Assembly: GCA_947626265.1 (NCBI GenBank)
Contig: CANQRM010000011.1
Coordinates: 1 to 64,000 of the forward strand
Reading direction: 5' to 3'
DNA length: 64,000 bases
Origin: an uncultured Oscillospiraceae bacterium
GTDB lineage: Bacteria > Bacillota > Clostridia > Oscillospirales > Oscillospiraceae
A model generated the notes under the pieces. That model ran no database searches. It was not told the DNA's origin and was given only the letters and a program-made list of their open reading frames with translations. This document shows, piece by piece, positions 1-64,000 of this stretch (position 1 is its first letter; each line of letters starts with the position of its first letter). The translations under genes were made by a program, and so were the position numbers.

Positions 1-129
1 GTACTTCGTCATGTACTCCAGCACATAGCTGGAGCAGGGCCCGCAGCAGGCCTGCAGCAGCAGGCTGGGCCGCCCCGTGAGGCCGCCCGTGACTGTGTCC
101 AGTTCCTTTTGAAAGTTCCGCTTTTCCAT
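1..129 (-). CDS. queH: Epoxyqueuosine reductase QueH, N-terminal fragment
   Basis: The first 43 codons are present; the gene continues beyond the left edge. The peptide runs MEKRNFQKELDTVTGG and then LLLQACCGPCSSYVLEYM. The CCGPCSSYVLEY block is the hallmark of QueH (former DUF208), which reduces epoxyqueuosine to queuosine in tRNA wobble bases with an Fe-S/metal centre held by the paired cysteines. Family members usually have His before ACCGPC; here it is Gln. The ATG at 129 is the only plausible start. The gene is divergent from the dCMP deaminase gene. The identification rests on the motif alone because most of the protein is outside the window. Confidence 0.85.
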   Translation of the reverse strand, partial: MEKRNFQKELDTVTGGLTGRPSLLLQACCGPCSSYVLEYMTKY

Positions 130-186
130 GGACCCATCATAGCACAGATGTAATAAAAAAGTAACCACTTCATTGGGAAAAAACTC

Positions 187-192
187 TATAAT
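187..192 (+). promoter_or_regulatory. -10 element for the dCMP deaminase gene
   Basis: A perfect TATAAT lies 31 nt before the dCMP deaminase start in an A/T-rich stretch. No good -35 is visible at the right spacing (ACCACT at 164-169), so the call rests mainly on the -10. Confidence 0.5.
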
Positions 193-222
193 AACAGCGT
201 CATCATAGGAGGGAGAACGGCC

Positions 223-699
223 ATGGAACGAAAGAGCAAGCTCAACTACTATCTGGACATCGCCGACGCGGCCCGGGAGCGGTCCACCTGCCTGCGGCGG
301 ACCTACGGGGCCATCATCGTGAAAAATGACGAGATCCTGGCCACCGGCTACAACGGCGCGCCCCGGGGCCGGTGCAACTGCGTGGACATGGGCGTGTGCC
401 ACCGGGAGGAGCTACAGATCCCCTCCGGCGAGCGGTATGAGCTGTGCCGCAGCGTCCACGCCGAGGCCAACGCCATCATCTCCGCCGCCCGGCGGGATAT
501 GATCGGCGCCACCATGTACTTGGTGGGCCGGGACGCCAAGACCGGCGAATACCTCACTGACACCACCTCCTGCTCCATGTGCCGCCGGCTCATCATCAAC
601 GCGGGCATCGTGAAGGTGGTGGCCCGCCTGGGGGAGGACAACATCCGGGAGACGGATGTGAACGAGTGGATATACCAGGATGACACAGTGGTAAGCTGA
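223..699 (+). CDS. dCMP deaminase (ComEB family)
   Basis: A 158-residue zinc-dependent cytidine/deoxycytidylate deaminase that would convert dCMP to dUMP for thymidylate synthesis in the cytosol. The catalytic HAEANA motif is near residue 79 and the second zinc-ligand pair is SCSMC near 117, in the context DTTSCSMCRRLIINAGI. TGYNGAPRG near residue 42 is the usual substrate loop. The Cys that normally follows Pro in PCxxC follows Ser here, a common variant. A GGAGGGA ribosome site lies 7-8 nt before the ATG. The gene stands alone between divergent queH and a bidirectional terminator. Confidence 0.93.
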   Translation: MERKSKLNYYLDIADAARERSTCLRRTYGAIIVKNDEILATGYNGAPRGRCNCVDMGVCHREELQIPSGERYELCRSVHAEANAIISAARRDMIGATMYLVGRDAKTGEYLTDTTSCSMCRRLIINAGIVKVVARLGEDNIRETDVNEWIYQDDTVVS

Positions 700-720
700 A
701 CCGAGCTTTTAGACAAGGAA

Positions 721-751
721 AGACCGCATTCGGAAATTCCGAATGCGGTCT
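721..751. terminator. Bidirectional terminator, dCMP deaminase / M20 dipeptidase
   Basis: A perfect 13-bp stem (AGACCGCATTCGG) with a 4-5 nt AAAT loop sits between two convergent genes. The T-rich side is clearer on the minus strand. Confidence 0.85.
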
Positions 752-760
752 TATATCGTA

Positions 761-2164
761 TTACTCGCAGATGGCCCCCACGGCGTGGGCGAAGAGCTCC
801 GCCGCCGTCACCAGGTCGTCCACCTTTATCCGCTCGTTGGCCCCGTGCATGCGCACGTCCTCCCCGGGCATGACCACGCCGAAGGCCACGCCCCCGGGTA
901 CATCGTGGACATAGGTGCCGCCGCCCATGGCGTAGCAGCCGCCCTCCCGGCCGGAATAGGCCTCGTAGCAGGCGTTCAGGGTGCGGATGAAGGCCCCCTC
1001 GGCGGGGGTCCAGTGGGGCGGGACCATGGCCCCCTCCGTCTCATAGCCCAGGGCCCCCATGGTCCTGTCGGCCACCGCTTTGCAGTTTTCCTCGTTGGCG
1101 CACACCGGCACCCGGCAGTCGCAAAGGCCGCTGAGACCCGCAGCGGTAAAATCGATCTGGGTGAAGGAGCAGGTGAGCCTGCCCGTCACGTCGTCGGCCT
1201 GGGCGATGCCCAGAGCCCTGCCGTAATAGTCCCCGTGGGGCAGGACCTTGTCCAGCTCATGGATGGCCTTGGTGCTCTCGCACTCCGCCAAAGGCAGGCC
1301 GGCCAGCACCCGGATGAGGGCCGTATTGGCGTTATTGCCGGTCTCCGGCTCCGCCGCGTGGCAGCCCTTGGCCTCCACGGTGAGCTTCACGCCGCCGTCG
1401 GTATCCTCCACCTTCGCCGCGGCGCCTATTTCTGCCGCCAGAGGCACGGCCGCCGCCAGCAGGGCGTCTTTCTCCATCCCGGCGATGACGGCGTATGCCT
1501 GGCCGGGCACCACGTTCACACGGAACCCCCCGTGCAGCTCAGCGACCCGGGGCAGAGCCGTCTCGGCCGCCCAGGCCTTTTTGAACCGCAGGCGGTAAAA
1601 GCCCTTCTCCGCGTTGCACACGGGGAAGTTGGAGTCGGGGGTGAAGGTGTGGGGCGCGGGCTTTACCCGCTCATAATACCAGGCCACGTCGCTGGAGCCG
1701 TTCTCCTCGTCGGTGCCCAGAATAAGGCGGCACCGGCCCGAGAGGGGCAGGCCCAGCTCCTTCACGCACCGCATGGCGTACAGCGCGGCGACGGCGCCGC
1801 CCTTGTCGTCCGCCACGCCCCGGCCGTAGATGTAGCCGTCCGGCTTCTCCACGGGCTCGAAGGGGTCCGTGTCCCAGCCGTCCCCGGGGCCCACCACATC
1901 CAGATGGGCCAGCATATCCAGCTGGGGCGTCTCCGGCCCCATGTCCGCGGTCATGACCCGGTCGCCGTGGTCAGTCACGGCAAAACCATAGCTCCGGCAC
2001 ATGTCCATGGCGGCCTCCATGGCCTTTTTGGGGCCCTCTCCGTAGGGCGCGCCCTCCGCCGCCGGACCGGAATAGCTGGGGATGCGGCACAGGGTCTTCA
2101 GGTCCTCTATCATCTCGCCCCGGTGGCTCTCCATCCAGGCGGCGATCTTTTCGTTCTTGTCCAT
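761..2164 (-). CDS. M20 family dipeptidase (PepV/Sapep-like)
   Basis: A 467-residue cytosolic metallopeptidase of the M20 family, closest in layout to PepV/Sapep Xaa-His-type dipeptidases. Visible metal-site motifs are MLAHLDVVGPGDGW (metal His and the following Asp), YGRGVADDKGG (bridging Asp), LGTDEENGSSD (catalytic Glu and metal Glu) and a C-terminal MGGGTYVHDVPGG with the last His ligand. A small lid domain is inserted between about residues 185 and 360. The ATG at 2164 is preferred over the in-frame ATG 21 nt upstream because AAAGGAG lies 7 nt before it. It is convergent with the dCMP deaminase gene and divergent from the nitroreductase gene. Substrate specificity cannot be read from sequence. 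Confidence 0.9.
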   Translation of the reverse strand: MDKNEKIAAWMESHRGEMIEDLKTLCRIPSYSGPAAEGAPYGEGPKKAMEAAMDMCRSYGFAVTDHGDRVMTADMGPETPQLDMLAHLDVVGPGDGWDTDPFEPVEKPDGYIYGRGVADDKGGAVAALYAMRCVKELGLPLSGRCRLILGTDEENGSSDVAWYYERVKPAPHTFTPDSNFPVCNAEKGFYRLRFKKAWAAETALPRVAELHGGFRVNVVPGQAYAVIAGMEKDALLAAAVPLAAEIGAAAKVEDTDGGVKLTVEAKGCHAAEPETGNNANTALIRVLAGLPLAECESTKAIHELDKVLPHGDYYGRALGIAQADDVTGRLTCSFTQIDFTAAGLSGLCDCRVPVCANEENCKAVADRTMGALGYETEGAMVPPHWTPAEGAFIRTLNACYEAYSGREGGCYAMGGGTYVHDVPGGVAFGVVMPGEDVRMHGANERIKVDDLVTAAELFAHAVGAICE

Positions 2165-2209
2165 ATCGGCTCCTTTCCACCCCATATGGGCGGGTCATAT
2201 TCGCCCTCT

Positions 2210-2238
2210 ATTGTAGCATCCCTTGCAAATAAAATCCA
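2210..2238 (-). promoter_or_regulatory. Candidate promoter of the M20 dipeptidase gene
   Basis: Minus-strand -35 TGGATT (2233-2238), 17-bp spacer and -10 TACAAT (2210-2215), about 46 nt before the start. The -35 is weak. Confidence 0.4.
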
Positions 2239-2251
2239 GCTTTGCTATACT
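2223..2251 (+). promoter_or_regulatory. Promoter of the ferredoxin-nitroreductase gene
   Basis: -35 TTGCAA (2223-2228), 17-bp spacer, -10 TATACT (2246-2251), 30 nt before the ATG. It overlaps the divergent dipeptidase promoter, so the two genes may compete for polymerase. Confidence 0.6.
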
Positions 2252-2281
2252 TTTTCCATCGCAAGTTTCGAGGTGCTTAAA

Positions 2282-3037
2282 ATGGTTAACATAACATTCG
2301 ATACGTCCCGCTGCGTCAAGTGCGGCAAGTGCGTCAATCTCTGCCCGTCCCGGCATCTGGTGATGACGGACGCGGGCCCGGAGGCAAAGCCCGGCAGCTG
2401 CATGGGGTGCCTGCAGTGCGCCGCCGCCTGCCCGCAGGACGCGGTGCTGAATGACGGCGGCCGGGCCACGGCGCCCGAGCCCTTCGACACGGTGGAGGCG
2501 CTGGTCATGACCCGCCGGTCCCACCGGCGCTACCGGCCCGACGCCCCGGACCGGCGCACCCTCCAATGGGCACTGGACCGGGCGGCTTACGCCCCCAGCG
2601 GTGGCAACCGCCGCCCCACCCGCTGGGCGGTGGTGCTGGGCGCGGACAAGATGTCCGCGATAAAGGAAGCGGCCCTTTCCTGGTGCGCTGAGACAGGCTA
2701 CGCCCCGGACCTTCTGAAGGCCGTGGAGAAAGGACGGGACCCCCTCACCTGCTCCGCCACGGCCCTCATCGCCGGTTTCGAGTCGGCCGACTCCCTCAAC
2801 CACGGCACCGACACGGTCATCGCCCTGACCACGGCAGAACTGCTGCTGGCAAGCCGGGGCCTCGGCACCTGCTGGGGCGGGTACATGCGCCGCATCGCGG
2901 ACCGGGCCCCAGTCCTGCGGGAAATGCTGGCCGTGCCGGAGAACTGGCACGTGTGCGGGTGCCTGCTGGTTGGCAGGCCCTCCATGGAGTACCCCAACAT
3001 CCCCGCCCGGCCGGCGGCGGACATCCACTGGACATGA
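2282..3037 (+). CDS. Ferredoxin-nitroreductase fusion protein
   Basis: A 251-residue protein with two 4Fe-4S ferredoxin motifs at the N terminus (CVKCGKCVNLCP near residue 11 and CMGCLQCAAACP near 40) followed by an FMN nitroreductase fold from about residue 75. The nitroreductase part opens with RRSHRRYRPDAPDRRTL and YAPSGGNRRPTRW, the usual FMN phosphate-contact region, and ends with GTCWGGYM and CGCLLVGRP. Such proteins pass electrons from reduced ferredoxin clusters to FMN to reduce nitro or quinone compounds. Here the natural substrate is unknown. GAGGTG precedes the ATG by 8 nt. It is transcribed alone and convergent with the SLH protein gene. Confidence 0.92.
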   Translation: MVNITFDTSRCVKCGKCVNLCPSRHLVMTDAGPEAKPGSCMGCLQCAAACPQDAVLNDGGRATAPEPFDTVEALVMTRRSHRRYRPDAPDRRTLQWALDRAAYAPSGGNRRPTRWAVVLGADKMSAIKEAALSWCAETGYAPDLLKAVEKGRDPLTCSATALIAGFESADSLNHGTDTVIALTTAELLLASRGLGTCWGGYMRRIADRAPVLREMLAVPENWHVCGCLLVGRPSMEYPNIPARPAADIHWT

Positions 3038-3038
3038 T

Positions 3039-3070
3039 AAAAAACGCCCCGCGGGGAAAACCGCGGGGCA
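3039..3070. terminator. Terminator between nitroreductase and SLH-protein genes
   Basis: A 9-bp GCCCCGCGG stem with a GGAAAA loop. The T-tract (six T) is on the minus strand, so it mainly ends the SLH gene but sits where it can end both. Confidence 0.8.
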
Positions 3071-3085
3071 TAATTATGTCAACTT

Positions 3086-5341
3086 TTATTCCGACGCGCC
3101 CTGAGGTTCCGCCGCACCCTGAGACTCCGGCGCGGCCGGGACCTCCGGCTGCGGCTCCACAGGCACAACGGGGTCCGGCTCCGGCTCGGTAACCGGCGGG
3201 TCCGTCACCGCCGGGGGATCGGTGACCGCAGGCGGGTCCGTCACCGCCGGGGGATCGGTGACCGCGGGCGGGTCGGTATCCACCGGCGCATCCGTGCCCC
3301 AGGGTGTCTCCGTGAACTGAGGCGGGTCGGTGGTCACCACAGGCGGGTCCGTCACCACCGGCTGCTCCGTCCAGTCGGGGGGCACGGGCGTCACGTCGGG
3401 CCCCGGGCTCTCCACCGGCGGCGTGGGCTCCGTGGGCGGGGCCGCCAGGGGGATGGTGTTGGAGTAGGTGCCGCCCTCGTATGTCACGCTGACCATGTAG
3501 CCGGTCAGGTTGCCGGACTCGTCATACTGCTCCACCCAGGTGGTGGGCAGGGCCACCATCTGGCCGTCCACCTCCACATAGGCCATGCCGCCCACCTCGC
3601 TGGGCCAGATGATGGCCAGATCGATCAGGCCCTCGTCGTCCTTGGGAGGCGCGGTGTATGTATCGCCGGGGAAGATATAGAACACATGCGCGTGGCCGCG
3701 CAGTTGTTTGAACATGTCCTCCACGGTATAGGAGATGCCCCGGTAGAAGTGGTTGCGGTAGGCCCAGTCCAGCTCCGTGTCATAGATATACTCGCTGCCA
3801 AACTCATCGTCTATCATGACCCAGGCGTGCAGGCTGTTGTCGGTGCCCACGCCGCCGCAGATGGGATAGGCCTGGAAGCCCAGCCGCCGGGCCAGCTGCA
3901 AAAACGCCCCGGCAAAGTAATAGCAGGTGCCCCGCTTGTCCTGGAACATGAGCTTGGCGCTGGTGATGGCCCAGTTGGTGCTGCCCCGGGGCCAGCCGCC
4001 GTCGTGGCGGCGGGCGTAGCTGTACCCGCCAAAGACGATGACGTTATAGGCCTCCCGGAGCTTGGCCTCGCTGAGAAGGTTCGCCGTTTGGCCCTGGATG
4101 ATGGGGCTCATGATGGCGTTGACATAGCCGTCCAGCTCCTCGTCACCGGAGGTATACCGGCCGTTGCTGCCGAAGTGGAGGTAGCCCAGATCATAGTCGG
4201 TGACGAAGGGGCCGTCCGCTTTCTCCACGTAGAACATGGACCCGTCCAGCTCCTGCAGGCCCGGCTGGAACCGCTGGAAGAAGAAGCCGTCCTCCGGCGC
4301 GTAGTAGAGCCCGTCGGTGGGCAGGCCGTCGCTGACGGTGTGGAAGCCCTTCTGATAGGCGTCCAGAGACCCGGTCTGGGGATCGATGTGGCCCATCTTA
4401 TCACCCAGGAACACCACGCCGGGCTGCAGGTCCGCCATCTCTCCCATCACGTAGGAGAGAAGTTCATTCCGGTAGGACGCGTCGATGATGTAGTAATAGG
4501 CCCAGTGGCTGCGGGGCACGTCCGTATAGGGGGAGTCCTGGCAGCACAGGTCGATGACGGAGTTGTTGGGGGCCCGGCCGCATATGCGGGCGATGAGGGC
4601 CACGGTCTCCGCCCGGGTGGCGGGATAGTCGGGATAGAACTGGCCGTCGCCCATGCCCTTGGCCCAGCCCTCGGTGACCGAGGCGGCGATGGTGCCCAGG
4701 GCCCAGTGGGTCTGGGCCACATCCGGGAAGGAGGTGGCGGCGATCTCGCTGACGCCGGTGAGGCGGCAGAGCAGCGTTATAAGCTCGCTGCGGCTTATCT
4801 CCTCGTCGGGGCGGAAGGTGCCGTCCCCGTAGCCGTAGACCACCTGCAGGGCGTAGAGCTTCTGCACGCTGTCATAGTAGGGGCTGCCGGCGGGCACGTC
4901 GGAGAACACGTTCTCCGACGCCGCCGGGAAGGTCTGGTCGGGGCTCAGGAGCACGCCCAGCATCTGGGCCGCCTGGCCCCGGGTCACATGGGCGTCGGGC
5001 TGGAACTGGTCTCCCTGGATGGTGAGGTACTGGATATGGCCGGTGCGAAGCGCGGCGCTGCCCCGGGCGTAGAAGGCCATATCTCTCGTCACGGCGATCG
5101 TGGCCGGGTCCACCACGGAGCCGGTCTCATTGCGCCAGCTCATGCCCTGGGGGATGTTCACGGCATGGCCGCCCTCGGTCACCTTCTCCTGGCTCAGGAC
5201 CTGCTGGTCCTGGTAGAAGGTGACGGTGAACTCCCCCGGCTTGGGCGCGGAGGCCTCGGACCGGTCGCGGATGACGCAGGAGGCCAGCACGCACATGAAT
5301 ATGCTGACGAACGACAGTATGACCGCTGTTTTACGCTTCAT
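3086..5341 (-). CDS. SLH-domain transglutaminase-like lipoprotein
   Basis: A 751-residue exported surface protein. The N terminus is a signal peptide with a lipobox ending LASC at residue 21, so it should be lipid-anchored. Three to four SLH-type repeats follow (residues about 75-290; markers FSDVPAGSPY, FPDVAQTHWA, YTDVPRSHWA with GDGTFRPDEEISRSE and GDGQFYPDYPATRAE), which normally bind secondary wall polymer. A transglutaminase-like core has Cys about 471 (KRGTCYYFAG), His about 506 (SLHAWVMID) and Asp about 522 (YDTELDW), the papain-like triad. The last 120 residues are a Pro-rich tail with repeated TDPPAV units. Having both a lipid anchor and SLH domains is unusual. The ATG at 5341 begins the signal peptide and has AGAGG upstream. 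Confidence 0.88.
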   Translation of the reverse strand: MKRKTAVILSFVSIFMCVLASCVIRDRSEASAPKPGEFTVTFYQDQQVLSQEKVTEGGHAVNIPQGMSWRNETGSVVDPATIAVTRDMAFYARGSAALRTGHIQYLTIQGDQFQPDAHVTRGQAAQMLGVLLSPDQTFPAASENVFSDVPAGSPYYDSVQKLYALQVVYGYGDGTFRPDEEISRSELITLLCRLTGVSEIAATSFPDVAQTHWALGTIAASVTEGWAKGMGDGQFYPDYPATRAETVALIARICGRAPNNSVIDLCCQDSPYTDVPRSHWAYYYIIDASYRNELLSYVMGEMADLQPGVVFLGDKMGHIDPQTGSLDAYQKGFHTVSDGLPTDGLYYAPEDGFFFQRFQPGLQELDGSMFYVEKADGPFVTDYDLGYLHFGSNGRYTSGDEELDGYVNAIMSPIIQGQTANLLSEAKLREAYNVIVFGGYSYARRHDGGWPRGSTNWAITSAKLMFQDKRGTCYYFAGAFLQLARRLGFQAYPICGGVGTDNSLHAWVMIDDEFGSEYIYDTELDWAYRNHFYRGISYTVEDMFKQLRGHAHVFYIFPGDTYTAPPKDDEGLIDLAIIWPSEVGGMAYVEVDGQMVALPTTWVEQYDESGNLTGYMVSVTYEGGTYSNTIPLAAPPTEPTPPVESPGPDVTPVPPDWTEQPVVTDPPVVTTDPPQFTETPWGTDAPVDTDPPAVTDPPAVTDPPAVTDPPAVTDPPVTEPEPDPVVPVEPQPEVPAAPESQGAAEPQGASE

Positions 5342-5483
5342 GATCTCTATCCTCTGTAAAGGCAGACGCCCGAAGGCGGATATGTTGTAGCCGAACATGG
5401 TCCAGTATACCACATCCTGTCCGATAACGCCACAGGAAATTCGCATTTATGCGACAAACTGGCATATAAATACCTGTTTTTAC

Positions 5484-5512
5484 TTTTCATACAGGAAAAT
5501 TAGTGGTATAAT
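5484..5512 (+). promoter_or_regulatory. Promoter of the CobW GTPase operon
   Basis: -35 TTTTCA (5484-5489), 17-bp spacer, extended -10 TGGTATAAT ending at 5512. It drives the two GTPase genes, leaving a leader of about 75 nt. No Zur-like palindrome was obvious by eye. The rest of 5342-5595 holds the divergent SLH-gene leader and no ORF. Confidence 0.7.
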
Positions 5513-5595
5513 AAACTGTTAGAAACATCATATCCCATTTTCCCTTCCCATATGTTAACGATTTTTTAGGATTCTATACCAGAAAGGCGAGGCAC

Positions 5596-6750
5596 ATGAC
5601 CAGAATAGACATTTTTTCCGGCTTTCTCGGCGCCGGCAAGACCACCCTCATCAAAAAGCTTCTGAAGGACGGCTACGCCGGCCAGAAGGTGGTCCTCATC
5701 GAAAATGAGTTCGGCGAGATCGGCATCGACGGCGGCTTTCTGAAGGACGCGGGCATCGTGGTCAATGAGCTGGAGTCCGGCTGCATCTGCTGCAGCCTCA
5801 CCGGCGACTTCCGCAAGGCCCTTCGGATGGTGGCGGAGCAGTACGCCCCCGACCGCATCCTCATCGAGCCCTCCGGCGTGGGAAAGCTCTCCGAGATCGT
5901 GGCGGCGGTCCAGGAGGCCGGGGACCAGTTCGTCCTGGGCGGGCTCACCACGGTGGTGGACGCCTCCAAGGCGAAGATGTACATGAAAAACTTCGGCGAG
6001 TTTTTCAATAACCAGGTCCAGTCCGCCAACTGCATCGTCCTCAGCCGCACCGGCGGCATGGCCCCGGAGAAGGTGGCCCAGGCGGAGGCCCTGCTGCGGG
6101 AGAAAAATCCCGAAGCGGTCATCGTCTCCACCGACTGGGACCAGCTCACCGGCCGGCAGATACTGGACGCCACGGAGAAGAAAAACTCCATCTCCGCGGA
6201 GCTGGCCGCCCTGCTGGAGGAGCACTATAAGGAAGAGGAAGAGGACGACGAGTGCGACGACCCCGAGTGCGAGTGCCACCATCACCATCATCATGACCAC
6301 GATGACGATGAGCATGAGCACGAGCACCACCATCATCACCATCATGACGACGATGACGATGATCATGATGAGGATGAACACGAGCACCATCACCACGACC
6401 ACGATGACGATGACGATGATGAGCACGAGCACCATCATCACCACCACCATCACCATCACCACGGCCACGACGCTGACGAGGTGTTCCAGAGCTGGGGCGC
6501 GGAGACGTCGAAGAAATATACTGCCGAGGACATCGGCGCCATCCTGGATAAGCTGGCGGACGAGGGCGCCTATGGCATGATCATCCGGGCCAAGGGCTAT
6601 GTGCCCGCCCCGGACGGCACCTGGGTCCACTTCGACTACACCCCCGGCGAGAAGGACGTGCGCACCGGCCCGGCCAACGTGGCGGGCAGACTGTGCGTCA
6701 TCGGGGCGAACCTGAATGAATCCGCTGTGAAGGAGCTGTTCGGGCTGTGA
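5596..6750 (+). CDS. CobW/COG0523 metal-chaperone GTPase with His-rich tract
   Basis: A 384-residue G3E GTPase. The P-loop GFLGAGKTT is at residues 9-17, the metal-binding GCICC at 62-66 (CxCC of COG0523), and IEPSGVG is the Walker B/switch region. The usual NKxD base-recognition motif appears as SRTG, a variant seen in part of this family. Residues about 226-291 are almost only His, Asp and Glu, giving a large metal-buffering arm between the GTPase and the short CobW C-terminal domain. Members of this family deliver zinc, cobalt or nickel to client proteins; the His/Asp tract suggests zinc or nickel. Its stop overlaps the GTG start of the next gene (GTGA), so the two are translationally coupled. 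Confidence 0.92.
   Translation: MTRIDIFSGFLGAGKTTLIKKLLKDGYAGQKVVLIENEFGEIGIDGGFLKDAGIVVNELESGCICCSLTGDFRKALRMVAEQYAPDRILIEPSGVGKLSEIVAAVQEAGDQFVLGGLTTVVDASKAKMYMKNFGEFFNNQVQSANCIVLSRTGGMAPEKVAQAEALLREKNPEAVIVSTDWDQLTGRQILDATEKKNSISAELAALLEEHYKEEEEDDECDDPECECHHHHHHDHDDDEHEHEHHHHHHHDDDDDDHDEDEHEHHHHDHDDDDDDEHEHHHHHHHHHHHGHDADEVFQSWGAETSKKYTAEDIGAILDKLADEGAYGMIIRAKGYVPAPDGTWVHFDYTPGEKDVRTGPANVAGRLCVIGANLNESAVKELFGL
6274..6470 (+). repeat. His/Asp/Glu-coding low-complexity tract in the CobW gene
   Basis: About 200 bp built of CAC/CAT, GAC/GAT and GAG/GAA codons encoding runs of up to eleven His. The codon mix is scrambled rather than a pure trinucleotide repeat, which suggests selection for the amino acids rather than a recent slippage expansion. 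Confidence 0.85.
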
Positions 6751-7691
6751 GGCAGATACCCGTCTATCTCTTCACCGGCTTTCTGGAGGCCGGCAAGACC
6801 AGGTTCATCCAGGAGACATTGGAGGACGCCCGGTTCAACCAGGGGGAGCGGACGCTGCTTCTTCTCTGCGAGGAGGGCGTGGAGGAATACGACCCCTCCC
6901 GCTTTTCCGGGGACAACGTGTTCATCCACCCCGTGGAGAACGAGGAGGACATCCAAGCCGCGCCTCTGGAGGCCGCGCTGAAGGCATGCAAGGCCGACCG
7001 GGTCATGATCGAGTACAACGGCATGTGGATGCTGGACAGTCTCTATCAGCGCATGCCCCAGAACTGGGTGGTGGCCCAGGAATTCCTCTTCGCCGACGCC
7101 AACACCTTCATCTCCTACAACGCCAACATGCGCCAGCTTGTGTACGACAAGCTGAAAAGCTGCGAGCTGGTGGTGCTGAACCGGTGCAAGCCCGCTGTGG
7201 ACCGGATGGAGGTGCACAAGATCATCCGGGCCGCCAACCGCCGGTGCGACATCGCCTTCGAGATGCCGGACGGGAAAGTGGAGTACGACGACATCGAGGA
7301 CCCCCTGCCCTTCGATTTGGAGGCGCCGGTGGTGGAGATAAAAGACGAGGACTACGCCCTTTTCTACGCGGACCTGTCCGAGGATTTCTCCAAGTACGAC
7401 GGCAAGACCCTGCGCTACAAGGGTCTGGTGGCCAAGAGCCCCCGCCTCGCGGGAGACAACTTCGTCTTCGGCCGCCAGCTCATGACCTGCTGCGCCAACG
7501 ACATCCAGTTCACCGGCCTCATCTGCCGCTGGGCGGACGCCGCCCGCCTCAATAAGGGCCAGTGGCTCACCGTCACCGCCACGGTGGAGGTGAAGTGGCA
7601 CAAGGGCTACGGCAAGAAGGGCCCGGTGCTGAATGTGATAAACCTGGAGACCGCCGAGCCCCCCGCTCAGCCGGTGGCGACGTTCTATTAA
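6747..7691 (+). CDS. CobW-like GTPase fused to a YcgQ (DUF1980)-like C-terminal domain
   Basis: A 314-residue protein. Residues 8-18 hold a P-loop-like FTGFLEAGKTR, and the first 200 residues follow a degenerate CobW layout without the CxCC metal motif. From about residue 225 the pattern changes: KTLRYKGLVAKSP, then FGRQLMTCCANDIQFTGLICRW, then LNKGQWLTVTATVE and YGKKGPVLNVINLETAEPP. That is the pattern of the C-terminal domain of YcgQ/TIGR03943 proteins, which accompany YcgR-type membrane permeases linked to zinc homeostasis. Here the domain is on a soluble GTPase and no permease gene is adjacent. It starts at GTG 6747, overlapping the upstream stop by 4 nt, so both GTPases probably act together in metal allocation. 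Confidence 0.78.
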   Translation: MRQIPVYLFTGFLEAGKTRFIQETLEDARFNQGERTLLLLCEEGVEEYDPSRFSGDNVFIHPVENEEDIQAAPLEAALKACKADRVMIEYNGMWMLDSLYQRMPQNWVVAQEFLFADANTFISYNANMRQLVYDKLKSCELVVLNRCKPAVDRMEVHKIIRAANRRCDIAFEMPDGKVEYDDIEDPLPFDLEAPVVEIKDEDYALFYADLSEDFSKYDGKTLRYKGLVAKSPRLAGDNFVFGRQLMTCCANDIQFTGLICRWADAARLNKGQWLTVTATVEVKWHKGYGKKGPVLNVINLETAEPPAQPVATFY

Positions 7692-7704
7692 AACCCCATA
7701 AGGA

Positions 7705-7740
7705 CGCCCCCGCCGGAGAAATCCGACGGGGGCTCTTTTT
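7705..7740 (+). terminator. Terminator of the GTPase operon
   Basis: A 12-bp stem (GCCCCCGCCGGA with one mismatch) followed by TCTTTTT. Confidence 0.85.
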
Positions 7741-7756
7741 ATCTATATCGCATCTT

Positions 7757-9046
7757 TTATTCCAGCCTCGCCAGGGTCACGTCGCCGCTGACGCTGGAGA
7801 GGGTGTAATGGGGCCCGGGGCCCGCCTGGGCGGGAAAATCGGACATGTCCGTGTCCCCGCTGACGGAGCGCAGCGACGCCGTGAAAGCGCCCGACGGGAT
7901 GCGGGCCTTAATGTCCCCGCTCTTGGAGGTTAAATCCATGGCCTGGGGCAGGGTCATGCTCTCCACGTCCACGTCCCCGCTCATGGTCCCGGCCTTCACC
8001 CGGGCCACAGAGCCGGACACATCTATGTCCCCGCTGGCGGTGGTTATATCCGCCTCGCCCAGGGGCCCTTCCAGCTCCACGTCGCCGCTGGCGGTCTCCG
8101 CCCGGAGGGACACGAAATTGCCCCGGGCCTCCACGTCGCCGCTGGCGGTCTTGAACTGAGCCTGGTCACAGCTGGCCACCCGGCAGTCTACGTCGCCGCT
8201 GGCGGTGCGGACGGAGAGCTCCCCTATCTCCAATCCGTCGCCCATGTCCACGTCGCCGCCGGCGGTATATATGCGGATGCGCTCCCACCGCCGGGCCGGG
8301 ACCGTCACCGACACCTCCGCCCAGGACATGCCCCGCAGGGAGAGAAACTGACTGCTGGCGGTGGGCTTTTTCCGCACGGTCAGGGTCCCGGAGGGAGAGG
8401 TGAACACCTCCAGCTTTTCCATGTCCCCCTCTATCCGGACGGGGCTGTCACTCTGGGTGTCCACGTAGAGCTTCACGTCCCCGGGCACGTTCACGTCCAG
8501 GGCCGTGAGCCCATCCGAGGGCACGGTGGTGTCCTGCCAGGTCCCGCGCCCGGCCCTTTCGCTTCCATCATCCACGTTGATGGTGACGGTGGTCCCGTCC
8601 ATGCCAGTCCCCGCGAAGGATTTGAACAGGTCGCCCACCTCCCGCAGGGCCTTTTTGCCCTCCACCGCGGCAGAGCGCACCGCGTCGCTTTTGAGGAACT
8701 GGCCCGCGATGTCCACGGCCCTCTTCCCCACCTCCACGCCGGCGGCGCCCAGGTCCCCGGCGGCCTTCACCAGCTCGTCCAGGCCGTCCAGGACCTCCGC
8801 CCCGGGCAGGGGCTCGTCCGGGCCCAGGCTGTTCAAATACGCCGTCAATTCCTCTGTGTCCCCCAGCTCCTCCATGGCCCGGGCGAAGGCCTCCCCTTCG
8901 CCCATACCGCCGGAGATCATGTCCGCGTACCGGTTGGCCAGATTTTCCGCCAGCTCCTCGATCATATCCGCTTTCGCGTTGCTCTCCGGGGCGCCGGAGA
9001 GGCGGGCCGCGATCTCATTGACAAATCGGCGCTTTACGTCCTCCAT
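7757..9046 (-). CDS. DUF1700/DUF4097-type putative adhesin-like protein
   Basis: A 429-residue protein of the class always paired with a small PadR regulator. The first 75 residues are the helical DUF1700-like region (MEDVKRRFVNEIAARLSG, ELAENLANRYADMI, ARAMEELGDTEEL). The C-terminal 220 residues are a DUF4097 beta-solenoid with at least eight repeats of the form TASGDVE or SGDID, each about 19-22 residues apart. No transmembrane segment or signal peptide is evident. The function of this family is not established; a role in envelope stress or surface structure is often proposed. The ATG at 9046 shares one base with the PadR stop (TAATG), with GGAGGA 8 nt upstream. The long in-frame open reading upstream is not coding. 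Confidence 0.85.
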   Translation of the reverse strand: MEDVKRRFVNEIAARLSGAPESNAKADMIEELAENLANRYADMISGGMGEGEAFARAMEELGDTEELTAYLNSLGPDEPLPGAEVLDGLDELVKAAGDLGAAGVEVGKRAVDIAGQFLKSDAVRSAAVEGKKALREVGDLFKSFAGTGMDGTTVTINVDDGSERAGRGTWQDTTVPSDGLTALDVNVPGDVKLYVDTQSDSPVRIEGDMEKLEVFTSPSGTLTVRKKPTASSQFLSLRGMSWAEVSVTVPARRWERIRIYTAGGDVDMGDGLEIGELSVRTASGDVDCRVASCDQAQFKTASGDVEARGNFVSLRAETASGDVELEGPLGEADITTASGDIDVSGSVARVKAGTMSGDVDVESMTLPQAMDLTSKSGDIKARIPSGAFTASLRSVSGDTDMSDFPAQAGPGPHYTLSSVSGDVTLARLE

Positions 9047-9384
9047 TACAGTTCCTCCTTCCATGATATGAGCGCGTCCATGACACGCTTCGTCTCGTTC
9101 CACTCCTGCCGGTCCTCGGCCAGTTTCGCCATACCCGCCTCCGTGACGGCGTAATACCGCCGCCGGGCGCCGGGGCCCTCCTCCCCCCAGTAGGAAGTGA
9201 TGAGCCCGTTCTGCTCCAGGCGCTTGAACGCGGTGTAGAGGGTGGCCTCCTTGAAGCCATAGGCCCCGCCGGTGCGCTCCGTCACCGTTTTGTTGATCTG
9301 GTAGCCGTAGCTGTCCCCGGCCATGAGCTGGGCCAGGATGATGGCGTCCGTGTGTCCCCGCAGGATGTCCGCGGATAGGGCCAT
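9046..9384 (-). CDS. PadR family transcriptional regulator
   Basis: A 112-residue winged-helix repressor. LSADILRGHTDAIILAQLMAGDSYGYQINKTV and GGAYGFKEATLYTAFKRLEQNGLITSYW are the PadR DNA-binding domain; the short C-terminal helix (MAKLAEDRQEWNETKRVMDALI) is the dimerisation part of the PadR-s2 type. It is the first gene of a two-gene operon with the DUF4097 gene, overlapping it by one base. Two palindrome-containing repeats in its own promoter make autoregulation likely. Close relatives respond to cell-envelope or small-molecule signals; the inducer here is unknown. Confidence 0.92.
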   Translation of the reverse strand: MALSADILRGHTDAIILAQLMAGDSYGYQINKTVTERTGGAYGFKEATLYTAFKRLEQNGLITSYWGEEGPGARRRYYAVTEAGMAKLAEDRQEWNETKRVMDALISWKEEL

Positions 9385-9406
9385 ACGCCCCGCCTCCTTT
9401 CGTCTT

Positions 9407-9436
9407 ATGATGTACTTCGCCTTGTGAGGTATCTTG
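9407..9436. promoter_or_regulatory. PadR operator site 1 (downstream of the promoter)
   Basis: A 30-bp element starting ATGATGTACTTCGCC and ending in AGGTATCTTG. It matches site 2 at 21 of 30 positions and retains most of the palindromic ends. It lies just downstream of the transcription start. Confidence 0.6.
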
Positions 9437-9443
9437 TGGCATC

Positions 9444-9472
9444 ATAATAACATGATATACCTCGCCTGTCAA
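9444..9472 (-). promoter_or_regulatory. Promoter of the padR-DUF4097 operon
   Basis: A consensus -35 TTGACA (9467-9472 read on minus), exactly 17 bp, and -10 TATTAT (9444-9449). One of the most consensus-like promoters in the window, expected to be strong unless repressed. Confidence 0.85.
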
Positions 9473-9481
9473 GGTATTATT
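9452..9481. promoter_or_regulatory. PadR operator site 2 (over -35 and spacer)
   Basis: It contains the inverted repeat ATACCT (9457-9462) / AGGTAT (9472-9477) with a 9-bp centre. It covers the -35 and most of the spacer of the padR promoter, so binding would block polymerase. It repeats site 1 at a 45-bp offset. Confidence 0.65.
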
Positions 9482-9501
9482 TTGAAAAATGCGTTTTTTC
9501 G

Positions 9502-9530
9502 TTGAATCCCCCGTCGTTTCCGTATATACT
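9502..9530 (+). promoter_or_regulatory. Promoter of metF
   Basis: -35 TTGAAT (9502-9507), 17-bp spacer, -10 TATACT (9525-9530), 33 nt before the metF ATG. The leader is too short for a SAM riboswitch. Confidence 0.7.
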
Positions 9531-9563
9531 GGACACACCGACCCCGAAAGAGAGGATATATCC

Positions 9564-10439
9564 ATGAACATCGCGGAAAAGATGAAGAAGGCTACCACCC
9601 TATCCTTTGAGGTGTTCCCGCCCAAGACGGAAGTGGGCATGGGAAAGCTGAAGGCGGTGCTGGAGGACCTGTATAAGTGGAGCCCGGACTGGATCAGCTG
9701 CACCTATGGCGCGGGCGGCTCCGACAAGGGCTACAACTTAGAGATCTGCAAGGCCATGGCCGACGCAGGGATGACCACCCCCGTCAGTCACTATACTTGT
9801 ATCCACCACACAAAGGCGGACATCGACGGGGATATGGCGGCCTACCGGGCCATAGGCGTGGACCACTTTCTGGCCCTGCGGGGGGACTTTGTCCCCGGCG
9901 AGGACGCCACCCACGGGGATTTTGATCACGCCGACGGCCTCATCCGCTATATGCGTCAAACGCTGGGGGACGGCGCCACTATCGCCTGCTCCGGCATCCC
10001 CGAGGGGCATATTCTCTCCCCGGACCTGGCCACAGACACGGCGTTTTTGAAACAAAAGCAGGACGCGGGCGCGGACTTCATCGTGACCCAGCTCACCTTC
10101 GACATGGACCGTTTTGCCCGCTGGATGGAGGAGATACGGGCCGCGGGGGTCACCCTGCCGGTAGCGGTGGGCGTCATGCCGGTGCTGGACCGGGACAAGT
10201 GCATCCGCCACTGCCTTTCCATGAATGGGTGCGCCATCCCCCGGAAACTTGCCCGCCACATCTCCAAGTACTACGACGACCCGGAGGGCTTCCGGGACGC
10301 GGGGATGGATTATACGGCGGAGCAGCTCCACGAGTACCTTGAGCTCGGCGTGAACGACCTGCACATCTACGCCCTGAACCAGTCCGCCGCCGTGGACGAG
10401 ATCCTCCGGCGCAGCGGCCTGTTTACGAAGAGCGAATAA
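9564..10439 (+). CDS. metF: Methylenetetrahydrofolate reductase
   Basis: A 291-residue MTHFR, reducing 5,10-methylene-THF to 5-methyl-THF with FAD for the methyl branch and methionine synthesis. Family marks are LSFEVFPPKTE (catalytic Glu) at the N terminus, ISCTYGAGGS, HYTCIHHTK, FLALRGDFVPGE, GADFIVTQLTFD and VAVGVMPVLD. Length and ending (GVNDLHIYALNQS) fit the bacterial/clostridial type without a regulatory extension. The ATG at 9564 is chosen for the AGAGGA site and promoter spacing; the open frame extends upstream without meaning. It faces the metH operon across a shared terminator, so donor and acceptor enzymes of the same methyl group are neighbours. Confidence 0.94.
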   Translation: MNIAEKMKKATTLSFEVFPPKTEVGMGKLKAVLEDLYKWSPDWISCTYGAGGSDKGYNLEICKAMADAGMTTPVSHYTCIHHTKADIDGDMAAYRAIGVDHFLALRGDFVPGEDATHGDFDHADGLIRYMRQTLGDGATIACSGIPEGHILSPDLATDTAFLKQKQDAGADFIVTQLTFDMDRFARWMEEIRAAGVTLPVAVGVMPVLDRDKCIRHCLSMNGCAIPRKLARHISKYYDDPEGFRDAGMDYTAEQLHEYLELGVNDLHIYALNQSAAVDEILRRSGLFTKSE

Positions 10440-10452
10440 GCGTCAAGGCAGC

Positions 10453-10490
10453 AAAAAAACCGCGTGACGGACATCCGCCACGCGGTTTTT
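10453..10490. terminator. Bidirectional terminator between metF and metH
   Basis: AAAACCGCGTG pairs with CACGCGGTTTTT around a 12-nt loop. A and T tracts on both sides allow it to work in both directions. Confidence 0.85.
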
Positions 10491-10505
10491 ACTTCCTGTC
10501 TGGCT

Positions 10506-12869
10506 TTACGCACCAAATACGGCCCGGGCCGCCTCCACGGACTGCCGGGCGTCCTTGGCGTAGTAGTCCGCGCCGATCTTTTTGGCATATTCCGGCGTGA
10601 CCACCGCGCCGCCCACCACCACCGCCGGGGGCTCCGGCAGAGTATGGAGAAGGCGTATGGTCTCCTCCATGGCCGGGAGAGTGGTGGTCATGAGAGCGGA
10701 CAGCCCCACCAGGCGGATGTGCTCCTTCCGCACCGTGTCGGCCACCACCTGGGGCGGCACGTCCCGGCCCAAGTCGATGGTCTCGTAGCCGTAATTTTCC
10801 AGCACGGTCTTCACGATGTTCTTGCCGATGTCGTGGATGTCCCCCTGGACGGTGGCCAGCACCAGCCGCCCCCGCTTCACGCTCTCGCCGCCCCTTTGGG
10901 CGATGGCGGTCTTGATGACCTCGAACACCCCCTGGGCCGCCCCGGCGGCGCTCAAAAGCTGGGGCAGAAACGCCGTCCCCCGCTCATAGTCCTCGCCGAT
11001 CTTATCCAGCGCCGGGATGAGCCGCCCCTCCACCAGGGCCAGGGGCTCCTCCCCCGCCTCCAAAGCCTGCCCGGCCAGCCTCGCCGCGTCGGTCTTCAGG
11101 CCCCGGACGATGGCGTCCTCCAGTGTGAGGGAGCCGGCTGTGGCCGTCGGGGCTGCCGGCACGGACGCGTCCGCGAACCGGGCGATATAGGCCCGGCTCT
11201 CCCTGTCCTCCCCGGACAGCACCCGGAAGGCCGCCACCGCGTCCATCATCTCCCGCTGACCGGGATTCAGGATGGGCAGGGTCAGTCCCGCGGCCAATGC
11301 CTGGGTGAGGAAGCTCTGGGTGATGAGCCGCCGCTCCGGCAGGCCAAAGGAGATGTTGGACACCCCCAGCACCGCCTGCAGGCCCAGCTCCTCCCGCACG
11401 GTCCTCACGGCCCGGAGGGTCTCCGCGGCCTGCTCCTGCTGGGCCGACACCGTCAGCGTCAGGCAGTCTATCCACACATCCTCCCGGGGTATGCCATAGG
11501 AAAGCGCCCCGTCCAGGATGCGGCGGGCGATATCCACCCGCTCCTGGGCAGTTTGTGGGATGCCGCCTTTGTCCAGCGTGAGCCCCACCACGGCGGCGCC
11601 GTATTTTTTCACGATGGGCAGGATGCGCGCCATCACCGCCGCGTCGCCGTTGACGGAGTTCACCGCCGCCTTGCCGTTATAGACCCGCAGGCCCGCCTCC
11701 AGCGCGGCGGGGTCGGAGGAGTCCAGCTGCAGGGGAAGTCTCACGGCGCTCTGCAGCTTCTTCACCACCTCGGGCAGCAGGGCCGCCTCGTCCACCCCAG
11801 GGTAGCCCACGTTCACGTCCAGGATGTCCGCGCCCGCGTCCTCCTGCTGCACCGCCACGTCCAGGATGTAGTCAAGGTCATGCTCCAAAAGCGCCTGCTG
11901 GAACCGCTTTTTCCCGGTGGGGTTGATGCGCTCGCCGATGACCCGCACCCCGTCCAGGCGGCAGGGGGTCGTAGGCGTGCAGACGAAGCCCATCGCGTCG
12001 TACTTCCGGGCAGCGGGGCGCTTTCCCGCGAGAGCCTTTTGCAGCGCCTCGATGTACGCAGGCGACGTACCGCAGCAGCCGCCGAAGATGGTCACTCCCG
12101 CGTCCAGCGAGGGAGCCAGGGCCGCGGCGAAGGCCTCCGGGCCCATGTCGTACAGGCCCGTCACCGGGTCGGGCAGCCCCGCGTTGGGCTTCGCGATGAC
12201 GGGCAGGCGGGTGTTCTCGCACAGCTCCTTCAAAAGCGGGGCCAGCAGGTCCGGCCCCAATGAGCAGTTCAGGCCGATGGCGTCCGCGCCCAGGCCCTCC
12301 AGCGTCCGGGCCATGGAGGCCACCGTGCAGCCGGTGAAGGTCCGCCCGCTCTCCTCAAAGGACATGGTGACGAACACGGGAAGAGCCGTGTTCTCCTTCA
12401 CCGCCAGCAGCGCCGCCTTCGCCTCGTAGAGGTCGGTCATGGTCTCGATGACGGCCAGGTCCGCCCCCGCGGCGGCACCGGCTATGGCGATCTCGCGGAA
12501 ATATTCATACGCCTTTTCAAAGGTCAGCGTGCCCATGGGCTCCAGAAGCTCCCCCAGAGGGCCTATATCCAGCGCCACGGCCGCGGACCTTCCGGCGGCC
12601 TCTTTGGCCACGGCGATGGCCGCCGGGACCACCTCCGCCACGGTGTGGCCGGAGCGGGCCAGCTTCGGCGCGCTGGCCCCGAAGGTGTTGGCGTATATGA
12701 TCTGGCTGCCCGCGGCCACGTATTCCCGGTGGACGGAGAGCAGAAGCGCCGGGTCGGTCAGGGCCAGCAGCTCCGGCTTGCCCCCGGGGGGCAGGCCCTT
12801 TTGCTGCAGGACAGTGCCCATGGCCCCGTCCAGCAGGACGATATCCTCTTTCCAGCGTTCAGTCAGCAC
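10506..12869 (-). CDS. metH: Cobalamin-dependent methionine synthase, lacking the activation domain
   Basis: A 787-residue enzyme moving the methyl group of 5-methyl-THF to homocysteine through cobalamin. Residues 1-290 are the homocysteine domain (LLDGAMGT; zinc Cys near 201 in LNCS and GGCCG near 264). Residues 305-560 are the pterin barrel (VIGERINPTGKKRF, LDVNVGYPG, LQLDSSDPAAL). The remainder is the cap and B12 domain with GDIHDIGKN near 690, whose His is the cobalt ligand. The S-adenosylmethionine reactivation domain is missing and is supplied by the upstream gene, overlapping by 11 nt. The start is GTG with GGGAGG 8 nt upstream. This split arrangement is common in Clostridia. Confidence 0.94.
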   Translation of the reverse strand: MLTERWKEDIVLLDGAMGTVLQQKGLPPGGKPELLALTDPALLLSVHREYVAAGSQIIYANTFGASAPKLARSGHTVAEVVPAAIAVAKEAAGRSAAVALDIGPLGELLEPMGTLTFEKAYEYFREIAIAGAAAGADLAVIETMTDLYEAKAALLAVKENTALPVFVTMSFEESGRTFTGCTVASMARTLEGLGADAIGLNCSLGPDLLAPLLKELCENTRLPVIAKPNAGLPDPVTGLYDMGPEAFAAALAPSLDAGVTIFGGCCGTSPAYIEALQKALAGKRPAARKYDAMGFVCTPTTPCRLDGVRVIGERINPTGKKRFQQALLEHDLDYILDVAVQQEDAGADILDVNVGYPGVDEAALLPEVVKKLQSAVRLPLQLDSSDPAALEAGLRVYNGKAAVNSVNGDAAVMARILPIVKKYGAAVVGLTLDKGGIPQTAQERVDIARRILDGALSYGIPREDVWIDCLTLTVSAQQEQAAETLRAVRTVREELGLQAVLGVSNISFGLPERRLITQSFLTQALAAGLTLPILNPGQREMMDAVAAFRVLSGEDRESRAYIARFADASVPAAPTATAGSLTLEDAIVRGLKTDAARLAGQALEAGEEPLALVEGRLIPALDKIGEDYERGTAFLPQLLSAAGAAQGVFEVIKTAIAQRGGESVKRGRLVLATVQGDIHDIGKNIVKTVLENYGYETIDLGRDVPPQVVADTVRKEHIRLVGLSALMTTTLPAMEETIRLLHTLPEPPAVVVGGAVVTPEYAKKIGADYYAKDARQSVEAARAVFGA

Positions 12870-13533
12870 AGCTTTTTCCTCCCTTGCGGATGGTGCACGT
12901 CCCGGCGAGGGCGCAGTATGCGCAGCCCCGTATCCGGGCGGGCTGGGGCCTCTCCGCCAGGCCGAGAACGGCGGTGACGGATTTGGTGGGGTTCATCAAA
13001 AGGCTCTCTGTGACATGGATGCCCAGCCGCTTTTGGGCGTCCAGCGCCCCGCAGACAGCGCCCTGTATCCCCAGGGGCAGGTCCCCGTAGCCGGGGCTGA
13101 ATCGGTCCGTGAGATGCTTTCCGGGACACCGGGATGCTATTTCCCGCTCCGCCAGGTCGCAGCCCGCCTCCACCAGGGCGCTGCCGCAGGCGTCCAGGAT
13201 GACCGCCCGGGCCATGTCCCTCGCCTGGGCCGCCCGCAGCATGGTCTCGAACCCGGCCCCCAGGGTGCAGGCCAGCAGCGCTGCCTCCTGGCACTGCGCC
13301 AGCATCTGCCCGGCCATATCACCCGGCAGGGTGACGCCGCTGCCCGAAAGCACGACGCCCTCTGGCCCATACTCCAGGGGGAACAGGCGGTAGACATACC
13401 GGGGCCGGAGGTTGCGGAGGAGCTTATCCGCCTCTTCCGCCGCGGCTCGGGCCGCCGCGCCGTCCGGTTCATCTTTGACGCCCAAATAGCGCAGTACCTC
13501 GTTTATATCCAGTTTGATCTCGTTTTCGTCCAT
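12859..13533 (-). CDS. Methionine synthase reactivation-domain protein
   Basis: A 224-residue stand-alone version of the C-terminal activation module of MetH. The signature is RFSPGYGDLPLGIQ near residue 145, the AdoMet-binding/reductive-methylation motif, followed by MNPTKSVTAVLGLA and a Cys-rich tail (GCAYCALAGTC). It would bind AdoMet to re-methylate cob(II)alamin in the MetH protein encoded directly downstream (11-nt overlap). The Cys cluster at the end could hold a metal or cluster for the electron input that flavodoxin gives in E. coli; that is inference. It is 7 nt downstream of the PAP2 gene, so all three form one transcript. Confidence 0.88.
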   Translation of the reverse strand: MDENEIKLDINEVLRYLGVKDEPDGAAARAAAEEADKLLRNLRPRYVYRLFPLEYGPEGVVLSGSGVTLPGDMAGQMLAQCQEAALLACTLGAGFETMLRAAQARDMARAVILDACGSALVEAGCDLAEREIASRCPGKHLTDRFSPGYGDLPLGIQGAVCGALDAQKRLGIHVTESLLMNPTKSVTAVLGLAERPQPARIRGCAYCALAGTCTIRKGGKSCAD

Positions 13534-13540
13534 ACTGCCG

Positions 13541-14500
13541 TTACGCGGCGGAGGCCCTGCGGGCGCTTTTCCTGCCCTCCAGCCGGGAGAAGCACAGCGG
13601 ATAGACCACCATGAGCACCATGAGCTCCCCGAAGGTCAGCACGAAGCCGATCCATCCCCCGCTCACCGCCCCCGTCACGGCGGGCATGAACGTAAGCTCA
13701 TAGACCAGCAGCACCAGCGCGCCCACGCCGCAGCGGGTGACCTTCGTCAGCACAGGCACATCGGTGGAAAAGCGGATATACCGCCGCTCCAGATACCACC
13801 CCAGGCTCACGCCCAGCAGCCGCCCGGCGTCCTTATAGCCGTCCTTCATCATCTTGGCCGGGTCCACCAGCAGCTTGCCCGCTTCGTCATAGTCCAGGGG
13901 ATAGCTCTTGAGGGAGATATAGACGAGGAACAGCGCCGTCAGCGCTACGCCCGCGATGGGGATGATGCGCGCCCTGCCGGGCTTTTCGTCTATCCACGCC
14001 CAGGCGCGCATGCCGAGGTACACCACAGTCAGGCCCAGCGCCGCGCCCACCACCACATCCTGGGGCGTGTGGACGCCTATGTAGTTGCGGGAGAACATGG
14101 TCAAAAGCAGCATGACGATCATGAGCGCTCCCAGGCCCCGGTGCTTTTTCCCGTACCGGGCCAGCACCGTGCCGTAATTGGACGCGCTGGTGACGCTGTG
14201 GCCGCTGGGGAAGGAGTAACCGGAGGCCGTCTCCACGGGCACGATGTCCGCCGAGCGTATCCAGGGCCGGTACACGCAGAAGGTGAGCTTCAATAGCTGC
14301 ATGATAAACCGGTTGACCGCGATATTGAGGAACAGGTACGAGCCCGTCTTTTTGTCCGCCGCCCAGTAGAGGATGCAGGCCAGCATCCAGATGAAGACGC
14401 CGTAGGAGAGGTCGCTGATCTGTAAGAAGAAGTCGTTCAGCACCCCGCCCGTGGCCTCGCGGAACTTTTGCAGCAGGAGCAGATATTGCAAATCCATCAT
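13541..14500 (-). CDS. PAP2-family membrane phosphatase
   Basis: A 319-residue polytopic membrane protein with the acid-phosphatase signature in order: KLTFCVYRPW (K-x6-RP) near residue 71, SGYSFPSGHS near 93, and SRNYIGVHTPQD near 137, giving the catalytic His pair. About seven to eight hydrophobic helices surround it, with three extra C-terminal ones beyond the catalytic core. PAP2 enzymes dephosphorylate lipid phosphates such as undecaprenyl pyrophosphate or phosphatidate at the outer face. It is the first gene of an operon with the MetH activation protein and metH (7-nt gap). No functional link to methionine is known. Confidence 0.88.
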   Translation of the reverse strand: MMDLQYLLLLQKFREATGGVLNDFFLQISDLSYGVFIWMLACILYWAADKKTGSYLFLNIAVNRFIMQLLKLTFCVYRPWIRSADIVPVETASGYSFPSGHSVTSASNYGTVLARYGKKHRGLGALMIVMLLLTMFSRNYIGVHTPQDVVVGAALGLTVVYLGMRAWAWIDEKPGRARIIPIAGVALTALFLVYISLKSYPLDYDEAGKLLVDPAKMMKDGYKDAGRLLGVSLGWYLERRYIRFSTDVPVLTKVTRCGVGALVLLVYELTFMPAVTGAVSGGWIGFVLTFGELMVLMVVYPLCFSRLEGRKSARRASAA

Positions 14501-14533
14501 TCCAGCCTCTGTTTCACTGATTCTTTCCCTGTA

Positions 14534-14561
14534 ATTGTAACATCCTCCCGGGAGATTTCAA
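14534..14561 (-). promoter_or_regulatory. Promoter of the PAP2-metH operon
   Basis: Minus-strand -35 TTGAAA (14556-14561), 16-bp spacer, -10 TACAAT (14534-14539), followed by a leader of about 28 nt. There is no room for a riboswitch. Confidence 0.65.
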
Positions 14562-14573
14562 CTCTTTTTCCCG

Positions 14574-14608
14574 AAAAAAGGCCCGGCCGCTCAAAAGGCG
14601 GCCGGGGT
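14574..14608 (-). terminator. Terminator of spoVAC
   Basis: GGCCCGGCCGC pairs with GCGGCCGGG around TCAAAAG. On the minus strand it is followed by six T. Confidence 0.8.
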
Positions 14609-14613
14609 CCGTT

Positions 14614-15054
14614 TCATTGCAGCAGGCACAGTATGAGCCCGTACACCACGCTGGCGGTGAGGCCGAAGGTTATCACCGGGCCGGCGATGGTGAACATCTT
14701 CGCCGCCGTGCCAAGGATGAAGCCCTCGGTCTTGAATTCCAGCGCCGGGCTCACCACGGAGTTGGCAAAGCCCGTGATGGGCACCAGCGTCCCCGCCCCG
14801 GCGAACCGGGCCATCTGGTCGTAGACGTTGAGGCCCGTCAGCACCGCCGCGAGGAAGATGAGCGTCATGCTCACCGCCGTGGCGGCGTCCTCCTCGGCGA
14901 GGCCCGCGAACTGCCTGTAGGCCACGCTCAGGCCCTGGCCCAGGCAGCATATGAGCCCGCCCACGATGAACGCCTTGATGAGATCCTTCGCCACCGGGGA
15001 GCCGGGAGCCATGCCCTGGATATACTTATCGTACTCGCTGTTGGTCATATTCAT
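14614..15054 (-). CDS. spoVAC: Stage V sporulation protein AC
   Basis: A 146-residue membrane protein. The pattern KDLIKAFIVGGLICCLGQGLS, ATAVSMTLIFLAAVLTGLNVYDQMARFAGAGTLVPITGFANSVVSPALE and FKTEGFILGTAAKMFTIAGPVITFG matches SpoVAC, a mechanosensitive-like channel of the spore inner membrane that imports Ca-dipicolinate in the forespore and releases it at germination. About four hydrophobic segments are present. The ATG at 15054 is preferred over GTG 15063 because GGTGAT lies between them. Usual partners spoVAD and spoVAE are not adjacent. A sigma-G-like promoter precedes it. It is the clearest sign of sporulation in the window. Confidence 0.88.
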   Translation of the reverse strand: MNMTNSEYDKYIQGMAPGSPVAKDLIKAFIVGGLICCLGQGLSVAYRQFAGLAEEDAATAVSMTLIFLAAVLTGLNVYDQMARFAGAGTLVPITGFANSVVSPALEFKTEGFILGTAAKMFTIAGPVITFGLTASVVYGLILCLLQ

Positions 15055-15069
15055 ATCGATCACCGGTCT

Positions 15070-15099
15070 TATTTTGCATGGACCGGGCTGGGTTTATGC
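15070..15099 (-). promoter_or_regulatory. Possible sigma-G promoter of spoVAC
   Basis: On the minus strand GCATA (15095-15099), an 18-bp gap and CAAAATA (15070-15076) resemble the forespore sigma-G pattern GHATR-18-CATnHTA, with one -10 mismatch. The leader would be only about 8-10 nt. Expected from SpoVAC biology but weak as a sequence call. Confidence 0.35.
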
Positions 15100-15115
15100 A
15101 ATCGTAAGCAAAGGT

Positions 15116-15144
15116 TTGCCAAAATCTGTATTTTGGCATATAAT
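15116..15144 (+). promoter_or_regulatory. Promoter of yitT with a palindrome filling the spacer
   Basis: -35 TTGCCA (15116-15121), 17-bp spacer, perfect -10 TATAAT (15139-15144). The inverted repeat TGCCAAAAT (15117-15125) / ATTTTGGCA (15130-15138), 9-bp perfect arms with CTGT between, lies exactly between and over the elements and is a likely repressor operator. Confidence 0.75.
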
Positions 15145-15175
15145 TCTAATATCACTGTCAAAGGAGGCCCGCGCT

Positions 15176-16057
15176 ATGAAAAAGACCCTTCGCCGCACTA
15201 TCGGGACATGGGCGGCCATCGTGCTGGGCAACGGCCTTCTGGCCTTCACGGTGGAGGCCTTCATCATCCCCCACGGCATCCTCATGGGCGGCACCACCGG
15301 CATCGCCATCGTCCTGGACAGGTTCCTGCCCCTGGACACCGCCGCCATCGTGTTTATCCTGAACGCCCTGCTGCTGGTGCTGGGCGGCCTGGTGCTGGGA
15401 AAGCGGCTGGTGGCCACCACCCTAGCAAGCTCCCTTTTATATCCCCTTTTATTAGAGGCGGTGCACCGCATCCCCGGCGTGACGGCCCTCACCGACAACG
15501 CCCTTCTGGCATCCCTGTTCGGCGGGGTGCTCATGGGCGCGGCCCTAGGCACGGTCATGCGGGTGGGCTCCTCCACCGGTGGCATGGACATCGCAGCGCT
15601 GGTGCTGCACAAGTGGACCCATGTGCCCGTGTCCTGGTGCGTGTACGCCCTGGACGCGGTGGTCATCGGCGGCCAGGCCCTGTTCTCCCCAGCGGAGAGC
15701 GTGCTGTACGGCCTGGTGGTGCTGGTGCTGGAATCCATCCTGCTGGACAAGGTGATGATCTTGGGTCAGGCTCAGATACAGATATTCGTCATCTCCCAGC
15801 GCTACGAGGCCATCCGCCGGGCCCTGCTCACAGCGCTGGAGGCGGGCGTCACCATGATGCAGGTGGAGACGGGCCACCTGGGCCAAAAGCAGATGGGGGT
15901 CCTCTGCGTCATCCCCCACCGGAAGCTGTACGCCGCCACGGAACTTATACAGTCCATTGACCCCGCCGCCTTTATCACCATTACCCAAGTGAAGGAGGTC
16001 CGGGGTCGGGGCTTCACGTTGGAGCGGGCCGTCCGGCCGCCCGCTGACGAACCGTAG
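15176..16057 (+). CDS. YitT-family (DUF161/DUF2179) membrane protein
   Basis: A 293-residue protein with five to six N-terminal membrane helices (GLLAFTVEAFIIPHGILMGGTTGIAIVLDRF is the typical YitT opening, repeated as GTVMRVGSSTGGMDIAAL) and a cytosolic C-terminal DUF2179 domain from about residue 205 (DKVMILGQAQIQIFVIS, LEAGVTMMQVETGHLGQKQMGVLCVI, DPAAFITITQVKEVRGRGF). The family is widespread in Firmicutes and its transported substrate is not established. AAGGAGG lies 8 nt before the ATG. It stands alone, with a palindromic operator in its promoter. Confidence 0.88.
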   Translation: MKKTLRRTIGTWAAIVLGNGLLAFTVEAFIIPHGILMGGTTGIAIVLDRFLPLDTAAIVFILNALLLVLGGLVLGKRLVATTLASSLLYPLLLEAVHRIPGVTALTDNALLASLFGGVLMGAALGTVMRVGSSTGGMDIAALVLHKWTHVPVSWCVYALDAVVIGGQALFSPAESVLYGLVVLVLESILLDKVMILGQAQIQIFVISQRYEAIRRALLTALEAGVTMMQVETGHLGQKQMGVLCVIPHRKLYAATELIQSIDPAAFITITQVKEVRGRGFTLERAVRPPADEP

Positions 16058-16060
16058 AAA

Positions 16061-16088
16061 AACTGCCCGCCGCAAACATGCGGCGGGC
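16061..16088. terminator. Terminator between yitT and pyk
   Basis: A 10-bp stem (GCCCGCCGCA) with an AACA loop. Five T follow on the minus strand, so it mainly ends pyk; the plus side has only a weak T run. Confidence 0.75.
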
Positions 16089-16105
16089 GGATTCTATTAT
16101 ATCGT

Positions 16106-17539
16106 TTACATCATGTCGTCATCGTCGATGACATGGGCCTTCAAAAGGTTGGTGCTGGAGCTCTTGCCCAGGGGCACGCCGGCGGTGATGACCACCGTGT
16201 CGCCCTTGGTCACCAGCCCCTCCCGGACGGCCACCTGGCAGGCCATGGAGAGGATGCGGTCGGTGGAGGTGACCTCCCCGGTGAGCACCGGCGCCACGCC
16301 CCAGCACAGGGCCAGCTGCCGGCGGACCTTCTCGTGCATGGTCAGGGCCACGATGGGGCAGCCGGGGCGGAACCGGGCTATGTACCGGGCGGTGTTGCCG
16401 GAGGCGGTGGCGGTGAGGATGGCCGCGGCGTTCAGGTCCCGGGCGGTGAGGGTGCAGGTGTGGGTGATGGCGTCGTTGATGCTGGGGGCGGAGACCAGCT
16501 CGAACTGCTTGAACTTCCGCCAGTAGCCCGCGGCGGACTCCGCCTCGGTGACGATATCCACCATGGCGGTCAGGGCCTCGATGGGGTACTTGCCGCTGGC
16601 GGTCTCGCCGGAGAGCATGACGCAGCTGGTGCCGTCGAACACGGCGTTGGCCACGTCGGACACCTCCGCCCGGGTGGGCCGGGGGTTGCGGATCATGGAG
16701 TCCAGCATCTGGGTGGCGGTGATGACCGGCTTGCTCTCCAGAAGGCACTTGTCGATCATCTTCTTCTGGATGATGGGCACCCGGGCCGCGGGCACCTCCA
16801 CGCCCAGGTCGCCCCGGGCCACCATCACGCCGTCGGCGGCGGCGATGATCTCGTCCAGATTGTCCACGCCCTCCTGGTTCTCGATCTTGGCGATGATCTT
16901 TACCATGTCGCCGCCGCAGTCATGCAGGACCTTTCGTATCTCCTGCACGTCGCTGGCCTTGCGGACGAAGGAGGCGGCGATGAAGTCGAAGTCGTGCTCC
17001 ACGCCGAAGCGGATGTCGTCGATGTCCTTCTCGGTGATGGCGGGCAGATGGATACTGGCGCCGGGGATGTTGATGGACTTGTGGTTGGAAAGCTGTCCGC
17101 CGTTCTCCACGGTGCAGATGATGTTCTGGCCCTCGATCTTCTCCACCCGGATGGCAACCAGGCCGTCGTCGATGAGTATCTCCTGGCCGGGGGCGACCTC
17201 CTCATGGAGTTTGTCGTAGGTCACGGCCACCCGCTGCTGGGAGCCGGGCACGTCCTCAGTGGTGAGGATGAAGGTGTCCCCTGCGGACAGGGTGATGGGC
17301 CCGTCGGCAAAGGTGCGGATGCGTATCTCCGGGCCCTTGGTGTCCAGAATGGTGGCCACCGGGCGGCTGATGGAGTCCCGGACGGCGTTGAGCATGTTGA
17401 GCCGTTCCAGGTGCTCCTCATGGGTGCCGTGGGAGAAATTGAACCGGGCGCCGTCCATGCCGGCCCGGATCAGGCTGCGTATCATCTCCGGGCTGTCCAC
17501 GGCGGGGCCCAGGGTGCAGATGATCTTCGTTCTTCTCAT
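16106..17539 (-). CDS. pyk: Pyruvate kinase
   Basis: A 477-residue enzyme catalysing the last glycolytic step, phosphoenolpyruvate + ADP to pyruvate + ATP. Motifs are RRTKIICTLGPA, GMDGARFNFSHG, LDTKGPEIR, the B-domain insertion at about 70-170, KIIAKIENQEGV with the catalytic Lys near 220, VMVARGDLGVE, ITATQMLDSMI, and ANAVFDGTSCVMLSGETASGKYP. The length is the basic four-domain form; the extra C-terminal PEP-utiliser domain of bacilli is absent. AGGAGGG precedes the ATG. It is a single-gene unit. Confidence 0.96.
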   Translation of the reverse strand: MRRTKIICTLGPAVDSPEMIRSLIRAGMDGARFNFSHGTHEEHLERLNMLNAVRDSISRPVATILDTKGPEIRIRTFADGPITLSAGDTFILTTEDVPGSQQRVAVTYDKLHEEVAPGQEILIDDGLVAIRVEKIEGQNIICTVENGGQLSNHKSINIPGASIHLPAITEKDIDDIRFGVEHDFDFIAASFVRKASDVQEIRKVLHDCGGDMVKIIAKIENQEGVDNLDEIIAAADGVMVARGDLGVEVPAARVPIIQKKMIDKCLLESKPVITATQMLDSMIRNPRPTRAEVSDVANAVFDGTSCVMLSGETASGKYPIEALTAMVDIVTEAESAAGYWRKFKQFELVSAPSINDAITHTCTLTARDLNAAAILTATASGNTARYIARFRPGCPIVALTMHEKVRRQLALCWGVAPVLTGEVTSTDRILSMACQVAVREGLVTKGDTVVITAGVPLGKSSSTNLLKAHVIDDDDMM

Positions 17540-17582
17540 ATATCCATCCCTCCTATGAAGCAGGTATTTTTTATGTCATGTC

Positions 17583-17611
17583 ATTATACACCATACTGCC
17601 GCCATTTTCCA
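17583..17611 (-). promoter_or_regulatory. Promoter of pyk
   Basis: Minus-strand -35 TGGAAA (17606-17611), 17-bp spacer, perfect -10 TATAAT (17583-17588). Confidence 0.7.
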
Positions 17612-17632
17612 TAGCGTGGGTGCATGACGGCG

Positions 17633-17658
17633 AAAAAAATCCCGGCGAAAACGCCGGG
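17633..17658 (-). terminator. Terminator of the Cof phosphatase gene
   Basis: A 7-bp CCCGGCG stem with an AAAA loop, followed by seven T on the minus strand. Confidence 0.8.
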
Positions 17659-17687
17659 AAATATTATGTAAATAATTTTTTGTAAAC

Positions 17688-18458
17688 TTATAGCGCCGCC
17701 AGCACTTCCTCCACCCGCTGGCAGTGGTTGGGGAACATCTTTAAAAGCGCCGGGTCGGCCCCGGCCATGATGTAGGCAGTCCCCGCGGCTTTTAAGAGCG
17801 GCACGTCGTTGAAGTTGTCCCCGAAGGCCAGTACTTCCTCCGGCTTTATCCCCACGGCGGCGCAGAGCTTATTAAGCCCCAGGCCCTTGTCCGCCAATGT
17901 GAAGTCCAGCCAGGGCGCCCCGGCCACCGCCATGGAGAACACCTTGCCCCACTTGGACAGCGGCCCGTCCACCTCCGCCGCCGCGCCCCGGCGGCAGAAG
18001 GCGGCGATCTTCACGATGTCCTCCGGCACGTCCCCGGGGTCCTTTACCAGCACCACGTCGTTGCCCACGAAGTCCCGGATGAGCACCACCATATCCTCCT
18101 GCTTGGGGCAGAGGTAGCTTGTGTTCTGCCCGGAGATGAGCACCTCGCAGTCCGGGTGAGCCACGATGGCCCGGCACAGGGCCACCGCCTCCGTGCGCTC
18201 CATGGCAGTCTTGGCAAGCACGGTTGCCGGGTCCCCGGGGCCAAATAGCACCGCGCCGTTCTCGCACATATAATAGAGCTTATCCGCCACGGGGGCAAAG
18301 AGTGCGCGCAGGCTCTTATACTGCCGGCCGCTGGCGGGGCAGAACATGACGCCCTTGTCCGCCAGGCGCTCGATCTGGCGAAACGCATCTTCGCTTATCC
18401 CCGTCTGCCCGTAGGGCATGAGGGTGCCGTCTATGTCGCTGGCGATGAGGCGTATCAC
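17688..18458 (-). CDS. Cof-type HAD phosphatase
   Basis: A 256-residue HAD-superfamily phosphatase. Motif I ASDIDGTLMP starts at residue 6, motif II is in LIS near 95, the Lys of motif III is in the KWGKV region, and motif IV is LAFGDNFNDVPLL near 215 followed by AGTAYIMAGADPAL. The C2-type cap lies between. Cof proteins dephosphorylate sugar phosphates and pyrimidine or flavin intermediates; the substrate here is unknown. The start is GTG 18458, preceded by AAGGGGAGA; the longer open frame upstream is non-coding. It is divergent from a MATE exporter. Confidence 0.9.
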   Translation of the reverse strand: MIRLIASDIDGTLMPYGQTGISEDAFRQIERLADKGVMFCPASGRQYKSLRALFAPVADKLYYMCENGAVLFGPGDPATVLAKTAMERTEAVALCRAIVAHPDCEVLISGQNTSYLCPKQEDMVVLIRDFVGNDVVLVKDPGDVPEDIVKIAAFCRRGAAAEVDGPLSKWGKVFSMAVAGAPWLDFTLADKGLGLNKLCAAVGIKPEEVLAFGDNFNDVPLLKAAGTAYIMAGADPALLKMFPNHCQRVEEVLAAL

Positions 18459-18560
18459 AAGTCTCTCCCCTTCCGGCTCCCTTGTGGGCGCGGGGCACAG
18501 TATAGCAGAAATCCCTTTCCGCCGCAATGGGCGCCGGCCGCTTTTCGTCGACATGACGTA

Positions 18561-18588
18561 TTGATTTTTGATAAAATCGGTATAAAAT
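18561..18588 (+). promoter_or_regulatory. Candidate promoter of the first MATE gene
   Basis: -35 TTGATT (18561-18566), 16-bp spacer, -10 TAAAAT (18583-18588), inside an AT-rich patch 38 nt before the ATG. Confidence 0.5.
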
Positions 18589-18626
18589 GTAGATATTGAT
18601 CGCATGTGACAGAAAGAGGGCCCGTT

Positions 18627-20051
18627 ATGTCCGCCGCCTACGCCAGCCAATACGATAAGATGACCCGCCAGCCCATCCCCTCCCTCATCCTGGAGCTGGG
18701 CATCCCCACCACCATCAGCATGATGATCACCAACCTCTACAACGTGGTGGACACCTGGTTCGTGGGGCGCATCGGCACCAGCGCCTCCGGGGCCACGGGG
18801 GTGGTCTTCGGCCTGATGGCCATATTGCAGGCGGTGGGCTTCATGTTCGGCCACGGGGCGGGCAGCAACATCTCCCGCCTGCTGGGAGCAAAGCACCTGC
18901 GCCGGGCCAGGCAATTCTCCTCCGCCGCTTTTTACGTGGCGCTTCTGGTGAGCGTGCTCATGGGCGCGGCAGGGCTGTGCCTCCTGGAGCCGCTCTGCCG
19001 CCTTCTGGGCTCCACGGACACCATCCTGCCCTACGCCCGCATCTACGCGGCCTATATCCTGCTGGCCGCCCCGGCCATGGTCACCGGGTGCGTGATGAAC
19101 AACATCCTCCGCTACGAGGGCCGGGCGGCCTTCGCCATGGTGGGGCTGGTAAGCGGCGGGCTTTTGAACATCGCGGGGGACGCCCTGTTCATGCTGGGCC
19201 TTCACATGGGCATCGCGGGGGCGGGCCTCGCCACCATGCTGAGCCAGTACATAAGCGCGGCCATCCTCCTTTCCATGTTCCTGAGAAAACGCACCCAGAC
19301 GGTGTTTTCCTTAAAATACCTCCCCTTCCGCCGGCCCCCGGAGGACGGCACCCCCAACAACGGCGACATGCCCGTCCCCGGCGGGAAGCTCTTTTGCTCC
19401 ACCGTGGGCAGCATCCTGCTCGTGGGCCTTCCCAGCCTCATGCGCCAGGGCTTGAGCAGCGTGTCCACCATGGTCCTGAACGCCCAGGCCAAGGTCTTCG
19501 GCGACGCGGCCATCGCCGCCATGAGCATCGTGGCCCGGGTATGCAACCTCCTCTTCTGCGTGGGGCTGGGCATCGGCCAGGGCTTTCAGCCCGTGTCCGG
19601 CTTCAACTACGGCGCCAGGCGCTATTCCCGGGTCCGGGGCGGGTTCTTCTTCACCCTGGGCTTCGGCACGGGGCTCATAAGCCTCTTTGCCCTGGCGGGC
19701 TGGTTCGGAGCACCCACCGTGGCCGCCGTCATGCGGGACGACCCGGCGGTCATCGCCATCGCCGTCCCTGCCCTGCGGGCCCAGTGCCTGGCGCTGCTGT
19801 TCATGCCCCTTTCCGTGTGCGCCAACATGCAGTTTCAGTCCATCGGCTTCGCCGGCCGGGCCACCTTCATGGCGACCCTGCGCAGCGGCGCCTGCTTCAT
19901 CCCGCTGGTGCTGATATTGTCCCGCACCTGGGGTCTGCCCGGCATCATGTACTCCCAGCCCCTGGCCGACGTGCTGGCCGGGCTCATCTCCGTGCCCTTT
20001 TTGGTGCAGTTTTTCCGTAAGCTGCCCAAGACAGATGAGGTGGAGACCTGA
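18627..20051 (+). CDS. MATE-family multidrug/cation exporter
   Basis: A 474-residue membrane protein with twelve predicted helices in two homologous halves. The opening PIPSLILELGIPTTISMMITNLYNVVDTWFVGRIGTSASGATGV is the standard MATE start, and the second half begins near GSILLVGLPSLMRQGLSSVSTMVLN. The family couples Na+ or H+ entry to drug or metabolite efflux. AAAGAGGG sits 6 nt before ATG 18627, favouring it over the GTG at 18606. It is not part of an operon; a strong terminator follows. Confidence 0.9.
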   Translation: MSAAYASQYDKMTRQPIPSLILELGIPTTISMMITNLYNVVDTWFVGRIGTSASGATGVVFGLMAILQAVGFMFGHGAGSNISRLLGAKHLRRARQFSSAAFYVALLVSVLMGAAGLCLLEPLCRLLGSTDTILPYARIYAAYILLAAPAMVTGCVMNNILRYEGRAAFAMVGLVSGGLLNIAGDALFMLGLHMGIAGAGLATMLSQYISAAILLSMFLRKRTQTVFSLKYLPFRRPPEDGTPNNGDMPVPGGKLFCSTVGSILLVGLPSLMRQGLSSVSTMVLNAQAKVFGDAAIAAMSIVARVCNLLFCVGLGIGQGFQPVSGFNYGARRYSRVRGGFFFTLGFGTGLISLFALAGWFGAPTVAAVMRDDPAVIAIAVPALRAQCLALLFMPLSVCANMQFQSIGFAGRATFMATLRSGACFIPLVLILSRTWGLPGIMYSQPLADVLAGLISVPFLVQFFRKLPKTDEVET

Positions 20052-20066
20052 CCCATTCGACGCCCT

Positions 20067-20093
20067 GCCCCGGACAGAGGTCCGGGGCTTTTT
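20067..20093 (+). terminator. Terminator after the first MATE gene
   Basis: A perfect 9-bp stem GCCCCGGAC with an AGAG loop and a TTTTT tail. Confidence 0.88.
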
Positions 20094-20231
20094 CATGCCT
20101 TTTTCAAATTCACATTTCCTTCAAAAAATGTTAAATCCTTTGTCAACATCTTTTGCGCGGCCGGGCCTACAATAGGCCTGCAAACAGGGGGACGGAGAAA
20201 GCCCCCTTACGAGAAAGGAAGCGTTCCCATC

Positions 20232-21449
20232 ATGAAGAAGACCTTTACAGAACATAAGGCCGGCCGCCTTCTGGCCCTGGCCCTCACATTGGCCCTTTGC
20301 CTGGCCTTCGCCGCCATACCGGCCCTGGCCGCTCAGGAGGAGCCCGCCCGGGAGGAGATGTCCGCGGCGGACATCTACGAGCAGTCCGTGAACGCCGTGG
20401 TGGGCGTGACCACCCGGACCACCACCACCAACTTCTGGGGCTATGAGACCCCCGCGGCCGTGGCCGGCACCGGCTTTATCATCTCCGACGACGGCTACGT
20501 CCTCACCAACTATCACGTGGTGGAGAACCCCGAGTCTATCACCATCACCTGCTATAACGGCGACACCTACGACGCCGAGCTCATCGGCTACGACCAGTCC
20601 GACGACATGGCCGTGCTGAAGGTGGACGGCGATGGCCTGCCCTTCCTCACCCTGGACGGCTCCGGCGACCTGCGGGTGGGCGACGAGGTGGTGGCCATCG
20701 GCAACCCCCTGGGCGAGCTCACCTTCTCCCTGACCCACGGCATGGTCAGCGCCCTGGACCGGGAGGTCACCACTTCCACCGGCGTGCGCATGACCCTCAT
20801 CCAGACCGACTGCGCCATCAATAACGGCAACTCCGGCGGCCCGCTCTTCAACATGTACGGCGAGGTAGTGGGCATCACCAACGGCAAGTTTACCGGCTCC
20901 GCCATCGATAACGTGGGCTTCGCCGTGCCCATCAGCGACATCGCCGGGAGCGTCGAGAGCATCATCGAAAAGGGCTATATCGCCAAGCCCTATATCGGCG
21001 TCACCATCTCCGACGTGAGCGCCGACGCCCTCTCCTACGGCCTGCCCCAGGGCGCGGCCGTGAAGGATATTGTGAAGGACGGCCCCGCCGACAAGGCCGG
21101 CATCCAGGTCAACGACATCGTCACCGCCGTGAACGGCGAGGCCATCACGAGCCGGCACGACCTGTCCCAGACCGTGGGCGCGGCCCAGGTGGGCGAAGAG
21201 CTGACCCTCACCGTCTACCGCCAGGGCGAGACGCTGGACGTCACCGTGACGGTGGAGGAAAAGACCGAGAGCGCCCTGCCCCAGGAGGACGCGGAGGATA
21301 CCAATGATGCCGCCAATGAGAGTGAGGACCCCCTGGACCCCAACGGTGACCAGACGGACCGCCCCGATAACGGCAATGACCCGGACCAGGACATGTACGA
21401 TCTTTTTGATGAGTTCATGCGCCGGTACGGCAGCGGCCGGGGCGCCTGA
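20232..21449 (+). CDS. HtrA/DegP-like serine protease
   Basis: A 405-residue exported quality-control protease. Residues 1-34 form a signal peptide ending AIPALAAQ with no lipobox. The trypsin-like triad is His95 (LTNYHVV), Asp125 (DMAVLK) and Ser201 (NNGNSGGPL). One PDZ domain follows at about 245-335 (YIGVTISDVS, GPADKAGIQVNDIVTAVNGEAI). The last 60 residues are acidic and disordered. Most Firmicute HtrA proteins keep an N-terminal membrane anchor; this one looks cleaved, or uses the hydrophobic signal as an anchor. A GAAAGGAAG site precedes the ATG. The 180-nt leader region holds a GGGGG/CCCCC hairpin (about 20187-20210) but no convincing -35. Confidence 0.92.
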   Translation: MKKTFTEHKAGRLLALALTLALCLAFAAIPALAAQEEPAREEMSAADIYEQSVNAVVGVTTRTTTTNFWGYETPAAVAGTGFIISDDGYVLTNYHVVENPESITITCYNGDTYDAELIGYDQSDDMAVLKVDGDGLPFLTLDGSGDLRVGDEVVAIGNPLGELTFSLTHGMVSALDREVTTSTGVRMTLIQTDCAINNGNSGGPLFNMYGEVVGITNGKFTGSAIDNVGFAVPISDIAGSVESIIEKGYIAKPYIGVTISDVSADALSYGLPQGAAVKDIVKDGPADKAGIQVNDIVTAVNGEAITSRHDLSQTVGAAQVGEELTLTVYRQGETLDVTVTVEEKTESALPQEDAEDTNDAANESEDPLDPNGDQTDRPDNGNDPDQDMYDLFDEFMRRYGSGRGA

Positions 21450-21464
21450 ACGCCCCCTACACAC

Positions 21465-21497
21465 AGCCCCGCGGGATATCCCGCGGGGCTCTTTTTT
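21465..21497 (+). terminator. Terminator of the HtrA gene
   Basis: A perfect palindromic stem AGCCCCGCGGG/CCCGCGGGGCT followed by CTTTTTT. Confidence 0.9.
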
Positions 21498-21532
21498 GCG
21501 GCCGGTCCGGGCGGCAGGTAAATAACTTACTA

Positions 21533-21561
21533 TTGTTTAATAAGAAGAAACATGGTATGAT
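21533..21561 (+). promoter_or_regulatory. Promoter of the surface-glycan operon
   Basis: -35 TTGTTT (21533-21538), 17-bp spacer, extended -10 TGGTATGAT ending at 21561, 73 nt before the ligase gene. Confidence 0.65.
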
Positions 21562-21633
21562 TGTGTCGGACTTTGAAAGGGTGCGCCGGATGCGCGCGCC
21601 TTTTTCCGGGTATGGACCGCAGGAGGAAGCAGC

Positions 21634-23994
21634 ATGGCAAAGAAGAAAAACAAGAGCACAGCCGGCACACTGAGCGTGAAACAGACGGGACGGCAGACGG
21701 CGGCCGCCGTGTTCACGGCCCTGGCCGGTTTTTTTGTCATGTGTCTGACGACCTCCAACACGCTGAAGGGCCTGGGCCTGGGGATGGCTCTGCTGACGCT
21801 GGGGGCTGTGTGCCTGGTGTTCGGAAAGCTGCGGGAGCGGATGGGCCTGCCCATGCTCCTGCTGGCGGCCCTGGTGCTGATGGAGGGTATCTCCACCCTG
21901 TACGCCGACGCGGGGAAATTCGCCCTGCGGGAGTATCTTTACACGCTGATCGCCTTCTGCACCACGCTGCTGCTGCTCTGTTTCGCCCCTGAGAAGGGCA
22001 TGAAGCCGGAGCGGTGGCTCGGCGCGGTCCTCACGGGGATGTGCGGCCTGGTGAGCCTCGTCTCCATCGACCTCATCTCCACCCACCTCATCAGCGGCCC
22101 CATCCTGGGGCTTCTGGGGCTGATCACACCGGATTATACGGGTATCACCGGCGTGGAGACCGGCGTGCGTTTGAACGGTCTTTTCTCCAACGGCAACATA
22201 TTCGCCGGTATCACGGGCCTGGGCGTACTGGTGGGGCTGGGGCTCGCCTGCTCCGCCGAGGGCCCCCGGGAGCGGACAGTGCACACCGTCATCCTGTACA
22301 TAAACGCCCTGGGCTTCCTGCTGGCCTTCAGCATGGGCGCCACGGCCACCATCGCGGTGGCCTTCCTGGTCCTGCTGGCGCTGGAAAGGCGGGAACGGCG
22401 CATGTCCCTTCTGGCCCTGATGCTCCAGACGCTGCTTTTGGGCGTGCTGGCGGCGGCTGTCGTATCCATGACCGCCCTCAAGCCCCGGACCGGCTTCCAG
22501 CCCATACCGATGCTGTGCGTCATCCTGGGCGCGGCAGGACTTTGCCTTTCAGACCGCTATGTGGGTCAGCCCCTGGCGGAAAAGCTGGCGGAACGGGGAA
22601 AGCTCATCCCCATCATCATCGCCGGGGTGCTGGCCGCGCTGGCGGCGCTGGCCCTGGCCGCCTATAACATCACCGGCGGCGTGTCCCTGGACGCTGGCGA
22701 GGGCCTGCGCCGGGCCGCCTATCCCGACCCGGGCGAATACACCCTTGCCGTGGAGGCAGACGGCGATCTCACCGTCACCATCGCGAGCCAGGACAGGCAG
22801 CAGACCATGATGCACACCGAAACGACCCTCTATACCGGCCCGGCGGCGGACGCCGCCTTCACCGTGCCGGAGGGCAGCCTTGTGGTCTACTTTGACTTCT
22901 ACGCCCCGGCGGATGTACATGTGGAGGCCGTGACCTTCTCGGGCGAGGCCGGAGAGGGGTCCATCCCTCTTGGGTACAAGCTGCTGCCCGGCTTCATGGC
23001 CAACCGCCTGCAGGGCCTGTGGGCCAACGAGAACGCCATCCAGCGGCTGGTGTTCTTCTCCGACGGGCTCAAAATGTTCCGCATGAGCCCCATCATTGGC
23101 CTGGGCAAGGGGGCCTTCGAGGCCTATATCCGCAGCGTACAGTCGTTCCTGTACGACACAAAATACGCCCATGACCACTATATCCAGGTGCTGGTGGAGA
23201 CCGGCCTTGTGGGCTTCGTCCTGTTTGTGGGGCTGCTCCTGGGCTCCGCCCTCTGCCTCTGGCACGCCCGGAAGAAAGGCCTCCATCCCATGGTCCCGGC
23301 CCTGGGGGCGGCGCTTATCTTCATGGCGGGGCACGCCGCGGTGGAGGTGGTATTCTCCTTCCGCAGCTATCTCCCCGTCGCCTTCGGCGTCTTCGCCCTC
23401 ATCTCCCTGTGCTGCTCCGACGCGGCGCCCCGGTTCCAGCCGGGAAAGAAGCTCCGGACCGCGGCCCTCGCCGTGATGAGCGTCTGGGTGGGGATATATG
23501 CCGTGCTCACCTTCGGCAACATCTATGCCGCGGTCATCACCTCCCGCCCCCAGCCCACCTTCGACGATGTGGAACAGGCCATCACCATCGACAGGTTCGA
23601 GTGGGCCGACTATGCCCTCAGCTATCTGGACGGCGCGGCGGACCTGGAGGACTCGCCCGCCATCCGGGAAAAGGCGGACGCCTACGCCCGCCGGATGGAC
23701 GCCAGGATGTCCAACACGGCCCATTACTATCTGGCGGATTACTATTTCAGGACCGGCCGGCCGGAGATGGCCATCGACGCGCTGGAGACCTTTGTGGGCT
23801 ATGTATCCGCCGATGAGAACGCCTGGAACATGGCCTTCGACCTGCTGGAGGCCTATTCTCAGGACGAGCCGCTCTACCGGGACGGCGTCCGGCGCCTGGC
23901 GGAGAAGATGACGGCCTGGAACGAGGAGAACATGGCCGACAACGGCGTGGACCAGGCCACCGCCGACTACATCAACAGAATGATCCAGGGGTGA
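21634..23994 (+). CDS. O-antigen ligase / polymerase-like membrane protein
   Basis: A 786-residue polytopic protein with about twelve hydrophobic segments. The O-antigen-ligase (Wzy/WaaL, PF04932) signature is the KYAHDHYIQVLVETGLVGFVLF stretch near residue 510, whose His and Glu are typical, with GLGKGAFEAY before it. A soluble beta-rich insertion of about 110 residues (about 355-460) lies between helices. The C-terminal 160 residues after the last helix are helical and TPR-like (TVGLETF-type pairs such as YYFRTGRPEMAIDALETFVGY). It would join or polymerise lipid-linked glycans outside the membrane. Next in line are the initiating sugar transferase (13-nt gap) and a GT4 enzyme. Confidence 0.82.
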   Translation: MAKKKNKSTAGTLSVKQTGRQTAAAVFTALAGFFVMCLTTSNTLKGLGLGMALLTLGAVCLVFGKLRERMGLPMLLLAALVLMEGISTLYADAGKFALREYLYTLIAFCTTLLLLCFAPEKGMKPERWLGAVLTGMCGLVSLVSIDLISTHLISGPILGLLGLITPDYTGITGVETGVRLNGLFSNGNIFAGITGLGVLVGLGLACSAEGPRERTVHTVILYINALGFLLAFSMGATATIAVAFLVLLALERRERRMSLLALMLQTLLLGVLAAAVVSMTALKPRTGFQPIPMLCVILGAAGLCLSDRYVGQPLAEKLAERGKLIPIIIAGVLAALAALALAAYNITGGVSLDAGEGLRRAAYPDPGEYTLAVEADGDLTVTIASQDRQQTMMHTETTLYTGPAADAAFTVPEGSLVVYFDFYAPADVHVEAVTFSGEAGEGSIPLGYKLLPGFMANRLQGLWANENAIQRLVFFSDGLKMFRMSPIIGLGKGAFEAYIRSVQSFLYDTKYAHDHYIQVLVETGLVGFVLFVGLLLGSALCLWHARKKGLHPMVPALGAALIFMAGHAAVEVVFSFRSYLPVAFGVFALISLCCSDAAPRFQPGKKLRTAALAVMSVWVGIYAVLTFGNIYAAVITSRPQPTFDDVEQAITIDRFEWADYALSYLDGAADLEDSPAIREKADAYARRMDARMSNTAHYYLADYYFRTGRPEMAIDALETFVGYVSADENAWNMAFDLLEAYSQDEPLYRDGVRRLAEKMTAWNEENMADNGVDQATADYINRMIQG

Positions 23995-24007
23995 AGGCAG
24001 GCCGCTC

Positions 24008-25408
24008 ATGATAAGAGAGAATCAGAAGATACTCAATCAGCTGCATGTGCTCAGCGACGGCGCGGTGCTGTTTTTGTCCTTCCCCGCGGCGTTCTGGATA
24101 CGGTTTTATGTGTTTCACGGCGAGATAGGCGTGCCCCTGTCCAACTATCTTGTTCTGGGCGCCGTCTATACGGCGGCGCAGCTGTTCACCTACGGGGCCT
24201 TCGGGCTGTACCAGAGCTTCCGCGCCAAGCGGCTGCGGATCGAGCTTGTGCGCCTGTGGGAGACCACGCTGCTGGACACGGTGGCGCTGCAGAGCTTGCT
24301 GTTCATGAGCTGGGGCATGCACTACTCCCGGGGCCTGCTGCTCATCGCCTTTGCCCTGAGCGTGACCGTCCTCAGCGCCAAGCGGGTCGTCCTGCGTCTG
24401 GCGCTGCGCCGCTGGCGGGAGACGGGTCACAACCTGAAGCATGTGCTGGTCCTGGGCGCCGGGTCCCTGGCCCGGAAGTATCTGGGCGAGATATCCTCCG
24501 ACCGGACGCTGGGCTATGATGCCATCGGGTATGTATCCGAAAACGGCGGGCTGGAAGCCCTTCGCTGGCTGGGCGGGTTTGAAAAGCTGCCGGAGCTTCT
24601 GGAGAAGACCCGGCCCGACGAGGTGGTGGCGGCGCTGGAGCCGGAGGACGTCGCCCGTACGCCCCAGATCATCGCCGCCTGCGAGGACGCCGGGGTGCGC
24701 CTCTCCATCATCCCCTTCTTCGCCGGCTATACCCGCTCCACGCCGCAGCTGGACGACCTGAACGGCATCCCCCTGATGAACATCCGCCACATCCCTCTGG
24801 ATAACTGGACCAACGCCTTTTTAAAGCGGGCCCTGGATATCGCGGGCTCGGCGGCTGCGCTCATCCTGCTGAGCCCGGTGATGGTCCTGTGCGCCGCGGG
24901 CGTGAAGCTGTCCTCCCCCGGCCCTGTCATCTTCCGCCAGCAGCGGGTGGGCCGGGACAAGAAGCTGTTCTGGATGTACAAGTTCCGCTCCATGCGGGTG
25001 AACGACAAGGAATCCACCGCCTGGAGCGAGTCGAAGGACAGCCGCCGCACCCGGTTCGGCGCCTTCATGCGCAAGTGCTCTCTGGACGAGCTGCCCCAGC
25101 TGTGGAACGTGCTGAAGGGGGACATGAGCCTGGTGGGCCCCCGGCCGGAGCTGCCCTATTTCGTGGAACAGTTCCGGGACCAGGTGCCCCTGTACATGGT
25201 CAAGCACCAGGTCCGCCCGGGCATGACCGGCTGGGCCCAGGTCCACGACCTGCGGGGAGACACCTCCATCCGGGAGCGCATCGAGTATGACATCTATTAC
25301 ATCGAGCACTGGAGCCTCTGGTTCGACTTGCAGATCCTGCTGACCACGGTATTCGGCGGGAAGTTCATCAATAAGGAAGACGTCAAAAGGGAGAAGGTGG
25401 GACAGTGA
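24008..25408 (+). CDS. Undecaprenyl-phosphate sugar phosphotransferase (CpsE/WcaJ type)
   Basis: A 466-residue initiating enzyme that transfers a sugar-1-phosphate to undecaprenyl phosphate. Four N-terminal helices and a Rossmann-like CoA-binding region (HVLVLGAGSLARKYLGEI near 145) come first, then one helix and the catalytic bacterial sugar transferase domain from about 270: FRQQRVGRDKKLFWMYKFRSM, SLDELPQLWNVLKGDMSLVGPRPE, and VRPGMTGWAQV. All key motifs are intact. It lies between the O-antigen-ligase-like gene and a glycosyltransferase it overlaps by 4 nt, so the three make one glycan operon. Confidence 0.93.
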   Translation: MIRENQKILNQLHVLSDGAVLFLSFPAAFWIRFYVFHGEIGVPLSNYLVLGAVYTAAQLFTYGAFGLYQSFRAKRLRIELVRLWETTLLDTVALQSLLFMSWGMHYSRGLLLIAFALSVTVLSAKRVVLRLALRRWRETGHNLKHVLVLGAGSLARKYLGEISSDRTLGYDAIGYVSENGGLEALRWLGGFEKLPELLEKTRPDEVVAALEPEDVARTPQIIAACEDAGVRLSIIPFFAGYTRSTPQLDDLNGIPLMNIRHIPLDNWTNAFLKRALDIAGSAAALILLSPVMVLCAAGVKLSSPGPVIFRQQRVGRDKKLFWMYKFRSMRVNDKESTAWSESKDSRRTRFGAFMRKCSLDELPQLWNVLKGDMSLVGPRPELPYFVEQFRDQVPLYMVKHQVRPGMTGWAQVHDLRGDTSIRERIEYDIYYIEHWSLWFDLQILLTTVFGGKFINKEDVKREKVGQ

Positions 25409-26523
25409 AGCAGGCTCACAGCGTGCTCTTCACGGCCTCCACCTTTTCCCATATCCGCCGGTTCCACCTGCCCTATCTGCGCTGGTTCCGGGAGCAGGGC
25501 TGGCAGGTGGACGTGGCCTGCGGCGGCGCGCCGGAGCCCATCCCGGAGGCGGACAGGGTCATAGCCCTGCCCCTGGAAAAGCGGATGGCCGCCCCCGGTA
25601 ACTTCCGGGCCGCCGCCCTCCTGCGCCGGGAGATAAAGGAAAACCGCTACGACCTCATCTCCGCCCACACCTCCCTGGCGGCCTTCTTCACCCGCCTCGC
25701 CGTCATGGGCCTGAAAGACAGGCCCAAGCTCATAAACACCGTCCACGGGTACCTCTTCGACGATAACACCCCCGCCATGAAGCGGGCGGTGCTGCTGGGG
25801 GCAGAGAAGCTCACGGCAGGAAAGACCGATCTCGTGCTCACCATGAACCGGTGGGACTACGACCTGGCCCGGGCGAAGCATCTGGGCGCCAGGGCGGCCC
25901 TCATCCCCGGCATGGGAGTGGACTTCTCCCTTCTGGACAGCGCCGTCCCCGGCGCGGGCCGGGAGAAGCGGGCTGCATACGGCATTGCGCCGGACGCCTT
26001 TTTGATGGTCTATCCGGCGGAGTTCTCCCCCCGGAAGAGCCAGGAGGTGCTCATCCGGGCCATGGCCGGCCTGCCGGAGCGGGCGGTGCTGGTCCTGCCC
26101 GGCAGCGGGGAGCTTTTGGACGAATGCAAGGCCCTGGCCGCCCGGCTGGGACTGGAAAAACGGGTGCTGTTCCCCGGCGAGGCGGGGGATATGGCCGCCT
26201 GGTACGCCGCGGCGGACGCCGCCGTGCCCGCCAGCCGCAGCGAGGGCCTGCCCTTCAACGTGATGGAGGCCATGCATATGGGCCTGCCCATCGTTGCCAG
26301 CGCCGTGAAGGGCCACACGGACCTCATAGCCGACGGCCGCACCGGCCTTCTCTATCCCTACGGCGACGAAGCGGCCTTCGCCGCCGCCGCGGGAAGGCTC
26401 ATGGACGACCGGGCCCTGTGCACGTCCCTGGGCCGGGCCGCAAAGGAGGCCGCCGCCCCCTATGCCCTGGACCGGGTGATGCCCCATGTGACCGCCCAGC
26501 TTCAGACGCTGATGGAGGGATAA
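25405..26523 (+). CDS. Family 4 glycosyltransferase
   Basis: A 372-residue GT-B enzyme. The N-terminal half has the WbnK/WfgD-like opening VLFTASTFSHIRRFHLPYLRWFREQGWQVDVAC, and the C-terminal half holds the nucleotide-sugar site PAEFSPRKSQEVLIRAM, LPGSGELLDE and SRSEGLPFNVMEAMHMGLPIVAS with the conserved EGLPxxxxE. It would add the next sugar to the lipid carrier primed by the preceding enzyme. It starts at GTG 25405, overlapping the upstream TGA (GTGA), so the two are coupled. No flippase (Wzx) or chain-length genes are in the cluster. Confidence 0.9.
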   Translation: MKQAHSVLFTASTFSHIRRFHLPYLRWFREQGWQVDVACGGAPEPIPEADRVIALPLEKRMAAPGNFRAAALLRREIKENRYDLISAHTSLAAFFTRLAVMGLKDRPKLINTVHGYLFDDNTPAMKRAVLLGAEKLTAGKTDLVLTMNRWDYDLARAKHLGARAALIPGMGVDFSLLDSAVPGAGREKRAAYGIAPDAFLMVYPAEFSPRKSQEVLIRAMAGLPERAVLVLPGSGELLDECKALAARLGLEKRVLFPGEAGDMAAWYAAADAAVPASRSEGLPFNVMEAMHMGLPIVASAVKGHTDLIADGRTGLLYPYGDEAAFAAAAGRLMDDRALCTSLGRAAKEAAAPYALDRVMPHVTAQLQTLMEG

Positions 26524-26530
26524 GCGGGGC

Positions 26531-26559
26531 TTGCGCGCCGCCTCCCGCGATGTTATAAT
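26531..26559 (+). promoter_or_regulatory. Promoter of the VanX-like dipeptidase gene
   Basis: -35 TTGCGC (26531-26536), 17-bp spacer, extended -10 TGTTATAAT ending at 26559, giving a short leader with AAAGGA before the ATG. Confidence 0.7.
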
Positions 26560-26591
26560 TCGATATACCCAACGGAAAGGACGATGTAACT

Positions 26592-27320
26592 ATGCACAAA
26601 AAACTGATCTCTCTCTTGATGACATTGGCGGTGCTGCTGACCCTGGCGGGCACAGCCTTCGCGGCGGAGGGACAGAGCACCTCCCCTGACGACGCCACCG
26701 GCTTCGTCTCTCTGGCCGAGGCGGCGCCGGACGTGATACTGGAGATACGCTACTACTCCACCTACAACTTCGTGGGTGAGCGGGTGGACGGCTACGAGGA
26801 GCCCTGCGCCCTCATGACAAAGGAGGCCGCCGAGGCCCTCAATAATGCCGCCGCGGAGGCGGAGGAGCAGGGCTACCGGCTGAAGGTCTACGACGCCTAC
26901 CGGCCCCAGATGGCCGTGGACCACTTCGTCCGCTGGGCGGAGGACGTGGACGACACCGCCATGAAGGCCTACTTCTACCCGGAGCTGGACAAGTCCGTGC
27001 TCTTTGACCAGGGCTATATCGACGCCAAGTCCGGCCACAGCCGGGGCAGCACCATCGACCTGACCCTCTTCGACATGGACACCGGCAAGGAAGTGGATAT
27101 GGGCGGCACCTTCGACTACTTTGGGGAGCTGTCCCACCCGGACTACGTGGGGGACCTGACCCAGGAGCAGATCGATAACCGCAACACCCTGCGGGACATC
27201 ATGGTGGACAACGGCTTCAAGCCCCTGGACACCGAGTGGTGGCACTTCACCCTGGTGGATGAGCCCTACCCCGACACCTACTTCACCTTCCCCGTCACCG
27301 AGGATTCCCTCGCCGGCTGA
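26592..27320 (+). CDS. Secreted D-Ala-D-Ala dipeptidase (VanX-like, M15D)
   Basis: A 242-residue zinc peptidase. Residues 1-25 are a signal peptide (LTLAGTAFAAE). The metal and catalytic residues of the VanX/DdpX family are all there: Arg104 in DAYRP, His149 and Asp156 in SGHSRGSTID, and Glu215 with His218 in EWWHF. VanX itself is cytosolic; the export signal here points to peptidoglycan-derived D-Ala-D-Ala outside the cell, so recycling or wall remodelling is more likely than glycopeptide resistance. No vanHA-type genes are near. It stands alone between the glycan operon and a bidirectional terminator. Confidence 0.88.
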   Translation: MHKKLISLLMTLAVLLTLAGTAFAAEGQSTSPDDATGFVSLAEAAPDVILEIRYYSTYNFVGERVDGYEEPCALMTKEAAEALNNAAAEAEEQGYRLKVYDAYRPQMAVDHFVRWAEDVDDTAMKAYFYPELDKSVLFDQGYIDAKSGHSRGSTIDLTLFDMDTGKEVDMGGTFDYFGELSHPDYVGDLTQEQIDNRNTLRDIMVDNGFKPLDTEWWHFTLVDEPYPDTYFTFPVTEDSLAG

Positions 27321-27335
27321 AAAAAGGGCATAATA

Positions 27336-27371
27336 AACCGCACATCTTCAAACGAAGATGTGCGGTTTTTC
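27336..27371. terminator. Bidirectional terminator, VanX-like gene / wall-binding protein gene
   Basis: A perfect 13-bp stem ACCGCACATCTTC with an AAAC loop. T-rich tails occur on both strands (TTTTTCT on plus, TTTATTA on minus). It would end the long peptide-export transcript from the right. Confidence 0.88.
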
Positions 27372-27386
27372 TGTGGTTTCTGTGTC

Positions 27387-29339
27387 TCAGCCGCCGGTCC
27401 ACTGGCCCGCCGCGGGATCGAAGTCGCCCAGCTTCTCGGACCAGGTGCACTTGCCGGCTTCGCCGTTCTTTTTGCTGAAGTAACACTCGCCGTACTCGCC
27501 GCCGACCCACTGCCAGCCGGTGAGCATCTTGCCGATCTCACCTCGGTCATTGGTCTGCTGCAGGAAGTACCAGCCCTTGCCGCCGTGCAGGTCGTCCAGG
27601 TACTGCATGCCGGTGAGCATCCTGCCGTCCGCGCCCACATAGTACCAGTTATTATCCCACTGGCTGGCGCCGTCGACCTTGCCGACCCAGTAGTTGGAGA
27701 CGAGCTTGCCCTTCTTGTAGAAGTACCAATCGCCGGTAGCGTAGTCATAGCTCCAGCCCGTGCCGGACTCAGGGGCGGGCGCGGCCTTGGGGGCCTTCAC
27801 GGTGAAGGATATCTTCTCCGCCGCCGGGTCCAGGTTCAGCAGGATATAGTACTCGCCCTCCTCCACGCTGAGAACGCCCTCTCCGGGAATGATATAGTCC
27901 GCCTCGCGCAGCGAGCCGGAATGGCTCTGAACGAACAAATAGTCGTATACGATCATCTGTACGGGATAGGTCTCGGGCTCAAAGGCCACCTCCTGCCGGG
28001 GGGAATATCCCTCCAGATACAGGTCCCAGCCGCCGGGATTGTCCACGGTCACCTCCGCCCAATGGGCCTGCGTGTCAGAGCGCTCTGTCGTGACGTTCAA
28101 CTCGCCGTTTTTGAGCGGGTAGATGTACCACCAGACATATATCTCGCTGCCGGGCTCGCCGTAGGACGCGTCCGTCCAGACAAGGTCATAGCTGCTGTTG
28201 TGGTAACCGAACGACACGTCGCTCCTGGCGAGGATCCATCCGCCCTCAGGGGGGATGACGTCGCCGTCGGTCAGGATGGGGCCTCTGTCGCTGTCGTAGG
28301 GATCGGCTGCCAGCAGCGCGTCCGGGTCGTCCACCGAGAGCGTGACCGAGGTTATCTTATCCACCCGGAACGTTACACTGTCCGCGCCATTTTTCGCCGC
28401 CGCGTCCGCGCTGATATGGTAGTGGAGGGAGTACTCCCCGTCCACCTCGTTGAAATAGCCCACGGTCACGGCCGCGTTTTCGTCAGCCGGCACTACGGTG
28501 TAGCCTATCTGCGTGTACAGATCGACGTAGTACTCATCCCCGTTGATCGATACATAGGCAGGGCCGTTAAGGAGCGCATCCGTCTCGCCGGTATAGTTTA
28601 TCCGGATGCCGCCCATGTCCAGTTCCATCACGCCGTCCTGCCCGTGGAGGGTATACATGCCGCCGCCCATATCCTCCGCCGTGCCGGTCGTCATCAGGGG
28701 CTTCACGCCCGGCGCCTCGGTCAGATCCAGGGCAAAGCCGCCGGCGTCCTCCAGAGCATAGAATGTCCACCCGCTGTTGACATGTTCACCGTGGTACCAG
28801 TCGGCTGAGCAATCGTGCATCTCCCAATAGAAATTGCCGTGGGTATGGATGGTGACCTTCGTCCACATGGGCGGGTCCGGATTGGGGACCACGGTCACGG
28901 TGACCTCCGTCAGGGCAGGGTCAGTCACCTCAAAGGCATACACATGATAGATGGGCGTATCCGGCGCGGAATCCCAGTCATACAGGTAGATCCCCTCGAC
29001 CTCCACGCCGGCGGCGGGGAACTTCGCCGCATACTCCGCCGGCATCATGATGTAGCCCATGCCGTCGCTGATCGGGCTACCGTCCGTAAGGGGGGCCATT
29101 ATCTCATCGCCCTCATCCCAGGGGTAGGCGGACAAAAGTACGTCCTCCCCCTCCACCTTCAGCACAGGCGCATCCGTTTCGCCGACAGAGTACACCGGGG
29201 ACGCCTCCGCCGCGATCTCCGCAATCTCATTTCCGGGCGCAGCCGTCTCCTCCGGCTCCGCCGCGGCAAAGGCGCCGCCGCCAAGCACCGAGAACGCCAT
29301 CACCGCCGCCAGCAGCATGGCCATCATACGTTTTTTCAT
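27387..29339 (-). CDS. Secreted protein with choline-binding-like wall repeats
   Basis: A 650-residue exported protein. A signal peptide ends at GGGAFAAAE near residue 26. The large middle part is beta-rich and repetitive in style (for example VTVTVVPNPDPPMWTKVTIH, VTFRVDKITSVTLSVDDPDALLAADPYD) with no enzyme motif I recognise. The last 125 residues are aromatic Trp/Tyr-Gly repeats of the glucan/choline-binding type (GWSYDYATGDWYFYKKGKL, NNWYYVGADGRMLTGMQYLDD, KMLTGWQWVGGEYGECYF), used for non-covalent wall attachment. It starts 44 nt after the last double-glycine peptide gene with a GGGGGAGA site and no clear promoter, so co-expression with the peptides is likely. Its function is unknown; target binding or immunity are possibilities only. 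Confidence 0.8.
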   Translation of the reverse strand: MKKRMMAMLLAAVMAFSVLGGGAFAAAEPEETAAPGNEIAEIAAEASPVYSVGETDAPVLKVEGEDVLLSAYPWDEGDEIMAPLTDGSPISDGMGYIMMPAEYAAKFPAAGVEVEGIYLYDWDSAPDTPIYHVYAFEVTDPALTEVTVTVVPNPDPPMWTKVTIHTHGNFYWEMHDCSADWYHGEHVNSGWTFYALEDAGGFALDLTEAPGVKPLMTTGTAEDMGGGMYTLHGQDGVMELDMGGIRINYTGETDALLNGPAYVSINGDEYYVDLYTQIGYTVVPADENAAVTVGYFNEVDGEYSLHYHISADAAAKNGADSVTFRVDKITSVTLSVDDPDALLAADPYDSDRGPILTDGDVIPPEGGWILARSDVSFGYHNSSYDLVWTDASYGEPGSEIYVWWYIYPLKNGELNVTTERSDTQAHWAEVTVDNPGGWDLYLEGYSPRQEVAFEPETYPVQMIVYDYLFVQSHSGSLREADYIIPGEGVLSVEEGEYYILLNLDPAAEKISFTVKAPKAAPAPESGTGWSYDYATGDWYFYKKGKLVSNYWVGKVDGASQWDNNWYYVGADGRMLTGMQYLDDLHGGKGWYFLQQTNDRGEIGKMLTGWQWVGGEYGECYFSKKNGEAGKCTWSEKLGDFDPAAGQWTGG

Positions 29340-29383
29340 GTCTCTTTCTCCCCCTTATCCCCGCGGGGCTCCCTCGCCGGATA

Positions 29384-29578
29384 TCACTTATTTGCTTTTT
29401 TGATAAGGTCGATGCAGTCTCTGCAAAGGAGCCTGCTCTTGCCCTGCTTCTCATACTGATAGAGCATGACCGGTTTCTTATACCCGCACCCCGCGCAGAT
29501 GCCCGTCACGTACACTCCGCCGGACACGGCGTCCAGGGCCTCGTCGGCCAGCGCCTCAAAGCTCTTCGTATTCTCCAT
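29384..29578 (-). CDS. Double-glycine-leader peptide 1 (CxxC zinc-ribbon-like core)
   Basis: A 64-residue precursor. Residues 1-21 are a leader ending LADEALDAVSGG, the pattern cut by C39 peptidases after GG. The 43-residue core has GICAGC near the start and LLCRDC near the end, two CxxC pairs 24 residues apart that could hold one zinc or form disulfides, and it is rich in Lys. It is the last of five such genes behind the C39/ABC exporter. AAGGAGA-like Shine-Dalgarno bases precede the ATG. No close named bacteriocin is recognised. Confidence 0.8.
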   Translation of the reverse strand: MENTKSFEALADEALDAVSGGVYVTGICAGCGYKKPVMLYQYEKQGKSRLLCRDCIDLIKKANK

Positions 29579-29620
29579 GGCTATTCTCCTTTCAGGGCCT
29601 GTCGCCTGCCGCCCGTACCG

Positions 29621-29845
29621 TCACTTGATGCACGGGAGCACCGCTTTGCCGACGATCTGCCAATTATTCCTGCACACGGGGCATTCCACTCTGTTGACGC
29701 CCTGAGGCACAGTTATGACCGCGCCGCAGCTGCAGTTCACATACACGACGCCGTTCTCCTCCGTGACGCAGGCACCGCCCGCGACCGCGTCCAGGGCCTC
29801 GTCGGCCAGCTCTTCCGGGGCTTTTTTGTTCTCGTTACCGTTCAT
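29621..29845 (-). CDS. Double-glycine-leader peptide 2 (CxC/CxxC core)
   Basis: A 74-residue precursor with a 24-residue leader ending LADEALDAVAGG. The 50-residue core contains NCSCG, then ECPVC 15 residues later, a rubredoxin/zinc-ribbon-like spacing, plus further Cys near both ends (ACV and PCIK). The core begins just after the GG. The leader is almost identical to those of the neighbouring peptides, while the core differs. An RBS (GGAGGTAT) precedes the ATG. It fits a family of exported zinc-ribbon microproteins. Confidence 0.82.
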   Translation of the reverse strand: MNGNENKKAPEELADEALDAVAGGACVTEENGVVYVNCSCGAVITVPQGVNRVECPVCRNNWQIVGKAVLPCIK

Positions 29846-29884
29846 GGGGATACCTCCATCCCTGTATGTGCCCGTCCCGGGCCG

Positions 29885-30043
29885 TTAAAAGAACCCTTTG
29901 GCTTTCTCCGGGTCTTCATAATAATGACGGAAAACACTGCCTCCCGCCACGTCCTCCACCTCTTCGTCGGCCAGGGGCTCTTCCCCGTCCATGGGCTTTT
30001 TCTCTTTCAGTTCTTCTTGCTTCGTTTTCTTATTTTCGTTCAT
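29885..30043 (-). CDS. Double-glycine-leader peptide 3 (short Cys-free core, possible pheromone)
   Basis: A 52-residue precursor unlike its neighbours. The leader is longer (35 residues, very Lys/Glu-rich) and ends LADEEVEDVAGG. The core is only 17 residues, SVFRHYYEDPEKAKGFF, without Cys. The start is the ATG at 30043, because AAGGAGG is 8 nt before it and only 2 nt before the other ATG. Short linear cores cut from GG leaders act as inducing pheromones in ComC/PlnA-type systems. That role is inferred here from size, from the exporter and from LytTR-like repeats in the operon promoter; no histidine kinase is in the window. Confidence 0.75.
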   Translation of the reverse strand: MNENKKTKQEELKEKKPMDGEEPLADEEVEDVAGGSVFRHYYEDPEKAKGFF

Positions 30044-30085
30044 GGTCATATCCTCCTTTATGCCGTCATACCGCATGCGTCACTT

Positions 30086-30307
30086 TTAAGGAGCTACCCA
30101 GCCGCTCACGCCCATCCGCAGAACCCATTGCAGCCCGCACTGGGGGCAGCGCACTCTGCGGGCGCTGCCAACGTTTATGGCCGTGCCGCAGGTGCAGGTG
30201 AGCACCCCATCGACCGCAGCGGCGGCGCCGGACAAACCGCCGGCCACGGCGTCCAGCGCCTCGTCAGGCAGCGCCTTTTCTTCCTTCTTGGTCTTATCTT
30301 CACTCAT
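30086..30307 (-). CDS. Double-glycine-leader peptide 4 (CxC/CxxC core)
   Basis: A 73-residue precursor with a 24-residue leader ending LPDEALDAVAGG. The 49-residue core has TCTCG and RCPQCG separated by 12 residues, a compact zinc-ribbon pattern, followed by a hydrophobic tail with two Trp (LQWVLRMGVSGWVAP). It is clearly paralogous to peptide 5: both share DGVLTCTCG, xINVGSA/xIIVGSA and GxQW. GGAGGAAAG precedes the ATG. Confidence 0.82.
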   Translation of the reverse strand: MSEDKTKKEEKALPDEALDAVAGGLSGAAAAVDGVLTCTCGTAINVGSARRVRCPQCGLQWVLRMGVSGWVAP

Positions 30308-30350
30308 GTTCTTTCCTCCTTTATGCCGTCATGCCGCCCGCGCGTCACTT

Positions 30351-30584
30351 TTAAAGAGATTGCCAGCCGGACGAACCCAAAACGCATTTCCACTGAATCC
30401 CGCACCCGGGGCAATACGCGTCCTTGGCGCTGCCCACTATGATGGTCATGCCGCAGGTGCAGGTGAGCACCCCATCGGACGAATACCGGAAGAAGTTGGT
30501 GTAACCATCCAGCCCGCCGGCCACGGCGTCCAGGAAATCGTCATCCAGCTCCTCCGGGGCTTTTTTATTCTCTCTGCGGTTCAC
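30351..30584 (-). CDS. Double-glycine-leader peptide 5 (CxC/CxxC core)
   Basis: A 77-residue precursor starting at GTG 30584 with GGAGGT 7 nt upstream. The leader (24 residues) ends LDDDFLDAVAGG and shares ENKKAPEEL with peptide 2. The 53-residue core has TCTCG and YCPGCG 12 residues apart, an additional Cys in WKCVLG, and the shared SGWQSL/SGWVAP ending with peptide 4. It is the first peptide gene after the ABC exporter; the 80-nt gap between has no clear terminator. The gene lies inside a longer open frame that is not coding upstream of the GTG. Confidence 0.8.
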   Translation of the reverse strand: MNRRENKKAPEELDDDFLDAVAGGLDGYTNFFRYSSDGVLTCTCGMTIIVGSAKDAYCPGCGIQWKCVLGSSGWQSL

Positions 30585-30663
30585 GGGAAATACCTCCAGG
30601 CCGTCGTTCTGTTTCTTTATACGTTTCATCCGGGCAAAAGGGCTAAAGGAAAATACTATTTTT

Positions 30664-32862
30664 TCACGCGCTCTCCCCGGCGCTGTCCGTGTCCAGCCGC
30701 TGGCGGGACACCAGCTCCGCGAAGAAGCCGTCCGCGGCGATGAGCTCGTCGTAGGTGCCGTCCTCCACGATGCGGCCGCCGTCCAGGACGATGATGCGGT
30801 CACAGTGGCGGATGGTGCTCAGGCGGTGGGCGATGACGATACGGGTGCATTTGAGCTTATCCAGGGACTCGGACACGATGCGCTGGGTGATGTTGTCCAG
30901 GGCGGAGGTGGCCTCGTCGAACATGAGGATGCGGGGCTTGGGGGCGATGGCCCGGGCGATCAGCAGCCGCTGGCGCTGGCCGCCGGAGATGCCGCCGCTG
31001 CCCTCGGATATCATGGTGTTCATGCCCATGGGCATGCGCCGGATGTCCTCGGCGATGCCCGCCATCTCCGCCGCCTCCCAGGCGTCGTCCAGGGTCAGCC
31101 AGGGGGCGGATATGGTGATGTTGGAATAGATGTCCCCCTGGAACAGCTTTCCGTCCTGCATCACCACGCCCATGCGCCGGCGCAGGCTCTTAAGGTCCAG
31201 GCCGGACATGTCCCGGCCGTCGTAGTAGATGGCGCCCTTCTGGGGCGTCTCAAAGCCCAGAAGCAGACGCATCAGTGTACTCTTGCCGCAGCCGGTCTTG
31301 CCCACGATGGCCACGTACTGGCCCGGGCGGATCTTGAGGCTCATGTCGTCCACCACGTTGGGCGTATCCTCCCCGTAGCGGAAGGAAACGTTGTTGAGCT
31401 CGATGCCGCCGGAGAGCCTCTCCACCACCTGCTTGTCGGTGCCGATCTCCGGCTCCGTCTCCAATATGGGTTTCGCCATATTGAGGATGGGGATGATCTG
31501 GCCCACCATGGCGGCGATGCCGGCCAGGGAGGTGAAGGCCGCGGTGATCATGGCGTAGGCGGAGTTGAAGGCGTAGTATTCCGCCGCGGACACGCCGCTC
31601 TTCACCGCGATGGCGTACATCACCAGCGTCCCGGTCAGGGAGATGGCCAGGCTGATGACGCTGTTGATCTTCAAAAACATGGGCGGGTCGTAGGCCAGCT
31701 TCGCCCCGGCGGCAAACTGCTCGCTCCACTTGGCGAAGGCCCGCTTCTCCGCGCCGGAGAGCTTGATCTTCTGCACGCCGCTGATGAGGGCGTAGGACAG
31801 GCCGCTCTCCCGGGCGCTCTGCTCCATGAGCTGCTGGGTGACGGACATCTGCCGGAAGGCGGTGAGCACGGAAAAGACCGTGGTCACCAGCACGATGATC
31901 ATCGCCGGCGCCACCAACGAGGGCGCAAAGGCGAAGATCTGGCTGATCTGCAGCAGGGAGAACAGGCTCGTAAGGCCCACCGACGCCACCGAGGAGACTA
32001 AGAGGCTCGACAGCGTCTTGATGTTCATGACGCGGCTCGCCATCTCGCCGGTGCTGTATTTCTTAAAGAAATTCGCCGGCAGGGCAAACAGGCGCATCAT
32101 GCTGGCGGCCTCCACGGACACCGACACCTTCGTATTCATCCGGCTGGTCAGCATCTGCTTGGCCACCTCCAAAAGCTTGGAGGCGACGCTCACCAGCAGC
32201 ATGAAGGATACCAGCGCCGCCAGCACCCGCACGCTGCCGCTGGCCGTCACGGAGGAGAAGAGAATGTTGTTCAGCCTCGGCAGCAGCAGGCCCACCAGGC
32301 TCACCGCCAGCGCGGACAGGGCGAAGAATATCCGGTCCGCCCAGGAGGTGCAGCCGCCTATATACCGCATCAGGCCGGGAATGCCGATCTTCCCCTGGGG
32401 GAAGGGCCGGTAGAAGGCGATGGCCTCGGGCTTGAAGAGCTTTTCCGCCTCGCCGTTCACCCGCCGGCGCTTGCCGGTGGCGGGGTCAAAGAAGGTATAG
32501 CCGGAAAGGCCCGTGGGGATGAGAGCCGTGGGGGCGCCGTCCTCCCGCCGGAAGGCCAGCATGGCGCCGATGGCGTCCTTGTGCCACCCCTCCTCCAGGT
32601 TCACCGTCCGGCGCATGATACCGTACGGACGCAGGAGGAATTCCAGCTGCTCGTTGAAGTCCTTCACCGAGTCCGGCACCCGCCGGCTCTTGGCGTGATA
32701 GTACTTCAGTATCTCCTCCACGGCGCTTTGGGCCTGCCGGGCACTGTCGGCGGAGGCCACAGGCCGGCCCAGCACCGCCCCGGCGATGGAGGCAAAGCCC
32801 TCCTCGAAGGCCTGCTGGTCCTGGCGCTTGCGTTCGCGTATTTGTTCGTCAAACCAACCCAT
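30664..32862 (-). CDS. NHLM-type peptide export ABC protein (permease/ATPase, no peptidase)
   Basis: A 732-residue half-transporter. The first 190 residues are a soluble domain with no C39 catalytic motif. Five to six membrane helices follow (about 195-460), then an ABC ATPase: Walker A VGKTGCGKST near 535, signature GGISGGQRQR near 635, Walker B RILMFDEATSALD and the switch His in VIAHRLS. Layout and length fit the second ATPase subunit of NHLP/NHLM leader-peptide exporters (TIGR03797-like), which works as a pair with the C39-bearing subunit encoded 11 nt upstream. It is followed by the peptide genes. Confidence 0.88.
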   Translation of the reverse strand: MGWFDEQIRERKRQDQQAFEEGFASIAGAVLGRPVASADSARQAQSAVEEILKYYHAKSRRVPDSVKDFNEQLEFLLRPYGIMRRTVNLEEGWHKDAIGAMLAFRREDGAPTALIPTGLSGYTFFDPATGKRRRVNGEAEKLFKPEAIAFYRPFPQGKIGIPGLMRYIGGCTSWADRIFFALSALAVSLVGLLLPRLNNILFSSVTASGSVRVLAALVSFMLLVSVASKLLEVAKQMLTSRMNTKVSVSVEAASMMRLFALPANFFKKYSTGEMASRVMNIKTLSSLLVSSVASVGLTSLFSLLQISQIFAFAPSLVAPAMIIVLVTTVFSVLTAFRQMSVTQQLMEQSARESGLSYALISGVQKIKLSGAEKRAFAKWSEQFAAGAKLAYDPPMFLKINSVISLAISLTGTLVMYAIAVKSGVSAAEYYAFNSAYAMITAAFTSLAGIAAMVGQIIPILNMAKPILETEPEIGTDKQVVERLSGGIELNNVSFRYGEDTPNVVDDMSLKIRPGQYVAIVGKTGCGKSTLMRLLLGFETPQKGAIYYDGRDMSGLDLKSLRRRMGVVMQDGKLFQGDIYSNITISAPWLTLDDAWEAAEMAGIAEDIRRMPMGMNTMISEGSGGISGGQRQRLLIARAIAPKPRILMFDEATSALDNITQRIVSESLDKLKCTRIVIAHRLSTIRHCDRIIVLDGGRIVEDGTYDELIAADGFFAELVSRQRLDTDSAGESA

Positions 32863-32873
32863 AGCGCCCTCCT

Positions 32874-35048
32874 TCAGTCATTGGACACCAGACGGGTGTA
32901 GTACCCGCCCTTGGCGTACAGCTCGTCGTGGGTGCCCCGCTCCACCACCTTGCCCTGGTCCAGGACGATGATCTCGTCGCAGTCCCGGATGGTGGAGAGC
33001 CGGTGGGCCACCACGATGCAGGTGATGCCCCGGTTCTTGATGGAATTGACCACCTCGAACTCCGTCTTGGCGTCCAGGGCGGAGGTGGCCTCGTCCAGGA
33101 TGATGATGGTGGGGTCCTGGGCCAGGACACGGGCGATCTCCATGCGCTGGCGCTGGCCGCCGGAGAAGTCCCGGCCGCCCTCGGTCAGCATGTGCTCGTA
33201 GCCGCCCTCCCGCTGGACGATGTCGCTGTGTATCCCCGCGTCCCGGGCGGCCAGGATCATCTCAAAGTCCTCGATGGACTTATCCCACATCTTTATATTG
33301 TTGCCGATGGTGTCCTCAAAGAGGATGATGTCCTGGTCCACCACGGCGAGAGACCCGGTGAACACGTTCCGGTCTATCTCCTTGATGGGCTTGCCGTCGA
33401 AGAGGATCTCCCCGCTCCAGGGCTGATAGAGCCCGGATATGAGCTTGGAGAGCGTGCTCTTGCCGCAGCCGGAGCCGCCCACGAAGGCCACCCGGCTGCC
33501 CGGTTTCAAGGTCAGGTTGAAGTCCTCGATGAGGGGGTCAGCAAGCTTTGAGTAGCCGAAGGTGACGTGCTTCATCTCAAGCGCGCCGGAGAGCTTGTCG
33601 TAGCTTTCTATCTCCGGGGCGTCGGTCATGTTCACGTCGGCGGGGTACTCCATCACGTCCTCCACCCGCTCCATCTCCGAGCGCATCTCCTGGATGGTCT
33701 GCCCGGCGCTGATGAGGGTGGTGGCGGGGGCGGTGAAGCTCATGAGGAAGCCCTGGAAGGCCATGACCATACCGATGGTGAACTGGCCCTGCATGACGAA
33801 CAGCACGCCCAGGAAGAGGATGACCATGTCGGTGATGACGCTGACCACCGTGGGGATGAGCCCCAGATAGGCGTCCATCTTCTCAAAGCGGGTCTGCTGG
33901 GTGTTGACGCTGGCCTGATAGCCCGCCCAGCGCTCGAAGTAGCCGTTCTCCGCGCCGGCGGCCTTGATGGTCTCGATCATCTCGATGGCGGCCATGGTAC
34001 TGGCGGCCAGCTTGCCGGAGTCGCGCATCTGCACGCGCATGACGTTCACGCGCTTTTTGGAGATGAACCGGCTCACGCCGAGATTGATGATCACCGAGGC
34101 CAGACCCACCAGAGTCAGTATCCAGGAGTAGCGGAGCATGACCACCAGGTAGAACACCATCATGATGGCGTTCAGCACCAGGGGGCCCAGGGTGTTCACC
34201 AGCTCCTGGGCAATGGAGGCGTTGGTGGTCTGGCGCTGCTGGATGTCGCCGGCCATGCGCTGGGAGAAGAATTCCATGGGCATGTGCAGCACCTTCCACA
34301 GGAACGTGGCCGCGCCCACCGAGGCCAGCTTTCCCGTGATGCGCAGGGACCACGCCGCCTGTATCCAGGCCACGATGAGCTGCAATATGCTCACCCCCGC
34401 CAGGGCCAGCAAAAACGGCCACAGCCACTCCGGGTTCTGCCCCGTCAGCAGACGGTCCATGAATATCCGGGAGAAGGCCGGGCTGATGACGCCGAACAGG
34501 GAGCTTATGAGGGTGGTGACCGCCACGAACACCAGCGCCGTGCCCGCGCCCTCCAGGCGCTTTTTGGCGTAGCGGGCCATGCTCTTGGGGCTGCCGCCGG
34601 GCTCAAACCCCTCCCCCGGCTCGAACTGCAGGCATATGCCGGTGAAGGAGCTGTCGAAGGTCTCCATGCTCACGGGCACCGTGCCCCGGGCCGGGTCGTT
34701 CAGTATGGCCTTGCCGCCCTTGAACCCGTCCAGCACCACAAAGTGGTTGAAGTTCCAGTGGATGATGCAGGGGAAGCTGCCGTTTTCCTTCAGGTCCTCC
34801 GGCTCAAAGCGGTAGGCCCGGGCTATGAGGCCATAGCTCCGGGCTGCTTTCAGCACGTTCTTGGCGTTGGAGCCGTCCCGGCTCACGCCGCAGTCGGCGC
34901 GCACCTGCTCCAGGGGCACCCACTTTCCGTAATAGGCCAGCACCATGGTAAGGGATGCGGCGCCGCACTCCAGCGCCTCCATCTGCATGACCACGGGCAC
35001 CTTGGCCACGCCCTTCGTGACGGGCGATTTTATTTCCTGCTTCTTCAT
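32874..35048 (-). CDS. NHLM-type peptide export ABC protein with C39 leader peptidase
   Basis: A 724-residue peptidase/permease/ATPase. Residues 18-150 are a C39 peptidase: catalytic Cys in MEALECGAASLTMVL, His in CIIHWNFNHFVVLDG and Asp in ILNDPARG. Six helices lie at about 160-440, and the ATPase has Walker A VGGSGCGKST, signature RDFSGGQRQR and Walker B IIILDEATSALD. This is the subunit (TIGR03796-like) that cleaves after double Gly and exports the core. Clients are evidently the five GG-leader peptides downstream. It starts 4 nt after the HlyD-like gene, so translation is coupled. Confidence 0.92.
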   Translation of the reverse strand: MKKQEIKSPVTKGVAKVPVVMQMEALECGAASLTMVLAYYGKWVPLEQVRADCGVSRDGSNAKNVLKAARSYGLIARAYRFEPEDLKENGSFPCIIHWNFNHFVVLDGFKGGKAILNDPARGTVPVSMETFDSSFTGICLQFEPGEGFEPGGSPKSMARYAKKRLEGAGTALVFVAVTTLISSLFGVISPAFSRIFMDRLLTGQNPEWLWPFLLALAGVSILQLIVAWIQAAWSLRITGKLASVGAATFLWKVLHMPMEFFSQRMAGDIQQRQTTNASIAQELVNTLGPLVLNAIMMVFYLVVMLRYSWILTLVGLASVIINLGVSRFISKKRVNVMRVQMRDSGKLAASTMAAIEMIETIKAAGAENGYFERWAGYQASVNTQQTRFEKMDAYLGLIPTVVSVITDMVILFLGVLFVMQGQFTIGMVMAFQGFLMSFTAPATTLISAGQTIQEMRSEMERVEDVMEYPADVNMTDAPEIESYDKLSGALEMKHVTFGYSKLADPLIEDFNLTLKPGSRVAFVGGSGCGKSTLSKLISGLYQPWSGEILFDGKPIKEIDRNVFTGSLAVVDQDIILFEDTIGNNIKMWDKSIEDFEMILAARDAGIHSDIVQREGGYEHMLTEGGRDFSGGQRQRMEIARVLAQDPTIIILDEATSALDAKTEFEVVNSIKNRGITCIVVAHRLSTIRDCDEIIVLDQGKVVERGTHDELYAKGGYYTRLVSND

Positions 35049-35052
35049 AGGC

Positions 35053-35526
35053 TCAGTTCAGGAGGAAGGATATGGGGGAGACGCTGTCCACCACGATCTT
35101 CGCCTCGTACACGCCCTCGTCCAGGTCCGCGTCCACCGCCACGGGGTAGACCCACTGGCCCTCACTGAGGCCGCTTATGTGCATCACATAGGCGTCGAAG
35201 CTCTCATCCACGGCCACGGGGCGCGCCTCCGGCGTGCCCAGGACATAGTCCTGGCCGTCGATGTGCACCGCGGCGCCCTCCGGGACGGCGTCCATCTCCG
35301 CCTCGGGTATGTACAGCACCGTGCCCTCCGGCCCGGCCACCGCCGCCGCGGCCACGGTGGTCTCCAGCCGGCCCGCCACGGACCATATGAGAAGCCCCGC
35401 CAGCAGCGCGATGACGGCCGCCAGCACCAGCCACACCCCGGGACTGGTCACCCGGATGTAGTCGTTCATCTGCTCCGGGCTGGACACCTTGTCCAGGCTC
35501 TTTTGACGAAACAGCCCGCTATCCAT
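35053..35526 (-). CDS. Very short HlyD-like (NHLM third component) membrane protein
   Basis: A 157-residue protein beginning LFRQKSLDKVSSPEQMNDYIRVTSPGVWLVLAA, the typical N terminus of the NHLP-system HlyD-like secretion protein (TIGR03794-like), then one transmembrane helix and a short extracytoplasmic beta region. Usual members are above 400 residues with a coiled-coil hairpin; that part is absent although no frameshift or stop remnant is seen. The ATG at 35526 is favoured by GGGGGA 7 nt upstream, against TTG 35544. It is positioned as the adaptor of the ABC pair. Confidence 0.72.
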   Translation of the reverse strand: MDSGLFRQKSLDKVSSPEQMNDYIRVTSPGVWLVLAAVIALLAGLLIWSVAGRLETTVAAAAVAGPEGTVLYIPEAEMDAVPEGAAVHIDGQDYVLGTPEARPVAVDESFDAYVMHISGLSEGQWVYPVAVDADLDEGVYEAKIVVDSVSPISFLLN

Positions 35527-35571
35527 ATCAGTTTCCCCCTGCAAAGATCATTGATGTGCCCCTTGGGGCGG

Positions 35572-36756
35572 TCAGAATGTCACGTTGTCCACGTCGATGC
35601 GGTCCAGAAGCGCCGCGATCTGCTTCCGGCAGTTTTCGATGACGGCCTGGCCCTTTTCGGTGTCCCGCTCCCGGCGGAGGGTCCGGCGCAGCAGCCGGGC
35701 ATAGCCGATGAGGCGGGCCTTGTCGGCGAAGGCGTCCAGGACGGCCTGATCGTCCGTGCCGAAATAGAGCCGGAGGGTCTTATCCCATATGGCCGCGCCC
35801 GTCTCGAAGGGGATGCCCAGGAACCGCTGTATCTCCCCGTGGTCCACCTCGCTGAAGCCCTGGTAGGCCAGGTAGATGGACGCGAATTCGAACACCGGGT
35901 GGCCCATGCACAGGGTGTCCATGTCGATGAGCAGGGCCTCGCCGTTTTGCATCATGACGTTTTTGATGTGGTAGTCGCCGTGGAGCATGTGATTGTCCTC
36001 CGGCACGGCCTGGATGAACCGGATGAGCTTGTCGCTCTGGTCCGCCGGCAGCCAGTCCTTCAGCCACTGGGCCCAGCCCAGGGCCACGGCCTTCATGTCC
36101 GGTATCTCCCCGGGCTTCAGCTCGGTGCCGTGGATGGTCTTGAGAAGGTCCACGGAGATCTTGACGTACTCATCCAGCTTCTCCGGCTCCGCGGCGATGA
36201 GCTTGGCCAGGCTCTTGGCGTTCAGAAGCTCGAACACGGAGCCGTAGCCCTCCCCCACCCGCACCACGTCGTAGGGGATGGCGGTGGGCACGCCCAGCAC
36301 AAAGGCCCGGCGGGCCAGCTCCCGCTCCCGCTGGATGTCCGGCAGGCTGTCGGGATTCAAATACACCTTGATGATGGTGTCCGGGTCCAGGCGGTATACC
36401 TCGCCGTTGGCGCCCCGGCCGATGACCTCGCAGCCCTCCACGCTCAGGCGGCGGTAGGCCTTCTCCACCGGGAGCATCTCGGTGAAGCCGGTCATGTCCA
36501 GCACCTCGTATACCTCCGAAGACACGTTCACGATCTTCAGCTCCGGCCGCTCCTTCCGCAGCCGCAGGATGACCCGCAGGCCCGCGCTGGATATGTACTG
36601 GAGCTTATCAAAGTCCAGCACCACGGCCGCCTCCGGGTGTTCGGCCCGCAGGGCGTTCAGCTCCTGCTCCGCCTGGGCGGCGTTGCCGGAGTCCACCTTA
36701 CCCACCAGAGAAAGGCGCAGTATCCCCTCGTCCAGTTTGCTCTCTGCAATAGACAT
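35572..36756 (-). CDS. STAS domain fused to aminoglycoside-phosphotransferase-like kinase
   Basis: A 394-residue two-domain protein. Residues 1-100 are a STAS (anti-sigma antagonist) domain with VVLDFDKLQYISSAGLRVIL, where the second Ser is the usual phosphorylation site. From about residue 110 follows an APH/choline-kinase fold: glycine-rich VIGRGANGEVYRL, ATP-binding Lys in TIIKVYL, catalytic HGDYHIKNVMM near 255 and metal Asp in LLIDMDT. TIGR02172-like paralogs have this kinase. Substrate unknown; it may phosphorylate a small molecule or a protein, and the STAS part suggests signalling. It lies 9 nt after the free STAS gene. Confidence 0.88.
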   Translation of the reverse strand: MSIAESKLDEGILRLSLVGKVDSGNAAQAEQELNALRAEHPEAAVVLDFDKLQYISSAGLRVILRLRKERPELKIVNVSSEVYEVLDMTGFTEMLPVEKAYRRLSVEGCEVIGRGANGEVYRLDPDTIIKVYLNPDSLPDIQRERELARRAFVLGVPTAIPYDVVRVGEGYGSVFELLNAKSLAKLIAAEPEKLDEYVKISVDLLKTIHGTELKPGEIPDMKAVALGWAQWLKDWLPADQSDKLIRFIQAVPEDNHMLHGDYHIKNVMMQNGEALLIDMDTLCMGHPVFEFASIYLAYQGFSEVDHGEIQRFLGIPFETGAAIWDKTLRLYFGTDDQAVLDAFADKARLIGYARLLRRTLRRERDTEKGQAVIENCRKQIAALLDRIDVDNVTF

Positions 36757-36765
36757 GCTCAGTCC

Positions 36766-37065
36766 TTACGCCTCGATGGTCAGGATATCCGCGAAGCCGG
36801 TGACGTCGAAGATCTCCATGATGGTCTCGTTGACGTTCTTGATGACCATGGTGCCCTGCTTGTTCATCACCTTCTGGGCGCTCAAAAGCACGCGCAGGCC
36901 GGCGGAGGACAGGTACTCCAGCTTCCCGAAGTCCAGCGCCAGCTCCGTGACGCCGTCCACGCTCTGCTTCAGCTCCGCCTCCAGCTGGGGGGCGGTGGTG
37001 GTGTCCAGACGGCCCTCCAGGGCCAGGTCAAGATGGGTCCCGTTCTGATTCTTCGTGATAGTCAT
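36766..37065 (-). CDS. STAS-domain anti-sigma-factor-antagonist-like protein
   Basis: A 99-residue single STAS domain of RsbV/SpoIIAA type: LDLALEGRLDTTTAPQLEAEL, then ALDFGKLEYLSSAGLRVLLSAQ with the phosphorylatable Ser near residue 57, and GTMVIKNVNETIMEIFDVTGF. Such proteins bind an RsbW-like ATPase when unphosphorylated. No sigma factor or RsbW kinase gene adjoins it, so it is not the spoIIA locus. Two neighbours carry the same domain fused to enzymes, and two symporters nearby carry RsbW-like domains. GGGAGGA precedes the ATG. Confidence 0.92.
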   Translation of the reverse strand: MTITKNQNGTHLDLALEGRLDTTTAPQLEAELKQSVDGVTELALDFGKLEYLSSAGLRVLLSAQKVMNKQGTMVIKNVNETIMEIFDVTGFADILTIEA

Positions 37066-37110
37066 GATATGTTCCTCCCGATTTATTGTTTTCGTATTTT
37101 TTATGTTTCT

Positions 37111-37130
37111 CCGGCCTGTCTCCGGGCCGG
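37111..37130 (+). other. Hairpin with plus-strand T tail inside the STAS operon
   Basis: CCGGCC pairs with GGCCGG, with five T following on the plus strand. In the operon's own (minus) direction there is no T tract. It may stop antisense transcription or mark an RNA-processing site. It occupies the 69-nt gap between the two STAS genes. Confidence 0.45.
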
Positions 37131-37134
37131 TTTT

Positions 37135-38448
37135 TCACATTGTCACCATGTCGGCGTAGCCCGTCTGGGAAAGGATGTCCCGGACCGTCTCGTTGACCCC
37201 GGACAGGGCCACATGGCCGGGCTGCACCGCTTTTATCATCATCAGCAGCACCCGCAGACCCGCCGAGGAGATGTAGGCCAGCTCCGACATGTCCACATGC
37301 ACATCTGTCAGGTCCATGGCCCCCACGGCCTTTTCATAGGCGGCCAGGAACTCCGGCGCGGTGATGGAGTCCACCCGGCCTTTCAACACCACGTCCATGG
37401 CCCCGCCCCGGGCGCTGATGGACACGCCAAAGGTATCCCCGCCCGCGTCCGCCAGGGGCACCGCGTCCCCGTCCGGGGTGATGGTCCAGAGGCTGATGTG
37501 CTCCATGGCCTGCCGGGCAAGCTCCGTCCGCTCGGGATTCAGGCTCCCCAGTACCGGCATCCGCTCCGCCACGGGCGTGAGCTTTGCCTTGAGGCCGTGG
37601 GCCCGGAGGGTATCCATCGCCGCGGCCAGCTGCCCCGGCGCGCCCTTTACGAGCATGACGTTTCCGAACTTCACGTCCGCCGCGCCGCTGAAGGTCTTGC
37701 TGGAGGCGTTCAGGGTGGACTGGGCCCTGTCCCCCGCCATGGCCTTGAGGACCGCGCCCATGTCGGCGCTGCCGTCCAGGGCCTTTACCGTCGCCTTCGC
37801 CTTGTCGATGTCGTTCATGACCACGATGGTCATGGACATGTACACGCGGCTGACCTCCGGGTCCTGGGTGATCCACACCCCGCCGAACTCCTCCAGGATG
37901 CGCCGGATGTTGTCAAGCAGCGCGGCCAGCTCCGGGTCGGTGAAGTACATCAGAAGCCCCTCGGTGGTGATGCACAGCGGCCCCTGGGCCCCCTCCAGCG
38001 CCGCCCGGAGGGAGGCATAGTTGGTGGCGTCCACGCTGTGGTAGGCCACGTCCCGCTTCTGGCCCCGCTCCGTCAGGATACTGTCCACCAGCGGGCCCAT
38101 CTCCTCCGCCACCGCCGGCAGGTCGCAGGCGATGTAATGCTTATCCGCGATAAAGTCCTCCAACGCCCGTGGCGTATAGCCGCAGGGCAGGTCCACGATG
38201 GTCTTGGCGCCTGTGGCCTGGATGAAGGCGTTCATAGACCGGTAGCGCAGCTCCAGCGTGGCCACGTTGGACTGGCCCATGGCCTTTTTCTGCTCGTCGC
38301 TGTAGGTCATGCCGGCTAAATCCAGGCCCAGCTTCTCCGCCATCAGGGCGGCGTCGGCGTGGCCCGCCTGAGCCAGCTGCAGCAGCGTGGCCTTGGCTGT
38401 ATTGAATACGGGATTGGTCCTCTCCCGCAGCTCCTGTTCGTTCTCCAT
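37135..38448 (-). CDS. SAM-dependent methyltransferase (LCMT-like) fused to a STAS domain
   Basis: A 437-residue protein heading the peptide-export operon. Residues about 45-270 are a class I methyltransferase of the leucine-carboxyl/PPM type: KTIVDLPCGYTPRAL is the SAM loop, HYIACDLPAVAEEM motif II and TEGLLMYFTDPEL the family's post-motif. Residues about 345-437 are a STAS domain with VDMSELAYISSAGLRVLLMM. The link of a methyltransferase to STAS in a peptide export operon is unusual; the target could be the peptides or a signal. ATG 38448 follows GGGGGAGA; the GTG at 38487 lacks a site. Confidence 0.85.
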   Translation of the reverse strand: MENEQELRERTNPVFNTAKATLLQLAQAGHADAALMAEKLGLDLAGMTYSDEQKKAMGQSNVATLELRYRSMNAFIQATGAKTIVDLPCGYTPRALEDFIADKHYIACDLPAVAEEMGPLVDSILTERGQKRDVAYHSVDATNYASLRAALEGAQGPLCITTEGLLMYFTDPELAALLDNIRRILEEFGGVWITQDPEVSRVYMSMTIVVMNDIDKAKATVKALDGSADMGAVLKAMAGDRAQSTLNASSKTFSGAADVKFGNVMLVKGAPGQLAAAMDTLRAHGLKAKLTPVAERMPVLGSLNPERTELARQAMEHISLWTITPDGDAVPLADAGGDTFGVSISARGGAMDVVLKGRVDSITAPEFLAAYEKAVGAMDLTDVHVDMSELAYISSAGLRVLLMMIKAVQPGHVALSGVNETVRDILSQTGYADMVTM

Positions 38449-38504
38449 AGGTATCTCTCCCCCTTCACAGCGCGCCGCCGTCTGCACAGCGCCGTCTTTA
38501 TCAT

Positions 38505-38533
38505 ATCATATACTGATTTAAAATGCCAGACAA
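38505..38533 (-). promoter_or_regulatory. Second, proximal promoter of the peptide-export operon
   Basis: Minus-strand -35 TTGTCT (38528-38533), 17-bp spacer, -10 TATGAT (38505-38510), about 57 nt before the methyltransferase ATG. It has no repeat boxes and may give basal expression. Confidence 0.5.
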
Positions 38534-38607
38534 AAGCCAAAAAATGGCGGGCGAAGCGCGACGAAATTTTGCCCTGCCGATCGTCCATAGTTATGCTATT
38601 GTACTAC

Positions 38608-38636
38608 ATTATAGCGGCCTGGCAGGACCTTCTCAA
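38608..38636 (-). promoter_or_regulatory. Main (activated) promoter of the peptide-export operon
   Basis: Minus-strand -35 TTGAGA (38631-38636), 17-bp spacer, perfect -10 TATAAT (38608-38613). Two direct-repeat boxes end 11 nt upstream of the -35. The leader would be about 150 nt. Confidence 0.75.
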
Positions 38637-38647
38637 CGGGGCGGAGG

Positions 38648-38684
38648 TGACTTTTTCGCGGTCAGAGCTGATTTTTACGAAATC
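38648..38684 (-). promoter_or_regulatory. Direct-repeat activator boxes, peptide-export operon
   Basis: Read on the minus strand: proximal box GACCGCGAAAAAGTCA (38648-38663) and distal box GATTTCGTAAAAATCA (38669-38684), 21 bp apart. They match the boxes before the AIM24 and second symporter genes in sequence, orientation and distance to -35. Confidence 0.75.
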
Positions 38685-38703
38685 CCCCCCGGGATGCAGC
38701 AAA

Positions 38704-38727
38704 GGCGCCCGCCGTGCGGCGGACGCC
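38704..38727 (-). terminator. Weak terminator after the second MATE gene
   Basis: An 11-bp GC stem with one mismatch and a 2-nt centre; only TTTGCTGC follows on minus. Some read-through into the peptide-operon promoter region is possible. Confidence 0.45.
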
Positions 38728-38737
38728 TCGTTCCATG

Positions 38738-40120
38738 TCAGTTGGTGATGAGCGCCTTTTTCCGCCAGGCGCCCCGGCGGTAGGCGATGTAAGTAAGCAG
38801 CGCGCCCACGGCCCAGGAGATGAACAGCGAGCCGAACAGCGCCTGGGGCTGGCCCTTGGGGAAGGCCTCCGTGCGGGTGATATAGGCCATGCCGTAGGCG
38901 ATGGGCACCCGCAGGACGATGGTGCTGATCATGGTGATCCACATGGGCGTGGCGGTGTCCCCCGCGCCCCGCATCACGCCGCCCAGCACCTGGGTCACGG
39001 CCACGCAGATATAGCCCACGGCGAGAATGCGCATCATGCGCACCGCCATGTCCATGAGCTCCGGGGTGTCGGTGAAGAGGGCGAACATATACCGCCCGGC
39101 GAAGAGCAGGATCGCCGTGATGGTGGCGGAGGTGACCAGGGCCATGAGGCCGCCCTGCTTCGTCCCCTGCTCCACCCGGTCCAGCCTGCCCGCGCCCACG
39201 TTCTGCCCGGCGTAGACGCTCATGGCCTGGCCGAAGCTCATATTGGGCATCATGGCGAAGCCGTCCACCCGCATGATGATCACGTTGCAGGCCATCACCA
39301 TCTCCCCCATGCTGTTGGTCAGCGACTGGACCACCAGCATGGCCACGGACATGATGCCCTGGGTGATGCCGGAGGGCACGCCCAGCTTTATGATCCGCCA
39401 GGCGGTGTCCTTTCTCATGCGCAGGGTGTGCCAGTTGAGGTCAAATACCTCCCGCATGTGCATCAGCTTCACGAAGCACAGCACCGCGGAGATGGCCTGG
39501 GCAATGATGGTGGCGAGGGCCACGCCGGGCACGCCGAGACCGAAGCTGGCCACGAACCACACGTCCAGAAAGATGTTGAGGATGGTCGCCAGCAGCAGAA
39601 AGCCCAGGGCGGAGAAGGAGTCCCCCAGGCCCCGGAGGATGCCGGAGAGGATGTTGTAGTAGGTGAACCCCGCCGCCCCCAGGAAGAATATTTTAAGGTA
39701 CTGGGCGCACCAGTCGAACACGGACGCCGGCGTGCTCAAAAGCCGAAGCAGCGGCTCGGTGATGAGAACGCCCACGATCATGGTGGCAACAGAGGTGATG
39801 GCGGCGAGGGTCACGCAGTTGCCGATGGCCCGGGAAAGGCCCTCCCGGTCGTCCGCGCCGAAGCGCTGGCTTATGACGATGCCCGCGCCGGTGGACACGC
39901 CCACGAATATGGCCAGCAGCAGATTGAAGATGGGCATGCAGGTGCCCACCGCCGCCAGGGCGTTGTCCCCCACGTATTTGCCCACCACGATGGAGTCCAC
40001 CGTGTTATAAAGCTGCTGGGCCAGGTTGCCGATGAGCATGGGCACGGCAAATTCCATGATCCGTTTCCAGGGCGCGCCCTCGGTCATGTCCCTGGCGGTA
40101 AAAAGCTCCCGGAGCTTCAT
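38738..40120 (-). CDS. MATE-family exporter (second)
   Basis: A 460-residue twelve-helix protein of the DinF/NorM-like MATE family: APWKRIMEFAVPMLIGNLAQQLYNTVDSIVVGKYVGDNALAAVGT at the start and the symmetric second half from KLGVPSGITQGIMSVAMLVVQSL. The ATG at 40120 has GGAAGGAT 4-5 nt upstream. The gene lies between the two divergent box-controlled promoters but has its own promoter without boxes, so it may be a bystander. A role in exporting a product of the neighbouring system is only a guess. Confidence 0.9.
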   Translation of the reverse strand: MKLRELFTARDMTEGAPWKRIMEFAVPMLIGNLAQQLYNTVDSIVVGKYVGDNALAAVGTCMPIFNLLLAIFVGVSTGAGIVISQRFGADDREGLSRAIGNCVTLAAITSVATMIVGVLITEPLLRLLSTPASVFDWCAQYLKIFFLGAAGFTYYNILSGILRGLGDSFSALGFLLLATILNIFLDVWFVASFGLGVPGVALATIIAQAISAVLCFVKLMHMREVFDLNWHTLRMRKDTAWRIIKLGVPSGITQGIMSVAMLVVQSLTNSMGEMVMACNVIIMRVDGFAMMPNMSFGQAMSVYAGQNVGAGRLDRVEQGTKQGGLMALVTSATITAILLFAGRYMFALFTDTPELMDMAVRMMRILAVGYICVAVTQVLGGVMRGAGDTATPMWITMISTIVLRVPIAYGMAYITRTEAFPKGQPQALFGSLFISWAVGALLTYIAYRRGAWRKKALITN

Positions 40121-40157
40121 TTTATCCTTCCTTCCGTCAAAATCATCATGTCCGCCA

Positions 40158-40186
40158 AGTATAACACACAATAATTTTGCGCGCAA
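40158..40186 (-). promoter_or_regulatory. Promoter of the second MATE gene
   Basis: Minus-strand -35 TTGCGC (40181-40186), 17-bp spacer, -10 TATACT (40158-40163), 38 nt before the ATG. Confidence 0.7.
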
Positions 40187-40247
40187 CAGGGCGCGGGCCC
40201 TATTTTCCCGTAAAATGACCGATTTAATAGGAATTGCCGGTCCGGGA

Positions 40248-40284
40248 GACCGCGAAAACGTCAGGTTTGACAGCAAAAACGTCA
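40248..40284 (+). promoter_or_regulatory. Direct-repeat activator boxes, AIM24 gene
   Basis: Boxes GACCGCGAAAACGTCA (40248-40263) and GACAGCAAAAACGTCA (40269-40284), 21 bp apart and 10 nt before the -35. Part of the three-promoter motif family. Confidence 0.8.
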
Positions 40285-40294
40285 TTGTGCCCTA

Positions 40295-40329
40295 TTGAAA
40301 CCGCCCGCCGCGGTGTGGTAAAGTATAAT
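40295..40329 (+). promoter_or_regulatory. Promoter of the AIM24-family gene
   Basis: -35 TTGAAA (40295-40300), 18-bp spacer, -10 TAAAGT (40319-40324), which overlaps a perfect TATAAT (40324-40329). TAAAGT matches the -10 of the second symporter promoter, so it is the more likely choice. Confidence 0.6.
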
Positions 40330-40389
40330 GAATAGCTGTAATTCTTTAAAGTCCTGTACTATATCAAACATTTTCAGGAGGGGAACAAG

Positions 40390-41073
40390 ATGAAGTACGA
40401 AATTTTGGGCGAGACCCTGCCGGTGCTGGTATGCACCCTGGCGGACGGCGAGAGCATGATCAACGAGGGCGGCTCCATGAGCTGGATGAGCCCCAACATG
40501 CACATGGAGACCACCTCCAACGGCGGCGTGGGCAAGGCTCTGGGCCGGATGTTCTCCGGCGAGAAGATATTCCAGAACATCTACACCGCCCAGGGCGGCC
40601 AGGGCATGATCGCCTTCGCCTCCAGCTTCCCCGGCTCCATCAAGCCCTTTGAGGTCGCCCCGGGCCGGGAGATCATCTTCCAGAAGAGCGCGTTCCTCGC
40701 CGGCGAGGCCACCGTGCAGCTGTCCGTCCACTTCAACAAGCGCCTGGGCGCGGGCCTCTTCGGCGGCGAGGGCTTCATCCTGCAGAAGGTCTCCGGCAGC
40801 GGCATCGCCTTCGCGGAGTTCGACGGCCATGTGGTGGAGTATGACCTGCAGCCCGGCCAGCACATCCTGGTGGACACCGGCCACCTGGCGGCCATGGACG
40901 CCAGCTGCTCCATGGACATCCAGACCGTGAAGGGCGTGAAGAACGTCCTCTTCGGCGGCGAGGGCCTGTTCCTCACCGACATCACCGGCCCGGGCCGGGT
41001 GTGGCTGCAGACCATGCCGCTGTCCAACGTGGCCGGCGCCCTGCGCCGCTATCTGCCCACGGGCAACAGCTGA
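40390..41073 (+). CDS. TIGR00266/AIM24-family protein
   Basis: A 227-residue beta-sandwich protein without signal peptide or membrane helix. Family features are LVCTLADGESMINEGGSMSWMSPNMHMETTSNGG at the N terminus, the middle GREIIFQKSAFLAGEATVQLSV, and the ending LFGGEGLFLTDITGPGRVWLQTMPLS. It is related to mitochondrial AIM24 and to TerD-like/phage-tail-like folds; the molecular role is unknown. CAGGAGGGG precedes the ATG. It is the first gene after a box-controlled promoter and is followed 90 nt later by a RsbW-symporter fusion. Confidence 0.9.
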   Translation: MKYEILGETLPVLVCTLADGESMINEGGSMSWMSPNMHMETTSNGGVGKALGRMFSGEKIFQNIYTAQGGQGMIAFASSFPGSIKPFEVAPGREIIFQKSAFLAGEATVQLSVHFNKRLGAGLFGGEGFILQKVSGSGIAFAEFDGHVVEYDLQPGQHILVDTGHLAAMDASCSMDIQTVKGVKNVLFGGEGLFLTDITGPGRVWLQTMPLSNVAGALRRYLPTGNS

Positions 41074-41081
41074 ACATGACC

Positions 41082-41106
41082 GGGGCGGGAAATCATCCCG
41101 CCCCTT
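41082..41106 (+). terminator. Partial terminator after the AIM24 gene
   Basis: A 9-bp stem GGGGCGGGA with an AATCA loop and only TTT, then GGCCCTTTT. Leaky termination would let the first symporter be read from the AIM24 promoter; no strong promoter of its own is seen. Confidence 0.5.
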
Positions 41107-41163
41107 TGGCCCTTTTGCCCCGCCGGAACGTATAAAGGGACAGAGACTAAAAAGGAGAACGCC

Positions 41164-42744
41164 ATGGAAAATATAGAAGAAAGATATGAGCTGGCTGGTC
41201 CCGGCATCGACGACGCCGGGGAGGCCTCCTATAACTTCCTCACGGCGGAAAAGGTGGAGCGGAAGGACGCCCTCCGGGTCCGTCTGGCCCTGGAGGAGGC
41301 GCTGCTGCGCTACCGGGACGAGGGGACGGCGGAGGGGTTCACCCTGCGCTGCCGCCGGCGTTTCCGTGCCCCGCGGGTGGAGCTTACCGTGCCCGGCCCG
41401 TCTCTGGACCCCCTGGCGGAGGAGGACCAGCTTGACAGCGGCGCTCTGACGGGCATGATGGCCCAGATGGGTCTCGCGCCCCTGTGGCAGTACAAGGACG
41501 GGGCGAACCGCGTCCTCTTTACCCCCAAGCGAAAGAAACGTTCCCTCATGGGCTCTCTGGTCGTCGCCCTGGTGCTGGCGGTGGTGCTGGGGCATCTGTG
41601 CCGTTTCCTGCCGGAGGCGGTCCGGCTGGGACTTTTGGATAAGGTGGTCACGCCGGTGTTCGACACCTTTATGGGCCTTCTCACCGCCATATCCGGTCCC
41701 ATGATATTCCTCTCCGTGACATGGGGCATCTGCTGCATCGGCGACGTGGCCTCCTTCGGCCGCATCGGCAAGCGGATGATCACTATGTTCATCCTGCTCA
41801 CCGTCATACTGTCGGTCGTCGGTGGGGCAGCCGTGCTGCCCTTCTTCCCCGTGACCGCGGGGGGCGGCCAGGCCTTTGACCCATCGGAGCTGCTGGACAT
41901 GGTGCTGGACATCGTACCGTCCAACTTCTTCACCCCCTTCACGGAGGGCAACCCCCTGCAGATCATCTTCGTGGCGGTGCTCATCGGCATAGCGCTGCTA
42001 CTGTTGGGAGAGAAGGTCTCCGTGGCGTCCACGTTCGTGGAGCAGTCCAACTATGTGGTCCAGCTCATCATGGAGGCGGTCAGCTCCCTGGTCCCCTTGT
42101 TCGTGTTCGGCAGCGTCTTCAGGATGTTTTTGGGCAACGAGTTCCGGCTCCTTGCCCGGTCCTATAAGATCATCCCCGTCGTAGTCCTGGCCACAGCGGT
42201 GGTGATGGTATGCAGCCTGGCGATCGTGTGTGTCCGGCGGAAGGTCGGGCCCATGATCCTTCTCAAGAAGACCATGCCCACCTTCCTCATCGGCCTGAGT
42301 ACGGCATCCTCTGTGGCGGCCTTTCCCACCAACCAGGAGTGCTGCGAGAGAAAACTGGGCATAGACGAGAAGATCACCCGCTTCGGCATCCCGTTGGGGC
42401 AGGTCATATACATGCCCGGCGCGTCGGTGCTGTTTCTGGTGGCGGGCTTTTGTATGGCGGAGACATACGGCGTGGCCATCACCCCTGCGTGGCTGCTGAC
42501 GGCGCTTTTCATCTGCGTGATGCTGGCCATCGCGGCCCCGCCGGTGCCGGGGTCTACGCTCACGTGCTACACGCTGCTGTTCACCCAGCTGGGCATGCCC
42601 ATGGAGGCCGTGGCCATCATGACGGCCCTGAACGTGATATTGGAGTTCCTCGCCACGGCGTCGGACCTTTTCTGCCTGCAGATGGCGCTGACGGACCTGG
42701 GCGGCTCGCTGGATATGCTGGATACCGAGACTTTGCGGAATTAG
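41164..42744 (+). CDS. RsbW-like domain fused to SLC1-type dicarboxylate/amino-acid symporter (copy 1)
   Basis: A 526-residue protein. Residues 1-118 look like a degenerate RsbW-type ATPase domain: ALRVRLALEEALLRYRD lines up with the helix bearing the N-box, VELTVPGPSLDPL with the ADP-binding strand, and LTGMMAQMGLAPLWQYKDGANRVLF with the final helix-strand; the N-box Asn and G-box glycines are lost. From about 125 eight or more membrane segments form a DAACS (Na+/dicarboxylate or glutamate) symporter, with SGPMIFLSVTWGICCIGDVASFGRIG, GLSTASSVAAFPTNQECC and PGASVLFLVAGFC. The paired domains suggest transport gated by a partner-switch protein. A near-identical copy follows. RBS AAGGAG. Confidence 0.8.
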   Translation: MENIEERYELAGPGIDDAGEASYNFLTAEKVERKDALRVRLALEEALLRYRDEGTAEGFTLRCRRRFRAPRVELTVPGPSLDPLAEEDQLDSGALTGMMAQMGLAPLWQYKDGANRVLFTPKRKKRSLMGSLVVALVLAVVLGHLCRFLPEAVRLGLLDKVVTPVFDTFMGLLTAISGPMIFLSVTWGICCIGDVASFGRIGKRMITMFILLTVILSVVGGAAVLPFFPVTAGGGQAFDPSELLDMVLDIVPSNFFTPFTEGNPLQIIFVAVLIGIALLLLGEKVSVASTFVEQSNYVVQLIMEAVSSLVPLFVFGSVFRMFLGNEFRLLARSYKIIPVVVLATAVVMVCSLAIVCVRRKVGPMILLKKTMPTFLIGLSTASSVAAFPTNQECCERKLGIDEKITRFGIPLGQVIYMPGASVLFLVAGFCMAETYGVAITPAWLLTALFICVMLAIAAPPVPGSTLTCYTLLFTQLGMPMEAVAIMTALNVILEFLATASDLFCLQMALTDLGGSLDMLDTETLRN

Positions 42745-42771
42745 ACATAGTAAAGAGAACGGACATGAAAA

Positions 42772-42800
42772 GAGGGCGGGGCCGCGCAGGTCCCGCCCTC
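42772..42800 (+). terminator. Hairpin after symporter copy 1
   Basis: A 9-bp stem GAGGGCGGG with an 11-nt loop; no T-tract follows, so termination is uncertain. Confidence 0.4.
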
Positions 42801-42822
42801 TCCCTGTGCACCCGGGCGGCTG

Positions 42823-42880
42823 GATGGCGTAAACGGCAGGTTTGACTGCGAAAACGTCAGATTTGACTGCGAAAACGTCA
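42823..42880 (+). promoter_or_regulatory. Triple direct-repeat activator boxes, symporter copy 2
   Basis: Two identical boxes GACTGCGAAAACGTCA at 42844-42859 and 42865-42880, and a degenerate third GATGGCGTAAACGGCA at 42823-42838. All three are at 21-bp period. The last box ends 11 nt before the -35. Confidence 0.82.
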
Positions 42881-42891
42881 ACCGCCATGCG

Positions 42892-42920
42892 TTGAAGGTG
42901 CTTTCGCGGCGTGATAAAGT
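42892..42920 (+). promoter_or_regulatory. Promoter of symporter copy 2
   Basis: -35 TTGAAG (42892-42897), 17-bp spacer, -10 TAAAGT (42915-42920), 31 nt before the ATG. Confidence 0.7.
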
Positions 42921-42951
42921 TAAAAAGATCATTTAAGGGGAGGGCTGCCCG

Positions 42952-44532
42952 ATGGAGAGCGTGGAAGAGAGATATGATCTGACCGGACCCGGCATCGACG
43001 ACGCCGGGGAGGCCGCATATAACTTCCTCACAGCGGAAAAAGTGGAGCGGAAGGACGCCCTGCGGGTCTGCCTGGCCATGGAGGAGGCGCTGCTGCGCTA
43101 TCGGGACGGGGGAACGGCGGAGAGCTTCGCCCTCCGCTGCCGCCGGCGCTTCCGTGCCCCGCGGGTGGAGCTTACCGTGCCCGGCCCGTCCCTGGACCCT
43201 CTGGCGGAGGAGGACCGGCCCGACAGCGACGCCCTGACGGGCATGATGGCCCACATGGGTCTGGCGCCCCTGTGGCAGTACAAGGACGGGGTGAACCGTG
43301 TTCTCTTTACCCCCAAGCGGAAGAAACGTTCCCTCATGGCCTCCCTGGTCTTCGCCCTGGTGCTGGCTGTGGTATTGGGTCATCTGTGCCGTTTCCTGCC
43401 GGAGACGGTCCGGCTGGGGCTTTCGGATAAGCTGGTCACACCGGTGTTCGACACCTTTATGGGCCTTCTCACCGCCATATCCGGCCCCATGATATTTCTC
43501 TCGGTCACCTGGGGCATCTGCTGCATCGGCGACGTGGCCTCCTTTGGCCGCATCGGCAAGCGGATGATCACTATGTTCATCCTGCTCACCGTCATACTGT
43601 CGGCCGTCGGTGGGGCGGCCATGCTGCCCTTCTTCCCCGTGGCCGCGGGGGACGGCCATACCTTCGACCCGTCGGAGCTGTTGGACATGGTGCTGGACAT
43701 CGTGCCGAACAATTTCTTCACGCCCTTCACGGAGGGCAACCCCCTGCAGATCATCTTCGTGGCGGTGCTCGTCGGCTTGACGCTGCTGCTCCTGGGGGAG
43801 AAGGCCTCCGTAGCGGCCGCGTTCGTGGAGCAGTCCAACTACATGGTCCAGCTCATCATGGAGGCGGTCAGCTCCCTGATCCCCGTGTTCGTGTTCGGCA
43901 GCGTCTTCAGGATGTTCCTGGGGGACGAGTTCCGGCTCCTGGCTCAGTCCTATGAGATCGTCCCCGTCATGGTCCTGGGGTTGGCGGTGGTCATGGTATG
44001 CAGCTTGGGCCTGGTGTGCCTGCGGTGGAAGGTCAGGCCCGTGACGGTGCTGAAAAAGACCATGCCCACCTTCCTCATCGGCCTGAGCACCGCGTCCTCT
44101 GTGGCGGCCTATCCCACCAACCAGGAGTGCTGCGAAAAGCAGCTGGGCATAGACGATAAGATCACCCGCTTCGGCATCCCCCTGGGGCAGGTCATATACA
44201 TGCCCGGCGCGTCGGTGCAGCTTCTGGTGTCAGGTTTATGCATGGCGGAGATATACGGTGTGGCCATCACGCCCGCGTGGCTGCTGACGGCGCTTTTCAT
44301 CTGCGTGATGCTGGCCATCGCGGCGCCGCCGGTGCCGGGGGCGCCGCTGACATGCTACACGCTGCTGTTCACCCAGCTGGGCATACCCATGGAGGCCGTG
44401 GCCATCATGACGGCCCTGAATGTGATATTGGAATTCCTCTCCACGGCGGCGAACCTGTTCTGCCTGCAGATGGCGCTGACGGACCTGGGCGGCTCGCTGG
44501 AGATGCTGGATATGGAGACTTTGAGAAGCTGA
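42952..44532 (+). CDS. RsbW-like domain fused to SLC1-type symporter (copy 2)
   Basis: A 526-residue tandem paralog of the preceding symporter fusion, the same length and identical over long stretches in both domains; differences cluster in membrane helices (for example PVMVLGLAVVMVCSLGLVCLRWKV against PVVVLATAVVMVCSLAIVCVRRKV) and in the putative substrate region (SVQLLVSGLCMAE against SVLFLVAGFCMAE). The same N-terminal degenerate RsbW-like domain occupies residues 1-118. AAGGGGAGG precedes ATG 42952. It has its own promoter with three activator boxes, whereas copy 1 depends on upstream transcription. Retained regulation and sequence suggest both are functional with different substrates. 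Confidence 0.8.
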   Translation: MESVEERYDLTGPGIDDAGEAAYNFLTAEKVERKDALRVCLAMEEALLRYRDGGTAESFALRCRRRFRAPRVELTVPGPSLDPLAEEDRPDSDALTGMMAHMGLAPLWQYKDGVNRVLFTPKRKKRSLMASLVFALVLAVVLGHLCRFLPETVRLGLSDKLVTPVFDTFMGLLTAISGPMIFLSVTWGICCIGDVASFGRIGKRMITMFILLTVILSAVGGAAMLPFFPVAAGDGHTFDPSELLDMVLDIVPNNFFTPFTEGNPLQIIFVAVLVGLTLLLLGEKASVAAAFVEQSNYMVQLIMEAVSSLIPVFVFGSVFRMFLGDEFRLLAQSYEIVPVMVLGLAVVMVCSLGLVCLRWKVRPVTVLKKTMPTFLIGLSTASSVAAYPTNQECCEKQLGIDDKITRFGIPLGQVIYMPGASVQLLVSGLCMAEIYGVAITPAWLLTALFICVMLAIAAPPVPGAPLTCYTLLFTQLGIPMEAVAIMTALNVILEFLSTAANLFCLQMALTDLGGSLEMLDMETLRS

Positions 44533-44552
44533 CATCGAAAAGAGATCGGCAA

Positions 44553-44584
44553 GAAAAAACAGGCGCGGCGCGCCTGTTTTTTTC
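44553..44584 (+). terminator. Terminator of symporter copy 2
   Basis: Stem ACAGGCGC/GCGCCTGT with a GGC loop, A-rich before and eight T after. Strong; it closes the box-controlled region. Confidence 0.9.
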
Positions 44585-44600
44585 TTGCCCTTGCCGGGGA

Positions 44601-44629
44601 TGGACGGGACGGGCGGAATGTGATATAGT
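44601..44629 (+). promoter_or_regulatory. Promoter of the esterase-MATE operon
   Basis: -35 TGGACG (44601-44606), 17-bp spacer, extended -10 TGATATAGT ending at 44629. Confidence 0.55.
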
Positions 44630-44663
44630 TGTGCGCGGATGAATTTTCGCAGGAGGCGTTCCT

Positions 44664-45440
44664 ATGCTCTTAAAGCGCGACATGCTCTTCACACCCGCGG
44701 GGAAAAACCGCCCGCTGCACATCTGGCTGCCGGAGGGGTACGAGAGCTCCGGCGAGCGCTATCCGGTCATGTATTTCTTCGACGGGCACAACCTCTTCTC
44801 CGACGCGGACGCTACCTTCGGCAAGAGCTGGGGCCTGGCCGATTTTCTCCAGCGCTGGGAAAAGCCAATCATCATAGTGGGCATTGAGTGCGGCCACGAA
44901 GGGAACGAGCGGCTCTACGAATACTGCCCCTACCACTTCACGGGCAAGTTCTGGGGCGACATCCAGGGCACCGGGGCGGCGACCATGGACTTCATGGCCT
45001 ACGAGCTGAAGCCCATGATCGATAGGGAGTATCGCACCTATCCCTTCCGGGAGGCAACGGCCATCGGCGGGTCCTCCATGGGCGGGCTCATGAGCCTCTA
45101 CGCCGCCGTGAAATATAACGGCGTCTACTCCAAGGCCGCCTGTGTGTCCAGCTCCATCTCCCCCTGCATGCCCGCTCTGCGGGCGGATATCCGGGCGGCG
45201 GACATGGACCCGGACACCCGGGTCTATCTCTCCTGGGGCACGAAGGAGGCCAACAGCCGCCGCAGCCACATGGGGGACTACGAGACCCCCACGGCGAAGA
45301 ACAACCTCGCCGTGGCCCGGCTGCTGGAGGAGAAGGGCGCCCTCACCCGGGTCGTCTGCCAGCAGGGCGGCAATCACAACGAGGCCAGCTGGGAACAGCT
45401 GGTGCCGGGATTCATGGACTTTTTGTGGCTGGACAGATAA
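44664..45440 (+). CDS. Serine esterase, esterase-D/Fes-like alpha/beta hydrolase
   Basis: A 258-residue cytosolic alpha/beta hydrolase. LHIWLPEGYESSGERYPVMYFFDGHNLF is the usual start of this esterase group, the nucleophile is Ser138 in GGSSMGG, and His near 240 (GGNHNEASWEQL) completes the triad with an Asp/Glu before it. It resembles S-formylglutathione hydrolase and siderophore esterases (Fes/BesA) in layout, but substrate motifs are not decisive. RBS AGGAGG. It is 15 nt before a MATE gene, so both share a transcript. Confidence 0.85.
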   Translation: MLLKRDMLFTPAGKNRPLHIWLPEGYESSGERYPVMYFFDGHNLFSDADATFGKSWGLADFLQRWEKPIIIVGIECGHEGNERLYEYCPYHFTGKFWGDIQGTGAATMDFMAYELKPMIDREYRTYPFREATAIGGSSMGGLMSLYAAVKYNGVYSKAACVSSSISPCMPALRADIRAADMDPDTRVYLSWGTKEANSRRSHMGDYETPTAKNNLAVARLLEEKGALTRVVCQQGGNHNEASWEQLVPGFMDFLWLDR

Positions 45441-45455
45441 AGAAGGCGATCTTAC

Positions 45456-46922
45456 ATGGTCAAGGCAAAACGGCGATACACGCTCTTCACGGCGCGGCAG
45501 CTCCTCTGGCTGGTGCTGCCCATCGTGATCGAGCAGATATTTTCCACCTCCCTGGGCTTTTTCGACTCCCTGATGGTGTCCAACATCCGCGCCGCCCAGG
45601 CGGTGCGGAGCAACGCCAGCAACGCCATCGGCAACGTGGACTACATCAACAACCTCATCATCCAGCTCTTCTCCGCCTTCGCCACCGGCGGCGCCATCGT
45701 CACCTCCCAGGCCCTGGGGGCGGGCGACAGGCCCCGGGCCAACAAGGTGGCAAAGCAGCTGCTGGCCCTGGTGGTGTGCATCTCTCTGGCCGTGGGCGGG
45801 GCCTGCCTCATCCTCAGCAAGCCCATCCTGGCGCTATTTTACGGCAATGTGGACAGCTCCACCTTCGCCTACCAGCGGACATACTTTTACGTCACTGCCG
45901 CCTCCTTCCCGTTCATCGGCCTGTTCAACGCCTGCGCGGCGCTGCTGCGGGCGCAGAGAAAGAGCTTCTCCTCCATGGCCAGCGCGGCCATCAGCTGCGT
46001 GCTGAATGTGGGGCTGAACGCCCTGTTTTTGTTCGTGTTCAATATGGGCGTCCTCGGCGCGGGGCTGGCCACTCTCTTCTGCCGGGCCATCCCGGCGCTC
46101 TTCATGCTGGGGCTGCTGGCCCGGAAGGACAACCCCGTGCGGGTGCGGATATGGGAGCGGTTCCGCTTCGACGGGGCGATGATCAAGAGCATCCTGGCTC
46201 TGGCCGTCCCCAGCGGCGTGGAGTCGGCCCTCTTCCAGCTGGGCAAGCTCATGACCAACACCTTCGTGAACGCGGCCGTGTACGCCACCGGCGCCAAGAG
46301 CCTCACTGGCCTGGACGAGGCGGGAAGGGTCATCCATATCAATATCCAGGCCAACGGCAACACCATCGCCAACCAGATCAACAACTTCGCCTCGGTGGTG
46401 GGCGGCGGCGTGGGCACCTCCTGCCTCACGGTCATCGGCCAGGCGGTGGGCGCCGGCGACCCGGACCAGGTCAAGTACTACATGAAACGGATGCTGGTCA
46501 TATCCTATGCGGCAAACGCCCTCTGCGTGGGCACGTTCCTGGCGCTGACGACCTTCCTCACCGGGCTCTACGGCTACGTGGCCGAGGCGAAGGCCATCGG
46601 CCGGCAGTGCCTTTTATTCTGCCTGACGCTGCAATCTATCACCTACCCCCTCTCCTTCACCGCCCCGGGGATATTGAAGGCCACCAGCGACGTGAAGTAC
46701 GTGATGTACAGCGCGGTCGCGTCCATGTTCCTCATGCGGGTGACGCTGGCCTTCCTGCTCACCACGGACCGCATCCCCGGCATGCCCCAGCTGGGCGCCA
46801 TGGGCTACTGGATCGGCATGGGCTCCGACTGGGCGCTGCGCTCCGTCCTCTTCTCCGCGCGGCTCCTCTCGGGCCGGTGGAAAAAGGCGTCGGGGCTCAT
46901 ACGGGAGAATGGGACATCTTGA
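45456..46922 (+). CDS. MATE-family exporter (third)
   Basis: A 488-residue membrane protein of the MATE superfamily; about twelve helices. The start FTARQLLWLVLPIVIEQIFSTSLGFFDSLMVSNI and RKSFSSMASAAISCVLNVGLNALFLFVFNMGVLGAGLATLF are characteristic. It belongs to a distinct branch from the two others in the window. It is cotranscribed with an esterase 15 nt upstream. A natural product or siderophore breakdown link is possible but unproven. The ferritin promoter begins within its stop codon. Confidence 0.9.
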   Translation: MVKAKRRYTLFTARQLLWLVLPIVIEQIFSTSLGFFDSLMVSNIRAAQAVRSNASNAIGNVDYINNLIIQLFSAFATGGAIVTSQALGAGDRPRANKVAKQLLALVVCISLAVGGACLILSKPILALFYGNVDSSTFAYQRTYFYVTAASFPFIGLFNACAALLRAQRKSFSSMASAAISCVLNVGLNALFLFVFNMGVLGAGLATLFCRAIPALFMLGLLARKDNPVRVRIWERFRFDGAMIKSILALAVPSGVESALFQLGKLMTNTFVNAAVYATGAKSLTGLDEAGRVIHINIQANGNTIANQINNFASVVGGGVGTSCLTVIGQAVGAGDPDQVKYYMKRMLVISYAANALCVGTFLALTTFLTGLYGYVAEAKAIGRQCLLFCLTLQSITYPLSFTAPGILKATSDVKYVMYSAVASMFLMRVTLAFLLTTDRIPGMPQLGAMGYWIGMGSDWALRSVLFSARLLSGRWKKASGLIRENGTS

Positions 46923-46948
46923 TTTCCATAGGTCATTGGTAGTATAAT
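46919..46948 (+). promoter_or_regulatory. Promoter of the ferritin gene
   Basis: -35 TTGATT (46919-46924, overlapping the MATE stop), 18-bp spacer, perfect -10 TATAAT (46943-46948), 38 nt before the ATG. Confidence 0.7.
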
Positions 46949-46985
46949 GCCTGTACCACATTTTTTTGGAAAAGAGGGTATTTTC

Positions 46986-47504
46986 ATGCTGGATAAAAAG
47001 ATCGCCAAACTGCTGAACGAGCAGGTCAACAAGGAGCTCTATTCGGCCTATCTCTACCTTGACTTCGCCAACTACTACGCCGACGAGGGGCTGGACGGCT
47101 TCGCCCACTGGTATGAGGTCCAGGCCCAGGAGGAGCGGGACCATGCCTTCATGATCCGCCGGTACCTCATCAACAGCGGCGTGAAGGTGGAATTCCTGCC
47201 CATCGCCAAGCCCGACAAGGAGTTCAAAAACCACTTAGCCCCCCTGGAGGCGGGCTATGAGCACGAGCAGTACGTGACCTCCCTCATCACCGCCATCTAC
47301 CACGAGGCCTTTGAGCAGAAGGACTACAAGACCATGCAGTTCCTCGACTGGTTCATCAAGGAGCAGGGCGAGGAGGAGACCAACGCCGACGACATGGTGA
47401 AGAAGATGAAGCTCTTCGGCACCGACGCCAAGGGCCTGTACGCCCTGAACCAGGAGCTGGCCGCCCGGGTCTATACCCCCTCCGCCACCGGCCCCGCCAT
47501 GTGA
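46986..47504 (+). CDS. Ferritin (non-haem, bacterial type)
   Basis: A 172-residue four-helix iron-storage protein. Ferroxidase ligands are visible: Glu17 in NKELYSAYLY, Glu50/His53 in AQEERDHAFMI, Glu94 region in YVTSLITAIYHEA, and Gln/Glu in WFIKEQGEEETNADDM near 127-135. It oxidises Fe(II) and stores it in a 24-mer shell, protecting an anaerobe from iron plus oxygen. Start ATG 46986 follows AGAGGG; the upstream frame with MPVPHFF overlaps the promoter and is not used. Single gene. Confidence 0.95.
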   Translation: MLDKKIAKLLNEQVNKELYSAYLYLDFANYYADEGLDGFAHWYEVQAQEERDHAFMIRRYLINSGVKVEFLPIAKPDKEFKNHLAPLEAGYEHEQYVTSLITAIYHEAFEQKDYKTMQFLDWFIKEQGEEETNADDMVKKMKLFGTDAKGLYALNQELAARVYTPSATGPAM

Positions 47505-47521
47505 AAAGCTCTATACGGTGT

Positions 47522-47562
47522 AAAAAAGCACAGGTACGCACAATGCGTACCTGTGCTTTTTT
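47522..47562. terminator. Bidirectional terminator, ferritin / coiled-coil gene
   Basis: A 16-bp stem AAGCACAGGTACGCA with a CAA loop, flanked by A and T tracts on both sides. Confidence 0.92.
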
Positions 47563-47618
47563 ATAGACGAGTGGTGTCAGCTTACTTTGCAGCCCGTTCC
47601 GGGATGCTGGGCGGGCGG

Positions 47619-47987
47619 TTATTGGGCCTTCTTCAACTCTGAGACTTCCTGCATCAGAGACTTGACGACGGACTTGAGGAAAACGACGTCATCCTCCAGG
47701 TTGTCGACCCGGCTTTTGGGGGCCAGGGTCTCCAAAAGCGTCTGGTGGCCCTCTGCCAGCAGCTGGAAGTTGGGCATAACGGCGGTTTCAATGTAGGCCA
47801 TGATGCGGTTCTCCGAGGCATCGATCTTCGCCGTCATGCGTTCCTCGGTGGCGTCTATCTTCGCTGTCATGCGTTCCTCAGAGGCTGTGACAGCGGCGTC
47901 GATCTTCGCCGTCATGCGTTCCTCGGAAGCGGCGATAGAGGTGTCTATCAATTCTTTGATCGCTTGTAGGTCTTGCTTGTCTAACAT
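47619..47987 (-). CDS. Small coiled-coil protein with repeated heptad-like units
   Basis: A 122-residue soluble protein with no signal. Residues 16-58 are four tandem units of the form ASEERMTAKIDA or ATEERMTAKIDA, followed by SENRIMAYIETAVMPNFQLLAEGHQTLLETLAPKSRVDNLEDDVVFLKSVVKSLMQEVSELKK. It is wholly helical and probably oligomeric; similar proteins of Clostridia have no known function. The DNA repeats as 33-36 bp units. ATG 47987 has GGAGGT directly upstream; the 21 codons before it are non-coding. Confidence 0.75.
   Translation of the reverse strand: MLDKQDLQAIKELIDTSIAASEERMTAKIDAAVTASEERMTAKIDATEERMTAKIDASENRIMAYIETAVMPNFQLLAEGHQTLLETLAPKSRVDNLEDDVVFLKSVVKSLMQEVSELKKAQ
47830..47940 (-). 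repeat. Tandem 33-36 bp repeats in the coiled-coil gene
   Basis: Three to four imperfect copies of a GATCTTCGCCGTCATGCG / TTCCTC unit. Their number could vary between strains by slippage. Confidence 0.7.
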
Positions 47988-48129
47988 GGCATACCTCCAG
48001 AAGTGACCACCTGCTCCCTGACAAGAGCGGCGATCATTTCGCAAAATCAAGTTAGGCTGGCCGGAACCGGCAGCGCTTTTTGCGCTTATAGTATAATCTC
48101 CGTATCTGAAATCGTCAAGTCCTTCCGCC

Positions 48130-49017
48130 TTACGGCAGCAGGGCCACCGCCGCCCGGACCGCCGGGCGCAGGGGCTCCGCGCGCCAGTAGATCACGTCGT
48201 CGAAGTAGAGATCGTCCACCGGGATGAGCCGGACATTGGGGTCGGAGACGATGCGGTTGTTTTCCGAGATGACGGATATGCCGATGCCTGCCTCCACGTA
48301 GAGAAGCAGCGTCTCGATGGAGGCGGCCTCCCGGATGATGCGGGGCTCGAACCCCGCCCGGCGGCAGACTTCCTGCAGCGTGCGAAAGCCCTGGGGCGTC
48401 TCCTCCTGGGAAAGAGCGATGAAGCTCTCGTCCCGGAGCATGGGCAGGGTCACCGTGTCGTGCTGGGCCATGGGGTCCCGGGCGTTGATGGCGATGACGC
48501 CCCGGCAGGTGCTCATGATGCGCCGGACCATGGACGCGGGGAGGGGCGGGGTGATGCCGCTGACCTCGCTGGTGACGATCATGTCCAGGCGCCCGGCGCC
48601 GAACTCCTGCCACAGCTTATGCATGCTGCACCGCTCCAGGCGCAGGAGGATATCCGGGTGCTCCTCCTGGAAACTCCTCAGCTGCTGGGGCACCATGGAG
48701 GACACGTTCACCCCCTCCAATACCCCCAGGGACAGGACGTTGTCCCGCTCCTGCTGCAGGGCCTGGGCCGCCAGCAGGGACTGGTCTATCTTGTCCAGCG
48801 CCTCGGACCACTCCTGGCTCAGGAGCCTTCCCGCCTCCGTGAGGCGCACCTGCTTGCCCACCCGGTGGAAAAGCCGCACCCCCGTGGTGTGCTCCAACTC
48901 GGCGATGCGCTTGCTCAAATTGGGCTGGGCCGTGTACAGCTCGTTGGCCGCCCGGGAGAAGTTCTCATACCGGGCCGCCGTGATGAAATACCGGATGGCG
49001 TTCAGGGAAATGTTCAT
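48130..49017 (-). CDS. LysR-family transcriptional regulator
   Basis: A 295-residue LTTR. The winged helix-turn-helix at the N terminus is typical: AIRYFITAARYENFSRAANELYTAQPNLSKRIAELEHTTGVRLFHRVGKQVRLTEAGRLL; an effector-binding domain follows from about 90 (SLGVLEGVNVSSMVP). ATG 49017 agrees with the promoter, whereas an in-frame ATG at 49050 would lie upstream of the predicted transcript start. It is divergent from the HAD-glycosidase operon, the classic arrangement for an activator of it. Confidence 0.88.
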   Translation of the reverse strand: MNISLNAIRYFITAARYENFSRAANELYTAQPNLSKRIAELEHTTGVRLFHRVGKQVRLTEAGRLLSQEWSEALDKIDQSLLAAQALQQERDNVLSLGVLEGVNVSSMVPQQLRSFQEEHPDILLRLERCSMHKLWQEFGAGRLDMIVTSEVSGITPPLPASMVRRIMSTCRGVIAINARDPMAQHDTVTLPMLRDESFIALSQEETPQGFRTLQEVCRRAGFEPRIIREAASIETLLLYVEAGIGISVISENNRIVSDPNVRLIPVDDLYFDDVIYWRAEPLRPAVRAAVALLP

Positions 49018-49040
49018 ACCATACACATCCTCTCGGGAAA

Positions 49041-49069
49041 AGTATAGCATATTTATTCCCTTTTGTATA
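49041..49069 (-). promoter_or_regulatory. Promoter of the LysR gene
   Basis: Minus-strand -35 TATACA (49064-49069), 17-bp spacer, -10 TATACT (49041-49046). Confidence 0.55.
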
Positions 49070-49092
49070 TATAAAAACGGAAAACAGATATT

Positions 49093-49121
49093 TCTTATTT
49101 GTTTAATGAACAATTATAATA
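49093..49121 (+). promoter_or_regulatory. Promoter of the glycoside-use operon
   Basis: Perfect -10 TATAAT (49116-49121) with a poor -35 (TTCTTA, 49093-49098), as in activator-dependent promoters. The shared 170-bp AT-rich region to the LysR gene is where its sites would lie. Confidence 0.55.
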
Positions 49122-49190
49122 GGAGAATACAAGGCGTTTTTATGCAATTCTGATACTTCATACAGCGTTTCCCGTCGAAAGGAGGAGGCT

Positions 49191-50033
49191 ATGGGCGCGT
49201 TCAAGGATTTTAAGAGGAAAAAGGACTTTCTGGTGTGCGTGGACTCGGACGGCTGCGCCATGGACACCATGGACTGCAAGCACATCCACTGCTTCGGTCC
49301 GAAGATCATCGACGAGTGGGGCCTGGAGGCCTGGAAGGACGACATCCTGACCCGCTGGAACGAGATAAACCTCTACTCCATGACCCGGGGCATCAACCGG
49401 TTCAAGGGCCTTAATATGATGCTCACGGAGATCAACGAAAAATACACGCCCATCGAGGGCTTATCCGACCTGACCGCGTGGGTGAACTCCGGCGCGGCCC
49501 CCAGCAACGACGCCCTGCAGAAGGCCATCGACGAGACGGGAAGCCCCATCCTCAAAAAGGCCCTGAACTGGTCCAAGGCCGTGAACGAGGCCATCAACGC
49601 CCTGCCCGACAGCATGAAGCTGCCCTATCCCGGGGTGCAGGAGGCGCTGGCCCTGGCCCATGAGAAGGCGGACGTGGCCATCGTGTCCAGCGCCAACCCC
49701 GGCGCGGTGCTGGAGGAGTGGGAAAAGTACGGCCTGCTGCCCCACACCGACGTGGTCTGCGCCCAGGACGTGGGGAGCAAGGCGTTCTGCATCGCGGAGC
49801 TCTTGAAGCAGGGGTACGCCCCCGACCATGTGCTCATGTGCGGCGACGCGCCCGGCGACATGGACGCGGCCGCGAAAAACGGCGTGCTCTACTACCCCAT
49901 CCAGGTCCGGCAGGAGAAGGAGTGCTGGGCCGAGTTCGTGTCCGAGGGCTTTGAGCACCTGTTGAACGGGACATACGCCGGGGAATACCAGCAGGCGAAG
50001 ATAGACGCGTTTTTGAAAAATCTGGGGGGCTGA
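49191..50033 (+). CDS. HAD-superfamily hydrolase
   Basis: A 280-residue HAD phosphatase-like protein. Motif I is VCVDSDGCAMDT near 17 (nucleophile Asp and the second Asp two residues on), motif II Ser is in AIVSSANPG near 164, motif III Lys in GSKAFCIAELL, and motif IV MCGDAPGDMDAA near 220. A cap domain lies between motifs I and II. No family-level substrate is evident; as first gene of the glycoside operon it may dephosphorylate a sugar phosphate. A strong AAAGGAGGAGG site precedes the ATG. Confidence 0.85.
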   Translation: MGAFKDFKRKKDFLVCVDSDGCAMDTMDCKHIHCFGPKIIDEWGLEAWKDDILTRWNEINLYSMTRGINRFKGLNMMLTEINEKYTPIEGLSDLTAWVNSGAAPSNDALQKAIDETGSPILKKALNWSKAVNEAINALPDSMKLPYPGVQEALALAHEKADVAIVSSANPGAVLEEWEKYGLLPHTDVVCAQDVGSKAFCIAELLKQGYAPDHVLMCGDAPGDMDAAAKNGVLYYPIQVRQEKECWAEFVSEGFEHLLNGTYAGEYQQAKIDAFLKNLGG

Positions 50034-50070
50034 GGCCCTGTCAAAAGCATTATAAAAGGAGGAGAAAGCC

Positions 50071-51846
50071 ATGGTAGACATGAAAGCGAAGCCCTTTTTC
50101 CTGACGGATGAGGACTGCAAGTGGGTGGAGGACACCATCGCGGGCATGAGCCTGGACGAGAAGATAGGCCAGCTCTTCTTCAACATGGGCGACAGCCGGG
50201 ACGAGGAATACCTGAAGATGACGGTAAACAAGTACCACATCGGCGGCATCCGCTATAACCCGGGCAAGGCCGACGAGATCTACGAGCAGAACCGCATCCT
50301 CCAGGAGAACAGCAAGATCCCCCTCATCATCGCCTGCAACACCGAAAACGGCGGCAACGGCGCCTGCGTGGACGGCACGCCCATCGGCTGCCAGACGAAG
50401 ATCGGCGCCACCCGGGACCCCAAGTACGCCCATGACCTGGGCTACATGTCCAACAAGGAGGCCGCGGCCATCGGCTGCAACCTCTCTTTCGCCCCGGTCA
50501 GCGACATCTTCCTGAACTGGGAAAACCCGGTCATCGGCCTGCGGACCTACGGCAACGACACCGACCAGGTGGCGGCCATGGCGAAGGCCTATCTGGAGGG
50601 CGCCCATGAGAATCCCGGCTTTGCCTGCGCCGCCAAGCACTTCCCCGGCGACGGTCTGGACTTCCGGGACCAGCACGTGGCAAACTCTGTGAACAGCTAT
50701 TCCTGCGAGGAGTGGGACGCCACCTTCGGCAAGGTCTATGAGACCCTCATCGACGCGGGACTGGAGGCCATCATGGCCGGGCACATCATGCAGCCGGCCT
50801 ATACGCGCCACTTCAACCCCACCATCGCCGACGACGACATCATGCCCGCCACCCTGTCCCCGGAGCTGATCACTGGCCTTCTGCGGGGGAAGCTGGGCTT
50901 CAACGGCATGGTCCTCACCGACGCCAGCCACATGGTGGGCCTCACCTGCCGGATGCAGCGTAAGGACCTGATGCCCGCCGCCATCGCCGCGGGCGTGGAC
51001 ATGTTCCTGTTCTTCAACGACATGGAGGAGGACTTCAACGCCATGAAAGCGGGCTATCTGGACGGGCGCATCACGGAAGAGCGCCTCAGCGACGCCCTGC
51101 ACCGCATCCTGGCCCTCAAGGCCCACATGGGCCTGCACAAGAAGGCCAAGGCCGAGATCATGCCCCCCAGGGCGCAGGTCCATGAGATCGTGGGCTGCGC
51201 GGAGCACAAGGCCGCCCAGAAGGAGATCGCCGACAAGGCCATCACCCTGGTGAAGTACAAGGACGCCGACGTGCTGCCCATGATCCCGGAGCGGTACAAG
51301 CGCATCATGATCGTGTACGTGAAGGGCCTGGAGGCCCCCGGCCTCGGCGCGCTCTTCAACCAGAACGCCGTCTCCCCCGCCGACAAGCTGCGGGATAGGC
51401 TCAATGCAAAGGGCTTCGACGCCTTCGTATACGAGAGCCCCATCCAGAAGCTGATGCAGCAGATCCAGCGGGGCGAGAAGGCCGACCTGAACCTCTACTT
51501 CGCCGGCAAGTCCGCCATCAAGGACTTTGTGGCCGGCCAGGACCTGATCATCACCATGGTGGACATCGCCGGCGGCTTCCAGCCGGTGGCCCGGCCCGCC
51601 TTCGGCATGACCAAGGGCGGCGGCGAGATACCTTGGTACGTCCACGAGCTGCCCGTCATCGTGGTGGGCACCCAGCAGCCCTTCGTCCTGGCGGACATCC
51701 CCCAGGCCCGGACTTATATCAATACCTACGACAGCCTGGACACCACCCTGGACGCCCTGGTTGAAAAGCTCATGACCGGCCCCGAGGCTTTCGTGGGCCA
51801 GGACCCGGTGGACGCGTTCTGCGGCGTGTGGGACACCCATCTGTAA
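50071..51846 (+). CDS. Glycoside hydrolase family 3 enzyme (copy 1)
   Basis: A 591-residue cytosolic GH3 enzyme: a TIM barrel (residues 20-340) and a C-terminal sandwich domain (about 375-590). KHFPGDGLDFRDQHV contains the conserved KHFPG and a D-x-H like the catalytic dyad of NagZ-type N-acetylglucosaminidases; the nucleophile Asp is in VLTDASHMVGL. No signal peptide, so it works on imported oligosaccharide. It could be a beta-glucosidase or a beta-N-acetylhexosaminidase; the D-x-H favours the latter weakly. It lies 12 nt before a paralog. RBS AAAAGGAGGAG. Confidence 0.86.
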   Translation: MVDMKAKPFFLTDEDCKWVEDTIAGMSLDEKIGQLFFNMGDSRDEEYLKMTVNKYHIGGIRYNPGKADEIYEQNRILQENSKIPLIIACNTENGGNGACVDGTPIGCQTKIGATRDPKYAHDLGYMSNKEAAAIGCNLSFAPVSDIFLNWENPVIGLRTYGNDTDQVAAMAKAYLEGAHENPGFACAAKHFPGDGLDFRDQHVANSVNSYSCEEWDATFGKVYETLIDAGLEAIMAGHIMQPAYTRHFNPTIADDDIMPATLSPELITGLLRGKLGFNGMVLTDASHMVGLTCRMQRKDLMPAAIAAGVDMFLFFNDMEEDFNAMKAGYLDGRITEERLSDALHRILALKAHMGLHKKAKAEIMPPRAQVHEIVGCAEHKAAQKEIADKAITLVKYKDADVLPMIPERYKRIMIVYVKGLEAPGLGALFNQNAVSPADKLRDRLNAKGFDAFVYESPIQKLMQQIQRGEKADLNLYFAGKSAIKDFVAGQDLIITMVDIAGGFQPVARPAFGMTKGGGEIPWYVHELPVIVVGTQQPFVLADIPQARTYINTYDSLDTTLDALVEKLMTGPEAFVGQDPVDAFCGVWDTHL

Positions 51847-51858
51847 GGAGGACTTGCC

Positions 51859-53634
51859 ATGGTCGATTTAAAAGCCAACCCCTATTTCCTCTCCGATGAA
51901 GACATCGCCTGGGTGGAAAAGACCATCGCGGCCATGACCGACGAGGAGAAGGTGGGCCAGCTCTTCTTCCAGCTCACCTCCAGCCAGGAGGAGGGCTACC
52001 TCAGGGAGCTCATGGAGAAGTACCACCTGGGCGGCTGCCGGTATAACGGCATGCCCGGGGCGAAGGTGCTGGAGCAGAACCGCATTTTGCAAAAGTACGC
52101 CAAGGTGCCCCTCATCATCGCCTGCAACACCGAGGCCGGCGGCGACGGCGCCTGCTCCGACGGCGTGAACATCGGCTCCGGCATCAAGGTCGGCGCCACC
52201 GGGAACGCCCAATACGCCCACGACCTGGGCCGCATGGCGAACGCCCAGGCCGCGGCCATCGGCTGCAACATGGCCTTCGCGCCGGTGTGCGACATCCACT
52301 ACAACTGGCAGAACGAGGAGATCATCTCCCGGGGTTTCGGCAACGATCCGGCGCGGGTCGCCGCCATGAGCCGGGCCTATCTGGACGGGGCCCACACCAT
52401 CCCCGGCTTCGCCTGCGCCGCCAAGCACTTCCCCGGCAACGGCCAGGACTACCGGGACGCCCACATGGCCAACAACATCAACGAATTTGACCGGGACCAG
52501 TGGATGGCCACCTATGGCATGGTCTACAAGACCCTCATCGACGGCGGCCTGGACGCCATCATGGGCGGGCACATCATGCTGCCGAAATACATGCGTGAGG
52601 TGCGCCCCGGCATCACCGACGACGAGATGCTGCCCGCCACCCTGTGCCCCGAGATCATGACCGGGCTATTGCGTGACGAGCTGGGCTTCAACGGCATGGT
52701 GGTCACCGACGCCAGCCACATGGTGGGCATGACGGACCGGATGAAGCGCCGGGACATGCTGCCCGCCGCCATCAACGCCGGGTGCGACATATTCCTGTTC
52801 TTCAACGACCCGGACGAGGACTTCGCCACCATGCTGGACGCCTACAAGACCGGCATTATAAGCGAGGCCCGCATGACCGAGGCGCTGACGCGCATTCTGG
52901 GCCTGAAGGCCCACATGGGGCTCAACAAGAAGGCCAAGGAGGAGCTCGTCCCCTCCCCCGAGGCCCTGCCCGGTGTGCTTTCAGACCCCAGCTACAAAAA
53001 GACCGCCGAGGTCATCAGCCGGGAGGCTCTGACCCTTGTCAAGTACAAGGACGAGGGCGTGCTGCCCCTGGACCCCAAGAAGACAAAGCGGGTCATGATC
53101 GTGTACGTCAAGGGCGCGGACGGGCCCATGGCGGCGCTGGCGGCCATGGCCATGGGCGCCGGCGGGAAACGCAAGAACCCCGCCGAGGACCTGCGGGACC
53201 GGCTCATTGAAAAGGGCTTCGACGCCTTTATCTATGAAAGCCCCCTGGAGAAGATCAAAAAGCAGATCGCCGCGGGCCAGACCCCCAGCCTGAACCTGTA
53301 CTTCGCCGGGAAGAACGCCATCGCGGACTTCGTCTCCCAGATGGACCTGGTGATAACCCTGTGCGACGTGGCCAGCGGCCACCCCGCCTTCGGCATGAGC
53401 AAGGGCGGCGGCGAGATCCCCTGGTACGTGTTCGAAGTGCCCGTGGTGGCCATCAGCGTGAACCTGCCCACCATGCTGGCGGACATCCCCGCCGTGCGGA
53501 CCTACATCAACGCCTACGACGCCAAGCCCTACACCATGGACGCGCTGGTGGAGGCGCTGGTGACCGGGCCGGAGGCCTTCCACGGGAAGGACCCCATCGA
53601 CAGCTTCTGCGGTCTGTGGGATACCCGCATCTAA
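51859..53634 (+). CDS. Glycoside hydrolase family 3 enzyme (copy 2)
   Basis: A 591-residue paralog of the preceding gene with the same length and architecture, about 60 percent alike by eye. It has KHFPGNGQDYRDAHM and nucleophile VVTDASHMVGM. The main differences lie in the substrate-facing loops (for example DIHYNWQNEEIISRGFGND against DIFLNWENPVIGLRTYGND), suggesting different linkages or sugars. No signal peptide. RBS AAGGAGG 6-7 nt before the ATG. The tandem copy and the following GH2 gene form a cytoplasmic oligosaccharide-degrading set. Confidence 0.86.
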   Translation: MVDLKANPYFLSDEDIAWVEKTIAAMTDEEKVGQLFFQLTSSQEEGYLRELMEKYHLGGCRYNGMPGAKVLEQNRILQKYAKVPLIIACNTEAGGDGACSDGVNIGSGIKVGATGNAQYAHDLGRMANAQAAAIGCNMAFAPVCDIHYNWQNEEIISRGFGNDPARVAAMSRAYLDGAHTIPGFACAAKHFPGNGQDYRDAHMANNINEFDRDQWMATYGMVYKTLIDGGLDAIMGGHIMLPKYMREVRPGITDDEMLPATLCPEIMTGLLRDELGFNGMVVTDASHMVGMTDRMKRRDMLPAAINAGCDIFLFFNDPDEDFATMLDAYKTGIISEARMTEALTRILGLKAHMGLNKKAKEELVPSPEALPGVLSDPSYKKTAEVISREALTLVKYKDEGVLPLDPKKTKRVMIVYVKGADGPMAALAAMAMGAGGKRKNPAEDLRDRLIEKGFDAFIYESPLEKIKKQIAAGQTPSLNLYFAGKNAIADFVSQMDLVITLCDVASGHPAFGMSKGGGEIPWYVFEVPVVAISVNLPTMLADIPAVRTYINAYDAKPYTMDALVEALVTGPEAFHGKDPIDSFCGLWDTRI

Positions 53635-53650
53635 AGAAAAGGAGGAGAAC

Positions 53651-55918
53651 ATGCGTCAAGTCATCAACATCGACAAGGGCTGGAAGTTCATAAAATCTGA
53701 CGCGGGCCTGCCCGACGCCCTGCCCGCGGACTGGGAGAGCGTGGACCTGCCCCACACCTGGAACGCGGTGGACGGCTGCGACGGCAACGGCAGCTACTAT
53801 CGGGGCAAGTGCTGGTACGCCCGCACCTTTGAAACGCCGAAGCAGCCCCTGGCCGGGGGCCGGGTATTCGTGGAGGTGCTGGCCGCGGGCCAGCAGGCCA
53901 CGGTGTACGTCAACGGCCAGGAAGTCACCTATCATGAGGGCGGCTACTCCACCTTCCGGGCGGATGTGACCGGCCTGTGCAAGGAAAATGAGGAGAACCT
54001 CCTCGTCATCGCCTGCTCCAACGAGGAGAAGAGCAGCGTCTATCCTCAGTCCGCCGACTTCACCTTCTACGGCGGCCTGTACCGGGGCGTGAACATCATC
54101 AGCGTGCCCGACGCCCACTTCGACCTGGAGTACTTCGGCGGCCCGGGCCTCGCCGTCACGCCAAAGCCCCAGCCCTGCGGCGGCGCCACCTTCGAGCTGA
54201 ACGCCTGGGTGAAGAACGCCGACGAGAACTTCACGGTCCTCTGGTCCGTGGAGGATGAGGAGGGCAACGAGGTGGCCGCGGCCTGCCGGCCGGCGGAGAG
54301 CCCCGCCGTCACGGTGTCCGTGCCCGACACCAACCTTTGGAGCGTCGACGAGCCCTATCTCTACACCGTCACCGCCACCCTGCAGCGGCGGAACGAGGCC
54401 TATGACGAGATCGCCTGCCGGGCGGGCGTGCGGAGCTTCTCCGTCACCCCCGACGAAGGGTTCATCCTCAACGGCGTCCAGACCCCCCTTCGGGGCGTCA
54501 GCCGCCATCAGGACCGGCTCTACAAGGGCAATGCTCTCACCGCCGACGAGCACTATGAGGACGCCTGGCTCATCAAGGAGCTGGGGGCCAACACCATCCG
54601 TCTGGCCCATTATCAGCACTCCCAGGACTTCTACGACGCCTGCGACGAGCTGGGCTTCATCATCTGGGCGGAGATACCCTTCATCAGCGTGTTCAACAAA
54701 GACCCCGCCGCCCATGAAAACTGCGTCTCCCAGATGACGGAGCTCATCATCCAGAACTACAACCACCCCTCCATCTGCTTCTGGGGCGTGTCCAACGAGA
54801 TACTGATCGGCGGCATCAGCGAGAAGCTGGTGGAAAACCACAAGGAGCTGAACGAGCTCTGTCACAAGCTGGACCCGACGCGCCTGACCACCATCGCCCA
54901 CGTGTCCATGACCCCGGTGGAGAGCCCCATGCACCACATCACCGACGTGGAGAGCTACAACCACTACTTCGGCTGGTACGGCGGCAAGATGGAGGACAAC
55001 GGGCCGTGGCTGGATAACTTCCATAAGGTCCACCCGGACATCTGCCTCGGCATGAGCGAGTACGGCTGCGAGGGCATCATCACCTACCACGGCCCCAACC
55101 CCGCCTGCAAGGACTACTCCGAGGAATACCAGGCCCTGTACCACGAGCACCTGGCGAAGGTGTTCGACGAGCGGCCCTGGATATGGTCCACCCACGTGTG
55201 GAACATGTTCGACTTCGGATGCGCGGCCCGGAACGAGGGCGGCGTGGCCGGCCGGAACAACAAGGGCCTCATGACCATGGACCGGAAGACCAAGAAGGAC
55301 AGCTACTACATCTACCAGGCCTATTGGACGAAGGAGCCCATGGTCCACATCTGCGGCAAGCGGTACGCTCAGCGGGCCGGGGAGACCACTCTCGTGAAGG
55401 TCTATTCCAACCAGCCCACGGTGGAGCTCTTCCTCAACGGCGAGAAGATCGCCGAGCAGAGCGCCGAAAAGGTCTTTGAGTTCACCGTCGCCCTGCATGA
55501 GGGCTTCAACACCCTCCTGGCCATAGCGGGAACCGTGAAGGACACCGCCACCATCGAGAAGGTGGAAAAGGAGCCGGCCATTTACGTGCTGCCCGAGGTC
55601 AACGAGCGGGCCGAGGGCGTGGCCAACTGGTTCAAGATGGTGGGCAACCTGGACCTTTCTGCCCCCATGGAGTTCCCGGAAGGCTTCTACAGCGTGAAGG
55701 ACACCATGGAGGAGCTCTTTAAAAACGAAGAGGCCGGCGCCGTCGTCCGCAAAGCCGTGAAGATGGCCACCAACTTCGACGTGGCCCCCGGCGAGGGCAT
55801 GTGGGGCATGATGAAGGGCATGACCCCCGAGGCCATGATGTCGCTTGGCGGCGGCATGCTGCCCGAGGGCTTCCTGGAGAGCCTCAACGCCCAGCTCATC
55901 AAGATCAAGAAGGCATAA
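53651..55918 (+). CDS. Glycoside hydrolase family 2 enzyme (beta-galactosidase/glucuronidase-like)
   Basis: A 755-residue cytosolic GH2 enzyme. A sugar-binding jelly roll (residues 10-170), an Ig-like domain (180-275) and a TIM barrel (280-570) carry RGVSRHQD, the acid/base Glu in CFWGVSNEIL near 388 and the nucleophile Glu in LGMSEYGCEG near 467. GRNNKGLMTMDR contains the N-x-K pair that glucuronidases use for the carboxylate, but this also appears in many galactosidases, so the sugar is open. The last 110 residues are an unusual Met-rich helical extension not found in LacZ. RBS AAAGGAGGAG. Confidence 0.88.
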   Translation: MRQVINIDKGWKFIKSDAGLPDALPADWESVDLPHTWNAVDGCDGNGSYYRGKCWYARTFETPKQPLAGGRVFVEVLAAGQQATVYVNGQEVTYHEGGYSTFRADVTGLCKENEENLLVIACSNEEKSSVYPQSADFTFYGGLYRGVNIISVPDAHFDLEYFGGPGLAVTPKPQPCGGATFELNAWVKNADENFTVLWSVEDEEGNEVAAACRPAESPAVTVSVPDTNLWSVDEPYLYTVTATLQRRNEAYDEIACRAGVRSFSVTPDEGFILNGVQTPLRGVSRHQDRLYKGNALTADEHYEDAWLIKELGANTIRLAHYQHSQDFYDACDELGFIIWAEIPFISVFNKDPAAHENCVSQMTELIIQNYNHPSICFWGVSNEILIGGISEKLVENHKELNELCHKLDPTRLTTIAHVSMTPVESPMHHITDVESYNHYFGWYGGKMEDNGPWLDNFHKVHPDICLGMSEYGCEGIITYHGPNPACKDYSEEYQALYHEHLAKVFDERPWIWSTHVWNMFDFGCAARNEGGVAGRNNKGLMTMDRKTKKDSYYIYQAYWTKEPMVHICGKRYAQRAGETTLVKVYSNQPTVELFLNGEKIAEQSAEKVFEFTVALHEGFNTLLAIAGTVKDTATIEKVEKEPAIYVLPEVNERAEGVANWFKMVGNLDLSAPMEFPEGFYSVKDTMEELFKNEEAGAVVRKAVKMATNFDVAPGEGMWGMMKGMTPEAMMSLGGGMLPEGFLESLNAQLIKIKKA

Positions 55919-55975
55919 AACATGTATTTTTGCTCCCGGGGGGAGCTGAAATAAACAAGAAAAGGAGTAAAAGCA

Positions 55976-57361
55976 ATGGCAAACGAAAACCCCACCCTGC
56001 GCCCCTTCGGCATAAGGGATAAGCTGGGCTACATGTTCGGTGACTTCGGCAACGACTTCACCTTCATCCTGTCCTCTTCCCTGCTGATGAAGTTCTACAC
56101 GGACGTTATGGGCGTCAGCGCCGGCCTCGTCGGCATCATGATGATGCTGGCCCGTTTCGTGGACGCGTTCACCGACGTGACCATGGGCCAGATCGTGGAC
56201 CGCTCCAAGCCCACCAAGGACGGCAAGTTCAAGCCCTGGCTGCGCCGGATGTGCGGCCCCGTGGCGGTGGCCTCCTTCCTGCTGTATGCCACCTGGTTCA
56301 AGGACATGGCCATGGGCTTCAAGATCTTCTGGATGTTCTTCACCTACCTCCTCTGGGGCAGCGTGTTCTACACCTCCATCAACATCCCCTACGGCTCCAT
56401 GGCGTCCGCCATCTCCGCTGAGCCCAAGGACCGCGCAGAGCTGTCCACCTTCCGCACCATCGGCGCCACCCTCGCCGGCACCTGCATCGGCGTGATCATG
56501 CCCCTCATCATCTACTACACCAACGAAGCCGGCCAGCAGGTCATGGCCCCCAACAAGGTCATCATCTTCTCCCTGATCTGCTCCATCGGCGCGGTGGTGT
56601 GCTATCTGCTCTGCTTCCACATGACCACCGAGCGCGTGAAGGTGGAGCAGAAGACCGAGAAGTTCAATCTCGGCAAGCTCCTCAAGGGTCTGGTCACCAA
56701 CAAGGCCCTGATCGGCATCGTGGTGGCCTCCATCTGCCAGCTGCTTGTCCAGCTGACCAGCCAGGGCATGATGGCCTATGTGTACCCCAACTACTTCGGC
56801 AACATCCAGGCCCAGTCCATGGCCGGTCTCGTGGGCACCGCCATCACCCTGATCTGCTCCGTGTTCGTGGTGAAGCTGTCCACCAAGTTCGGCCGCAAGG
56901 AGCTGGGCATCTACGCCTCCATCCTGGGCACCGTGGTGTTCGTCATCGCCTTCATCATGCACACCCATAACGCTTGGGTGTTCCTGGGCCTGTACTCCGT
57001 CAGCTACATAGGCCTGGCCATCTTCTCCCTGATCTGCTGGGCCATGATCACCGACGTCATCGACGACACCGAGGTGCGCACCGGCTCCCGCTCCGACGGC
57101 GAGATATACTCCGTGTACTCCTTCGCCCGGAAGCTGGGCCAGGCGGCCTCCTCCGGCGTCACCGGCCTGCTGCTGACCATGATCGGCTACACCGCCGAGA
57201 CCCAGTTCGAAGAGAGCGTCACCAACGGCATCTACAACATCACCTGCCTGGTGCCCGCCATCGGCTACGCCCTGCTGGCAGTGGTGCTGATCTTCCTCTA
57301 CCCGCTGAACAAGAAGCGCGTGGAGTCCAACGTGGCCACCCTCGCGGAGCGCCGCAAGTAA
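55976..57361 (+). CDS. GPH-family glycoside:cation symporter
   Basis: A 461-residue twelve-helix MFS transporter of the MelB/UidB/XynP group. DKLGYMFGDFGNDFTFILSSSLLMKFYTDVMGVSAG is the characteristic start; FVDAFTDVTMGQIVDRSKPTKDGKFKPWLRR is the GPH loop 2-3 signature, and WAMITDVIDDTEVRTGSRSDGEIYS the loop 10-11 signature. It would import the glycosides degraded by the GH3 and GH2 enzymes in symport with Na+ or H+. RBS AAAAGGAG. Last gene of the operon. Confidence 0.93.
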   Translation: MANENPTLRPFGIRDKLGYMFGDFGNDFTFILSSSLLMKFYTDVMGVSAGLVGIMMMLARFVDAFTDVTMGQIVDRSKPTKDGKFKPWLRRMCGPVAVASFLLYATWFKDMAMGFKIFWMFFTYLLWGSVFYTSINIPYGSMASAISAEPKDRAELSTFRTIGATLAGTCIGVIMPLIIYYTNEAGQQVMAPNKVIIFSLICSIGAVVCYLLCFHMTTERVKVEQKTEKFNLGKLLKGLVTNKALIGIVVASICQLLVQLTSQGMMAYVYPNYFGNIQAQSMAGLVGTAITLICSVFVVKLSTKFGRKELGIYASILGTVVFVIAFIMHTHNAWVFLGLYSVSYIGLAIFSLICWAMITDVIDDTEVRTGSRSDGEIYSVYSFARKLGQAASSGVTGLLLTMIGYTAETQFEESVTNGIYNITCLVPAIGYALLAVVLIFLYPLNKKRVESNVATLAERRK

Positions 57362-57371
57362 GTTCTGTGCC

Positions 57372-57400
57372 CGCCGGCGGGTCCCCCGGACCCGCCGGCG
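57372..57400 (+). other. Long GC hairpin after the sugar symporter
   Basis: A perfect 13-bp stem CGCCGGCGGGTCC with a CCC loop and no T tail, 10 nt after the stop codon. More likely a 3' stabilising hairpin; the true terminator lies 25 nt further on. Confidence 0.6.
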
Positions 57401-57422
57401 TGCAGAAGATACTCTCCCAACG

Positions 57423-57454
57423 AAAAAGCTCCGGTTTCGACCGGAGCTTTTTTG
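57423..57454. terminator. Bidirectional terminator, symporter / AEC permease
   Basis: AAAAAGCTCCGG pairs with CCGGAGCTTTTTT around TTTCGA; T tracts on both strands. Confidence 0.9.
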
Positions 57455-57475
57455 TATGTAATTTTAGGTCGGCAT

Positions 57476-58411
57476 TTATCCCCGCATGGCGAACACGGCC
57501 AGGACCGCGAAGGCCGCCAGGGTCAACAGCGTGCTCAGGGACATGGTGGCCGACACATAGTCCCGCTGGCCCTCGAACTTTCCCGTCACCGGGATGACGA
57601 AGGACGCCGGCAGGGAGAAGGCCAGCATCAGCGCGAAGAGCATGGACCTGGGGATGGCCCCGAAGAGGGAGATAATGGCTATGCTCACGCCGCAGAAGGC
57701 CCACATCACCAGAAGCCGACCTATGGCGGTCATGGCGACCGGCTTCATGAGGGACTTATCCAGCGCCGCGTCATGGCCCAGGGTCAGCAGCACCAGCACG
57801 CCGGTGGGCGCGGTGATGTAGTTGATGACGGCGGCGTAGATATCATAGCCGGCGTTGGATTCCAGCCACTCGTCCACCCCCAGCAGGCCAAGGGCGATGC
57901 CGATGAGCATGGCGTCGAAGGCGGGGGACGTGAGCGCCTGCCGGGCCACATCCTTTATTTTGGGGCTCTCCCCCTCTGTGATCTTCAAAATGGGCACCAC
58001 CAGCAGGAACAGGAACACCGTGTGGCCCACGTCGATGATGGCCATGTCGCTGGTCCCCTGCTGACCGAAGAGCATGGCGATCAGGGGGTAGCCGATGGAG
58101 CCGCACTCCATGGTGGCGAACAGAAACGGCATGGCGCCGCCCCGGCCGGGGAAGAACTTCCGCAGGGCAAAGCCCAGGGCGAACTCCGCCGTCACGGCCA
58201 CGAACACCACGATGATGACGCTCAGGGACTGGACGGTGTAGTCCGCGAACAAAAACGCGTTCAAGAGCACCGCCGGGAGCATGATGTAGCTGACCAGGTT
58301 TTTTAAGGTCTGGCACCCGGAGGCGTCCAGGATATGCAGCCGCCGGCAGACCATGCCGCAGACGAAGGCGGTCATGATGGGCAGCAAGATACGGATGACG
58401 GAAGCGACCAT
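57476..58411 (-). CDS. AEC-family (auxin-efflux-carrier-like) permease
   Basis: A 311-residue membrane protein with ten hydrophobic helices in the AEC arrangement. It begins MVASVIRILLPIMTAFVCGMVCRRLHILDASGCQTLKNLVSYIMLPAVLLNAFLF and has the second-half repeat CGVSIAIISLFGAIPRSMLFALMLAFSLPASFVIPV. Substrates of AEC proteins include malate, other dicarboxylates and, in plants, auxin. Only a terminator separates it from lsrF, and no room remains for a separate promoter, so it may be expressed by read-through from the lsr operon. AAGGGGG precedes the ATG. Confidence 0.87.
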   Translation of the reverse strand: MVASVIRILLPIMTAFVCGMVCRRLHILDASGCQTLKNLVSYIMLPAVLLNAFLFADYTVQSLSVIIVVFVAVTAEFALGFALRKFFPGRGGAMPFLFATMECGSIGYPLIAMLFGQQGTSDMAIIDVGHTVFLFLLVVPILKITEGESPKIKDVARQALTSPAFDAMLIGIALGLLGVDEWLESNAGYDIYAAVINYITAPTGVLVLLTLGHDAALDKSLMKPVAMTAIGRLLVMWAFCGVSIAIISLFGAIPRSMLFALMLAFSLPASFVIPVTGKFEGQRDYVSATMSLSTLLTLAAFAVLAVFAMRG

Positions 58412-58439
58412 AGGCCGGTCCCCCTTTTCTCAGAAGATA

Positions 58440-58470
58440 AAGACCGGACGCCCGGGGCGCCCGGTCTTAT
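58440..58470 (-). terminator. Terminator after lsrF
   Basis: AAGACCGGACGCCC pairs with GGCGCCCGGTCTT with one mismatch; TTTATCTT follows on the minus strand. It may be leaky toward the AEC gene. Confidence 0.75.
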
Positions 58471-58487
58471 GCGCGTATGAGGAAGGC

Positions 58488-59369
58488 TTACGCCTTTATG
58501 GCGTCGTGATAGAACTCCAGGGCCTCCTTGTCGGTGGCGCCCTTGTGCACGATCATGGCCACCGCCTGGGCCATGGCCTCGGGGTGCTCGCTCTGGAAGA
58601 TGTTCCGGCCCATGTCCACGCCGTGGGCGCCCTTCTGCATGACGCCATAGGCCATCTTCAGCGCGTCCGGCTCGGCCAGCTTCTTGCCTCCGGCCACCAC
58701 GATGGGCACCGGGCAGGCCGCCACCACTTCCTCGAAGTTCTCGCAGTCATATGTCTTGACCACCTGCACGCCCATCTCGGCGATGATGCGGGTGGCAAGC
58801 TTGAAAAACCGGTCGGTGCGGGCCATATCCTTCCCCACGGCGCAGACGCCCATGGTGGGGATGGAATAGCGCATGCCGGCGTTGATGACTTGGTTCAGGT
58901 TGTCCAGGCTGGAGAGCTGCCCGTCCGCGCCGATGAAGGTCTGCACGGCCATGCAGTCGGCGCCCATGCGGATGGCATCCTCGATGTCCACCGCCACCAC
59001 CTCATGGCTCAGGTCGTCCTGGAGCATAGAGGAGCCGGAGGTGACCCGCAGGGCCAGGCTCTTCACCGTCTCCGGGGCCACGCAGGTGCGAAGCGCCCCG
59101 CGGGTGCCCATGAAGCAGTCCACGTAGGGGGTCAGCCGGGGCAGCAGCAGGTCCAGCCGCTCCAGACCCGCGGTGGAGCCCATGAAATAGCCGTGGTCAA
59201 AGGCGAACATGACGGTGTTGCCGCTCTCGGGGTTGAAAATATTGGCCATGTGGCGTTTCATGCCCCAGTCCAGGCTGTTGATGCCCTTGAGATAAAATCC
59301 CTTCTGGTTGGCAAAGGGTACGTCCACATGATAGTCCTTTGAGACCTTCAGGCCCTCCAGATCAGCCAT
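58488..59369 (-). CDS. lsrF: LsrF-like 3-hydroxy-5-phosphonooxypentane-2,4-dione thiolase
   Basis: A 293-residue class I aldolase-fold enzyme matching E. coli LsrF throughout: LKGINSLDWGMKRHMANIFNPESGNTVMFAFDHGYFMG, then PTMGVCAVGKDMARTDRFFKLATRIIAEMG, then VVKTYDCENF with the Schiff-base Lys near 205, and ACPVPIVVAGGKKL plus GVDMGRNIFQSEHP. LsrF transfers an acetyl group from the phospho-AI-2 product to CoA, making DHAP and acetyl-CoA. It is the last gene of the lsr operon here, 102 nt after lsrB. LsrG is not in the window. Confidence 0.9.
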   Translation of the reverse strand: MADLEGLKVSKDYHVDVPFANQKGFYLKGINSLDWGMKRHMANIFNPESGNTVMFAFDHGYFMGSTAGLERLDLLLPRLTPYVDCFMGTRGALRTCVAPETVKSLALRVTSGSSMLQDDLSHEVVAVDIEDAIRMGADCMAVQTFIGADGQLSSLDNLNQVINAGMRYSIPTMGVCAVGKDMARTDRFFKLATRIIAEMGVQVVKTYDCENFEEVVAACPVPIVVAGGKKLAEPDALKMAYGVMQKGAHGVDMGRNIFQSEHPEAMAQAVAMIVHKGATDKEALEFYHDAIKA

Positions 59370-59422
59370 AATACACTCTCCTTTAGTCGAAAGTTTGCAG
59401 TTTTCGCGTTTGTTTTACAGGG

Positions 59423-59450
59423 TCTCCCCCGCCGCGAACGGCGGGGGAGA
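59423..59450 (-). other. Hairpin in the lsrB-lsrF gap
   Basis: A perfect 12-bp stem TCTCCCCCGCCG with a CGAA loop between lsrB and lsrF; on minus the sequence after it is CCCTGTAAAAC, with no T tract. Probably an mRNA stabiliser or attenuator that raises the level of the binding protein over the enzyme. Confidence 0.6.
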
Positions 59451-59471
59451 TGGTTCGCTTAGGGAAGAAAC

Positions 59472-60545
59472 TCAGAAGTCGTAGTTGTCCATGTTCTCGG
59501 CGTTGAACACAGCGCGCTCAGGCAGCAGCACAACACCGTTGTTGACGTCGGCAGTCTCGTCGTCGGGGTTCAGGCAGTCGTTGGCCATGACCTCCACGTC
59601 GCCGATGCCGGGGACGCTGATGGTATCGCCCACGGTGACCTCATTGCCGGCGGCCAGGTAAGCGGCCACATAGCAGCCCAGAGCGCCCTGGATCTTGCAG
59701 TCCCACAGGCCCCAGTTGAACAGGGTGCCGTTGGTGCAGTAGCCCTTGATGGCGTTGGGGGTGGCGAAACCGGTGATGGTCACGTCGTCCTTGGTCAGGC
59801 CCTTGTTCTCGGCAGCCTGCAGCTGGCCGGGCAGAGCGGTGGAGTCGTTGCAGATGATGAGGTCGATGTCGGGATGCGCGTCCAGAACGGCCTCGCCCAC
59901 GGTGATGGACTTCTCAGCATCCTGCTCAGAGTAGTAGTTGTCGGGCTCCACGTTGGTCCAGTTGGGATAGTTCTCGGCGATGATCTTCTCGCCCTCGACC
60001 TGCCAGGAGTTCTGGTCGGTCACGGTCGCCTGAGAGTAGTGCCAGCAGTAGTTGACCTCGTCGGCGGCGGGGTCGACGCCGCGGTCCTCAAGACCGGCGA
60101 CAGCCAGGTCCACCAGCATCTGGCCCAGGACCTCAGGAGTGCCCTGAGAGACCATCAGGTCACGGTCGGCGACCAGGGCGTCGGAGTCCCAGGTGGTCAC
60201 GACCACGCCAGCGGCGCGGGCTTCCTGCAGCGCGTCGGACACGCCGGCGGCGTCAACGGTGGAGATGCAGATGGCATCCACGCCGGAGGCGACAGCCTGG
60301 TTGATGACGGCGACCTGCGCGGCAGCGGAGGCGGTGGCGTCGCCCATGTACTCCACGGTGATGCCCCAGTCCTCAGCGAACTCCTGGGCACCCTGGTTGG
60401 CGACCTCGAAGAACGCGTTGCCGGTCACCTTGGGGATGAAGGCGACGGTCATGCCCTCGACGGAAGCGGGCTCAGCGGCAAAGGCGACAGCGCCCAGGCT
60501 GAGGACCATGACCAGCGCGAGGATGATGGATACGGTTTTCTTCAT
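59472..60545 (-). CDS. lsrB: Autoinducer-2-binding protein LsrB-like
   Basis: A 357-residue exported solute-binding protein; signal peptide to AVAFAAE near 25. Key ligand residues of LsrB appear in place: Lys39 (AFIPKVTG), Asp120/Asp122 (TWDSDA), Asp177-Gln178 (TVTDQNSW) and Pro239 (STALPG). The following Ala that contacts ligand in Salmonella is Gln here (LPGQ against LPAA), a possible shift in fine specificity. The C terminus VVLLPERAVFNAENMDNYDF is nearly the enteric ending. It has no lipobox, so a membrane anchor is unclear. Between lsrD and lsrF. Confidence 0.88.
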   Translation of the reverse strand: MKKTVSIILALVMVLSLGAVAFAAEPASVEGMTVAFIPKVTGNAFFEVANQGAQEFAEDWGITVEYMGDATASAAAQVAVINQAVASGVDAICISTVDAAGVSDALQEARAAGVVVTTWDSDALVADRDLMVSQGTPEVLGQMLVDLAVAGLEDRGVDPAADEVNYCWHYSQATVTDQNSWQVEGEKIIAENYPNWTNVEPDNYYSEQDAEKSITVGEAVLDAHPDIDLIICNDSTALPGQLQAAENKGLTKDDVTITGFATPNAIKGYCTNGTLFNWGLWDCKIQGALGCYVAAYLAAGNEVTVGDTISVPGIGDVEVMANDCLNPDDETADVNNGVVLLPERAVFNAENMDNYDF

Positions 60546-60604
60546 GTTGATATCCTCCTAAATTATTTATATCCCGGGGCCCATGACTCCCCTGAATACC
60601 GATG

Positions 60605-61627
60605 TTACGAGCCGGCCTTTTCCTTTTTGGGCCGGAGCTTTCCCAGCTTCGCCTGGACGGAGGGCATGTTCACCAATGCGCGGCCCACCACCACGACCAC
60701 CAGCAGCACGCCGATGGGGATGTCCAGATACTGGGTGTTGATCTTGAAGCACAGCGGCATGCCGAACCTAAGAAGGCCAATGGCGATGGACGCCAGGGCG
60801 GTGCCCAAAATGGAGCCCTTGCCGCCGGTGGAGAGAGTACCGCCCAGCACGCAGGCGGTGATGATGTTCATGGTGAGGTTGCCGCCGATATCGCTCTTGG
60901 AGGTGCCCAGATACGCGGTCATGACCACGCCCGCGACGGCGGCGGACACGGCCGCCAGGATGTAGGTGCTCATGATGATGAGGCGGCTGTTGATGCCGGA
61001 ATACTCCGCGGCGGTCTGGTTCACGCCCACCAGGTATATCTTCCGGCCGTACTTGGTCCGGTGCAGCAGAAACCACGCGAACACCGCGAGCAGCAGGAAA
61101 ATGATGATCTGCATGGGGACCACGCCGAAGACCTTCGTCTTGCTGATGGCCTTGAAGGCGTCAGGGAAGCCGCTGATGCCCTTATAGGCCTCCGTGCTGG
61201 AGAGAGAGGACACCAGCAGCGCCAGGCCCGAATACAGGAAGCTGCCGCCCAGCGTCACCACCATGGCCTGCACGCCGCAGTACGCCACGAAAAACCCGCT
61301 CAGCGCCCCGCACAATGCCGCGCAGAACACTGCCAGCGCCACTGCCGCCCAGATGTTCAGACCGAAGTCCTGCCAGGCCACGCCGATGATGATGGACGTA
61401 AGGCCCACGATGGACGACACCTGGATGTCGATGCCGCCGGTGATCATCACCATGGTGACGAAGATGGAGATGATGCAGATGGAGATGAAGTCGTTGGAGG
61501 CCGTCATCAGAAGGGGGATGCGCAGGAACTTGGGGTTGGCGGAGCCGAACACCACGAACTCCAGCACCAGCAGCAGCACCAGAAAGCTGTTCCAGCCCGC
61601 GTTGGGCCCCTTAAAGAGCTTCTTCAT
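60605..61627 (-). CDS. lsrD: AI-2 ABC transporter permease LsrD-like
   Basis: A 340-residue permease of the ribose/AI-2 type with eight to ten helices: VMITGGIDIQVSSIVGLTSIIIGVAWQ is the classic EAA-like region, VTLGGSFLYSGLALLVSS and INSRLIIMSTYILAAVSAAVAGVVMTAYLG follow, and ACVLGGTLSTGGKGSILGTAL ends the core. It overlaps lsrC by 4 nt (ATGA). LsrC and LsrD form the membrane channel served by LsrA. It is followed by 59 nt and lsrB. Confidence 0.86.
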   Translation of the reverse strand: MKKLFKGPNAGWNSFLVLLLVLEFVVFGSANPKFLRIPLLMTASNDFISICIISIFVTMVMITGGIDIQVSSIVGLTSIIIGVAWQDFGLNIWAAVALAVFCAALCGALSGFFVAYCGVQAMVVTLGGSFLYSGLALLVSSLSSTEAYKGISGFPDAFKAISKTKVFGVVPMQIIIFLLLAVFAWFLLHRTKYGRKIYLVGVNQTAAEYSGINSRLIIMSTYILAAVSAAVAGVVMTAYLGTSKSDIGGNLTMNIITACVLGGTLSTGGKGSILGTALASIAIGLLRFGMPLCFKINTQYLDIPIGVLLVVVVVGRALVNMPSVQAKLGKLRPKKEKAGS

Positions 61628-62634
61628 TCCGCCGCCTCCTTCGTCACTTTCTCTGTGCGGGCGGCCAGCCGGGCCCGGCGGTTCTTCACCGCGGCCCGCT
61701 TCTGCAGCAGCGCGTCGGCCACCACGATAGTCATCAGTATCACGCCGGTGATGGCGTTATCGTAGTTGGAGGAGAAGCCCATGAACACCAGCAGGTAGCT
61801 GATGGAGGCCATGATCACCGCGCCGATGGCGGCGCCGATCACCGTGCCCACGCCGCCGGAGAGGCTTATGCCGCCCAGCACGCAGGCGGCCACCGCCTTC
61901 ATCTCATAGCCGTTGCCGCTAAGGGAAGTCACGATGCCGATGCGGCTGGCGAAGATGATGCCGCCCAGAGCGGCCATGACGCCGCATATCACGTAGGCCC
62001 ATATCTTCGTGGCCGTGGCGGGGATGCCCACCAGGTCCGCGCCGCCGGCGTTGTCGCCCACGGCGATGAAGTACCGGCCCTTCCTCGTGCGGGTCAGCAG
62101 GATATGTATCACGATGGTCAGCAGCACCGCGCAGCAGTAGTAGATGGAGAAGTTGCCGATGAGGGTCATGGACGAGATGTCCTTAAAGCTCTTGGGCAGC
62201 TGGTTGACCTGCTGCACGCCCACGGTCAGGTACATGAGCCCCCGCAGGATGCCGTTGGTGCCCAGGGTGAAGATCAGCGACGGCACCTTCATCACCGCCA
62301 CGCCCCAGCCGTTGATGAGGCCCACGATCACGCCGATGACCAGCCCTACGCCGAAGGCCAGAAACCAGTTCTGGCCGTTCTGGATCATGGTGCCCACCAC
62401 CGCGGCCACGAACCCCAGGTTGGAGCCCACGGACACGTCTATCTCGCCGGTAAAGATGGCGAAGGCCATGCCCACGGCGATGAGGGTGTACACCACCGAG
62501 GTGTTGAAGCAGGCCGTGACGTTCTCCGCCTTCAGGAAGCTGGGGTTGATCACGCCCACGATGAGGAACAGCGCCACCAGGAAGCAGAAACTGGATACCT
62601 CCCGGGCCTTGAGGACTTTTTTGATCACGCTCAC
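61624..62634 (-). CDS. lsrC: AI-2 ABC transporter permease LsrC-like
   Basis: A 336-residue permease parallel to LsrD: AFAIFTGEIDVSVGSNLGFVAAVVG, VPSLIFTLGTNGILRGLMYL, GVQQVNQLPKSF and ACVLGGISLSGGVGTVIGAAI. It starts at GTG 62634, overlapping the lsrA stop (GTGA), and is itself overlapped by lsrD. The name rests on position (first permease after the ATPase, as in E. coli lsrACDB) and on the motif style. Coupled translation of the three subunits is expected. Confidence 0.86.
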   Translation of the reverse strand: MSVIKKVLKAREVSSFCFLVALFLIVGVINPSFLKAENVTACFNTSVVYTLIAVGMAFAIFTGEIDVSVGSNLGFVAAVVGTMIQNGQNWFLAFGVGLVIGVIVGLINGWGVAVMKVPSLIFTLGTNGILRGLMYLTVGVQQVNQLPKSFKDISSMTLIGNFSIYYCCAVLLTIVIHILLTRTRKGRYFIAVGDNAGGADLVGIPATATKIWAYVICGVMAALGGIIFASRIGIVTSLSGNGYEMKAVAACVLGGISLSGGVGTVIGAAIGAVIMASISYLLVFMGFSSNYDNAITGVILMTIVVADALLQKRAAVKNRRARLAARTEKVTKEAAE

Positions 62635-64000
62635 GCTCCGATCTCCTCCTCCCCGGCGATACCGAAGGCGGCCGCCATCAGGTTGTCCTGATTGATATCG
62701 CCCTTTTTGAATTCCGCGTTGATGCGGCCCTGATACATGGTCACCGCCCTATCGGCCAGCTCCACGATCTCCTCCATGTCGCTGGAGATGAGCAGCACGC
62801 TCACGCCCTGCTCCCGGAGCTGGTGGATGATGCTGTACACGTCGCCGCGGGCGGCGGCGTCGATGCCGCGGGTGGGTTCGTCCAGGATGACGATCTTGGG
62901 CTCCGGCGCCAGGGAGCGGCCTATGACCACCTTCTGCTGGTTGCCGCCGGAGAGGCTGCCCAAGAGCTGGTCCTGGCCGGTGATCTTGGTGCGGAAGCTC
63001 TTCACGTATTTGTCGGTGATCTCCCGCTCCGCCTTCCGGCTTAAGAACACCTTCCCCAGCGCGCCCTTATAGAGCGTGGCGCTGGTGGTGTTGGCCGCCA
63101 CGTCGCATATCTTGAACAGGCCGTTCAAATGCCGGTCCTCCGGCACGTAGTTGAGGCCCGCCTCGATGACCTGCTTCGTCTTCTTTCCGGTGATGTCCCG
63201 GCCGTTCAGGAGCACCCTGCCCCCCAGGACCTTGTCCATGCCGAAGATGGTGGTGGCCATCTCCGTGCGCCCGGCGCCCACCACGCCGGCCACGCCCAGC
63301 ACCTCGCCGGGCCATACCTTTAAAGACACATTTGTAAAGCCGTAGCCGCTGAAGCCCTCCAGCTCCAGCACCGGCGCGGCGGAATAGTCCACCGGGGCGG
63401 CGGCCTCCGCGGCCCCATGGGCCTCCGTCTCCGCGTCCGGGGGCAGCAGGCCCTTCACCAGGTCCTCCCGGGTGAACTGGCCCACGGGCCCGTGGATGGT
63501 GATGATGCCGTCGCGCATGATGGCCACGTCGGTGGCGATATCGAACACCTCCGCCAGACGGTGGGTTATGTAGATGATGCCGATGCCCTTCTCCTGCAGT
63601 TCCCGGACCACCTTGAAGAGGCTCTTCACCTCGTCAAAGGTCAGGGCCGAGGTGGGTTCGTCCAGTATCAAAAGCTGGGCGTGGCGGAGGATGCCCCGGA
63701 GGATCTCCACCATCTGCTGCTCGGCGATGGACAGGCCCCCGGCCTTCCGGTTCAGGTCCAGGTCCCAGCCCACGTCCTCCATGACGGCCACCAGTTCCTT
63801 GTGCAGCTCCGCCTTCGGCTGCTTGAAGCCGATGAGCACGTTCTCCTCCACGTTCATGTTGGGGAACAGCAGCGGCTCCTGGGGGACCATGTAGATGCCC
63901 CGGGCCAGGGCAGCGGCGGTGTTGGTCACCGACACCGGCTCCCCGTGGAGCAGCAGCTCCCCCTTGTCATGGGTATAAAGGCCCATGATGATCTTCATCA
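62631..64000 (-). CDS. lsrA: AI-2 ABC transporter ATPase LsrA-like, N terminus missing
   Basis: At least 456 residues of a fused double ABC ATPase; the first Walker A lies beyond the right edge. Visible are GIYMVPQEPLLFPNMNVEENVLIG, matching E. coli LsrA closely, the first signature GGLSIAEQQMVEILRG and LLILDEPTSALT, then in the second half GVAGVVGAGRTEM (Walker A-like), LNYVPEDRHLNGLF, signature GSLSGGNQQKVVIG and VILDEPTRGIDAAARGD. It powers AI-2 import. It overlaps lsrC by 4 nt. The upstream regulator and kinase genes (lsrR, lsrK) cannot be checked here. Confidence 0.87.
   Translation of the reverse strand, partial: MKIIMGLYTHDKGELLLHGEPVSVTNTAAALARGIYMVPQEPLLFPNMNVEENVLIGFKQPKAELHKELVAVMEDVGWDLDLNRKAGGLSIAEQQMVEILRGILRHAQLLILDEPTSALTFDEVKSLFKVVRELQEKGIGIIYITHRLAEVFDIATDVAIMRDGIITIHGPVGQFTREDLVKGLLPPDAETEAHGAAEAAAPVDYSAAPVLELEGFSGYGFTNVSLKVWPGEVLGVAGVVGAGRTEMATTIFGMDKVLGGRVLLNGRDITGKKTKQVIEAGLNYVPEDRHLNGLFKICDVAANTTSATLYKGALGKVFLSRKAEREITDKYVKSFRTKITGQDQLLGSLSGGNQQKVVIGRSLAPEPKIVILDEPTRGIDAAARGDVYSIIHQLREQGVSVLLISSDMEEIVELADRAVTMYQGRINAEFKKGDINQDNLMAAAFGIAGEEEIGA

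Follow-up and report, generated by a model that had tools for sequence, protein, structure and literature searches.

The systems closest to the one described here are built on LytTR-type regulators. In the Agr-type quorum-sensing two-component systems, a REC-LytTR regulator (AgrA) is paired with a GHKL histidine kinase of several membrane spans (AgrC), and the operon is autoregulated; the pln system combines double-glycine peptides with a peptidase-ABC exporter. For the pln regulon of Lactobacillus plantarum, two tandem 9-bp repeats separated by a 12-bp spacer are described directly upstream of the -35 element; regulatory, transport and other operons all carry these repeats, and the regulators are encoded in an autoregulatory operon (PMC2714321). 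The LytTR Regulatory Systems HdrRM and BrsRM of Streptococcus mutans, which control bacteriocin genes, are described as having an autoregulated LytTR gene and direct repeats 11–12 bp apart, located 4–11 bp before the -35 (PMC6193735).

The window, a stretch of 64,000 nucleotides from an uncultured Oscillospiraceae bacterium, contains seven boxes in front of three promoters, as revealed by sequence reading and alignment (Table 1). All neighbouring copies are spaced by 21 bp. The gap between GTCA of the box and TTGA of the -35 is 11 nt for the peptide-export operon, 10 nt for AIM24 and 11 nt for the second symporter. The original prediction had reported tandem 16-bp boxes with a 21-bp period, ending 10–11 nt before the -35, and all of its coordinates could be confirmed. 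It had also held that such regularity is not due to chance, which agrees with the pattern counts: allowing up to three mismatches, the box pattern matched the window six times (five boxes and a stray match at 58733), whereas 100 shuffles gave 0.75 matches on average and never more than four. The most diverged copies (38669 and 42823) are missed by this pattern and were recognised via the alignment.

Table 1. Boxes, promoters and genes in the window. R1 is a sequence-only covariance model trained on 11 promoters of the same genome.
Feature	Position	Strand	Basis and details
Boxes before peptide-export operon	distal 38669-38684, proximal 38648-38663	minus	21 bp apart; R1 E 1.6e-15 (R1 training sequence)
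Peptide-export promoter	38608..38636	minus	-35 TTGAGA 38631-38636, 17 nt, -10 TATAAT 38608-38613; read from sequence
STAS protein with possible methyltransferase part	37135-38448	minus	Pfam STAS; LCM methyltransferase match below cut-off
STAS protein	36766-37065	minus	Pfam STAS
STAS-phosphotransferase	35572-36756	minus	Pfam STAS + APH
Short HlyD-like protein	35053-35526	minus	TIGR03794 43.8 bits, cut-off 156 (163-aa reading scanned)
NHLM_micro_ABC1 peptidase/permease/ATPase	32874-35048	minus	TIGR03796 950 bits, cut-off 853
NHLM_micro_ABC2	30664-32862	minus	TIGR03797 751 bits, cut-off 709
Five small peptides	29384-29578, 29621-29845, 29885-30076, 30086-30307, 30351-30629	minus	gene finder + leader pattern
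Boxes before AIM24	40248-40263, 40269-40284	plus	21 bp apart; R1 E 4.0e-15 (R1 training sequence)
AIM24 promoter	40295..40324	plus	-35 TTGAAA 40295-40300, -10-like TAAAGT 40319-40324; read from sequence
AIM24	40390-41073	plus	Pfam AIM24 5e-74
First dicarboxylate symporter	41164-42744	plus	Pfam SDF 3.5e-64
Boxes before second symporter	42823-42838, 42844-42859, 42865-42880	plus	R1 matches (partly training)
Second-symporter promoter	42892..42920	plus	-35 TTGAAG 42892-42897, 17 nt, -10-like TAAAGT 42915-42920; read from sequence
Second SDF symporter	42952-44532	plus	Pfam
Esterase	44664-45440	plus	Pfam
MATE transporter	45456-46922	plus	Pfam

The peptide-export operon resembles NHLP/Nif11 (NHLM) systems. 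ABC1 and ABC2 both exceed the curated cut-offs of TIGR03796 and TIGR03797, which identifies an NHLM exporter, and two of the eight peptides scanned exceed that of TIGR03798 (Nif11-type leader); three more lie below it with E < 2e-5 and three are unmatched, the count of eight leaving out the 60-aa protein. However, the HlyD-like protein is far under its cut-off, and no peptide-modifying enzyme was found among the proteins scanned. By leader pattern, the five small peptides of the window carry double-glycine-type leaders; an NCBIfam scan of four of them gave no match at cut-off. The extent of the second-symporter operon (42952..46922) was deduced from gene spacing. Taken together, the genes behind the boxes encode small leader peptides (some Nif11-type), the NHLM exporter, STAS proteins, transporters and secreted proteins, with SDF, MATE and Sel1 proteins among them, and vary widely from promoter to promoter. 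A literature search returned no paper containing both 'Nif11' and 'LytTR'.

Conservation within the box spans about 15 bp, AYTnCGnAAAnGTCA, and a TTTGA between the copies is conserved as well. The likeness to a plantaricin-type box that had been proposed did not hold, as the unit does not follow the 9-bp TACGTTAAT consensus of pln, and the exported peptides are at most candidate bacteriocins. The 16-bp box was also considered as an inverted repeat (TGAC...GTCA); in a wider set, however, only C, AAA and TCA are constant and the left arm is variable, and the box is therefore treated as an asymmetric direct-repeat unit. With up to three mismatches, the 19-base form matched the whole genome 15 times, compared with once for a reversed control pattern. 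Many hits unrelated to promoters, named beforehand as evidence against a regulatory role, did not appear: 13 of the 15 matches sit in 11 promoters with recognisable -35 and -10 elements. One pair precedes dgt-dnaG-rpoD, without the usual -35/-10 promoter, and one of the 15 matches (C4:85945) is unpaired and looks like a chance occurrence. In all, about 13 promoters of the genome, spread over about 10 contigs, have the design with boxes 21 bp apart for which the original prediction had suggested a genome scan. A search with the exact tandem pattern across genome contigs gave no match; the pattern was too strict, and the genome itself was perhaps absent from that collection.

Of the 24 perfect CGnAAAnGTCA cores in 198 kb of the genome (the window plus stretches around matches, hence no random sample), 21 are partnered at +21 or -21; each remaining offset was seen once at most. 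This 21-bp period of two direct repeats just before the -35 lies within the 20–24 bp typical of a LytTR response-regulator regulon. The distance to the -35 is 10–11 nt, with TTG in all 11 of the genome's own promoters and TTGA in 10; the same fixed distance to a TTGA-like -35 is found for 26 of 29 promoters in a broader set. Boxes and -35 are conserved, the columns between them are variable, and the box letters are retained in AT-rich promoters beyond the genus.

A family search of the genome detected 11 LytTR domains. All lie outside the window, from which the original prediction had stated the regulator to be absent. A LytTR-type gene of the kind it had advised looking for is among them and is itself preceded by the boxes. 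It encodes a REC-LytTR response regulator of 243 aa on contig C18 (Pfam Response_reg 5e-16, LytTR 1.5e-10, both above cut-off). A copy with 90% identity, carrying a second of the 11 LytTR domains, is present on C23, and a truncated third copy, having lost its LytTR part, on C14; all three have the tandem box just upstream. The gene directly following the regulator on C18 codes for a GHKL histidine kinase (HATPase_c_5 7e-15), in whose N-terminal half a simple window, rather than a topology program, indicates eight partly overlapping hydrophobic segments. Those hallmarks of a LytTR response-regulator regulon that can be read from sequence are present: receiver and LytTR domains in one protein, a GHKL partner kinase with several predicted membrane spans, direct repeats of suitable period close to the -35, and such repeats ahead of the regulator gene itself.

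The REC-LytTR regulator, the GHKL kinase and the autoregulated operon are shared with AgrA/AgrC, but the regulator reaches only 26 bits with the NCBIfam AgrA equivalog NF046049 (cut-off 400). HdrRM/BrsRM, as described, share the autoregulated LytTR gene and the direct repeats just before the -35; here, a receiver domain and a histidine kinase take the place of a membrane inhibitor alone, so that the system is not of the S. mutans type. From what is described for PlnC/PlnD, the likeness extends to tandem repeats before the -35 of several operons, an autoregulated regulator, double-glycine peptides and a peptidase-ABC exporter, whereas the promoters here lie on about 10 contigs, take in STAS, SDF, MATE and Sel1 genes and involve some Nif11-type leaders. 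The repeat period, its place ahead of the -35 and the autoregulation agree with LytTR promoters as described in the two sources (PMC6193735, PMC2714321). LytTR control, proposed on geometry alone, has thus gained support from the regulator behind the boxes, co-occurrence (see below), period, -35 position and autoregulation.

We conclude that the boxes are very probably binding sites of the response regulator, predicted from sequence, in a LytTR two-component regulon that serves exported peptides and amplifies itself. The kinase would respond to a cue from outside the cell, probably a peptide that leaves through the regulon's NHLM transporter, and phosphorylate the regulator. Two regulator molecules would then occupy the two sites, which at 21 bp lie on the same face of the DNA, and aid RNA polymerase at the TTGA -35 starting 10–11 nt downstream. 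About 13 promoters could be switched on together in this way, providing leader peptides, exporter, STAS proteins, transporters and secreted proteins, and because the regulator's own promoter carries the site, the circuit would amplify itself. In our best reading, the kind of regulon is already known, while the variant is new and widely shared. A complete, testable regulon of one uncultured, gut-type Clostridia genome, comprising sites, promoter design, regulator, kinase, exporter and peptides, can be read from raw sequence.

Regulator and box occur together. Within the genus, R1 matches promoters in all eight genomes with an ortholog of the regulator (2–15 each) and in one of 27 without (Fisher 4e-7, not corrected for kinship). 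When the 400 nt upstream of the regulator were searched for a box pair, all 12 ortholog loci with the 5' end present scored 16–18 of 18. Paralogous LytTR loci (27–32% identical; the 17 with sequence among the 20 matches listed) scored 9–12, equal to the range of shuffled sequences. Among 295 genomes of the order, five have regulator and box, one the regulator alone and one the box alone. The four f26 genomes with both each show one R1 match directly before the regulator, and in the f26 genomes G217, G172 and G285 the genes for regulator, kinase, STAS, HlyD and NHLM exporter are clustered. Single genomes deviate: the ortholog is absent from G034 (82% complete), where R1 gives a single good match, and the regulator from G189, where the R1 match is weak. 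In G318 the regulator is diverged (E 1e-89) and R1 does not match, but there is a weak upstream match (E 0.008) to R2, a covariance model trained on 23 of the 57 loci described next.

Among the matches listed, 57 regulator loci are at least 59% identical, at least nine of them from genomes already in the genus and order counts. R1 (E up to 0.1) matches 36 of these and leaves 21 distant ones unmatched. The match lies directly before the regulator at 34 loci, before an AIM24-led operon containing the regulator at L204, and only far upstream at L224; the geometry of the box pair is the same beyond the genus. R2 leaves 12 of the 57 without a forward match near gene or operon, some of these having little upstream sequence. 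No R1 match was obtained at 23 loci below 55% identity or at nine paralog loci of the genome itself. Three non-Lapin sister regulators (L243, L245, L250; 48–54% identical) are preceded by two or three GCACGAATGGT-like copies 21–22 bp apart, and two others (L241, L246) by weaker repeats of this kind; none were seen in the stretch before L244, L248, L249, L251 and L252.

Since the regulator was selected for its position behind a box, that position alone is compatible with a factor controlling the regulator. PhoB-type sites are likewise direct repeats with helical periodicity, and co-occurrence of a target with its box would by itself be equally expected if another DNA-binding protein, for example of the OmpR/PhoB type, bound the boxes and the LytTR gene were merely one of its targets. 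We regard this as very unlikely: repeats two helical turns apart before the -35, combined with autoregulation of the LytTR gene, are what has been published for LytTR systems, the box remains beside the regulator in further families, and at the three sister loci a different 21–22-bp repeat replaces it. It is hardly credible that a mobile repeat left the boxes behind and that they lie near promoters by chance. The promoter regions on C14 and C23 are near-identical and several regulator contigs stop inside or near the repeated gene, as such a repeat would suggest, but the downstream genes differ widely, box and -35 are conserved at fixed distance across variable intervening columns, and the box letters are kept in AT-rich promoters. 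Moreover, viral contigs and plasmids contain nothing close to the regulator: a single relative in the former is 25% identical, and the best in the latter 29%.

Binding by the regulator might also lead to repression, or to effects of mixed sign with the two copies acting in opposite directions, which departs from activation of the regulon only in the sign of control. PlnC and PlnD, an activator and a repressor, are described as binding a common set of repeats, where one counteracts the effect of the other (PMC2714321), two regulator copies of 90% identity exist in this genome, and the dgt-dnaG-rpoD site lacks normal promoter spacing. However, a box placed at the fixed 10–11 nt from a TTGA-like -35, as seen in 10 of the genome's 11 promoters and in 26 of the 29 of the broader set, fits activation, and we consider repression or mixed control rather unlikely.

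The circuit looks like a horizontally shared control of exported peptides, because switch and boxes recur in several Clostridia families, mostly under rabbit-like record names. Among the matches listed, 56 of the 57 loci carry 'Lapin' names, which, from the French word, presumably denote rabbit origin. As the site–regulator pair recurs across families, chiefly under names pointing to one apparent host, two questions become testable: by what route a regulator acquired horizontally builds up a scattered regulon in its new genome, and whether peptide signals are shared or privatised among gut species. The box model also offers a means to list candidate peptides in any genome carrying the regulator. 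Relative to the proteins of this genome, regulators are 59–89% and sensor kinases about 41–69% identical. A tentative and rather doubtful extension is that a regulatory 'word' has spread horizontally, with a regulator–kinase–NHLM unit, through unrelated Clostridia families of one gut type, and that native promoters of the recipients (of secreted proteins, perhaps of dgt-dnaG-rpoD) were recruited to the box. Box and regulator would be near-fixed and the kinase diverging, so that each species might keep the same output code and yet respond to a peptide signal that is private to it or shared in part; if true, this would amount to a community-wide signalling layer.

At least one horizontal transfer is clear from sequence comparison: L203 has a distant RpoB, and its regulator is nested among those of the source genus. 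A strict scattering of the genus's regulators was dropped, as a single clade without L203 was rejected (AU p 3.5e-13) and one with L203 was not (p 0.31); Lachnospiraceae as one clade were not rejected either (p 0.24). The regulator tree excludes L198 because its frame is interrupted by a stop at codon 44. In G172 a box is present, although codon 44 of the regulator frame is a stop.

Each copy of the tandem 16-bp boxes in front of the peptide-export operon, the AIM24 gene and the second symporter lies where the original prediction had placed it, with a period of 21 bp between all neighbouring copies and gaps of 11, 10 and 11 nt to the −35 element. The proposed design also recurs across the genome (3.2 Mb, 77 contigs). 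A 19-base form of the box, with up to three mismatches, occurs 15 times, versus once for its reversed control, and 11 promoters form a gapless alignment of 84 columns, with the distal box first, the proximal box 21 bp on and, after a further 11 nt (10 in one), the −35 element followed by the −10 element. The −35 element is TTGA (TTGC in one promoter), and the −10 element resembles TATAAT or TAAARTT. Within the fetched stretches of the genome there are 24 perfect cores, and for 21 of them a partner lies exactly 21 bp away. A sequence-only model of these 11 promoters (R1) gave 15 matches in the same genome, including two new promoters, one of them weak (see table).

The regulator had been predicted to be of LytTR type and encoded outside the window. 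None of the genome's 11 LytTR domains is located inside; two of the 11, on contigs C18 and C23, lie in closely similar versions of a single REC-LytTR protein, 243 and 238 aa long. Downstream of the C18 gene come a GHKL kinase and Sel1-repeat lipoproteins; the C23 copy and a truncated copy on C14 have leader peptides downstream. A tandem box precedes all three. The LytTR hypothesis is supported, at the level of sequence, and extended to a located regulator and a probable regulon of about 13 promoters. Contigs end inside the regulator gene in G012 (C19, C47) and G009 (C44, C87), and near it in our genome (C14, C23) and G027 (C61), which suggests that further repeated copies collapsed in assembly.

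Among 35 genomes of the genus, the regulator has matches of at least 70% identity at 13 loci in eight genomes. Apart from one locus that is truncated 5′ and was excluded from upstream scoring, all (12) reach box-pair scores of 16–18 of 18 within 400 nt upstream. Upstream of 17 paralogous LytTR loci the scores are 9–12. R1 detected 2–15 promoters in each of the eight regulator-bearing genomes. Of the 27 genomes lacking the regulator, G034 gave a single match and the remaining 26 gave none.

In the LytTR activator design outlined in PMC6193735, PMC2714321 and PMC4847170, the tandem sites are spaced by about two helical turns and end about 10 bp before the −35 element, and the regulator controls its own gene. 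Site spacing, −35 distance and autoregulated placement in our genome agree with that outline, and the circuit is a variant of LytTR-type regulation already described. Two regulators would bind the tandem boxes cooperatively and contact RNA polymerase, and the box in the regulator's promoter would create positive feedback. By analogy, the likely candidate for the signal would be a peptide that leaves the cell through the NHLM system.

A contig collection scanned with the regulator profile contained at least 80 loci. Among the matches listed, 56 of the 57 loci at least 59% identical (exception L241) bear the isolate-name element Lapin, under labels including Oscillospiraceae, Lachnospiraceae, Ruminiclostridium, Ruminococcus, Marvinbryantia, Monoglobus and Gemmiger. 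At least nine of the 57 come from genomes counted before (G027, G018, G033, G014, G009, G012, G316, G172 and G285). Lapin is French for rabbit, and we infer a rabbit host. A specialist would be surprised by the breadth of sharing across families with a near-constant box and by the apparent restriction to one host source that these names suggest, which sampling could still explain.

Among the matches listed, R1 matched 36 of the 57 loci, 34 immediately 5′ of the regulator, and none of 23 loci less than 55% identical; it matched none of nine own paralogues. A broader model (R2) was trained on 29 promoters, 23 of them from the 57 loci, so that R1 provides the independent test. R2 matched 45 of the 57 listed, directly or before the operon, and found 1–9 sites in each of 29 other regulator-bearing genomes. 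Aligned promoters from AT-rich genomes retain the box letters, period and −35 distance. Upstream of the non-Lapin sister regulators L243, L245 and L250 (48–54% identical) are GCACGAATGGT-like repeats 21–22 bp apart, with weaker ones at L241 and L246 and none in the upstream stretch examined at L244, L248, L249, L251 and L252. These few sequences suggest that box and regulator change together.

Across 295 genomes of the order, R1 (E up to 0.001) recovered our genome, four genomes of another family (f26) and, weakly, G189; the regulator profile (E up to 1e-40) recovered our genome, the same four and G318. One R1 match lies directly 5′ of the regulator in each f26 genome. In one of these, G172, codon 44 of the regulator frame is a stop and the upstream box is retained; this broken gene slightly lowers our confidence in the LytTR-regulon reading. 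Under stricter filters, R2 found only our genome and two marginal ones among 398 sampled from the phylum.

Between genomes, regulator identity follows RpoB identity only weakly (r 0.28; 378 pairs from 28 of 30 genomes, the other two having no regulator row). For 321 pairs with RpoB below 75%, the regulator is more alike than RpoB in 141 and not in 180. Locus L203 and genome G021 share 90.5% regulator identity versus 64.6% for RpoB. In the regulator tree L203 nests within our genus, its RpoB is far away, and the ECF, STAS and MATE neighbours are 84–91% identical to those of our genus. Kinases are about 41–69% identical versus 59–89% for regulators among the Lapin matches listed. Judged from these sequences, the circuit has moved horizontally at least once and is widely shared; broader scattering is not proven, as two clade tests were not rejected.

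Box-preceded units of our genome and other located features (C, contig of our genome; G, genome; L, sequence stretch)
Feature	Source	Coordinates
Regulator–kinase–Sel1 unit	C18	
Leader peptides	C14, C23 (twice), C3	
NHLM exporter, STAS proteins, five small leader peptides	window	29.4–38.5 kb
AIM24, SDF symporters, esterase, MATE	window	
MATE–HATPase_c_2 fusion; D-Ala-D-Ala ligase-like protein	C6	L020:5265-7034 (fusion)
STAS protein; weakly C39-like protein	C17	L024:5257-6033 (C39-like)
Proteins with secretion-signal-like starts, judged by eye	C1, C5, C62	
New promoter (R1, E 2e-11)	C3	36349
New weak promoter (R1, E 2e-4)	C62	3864
Box pair 5′ of dgt-dnaG-rpoD	C3	38313-38349 (L157 about 8314-8350)
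60-aa VSGG protein	G014; G033	L136:7801-7983; L140:4102-4284
Interrupted regulator	G172	L198:4001-4726, L170:1501-2220
STAS, SpoIIE-phosphatase/HATPase_c_2 or ECF genes	window; others	35572-38448; L141:2298-4325, L136:8221-8694

Regulator, kinase, STAS and NHLM genes are clustered in three f26 genomes (G217, G172, G285), two with SpoIIE-type proteins. Outside our genome, the products of box-preceded genes include proteins that begin with a signal-like sequence, as well as at least one leader peptide. Box-driven units repeatedly contain STAS, SpoIIE-phosphatase/HATPase_c_2 and ECF sigma factor genes, a hint that a partner-switching branch may lie downstream of the LytTR circuit. The HATPase_c_2 domain of the C6 fusion is anti-sigma-kinase-like. 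The C39-type peptidase likeness on C17, in a box-driven operon, is weak (Pfam C39 models below cut-off).

The conserved 60-aa VSGG protein, a candidate signal precursor, is encoded 3′ of the kinase gene and has a counterpart at L203 (76% over 26 aa); none was seen next to the kinase in our genome. The box pair about 100 nt 5′ of a dgt-dnaG-rpoD operon (names assigned by eye) is kept in four genomes of the genus (ours, G027, G014 and G033) without the usual −35 and −10 elements; between it and the start codon are a stretch rich in A/T and a hairpin-like sequence with T's behind it. At the N terminus of the second SDF symporter in the window are about 128 additional residues that no Pfam model matches.
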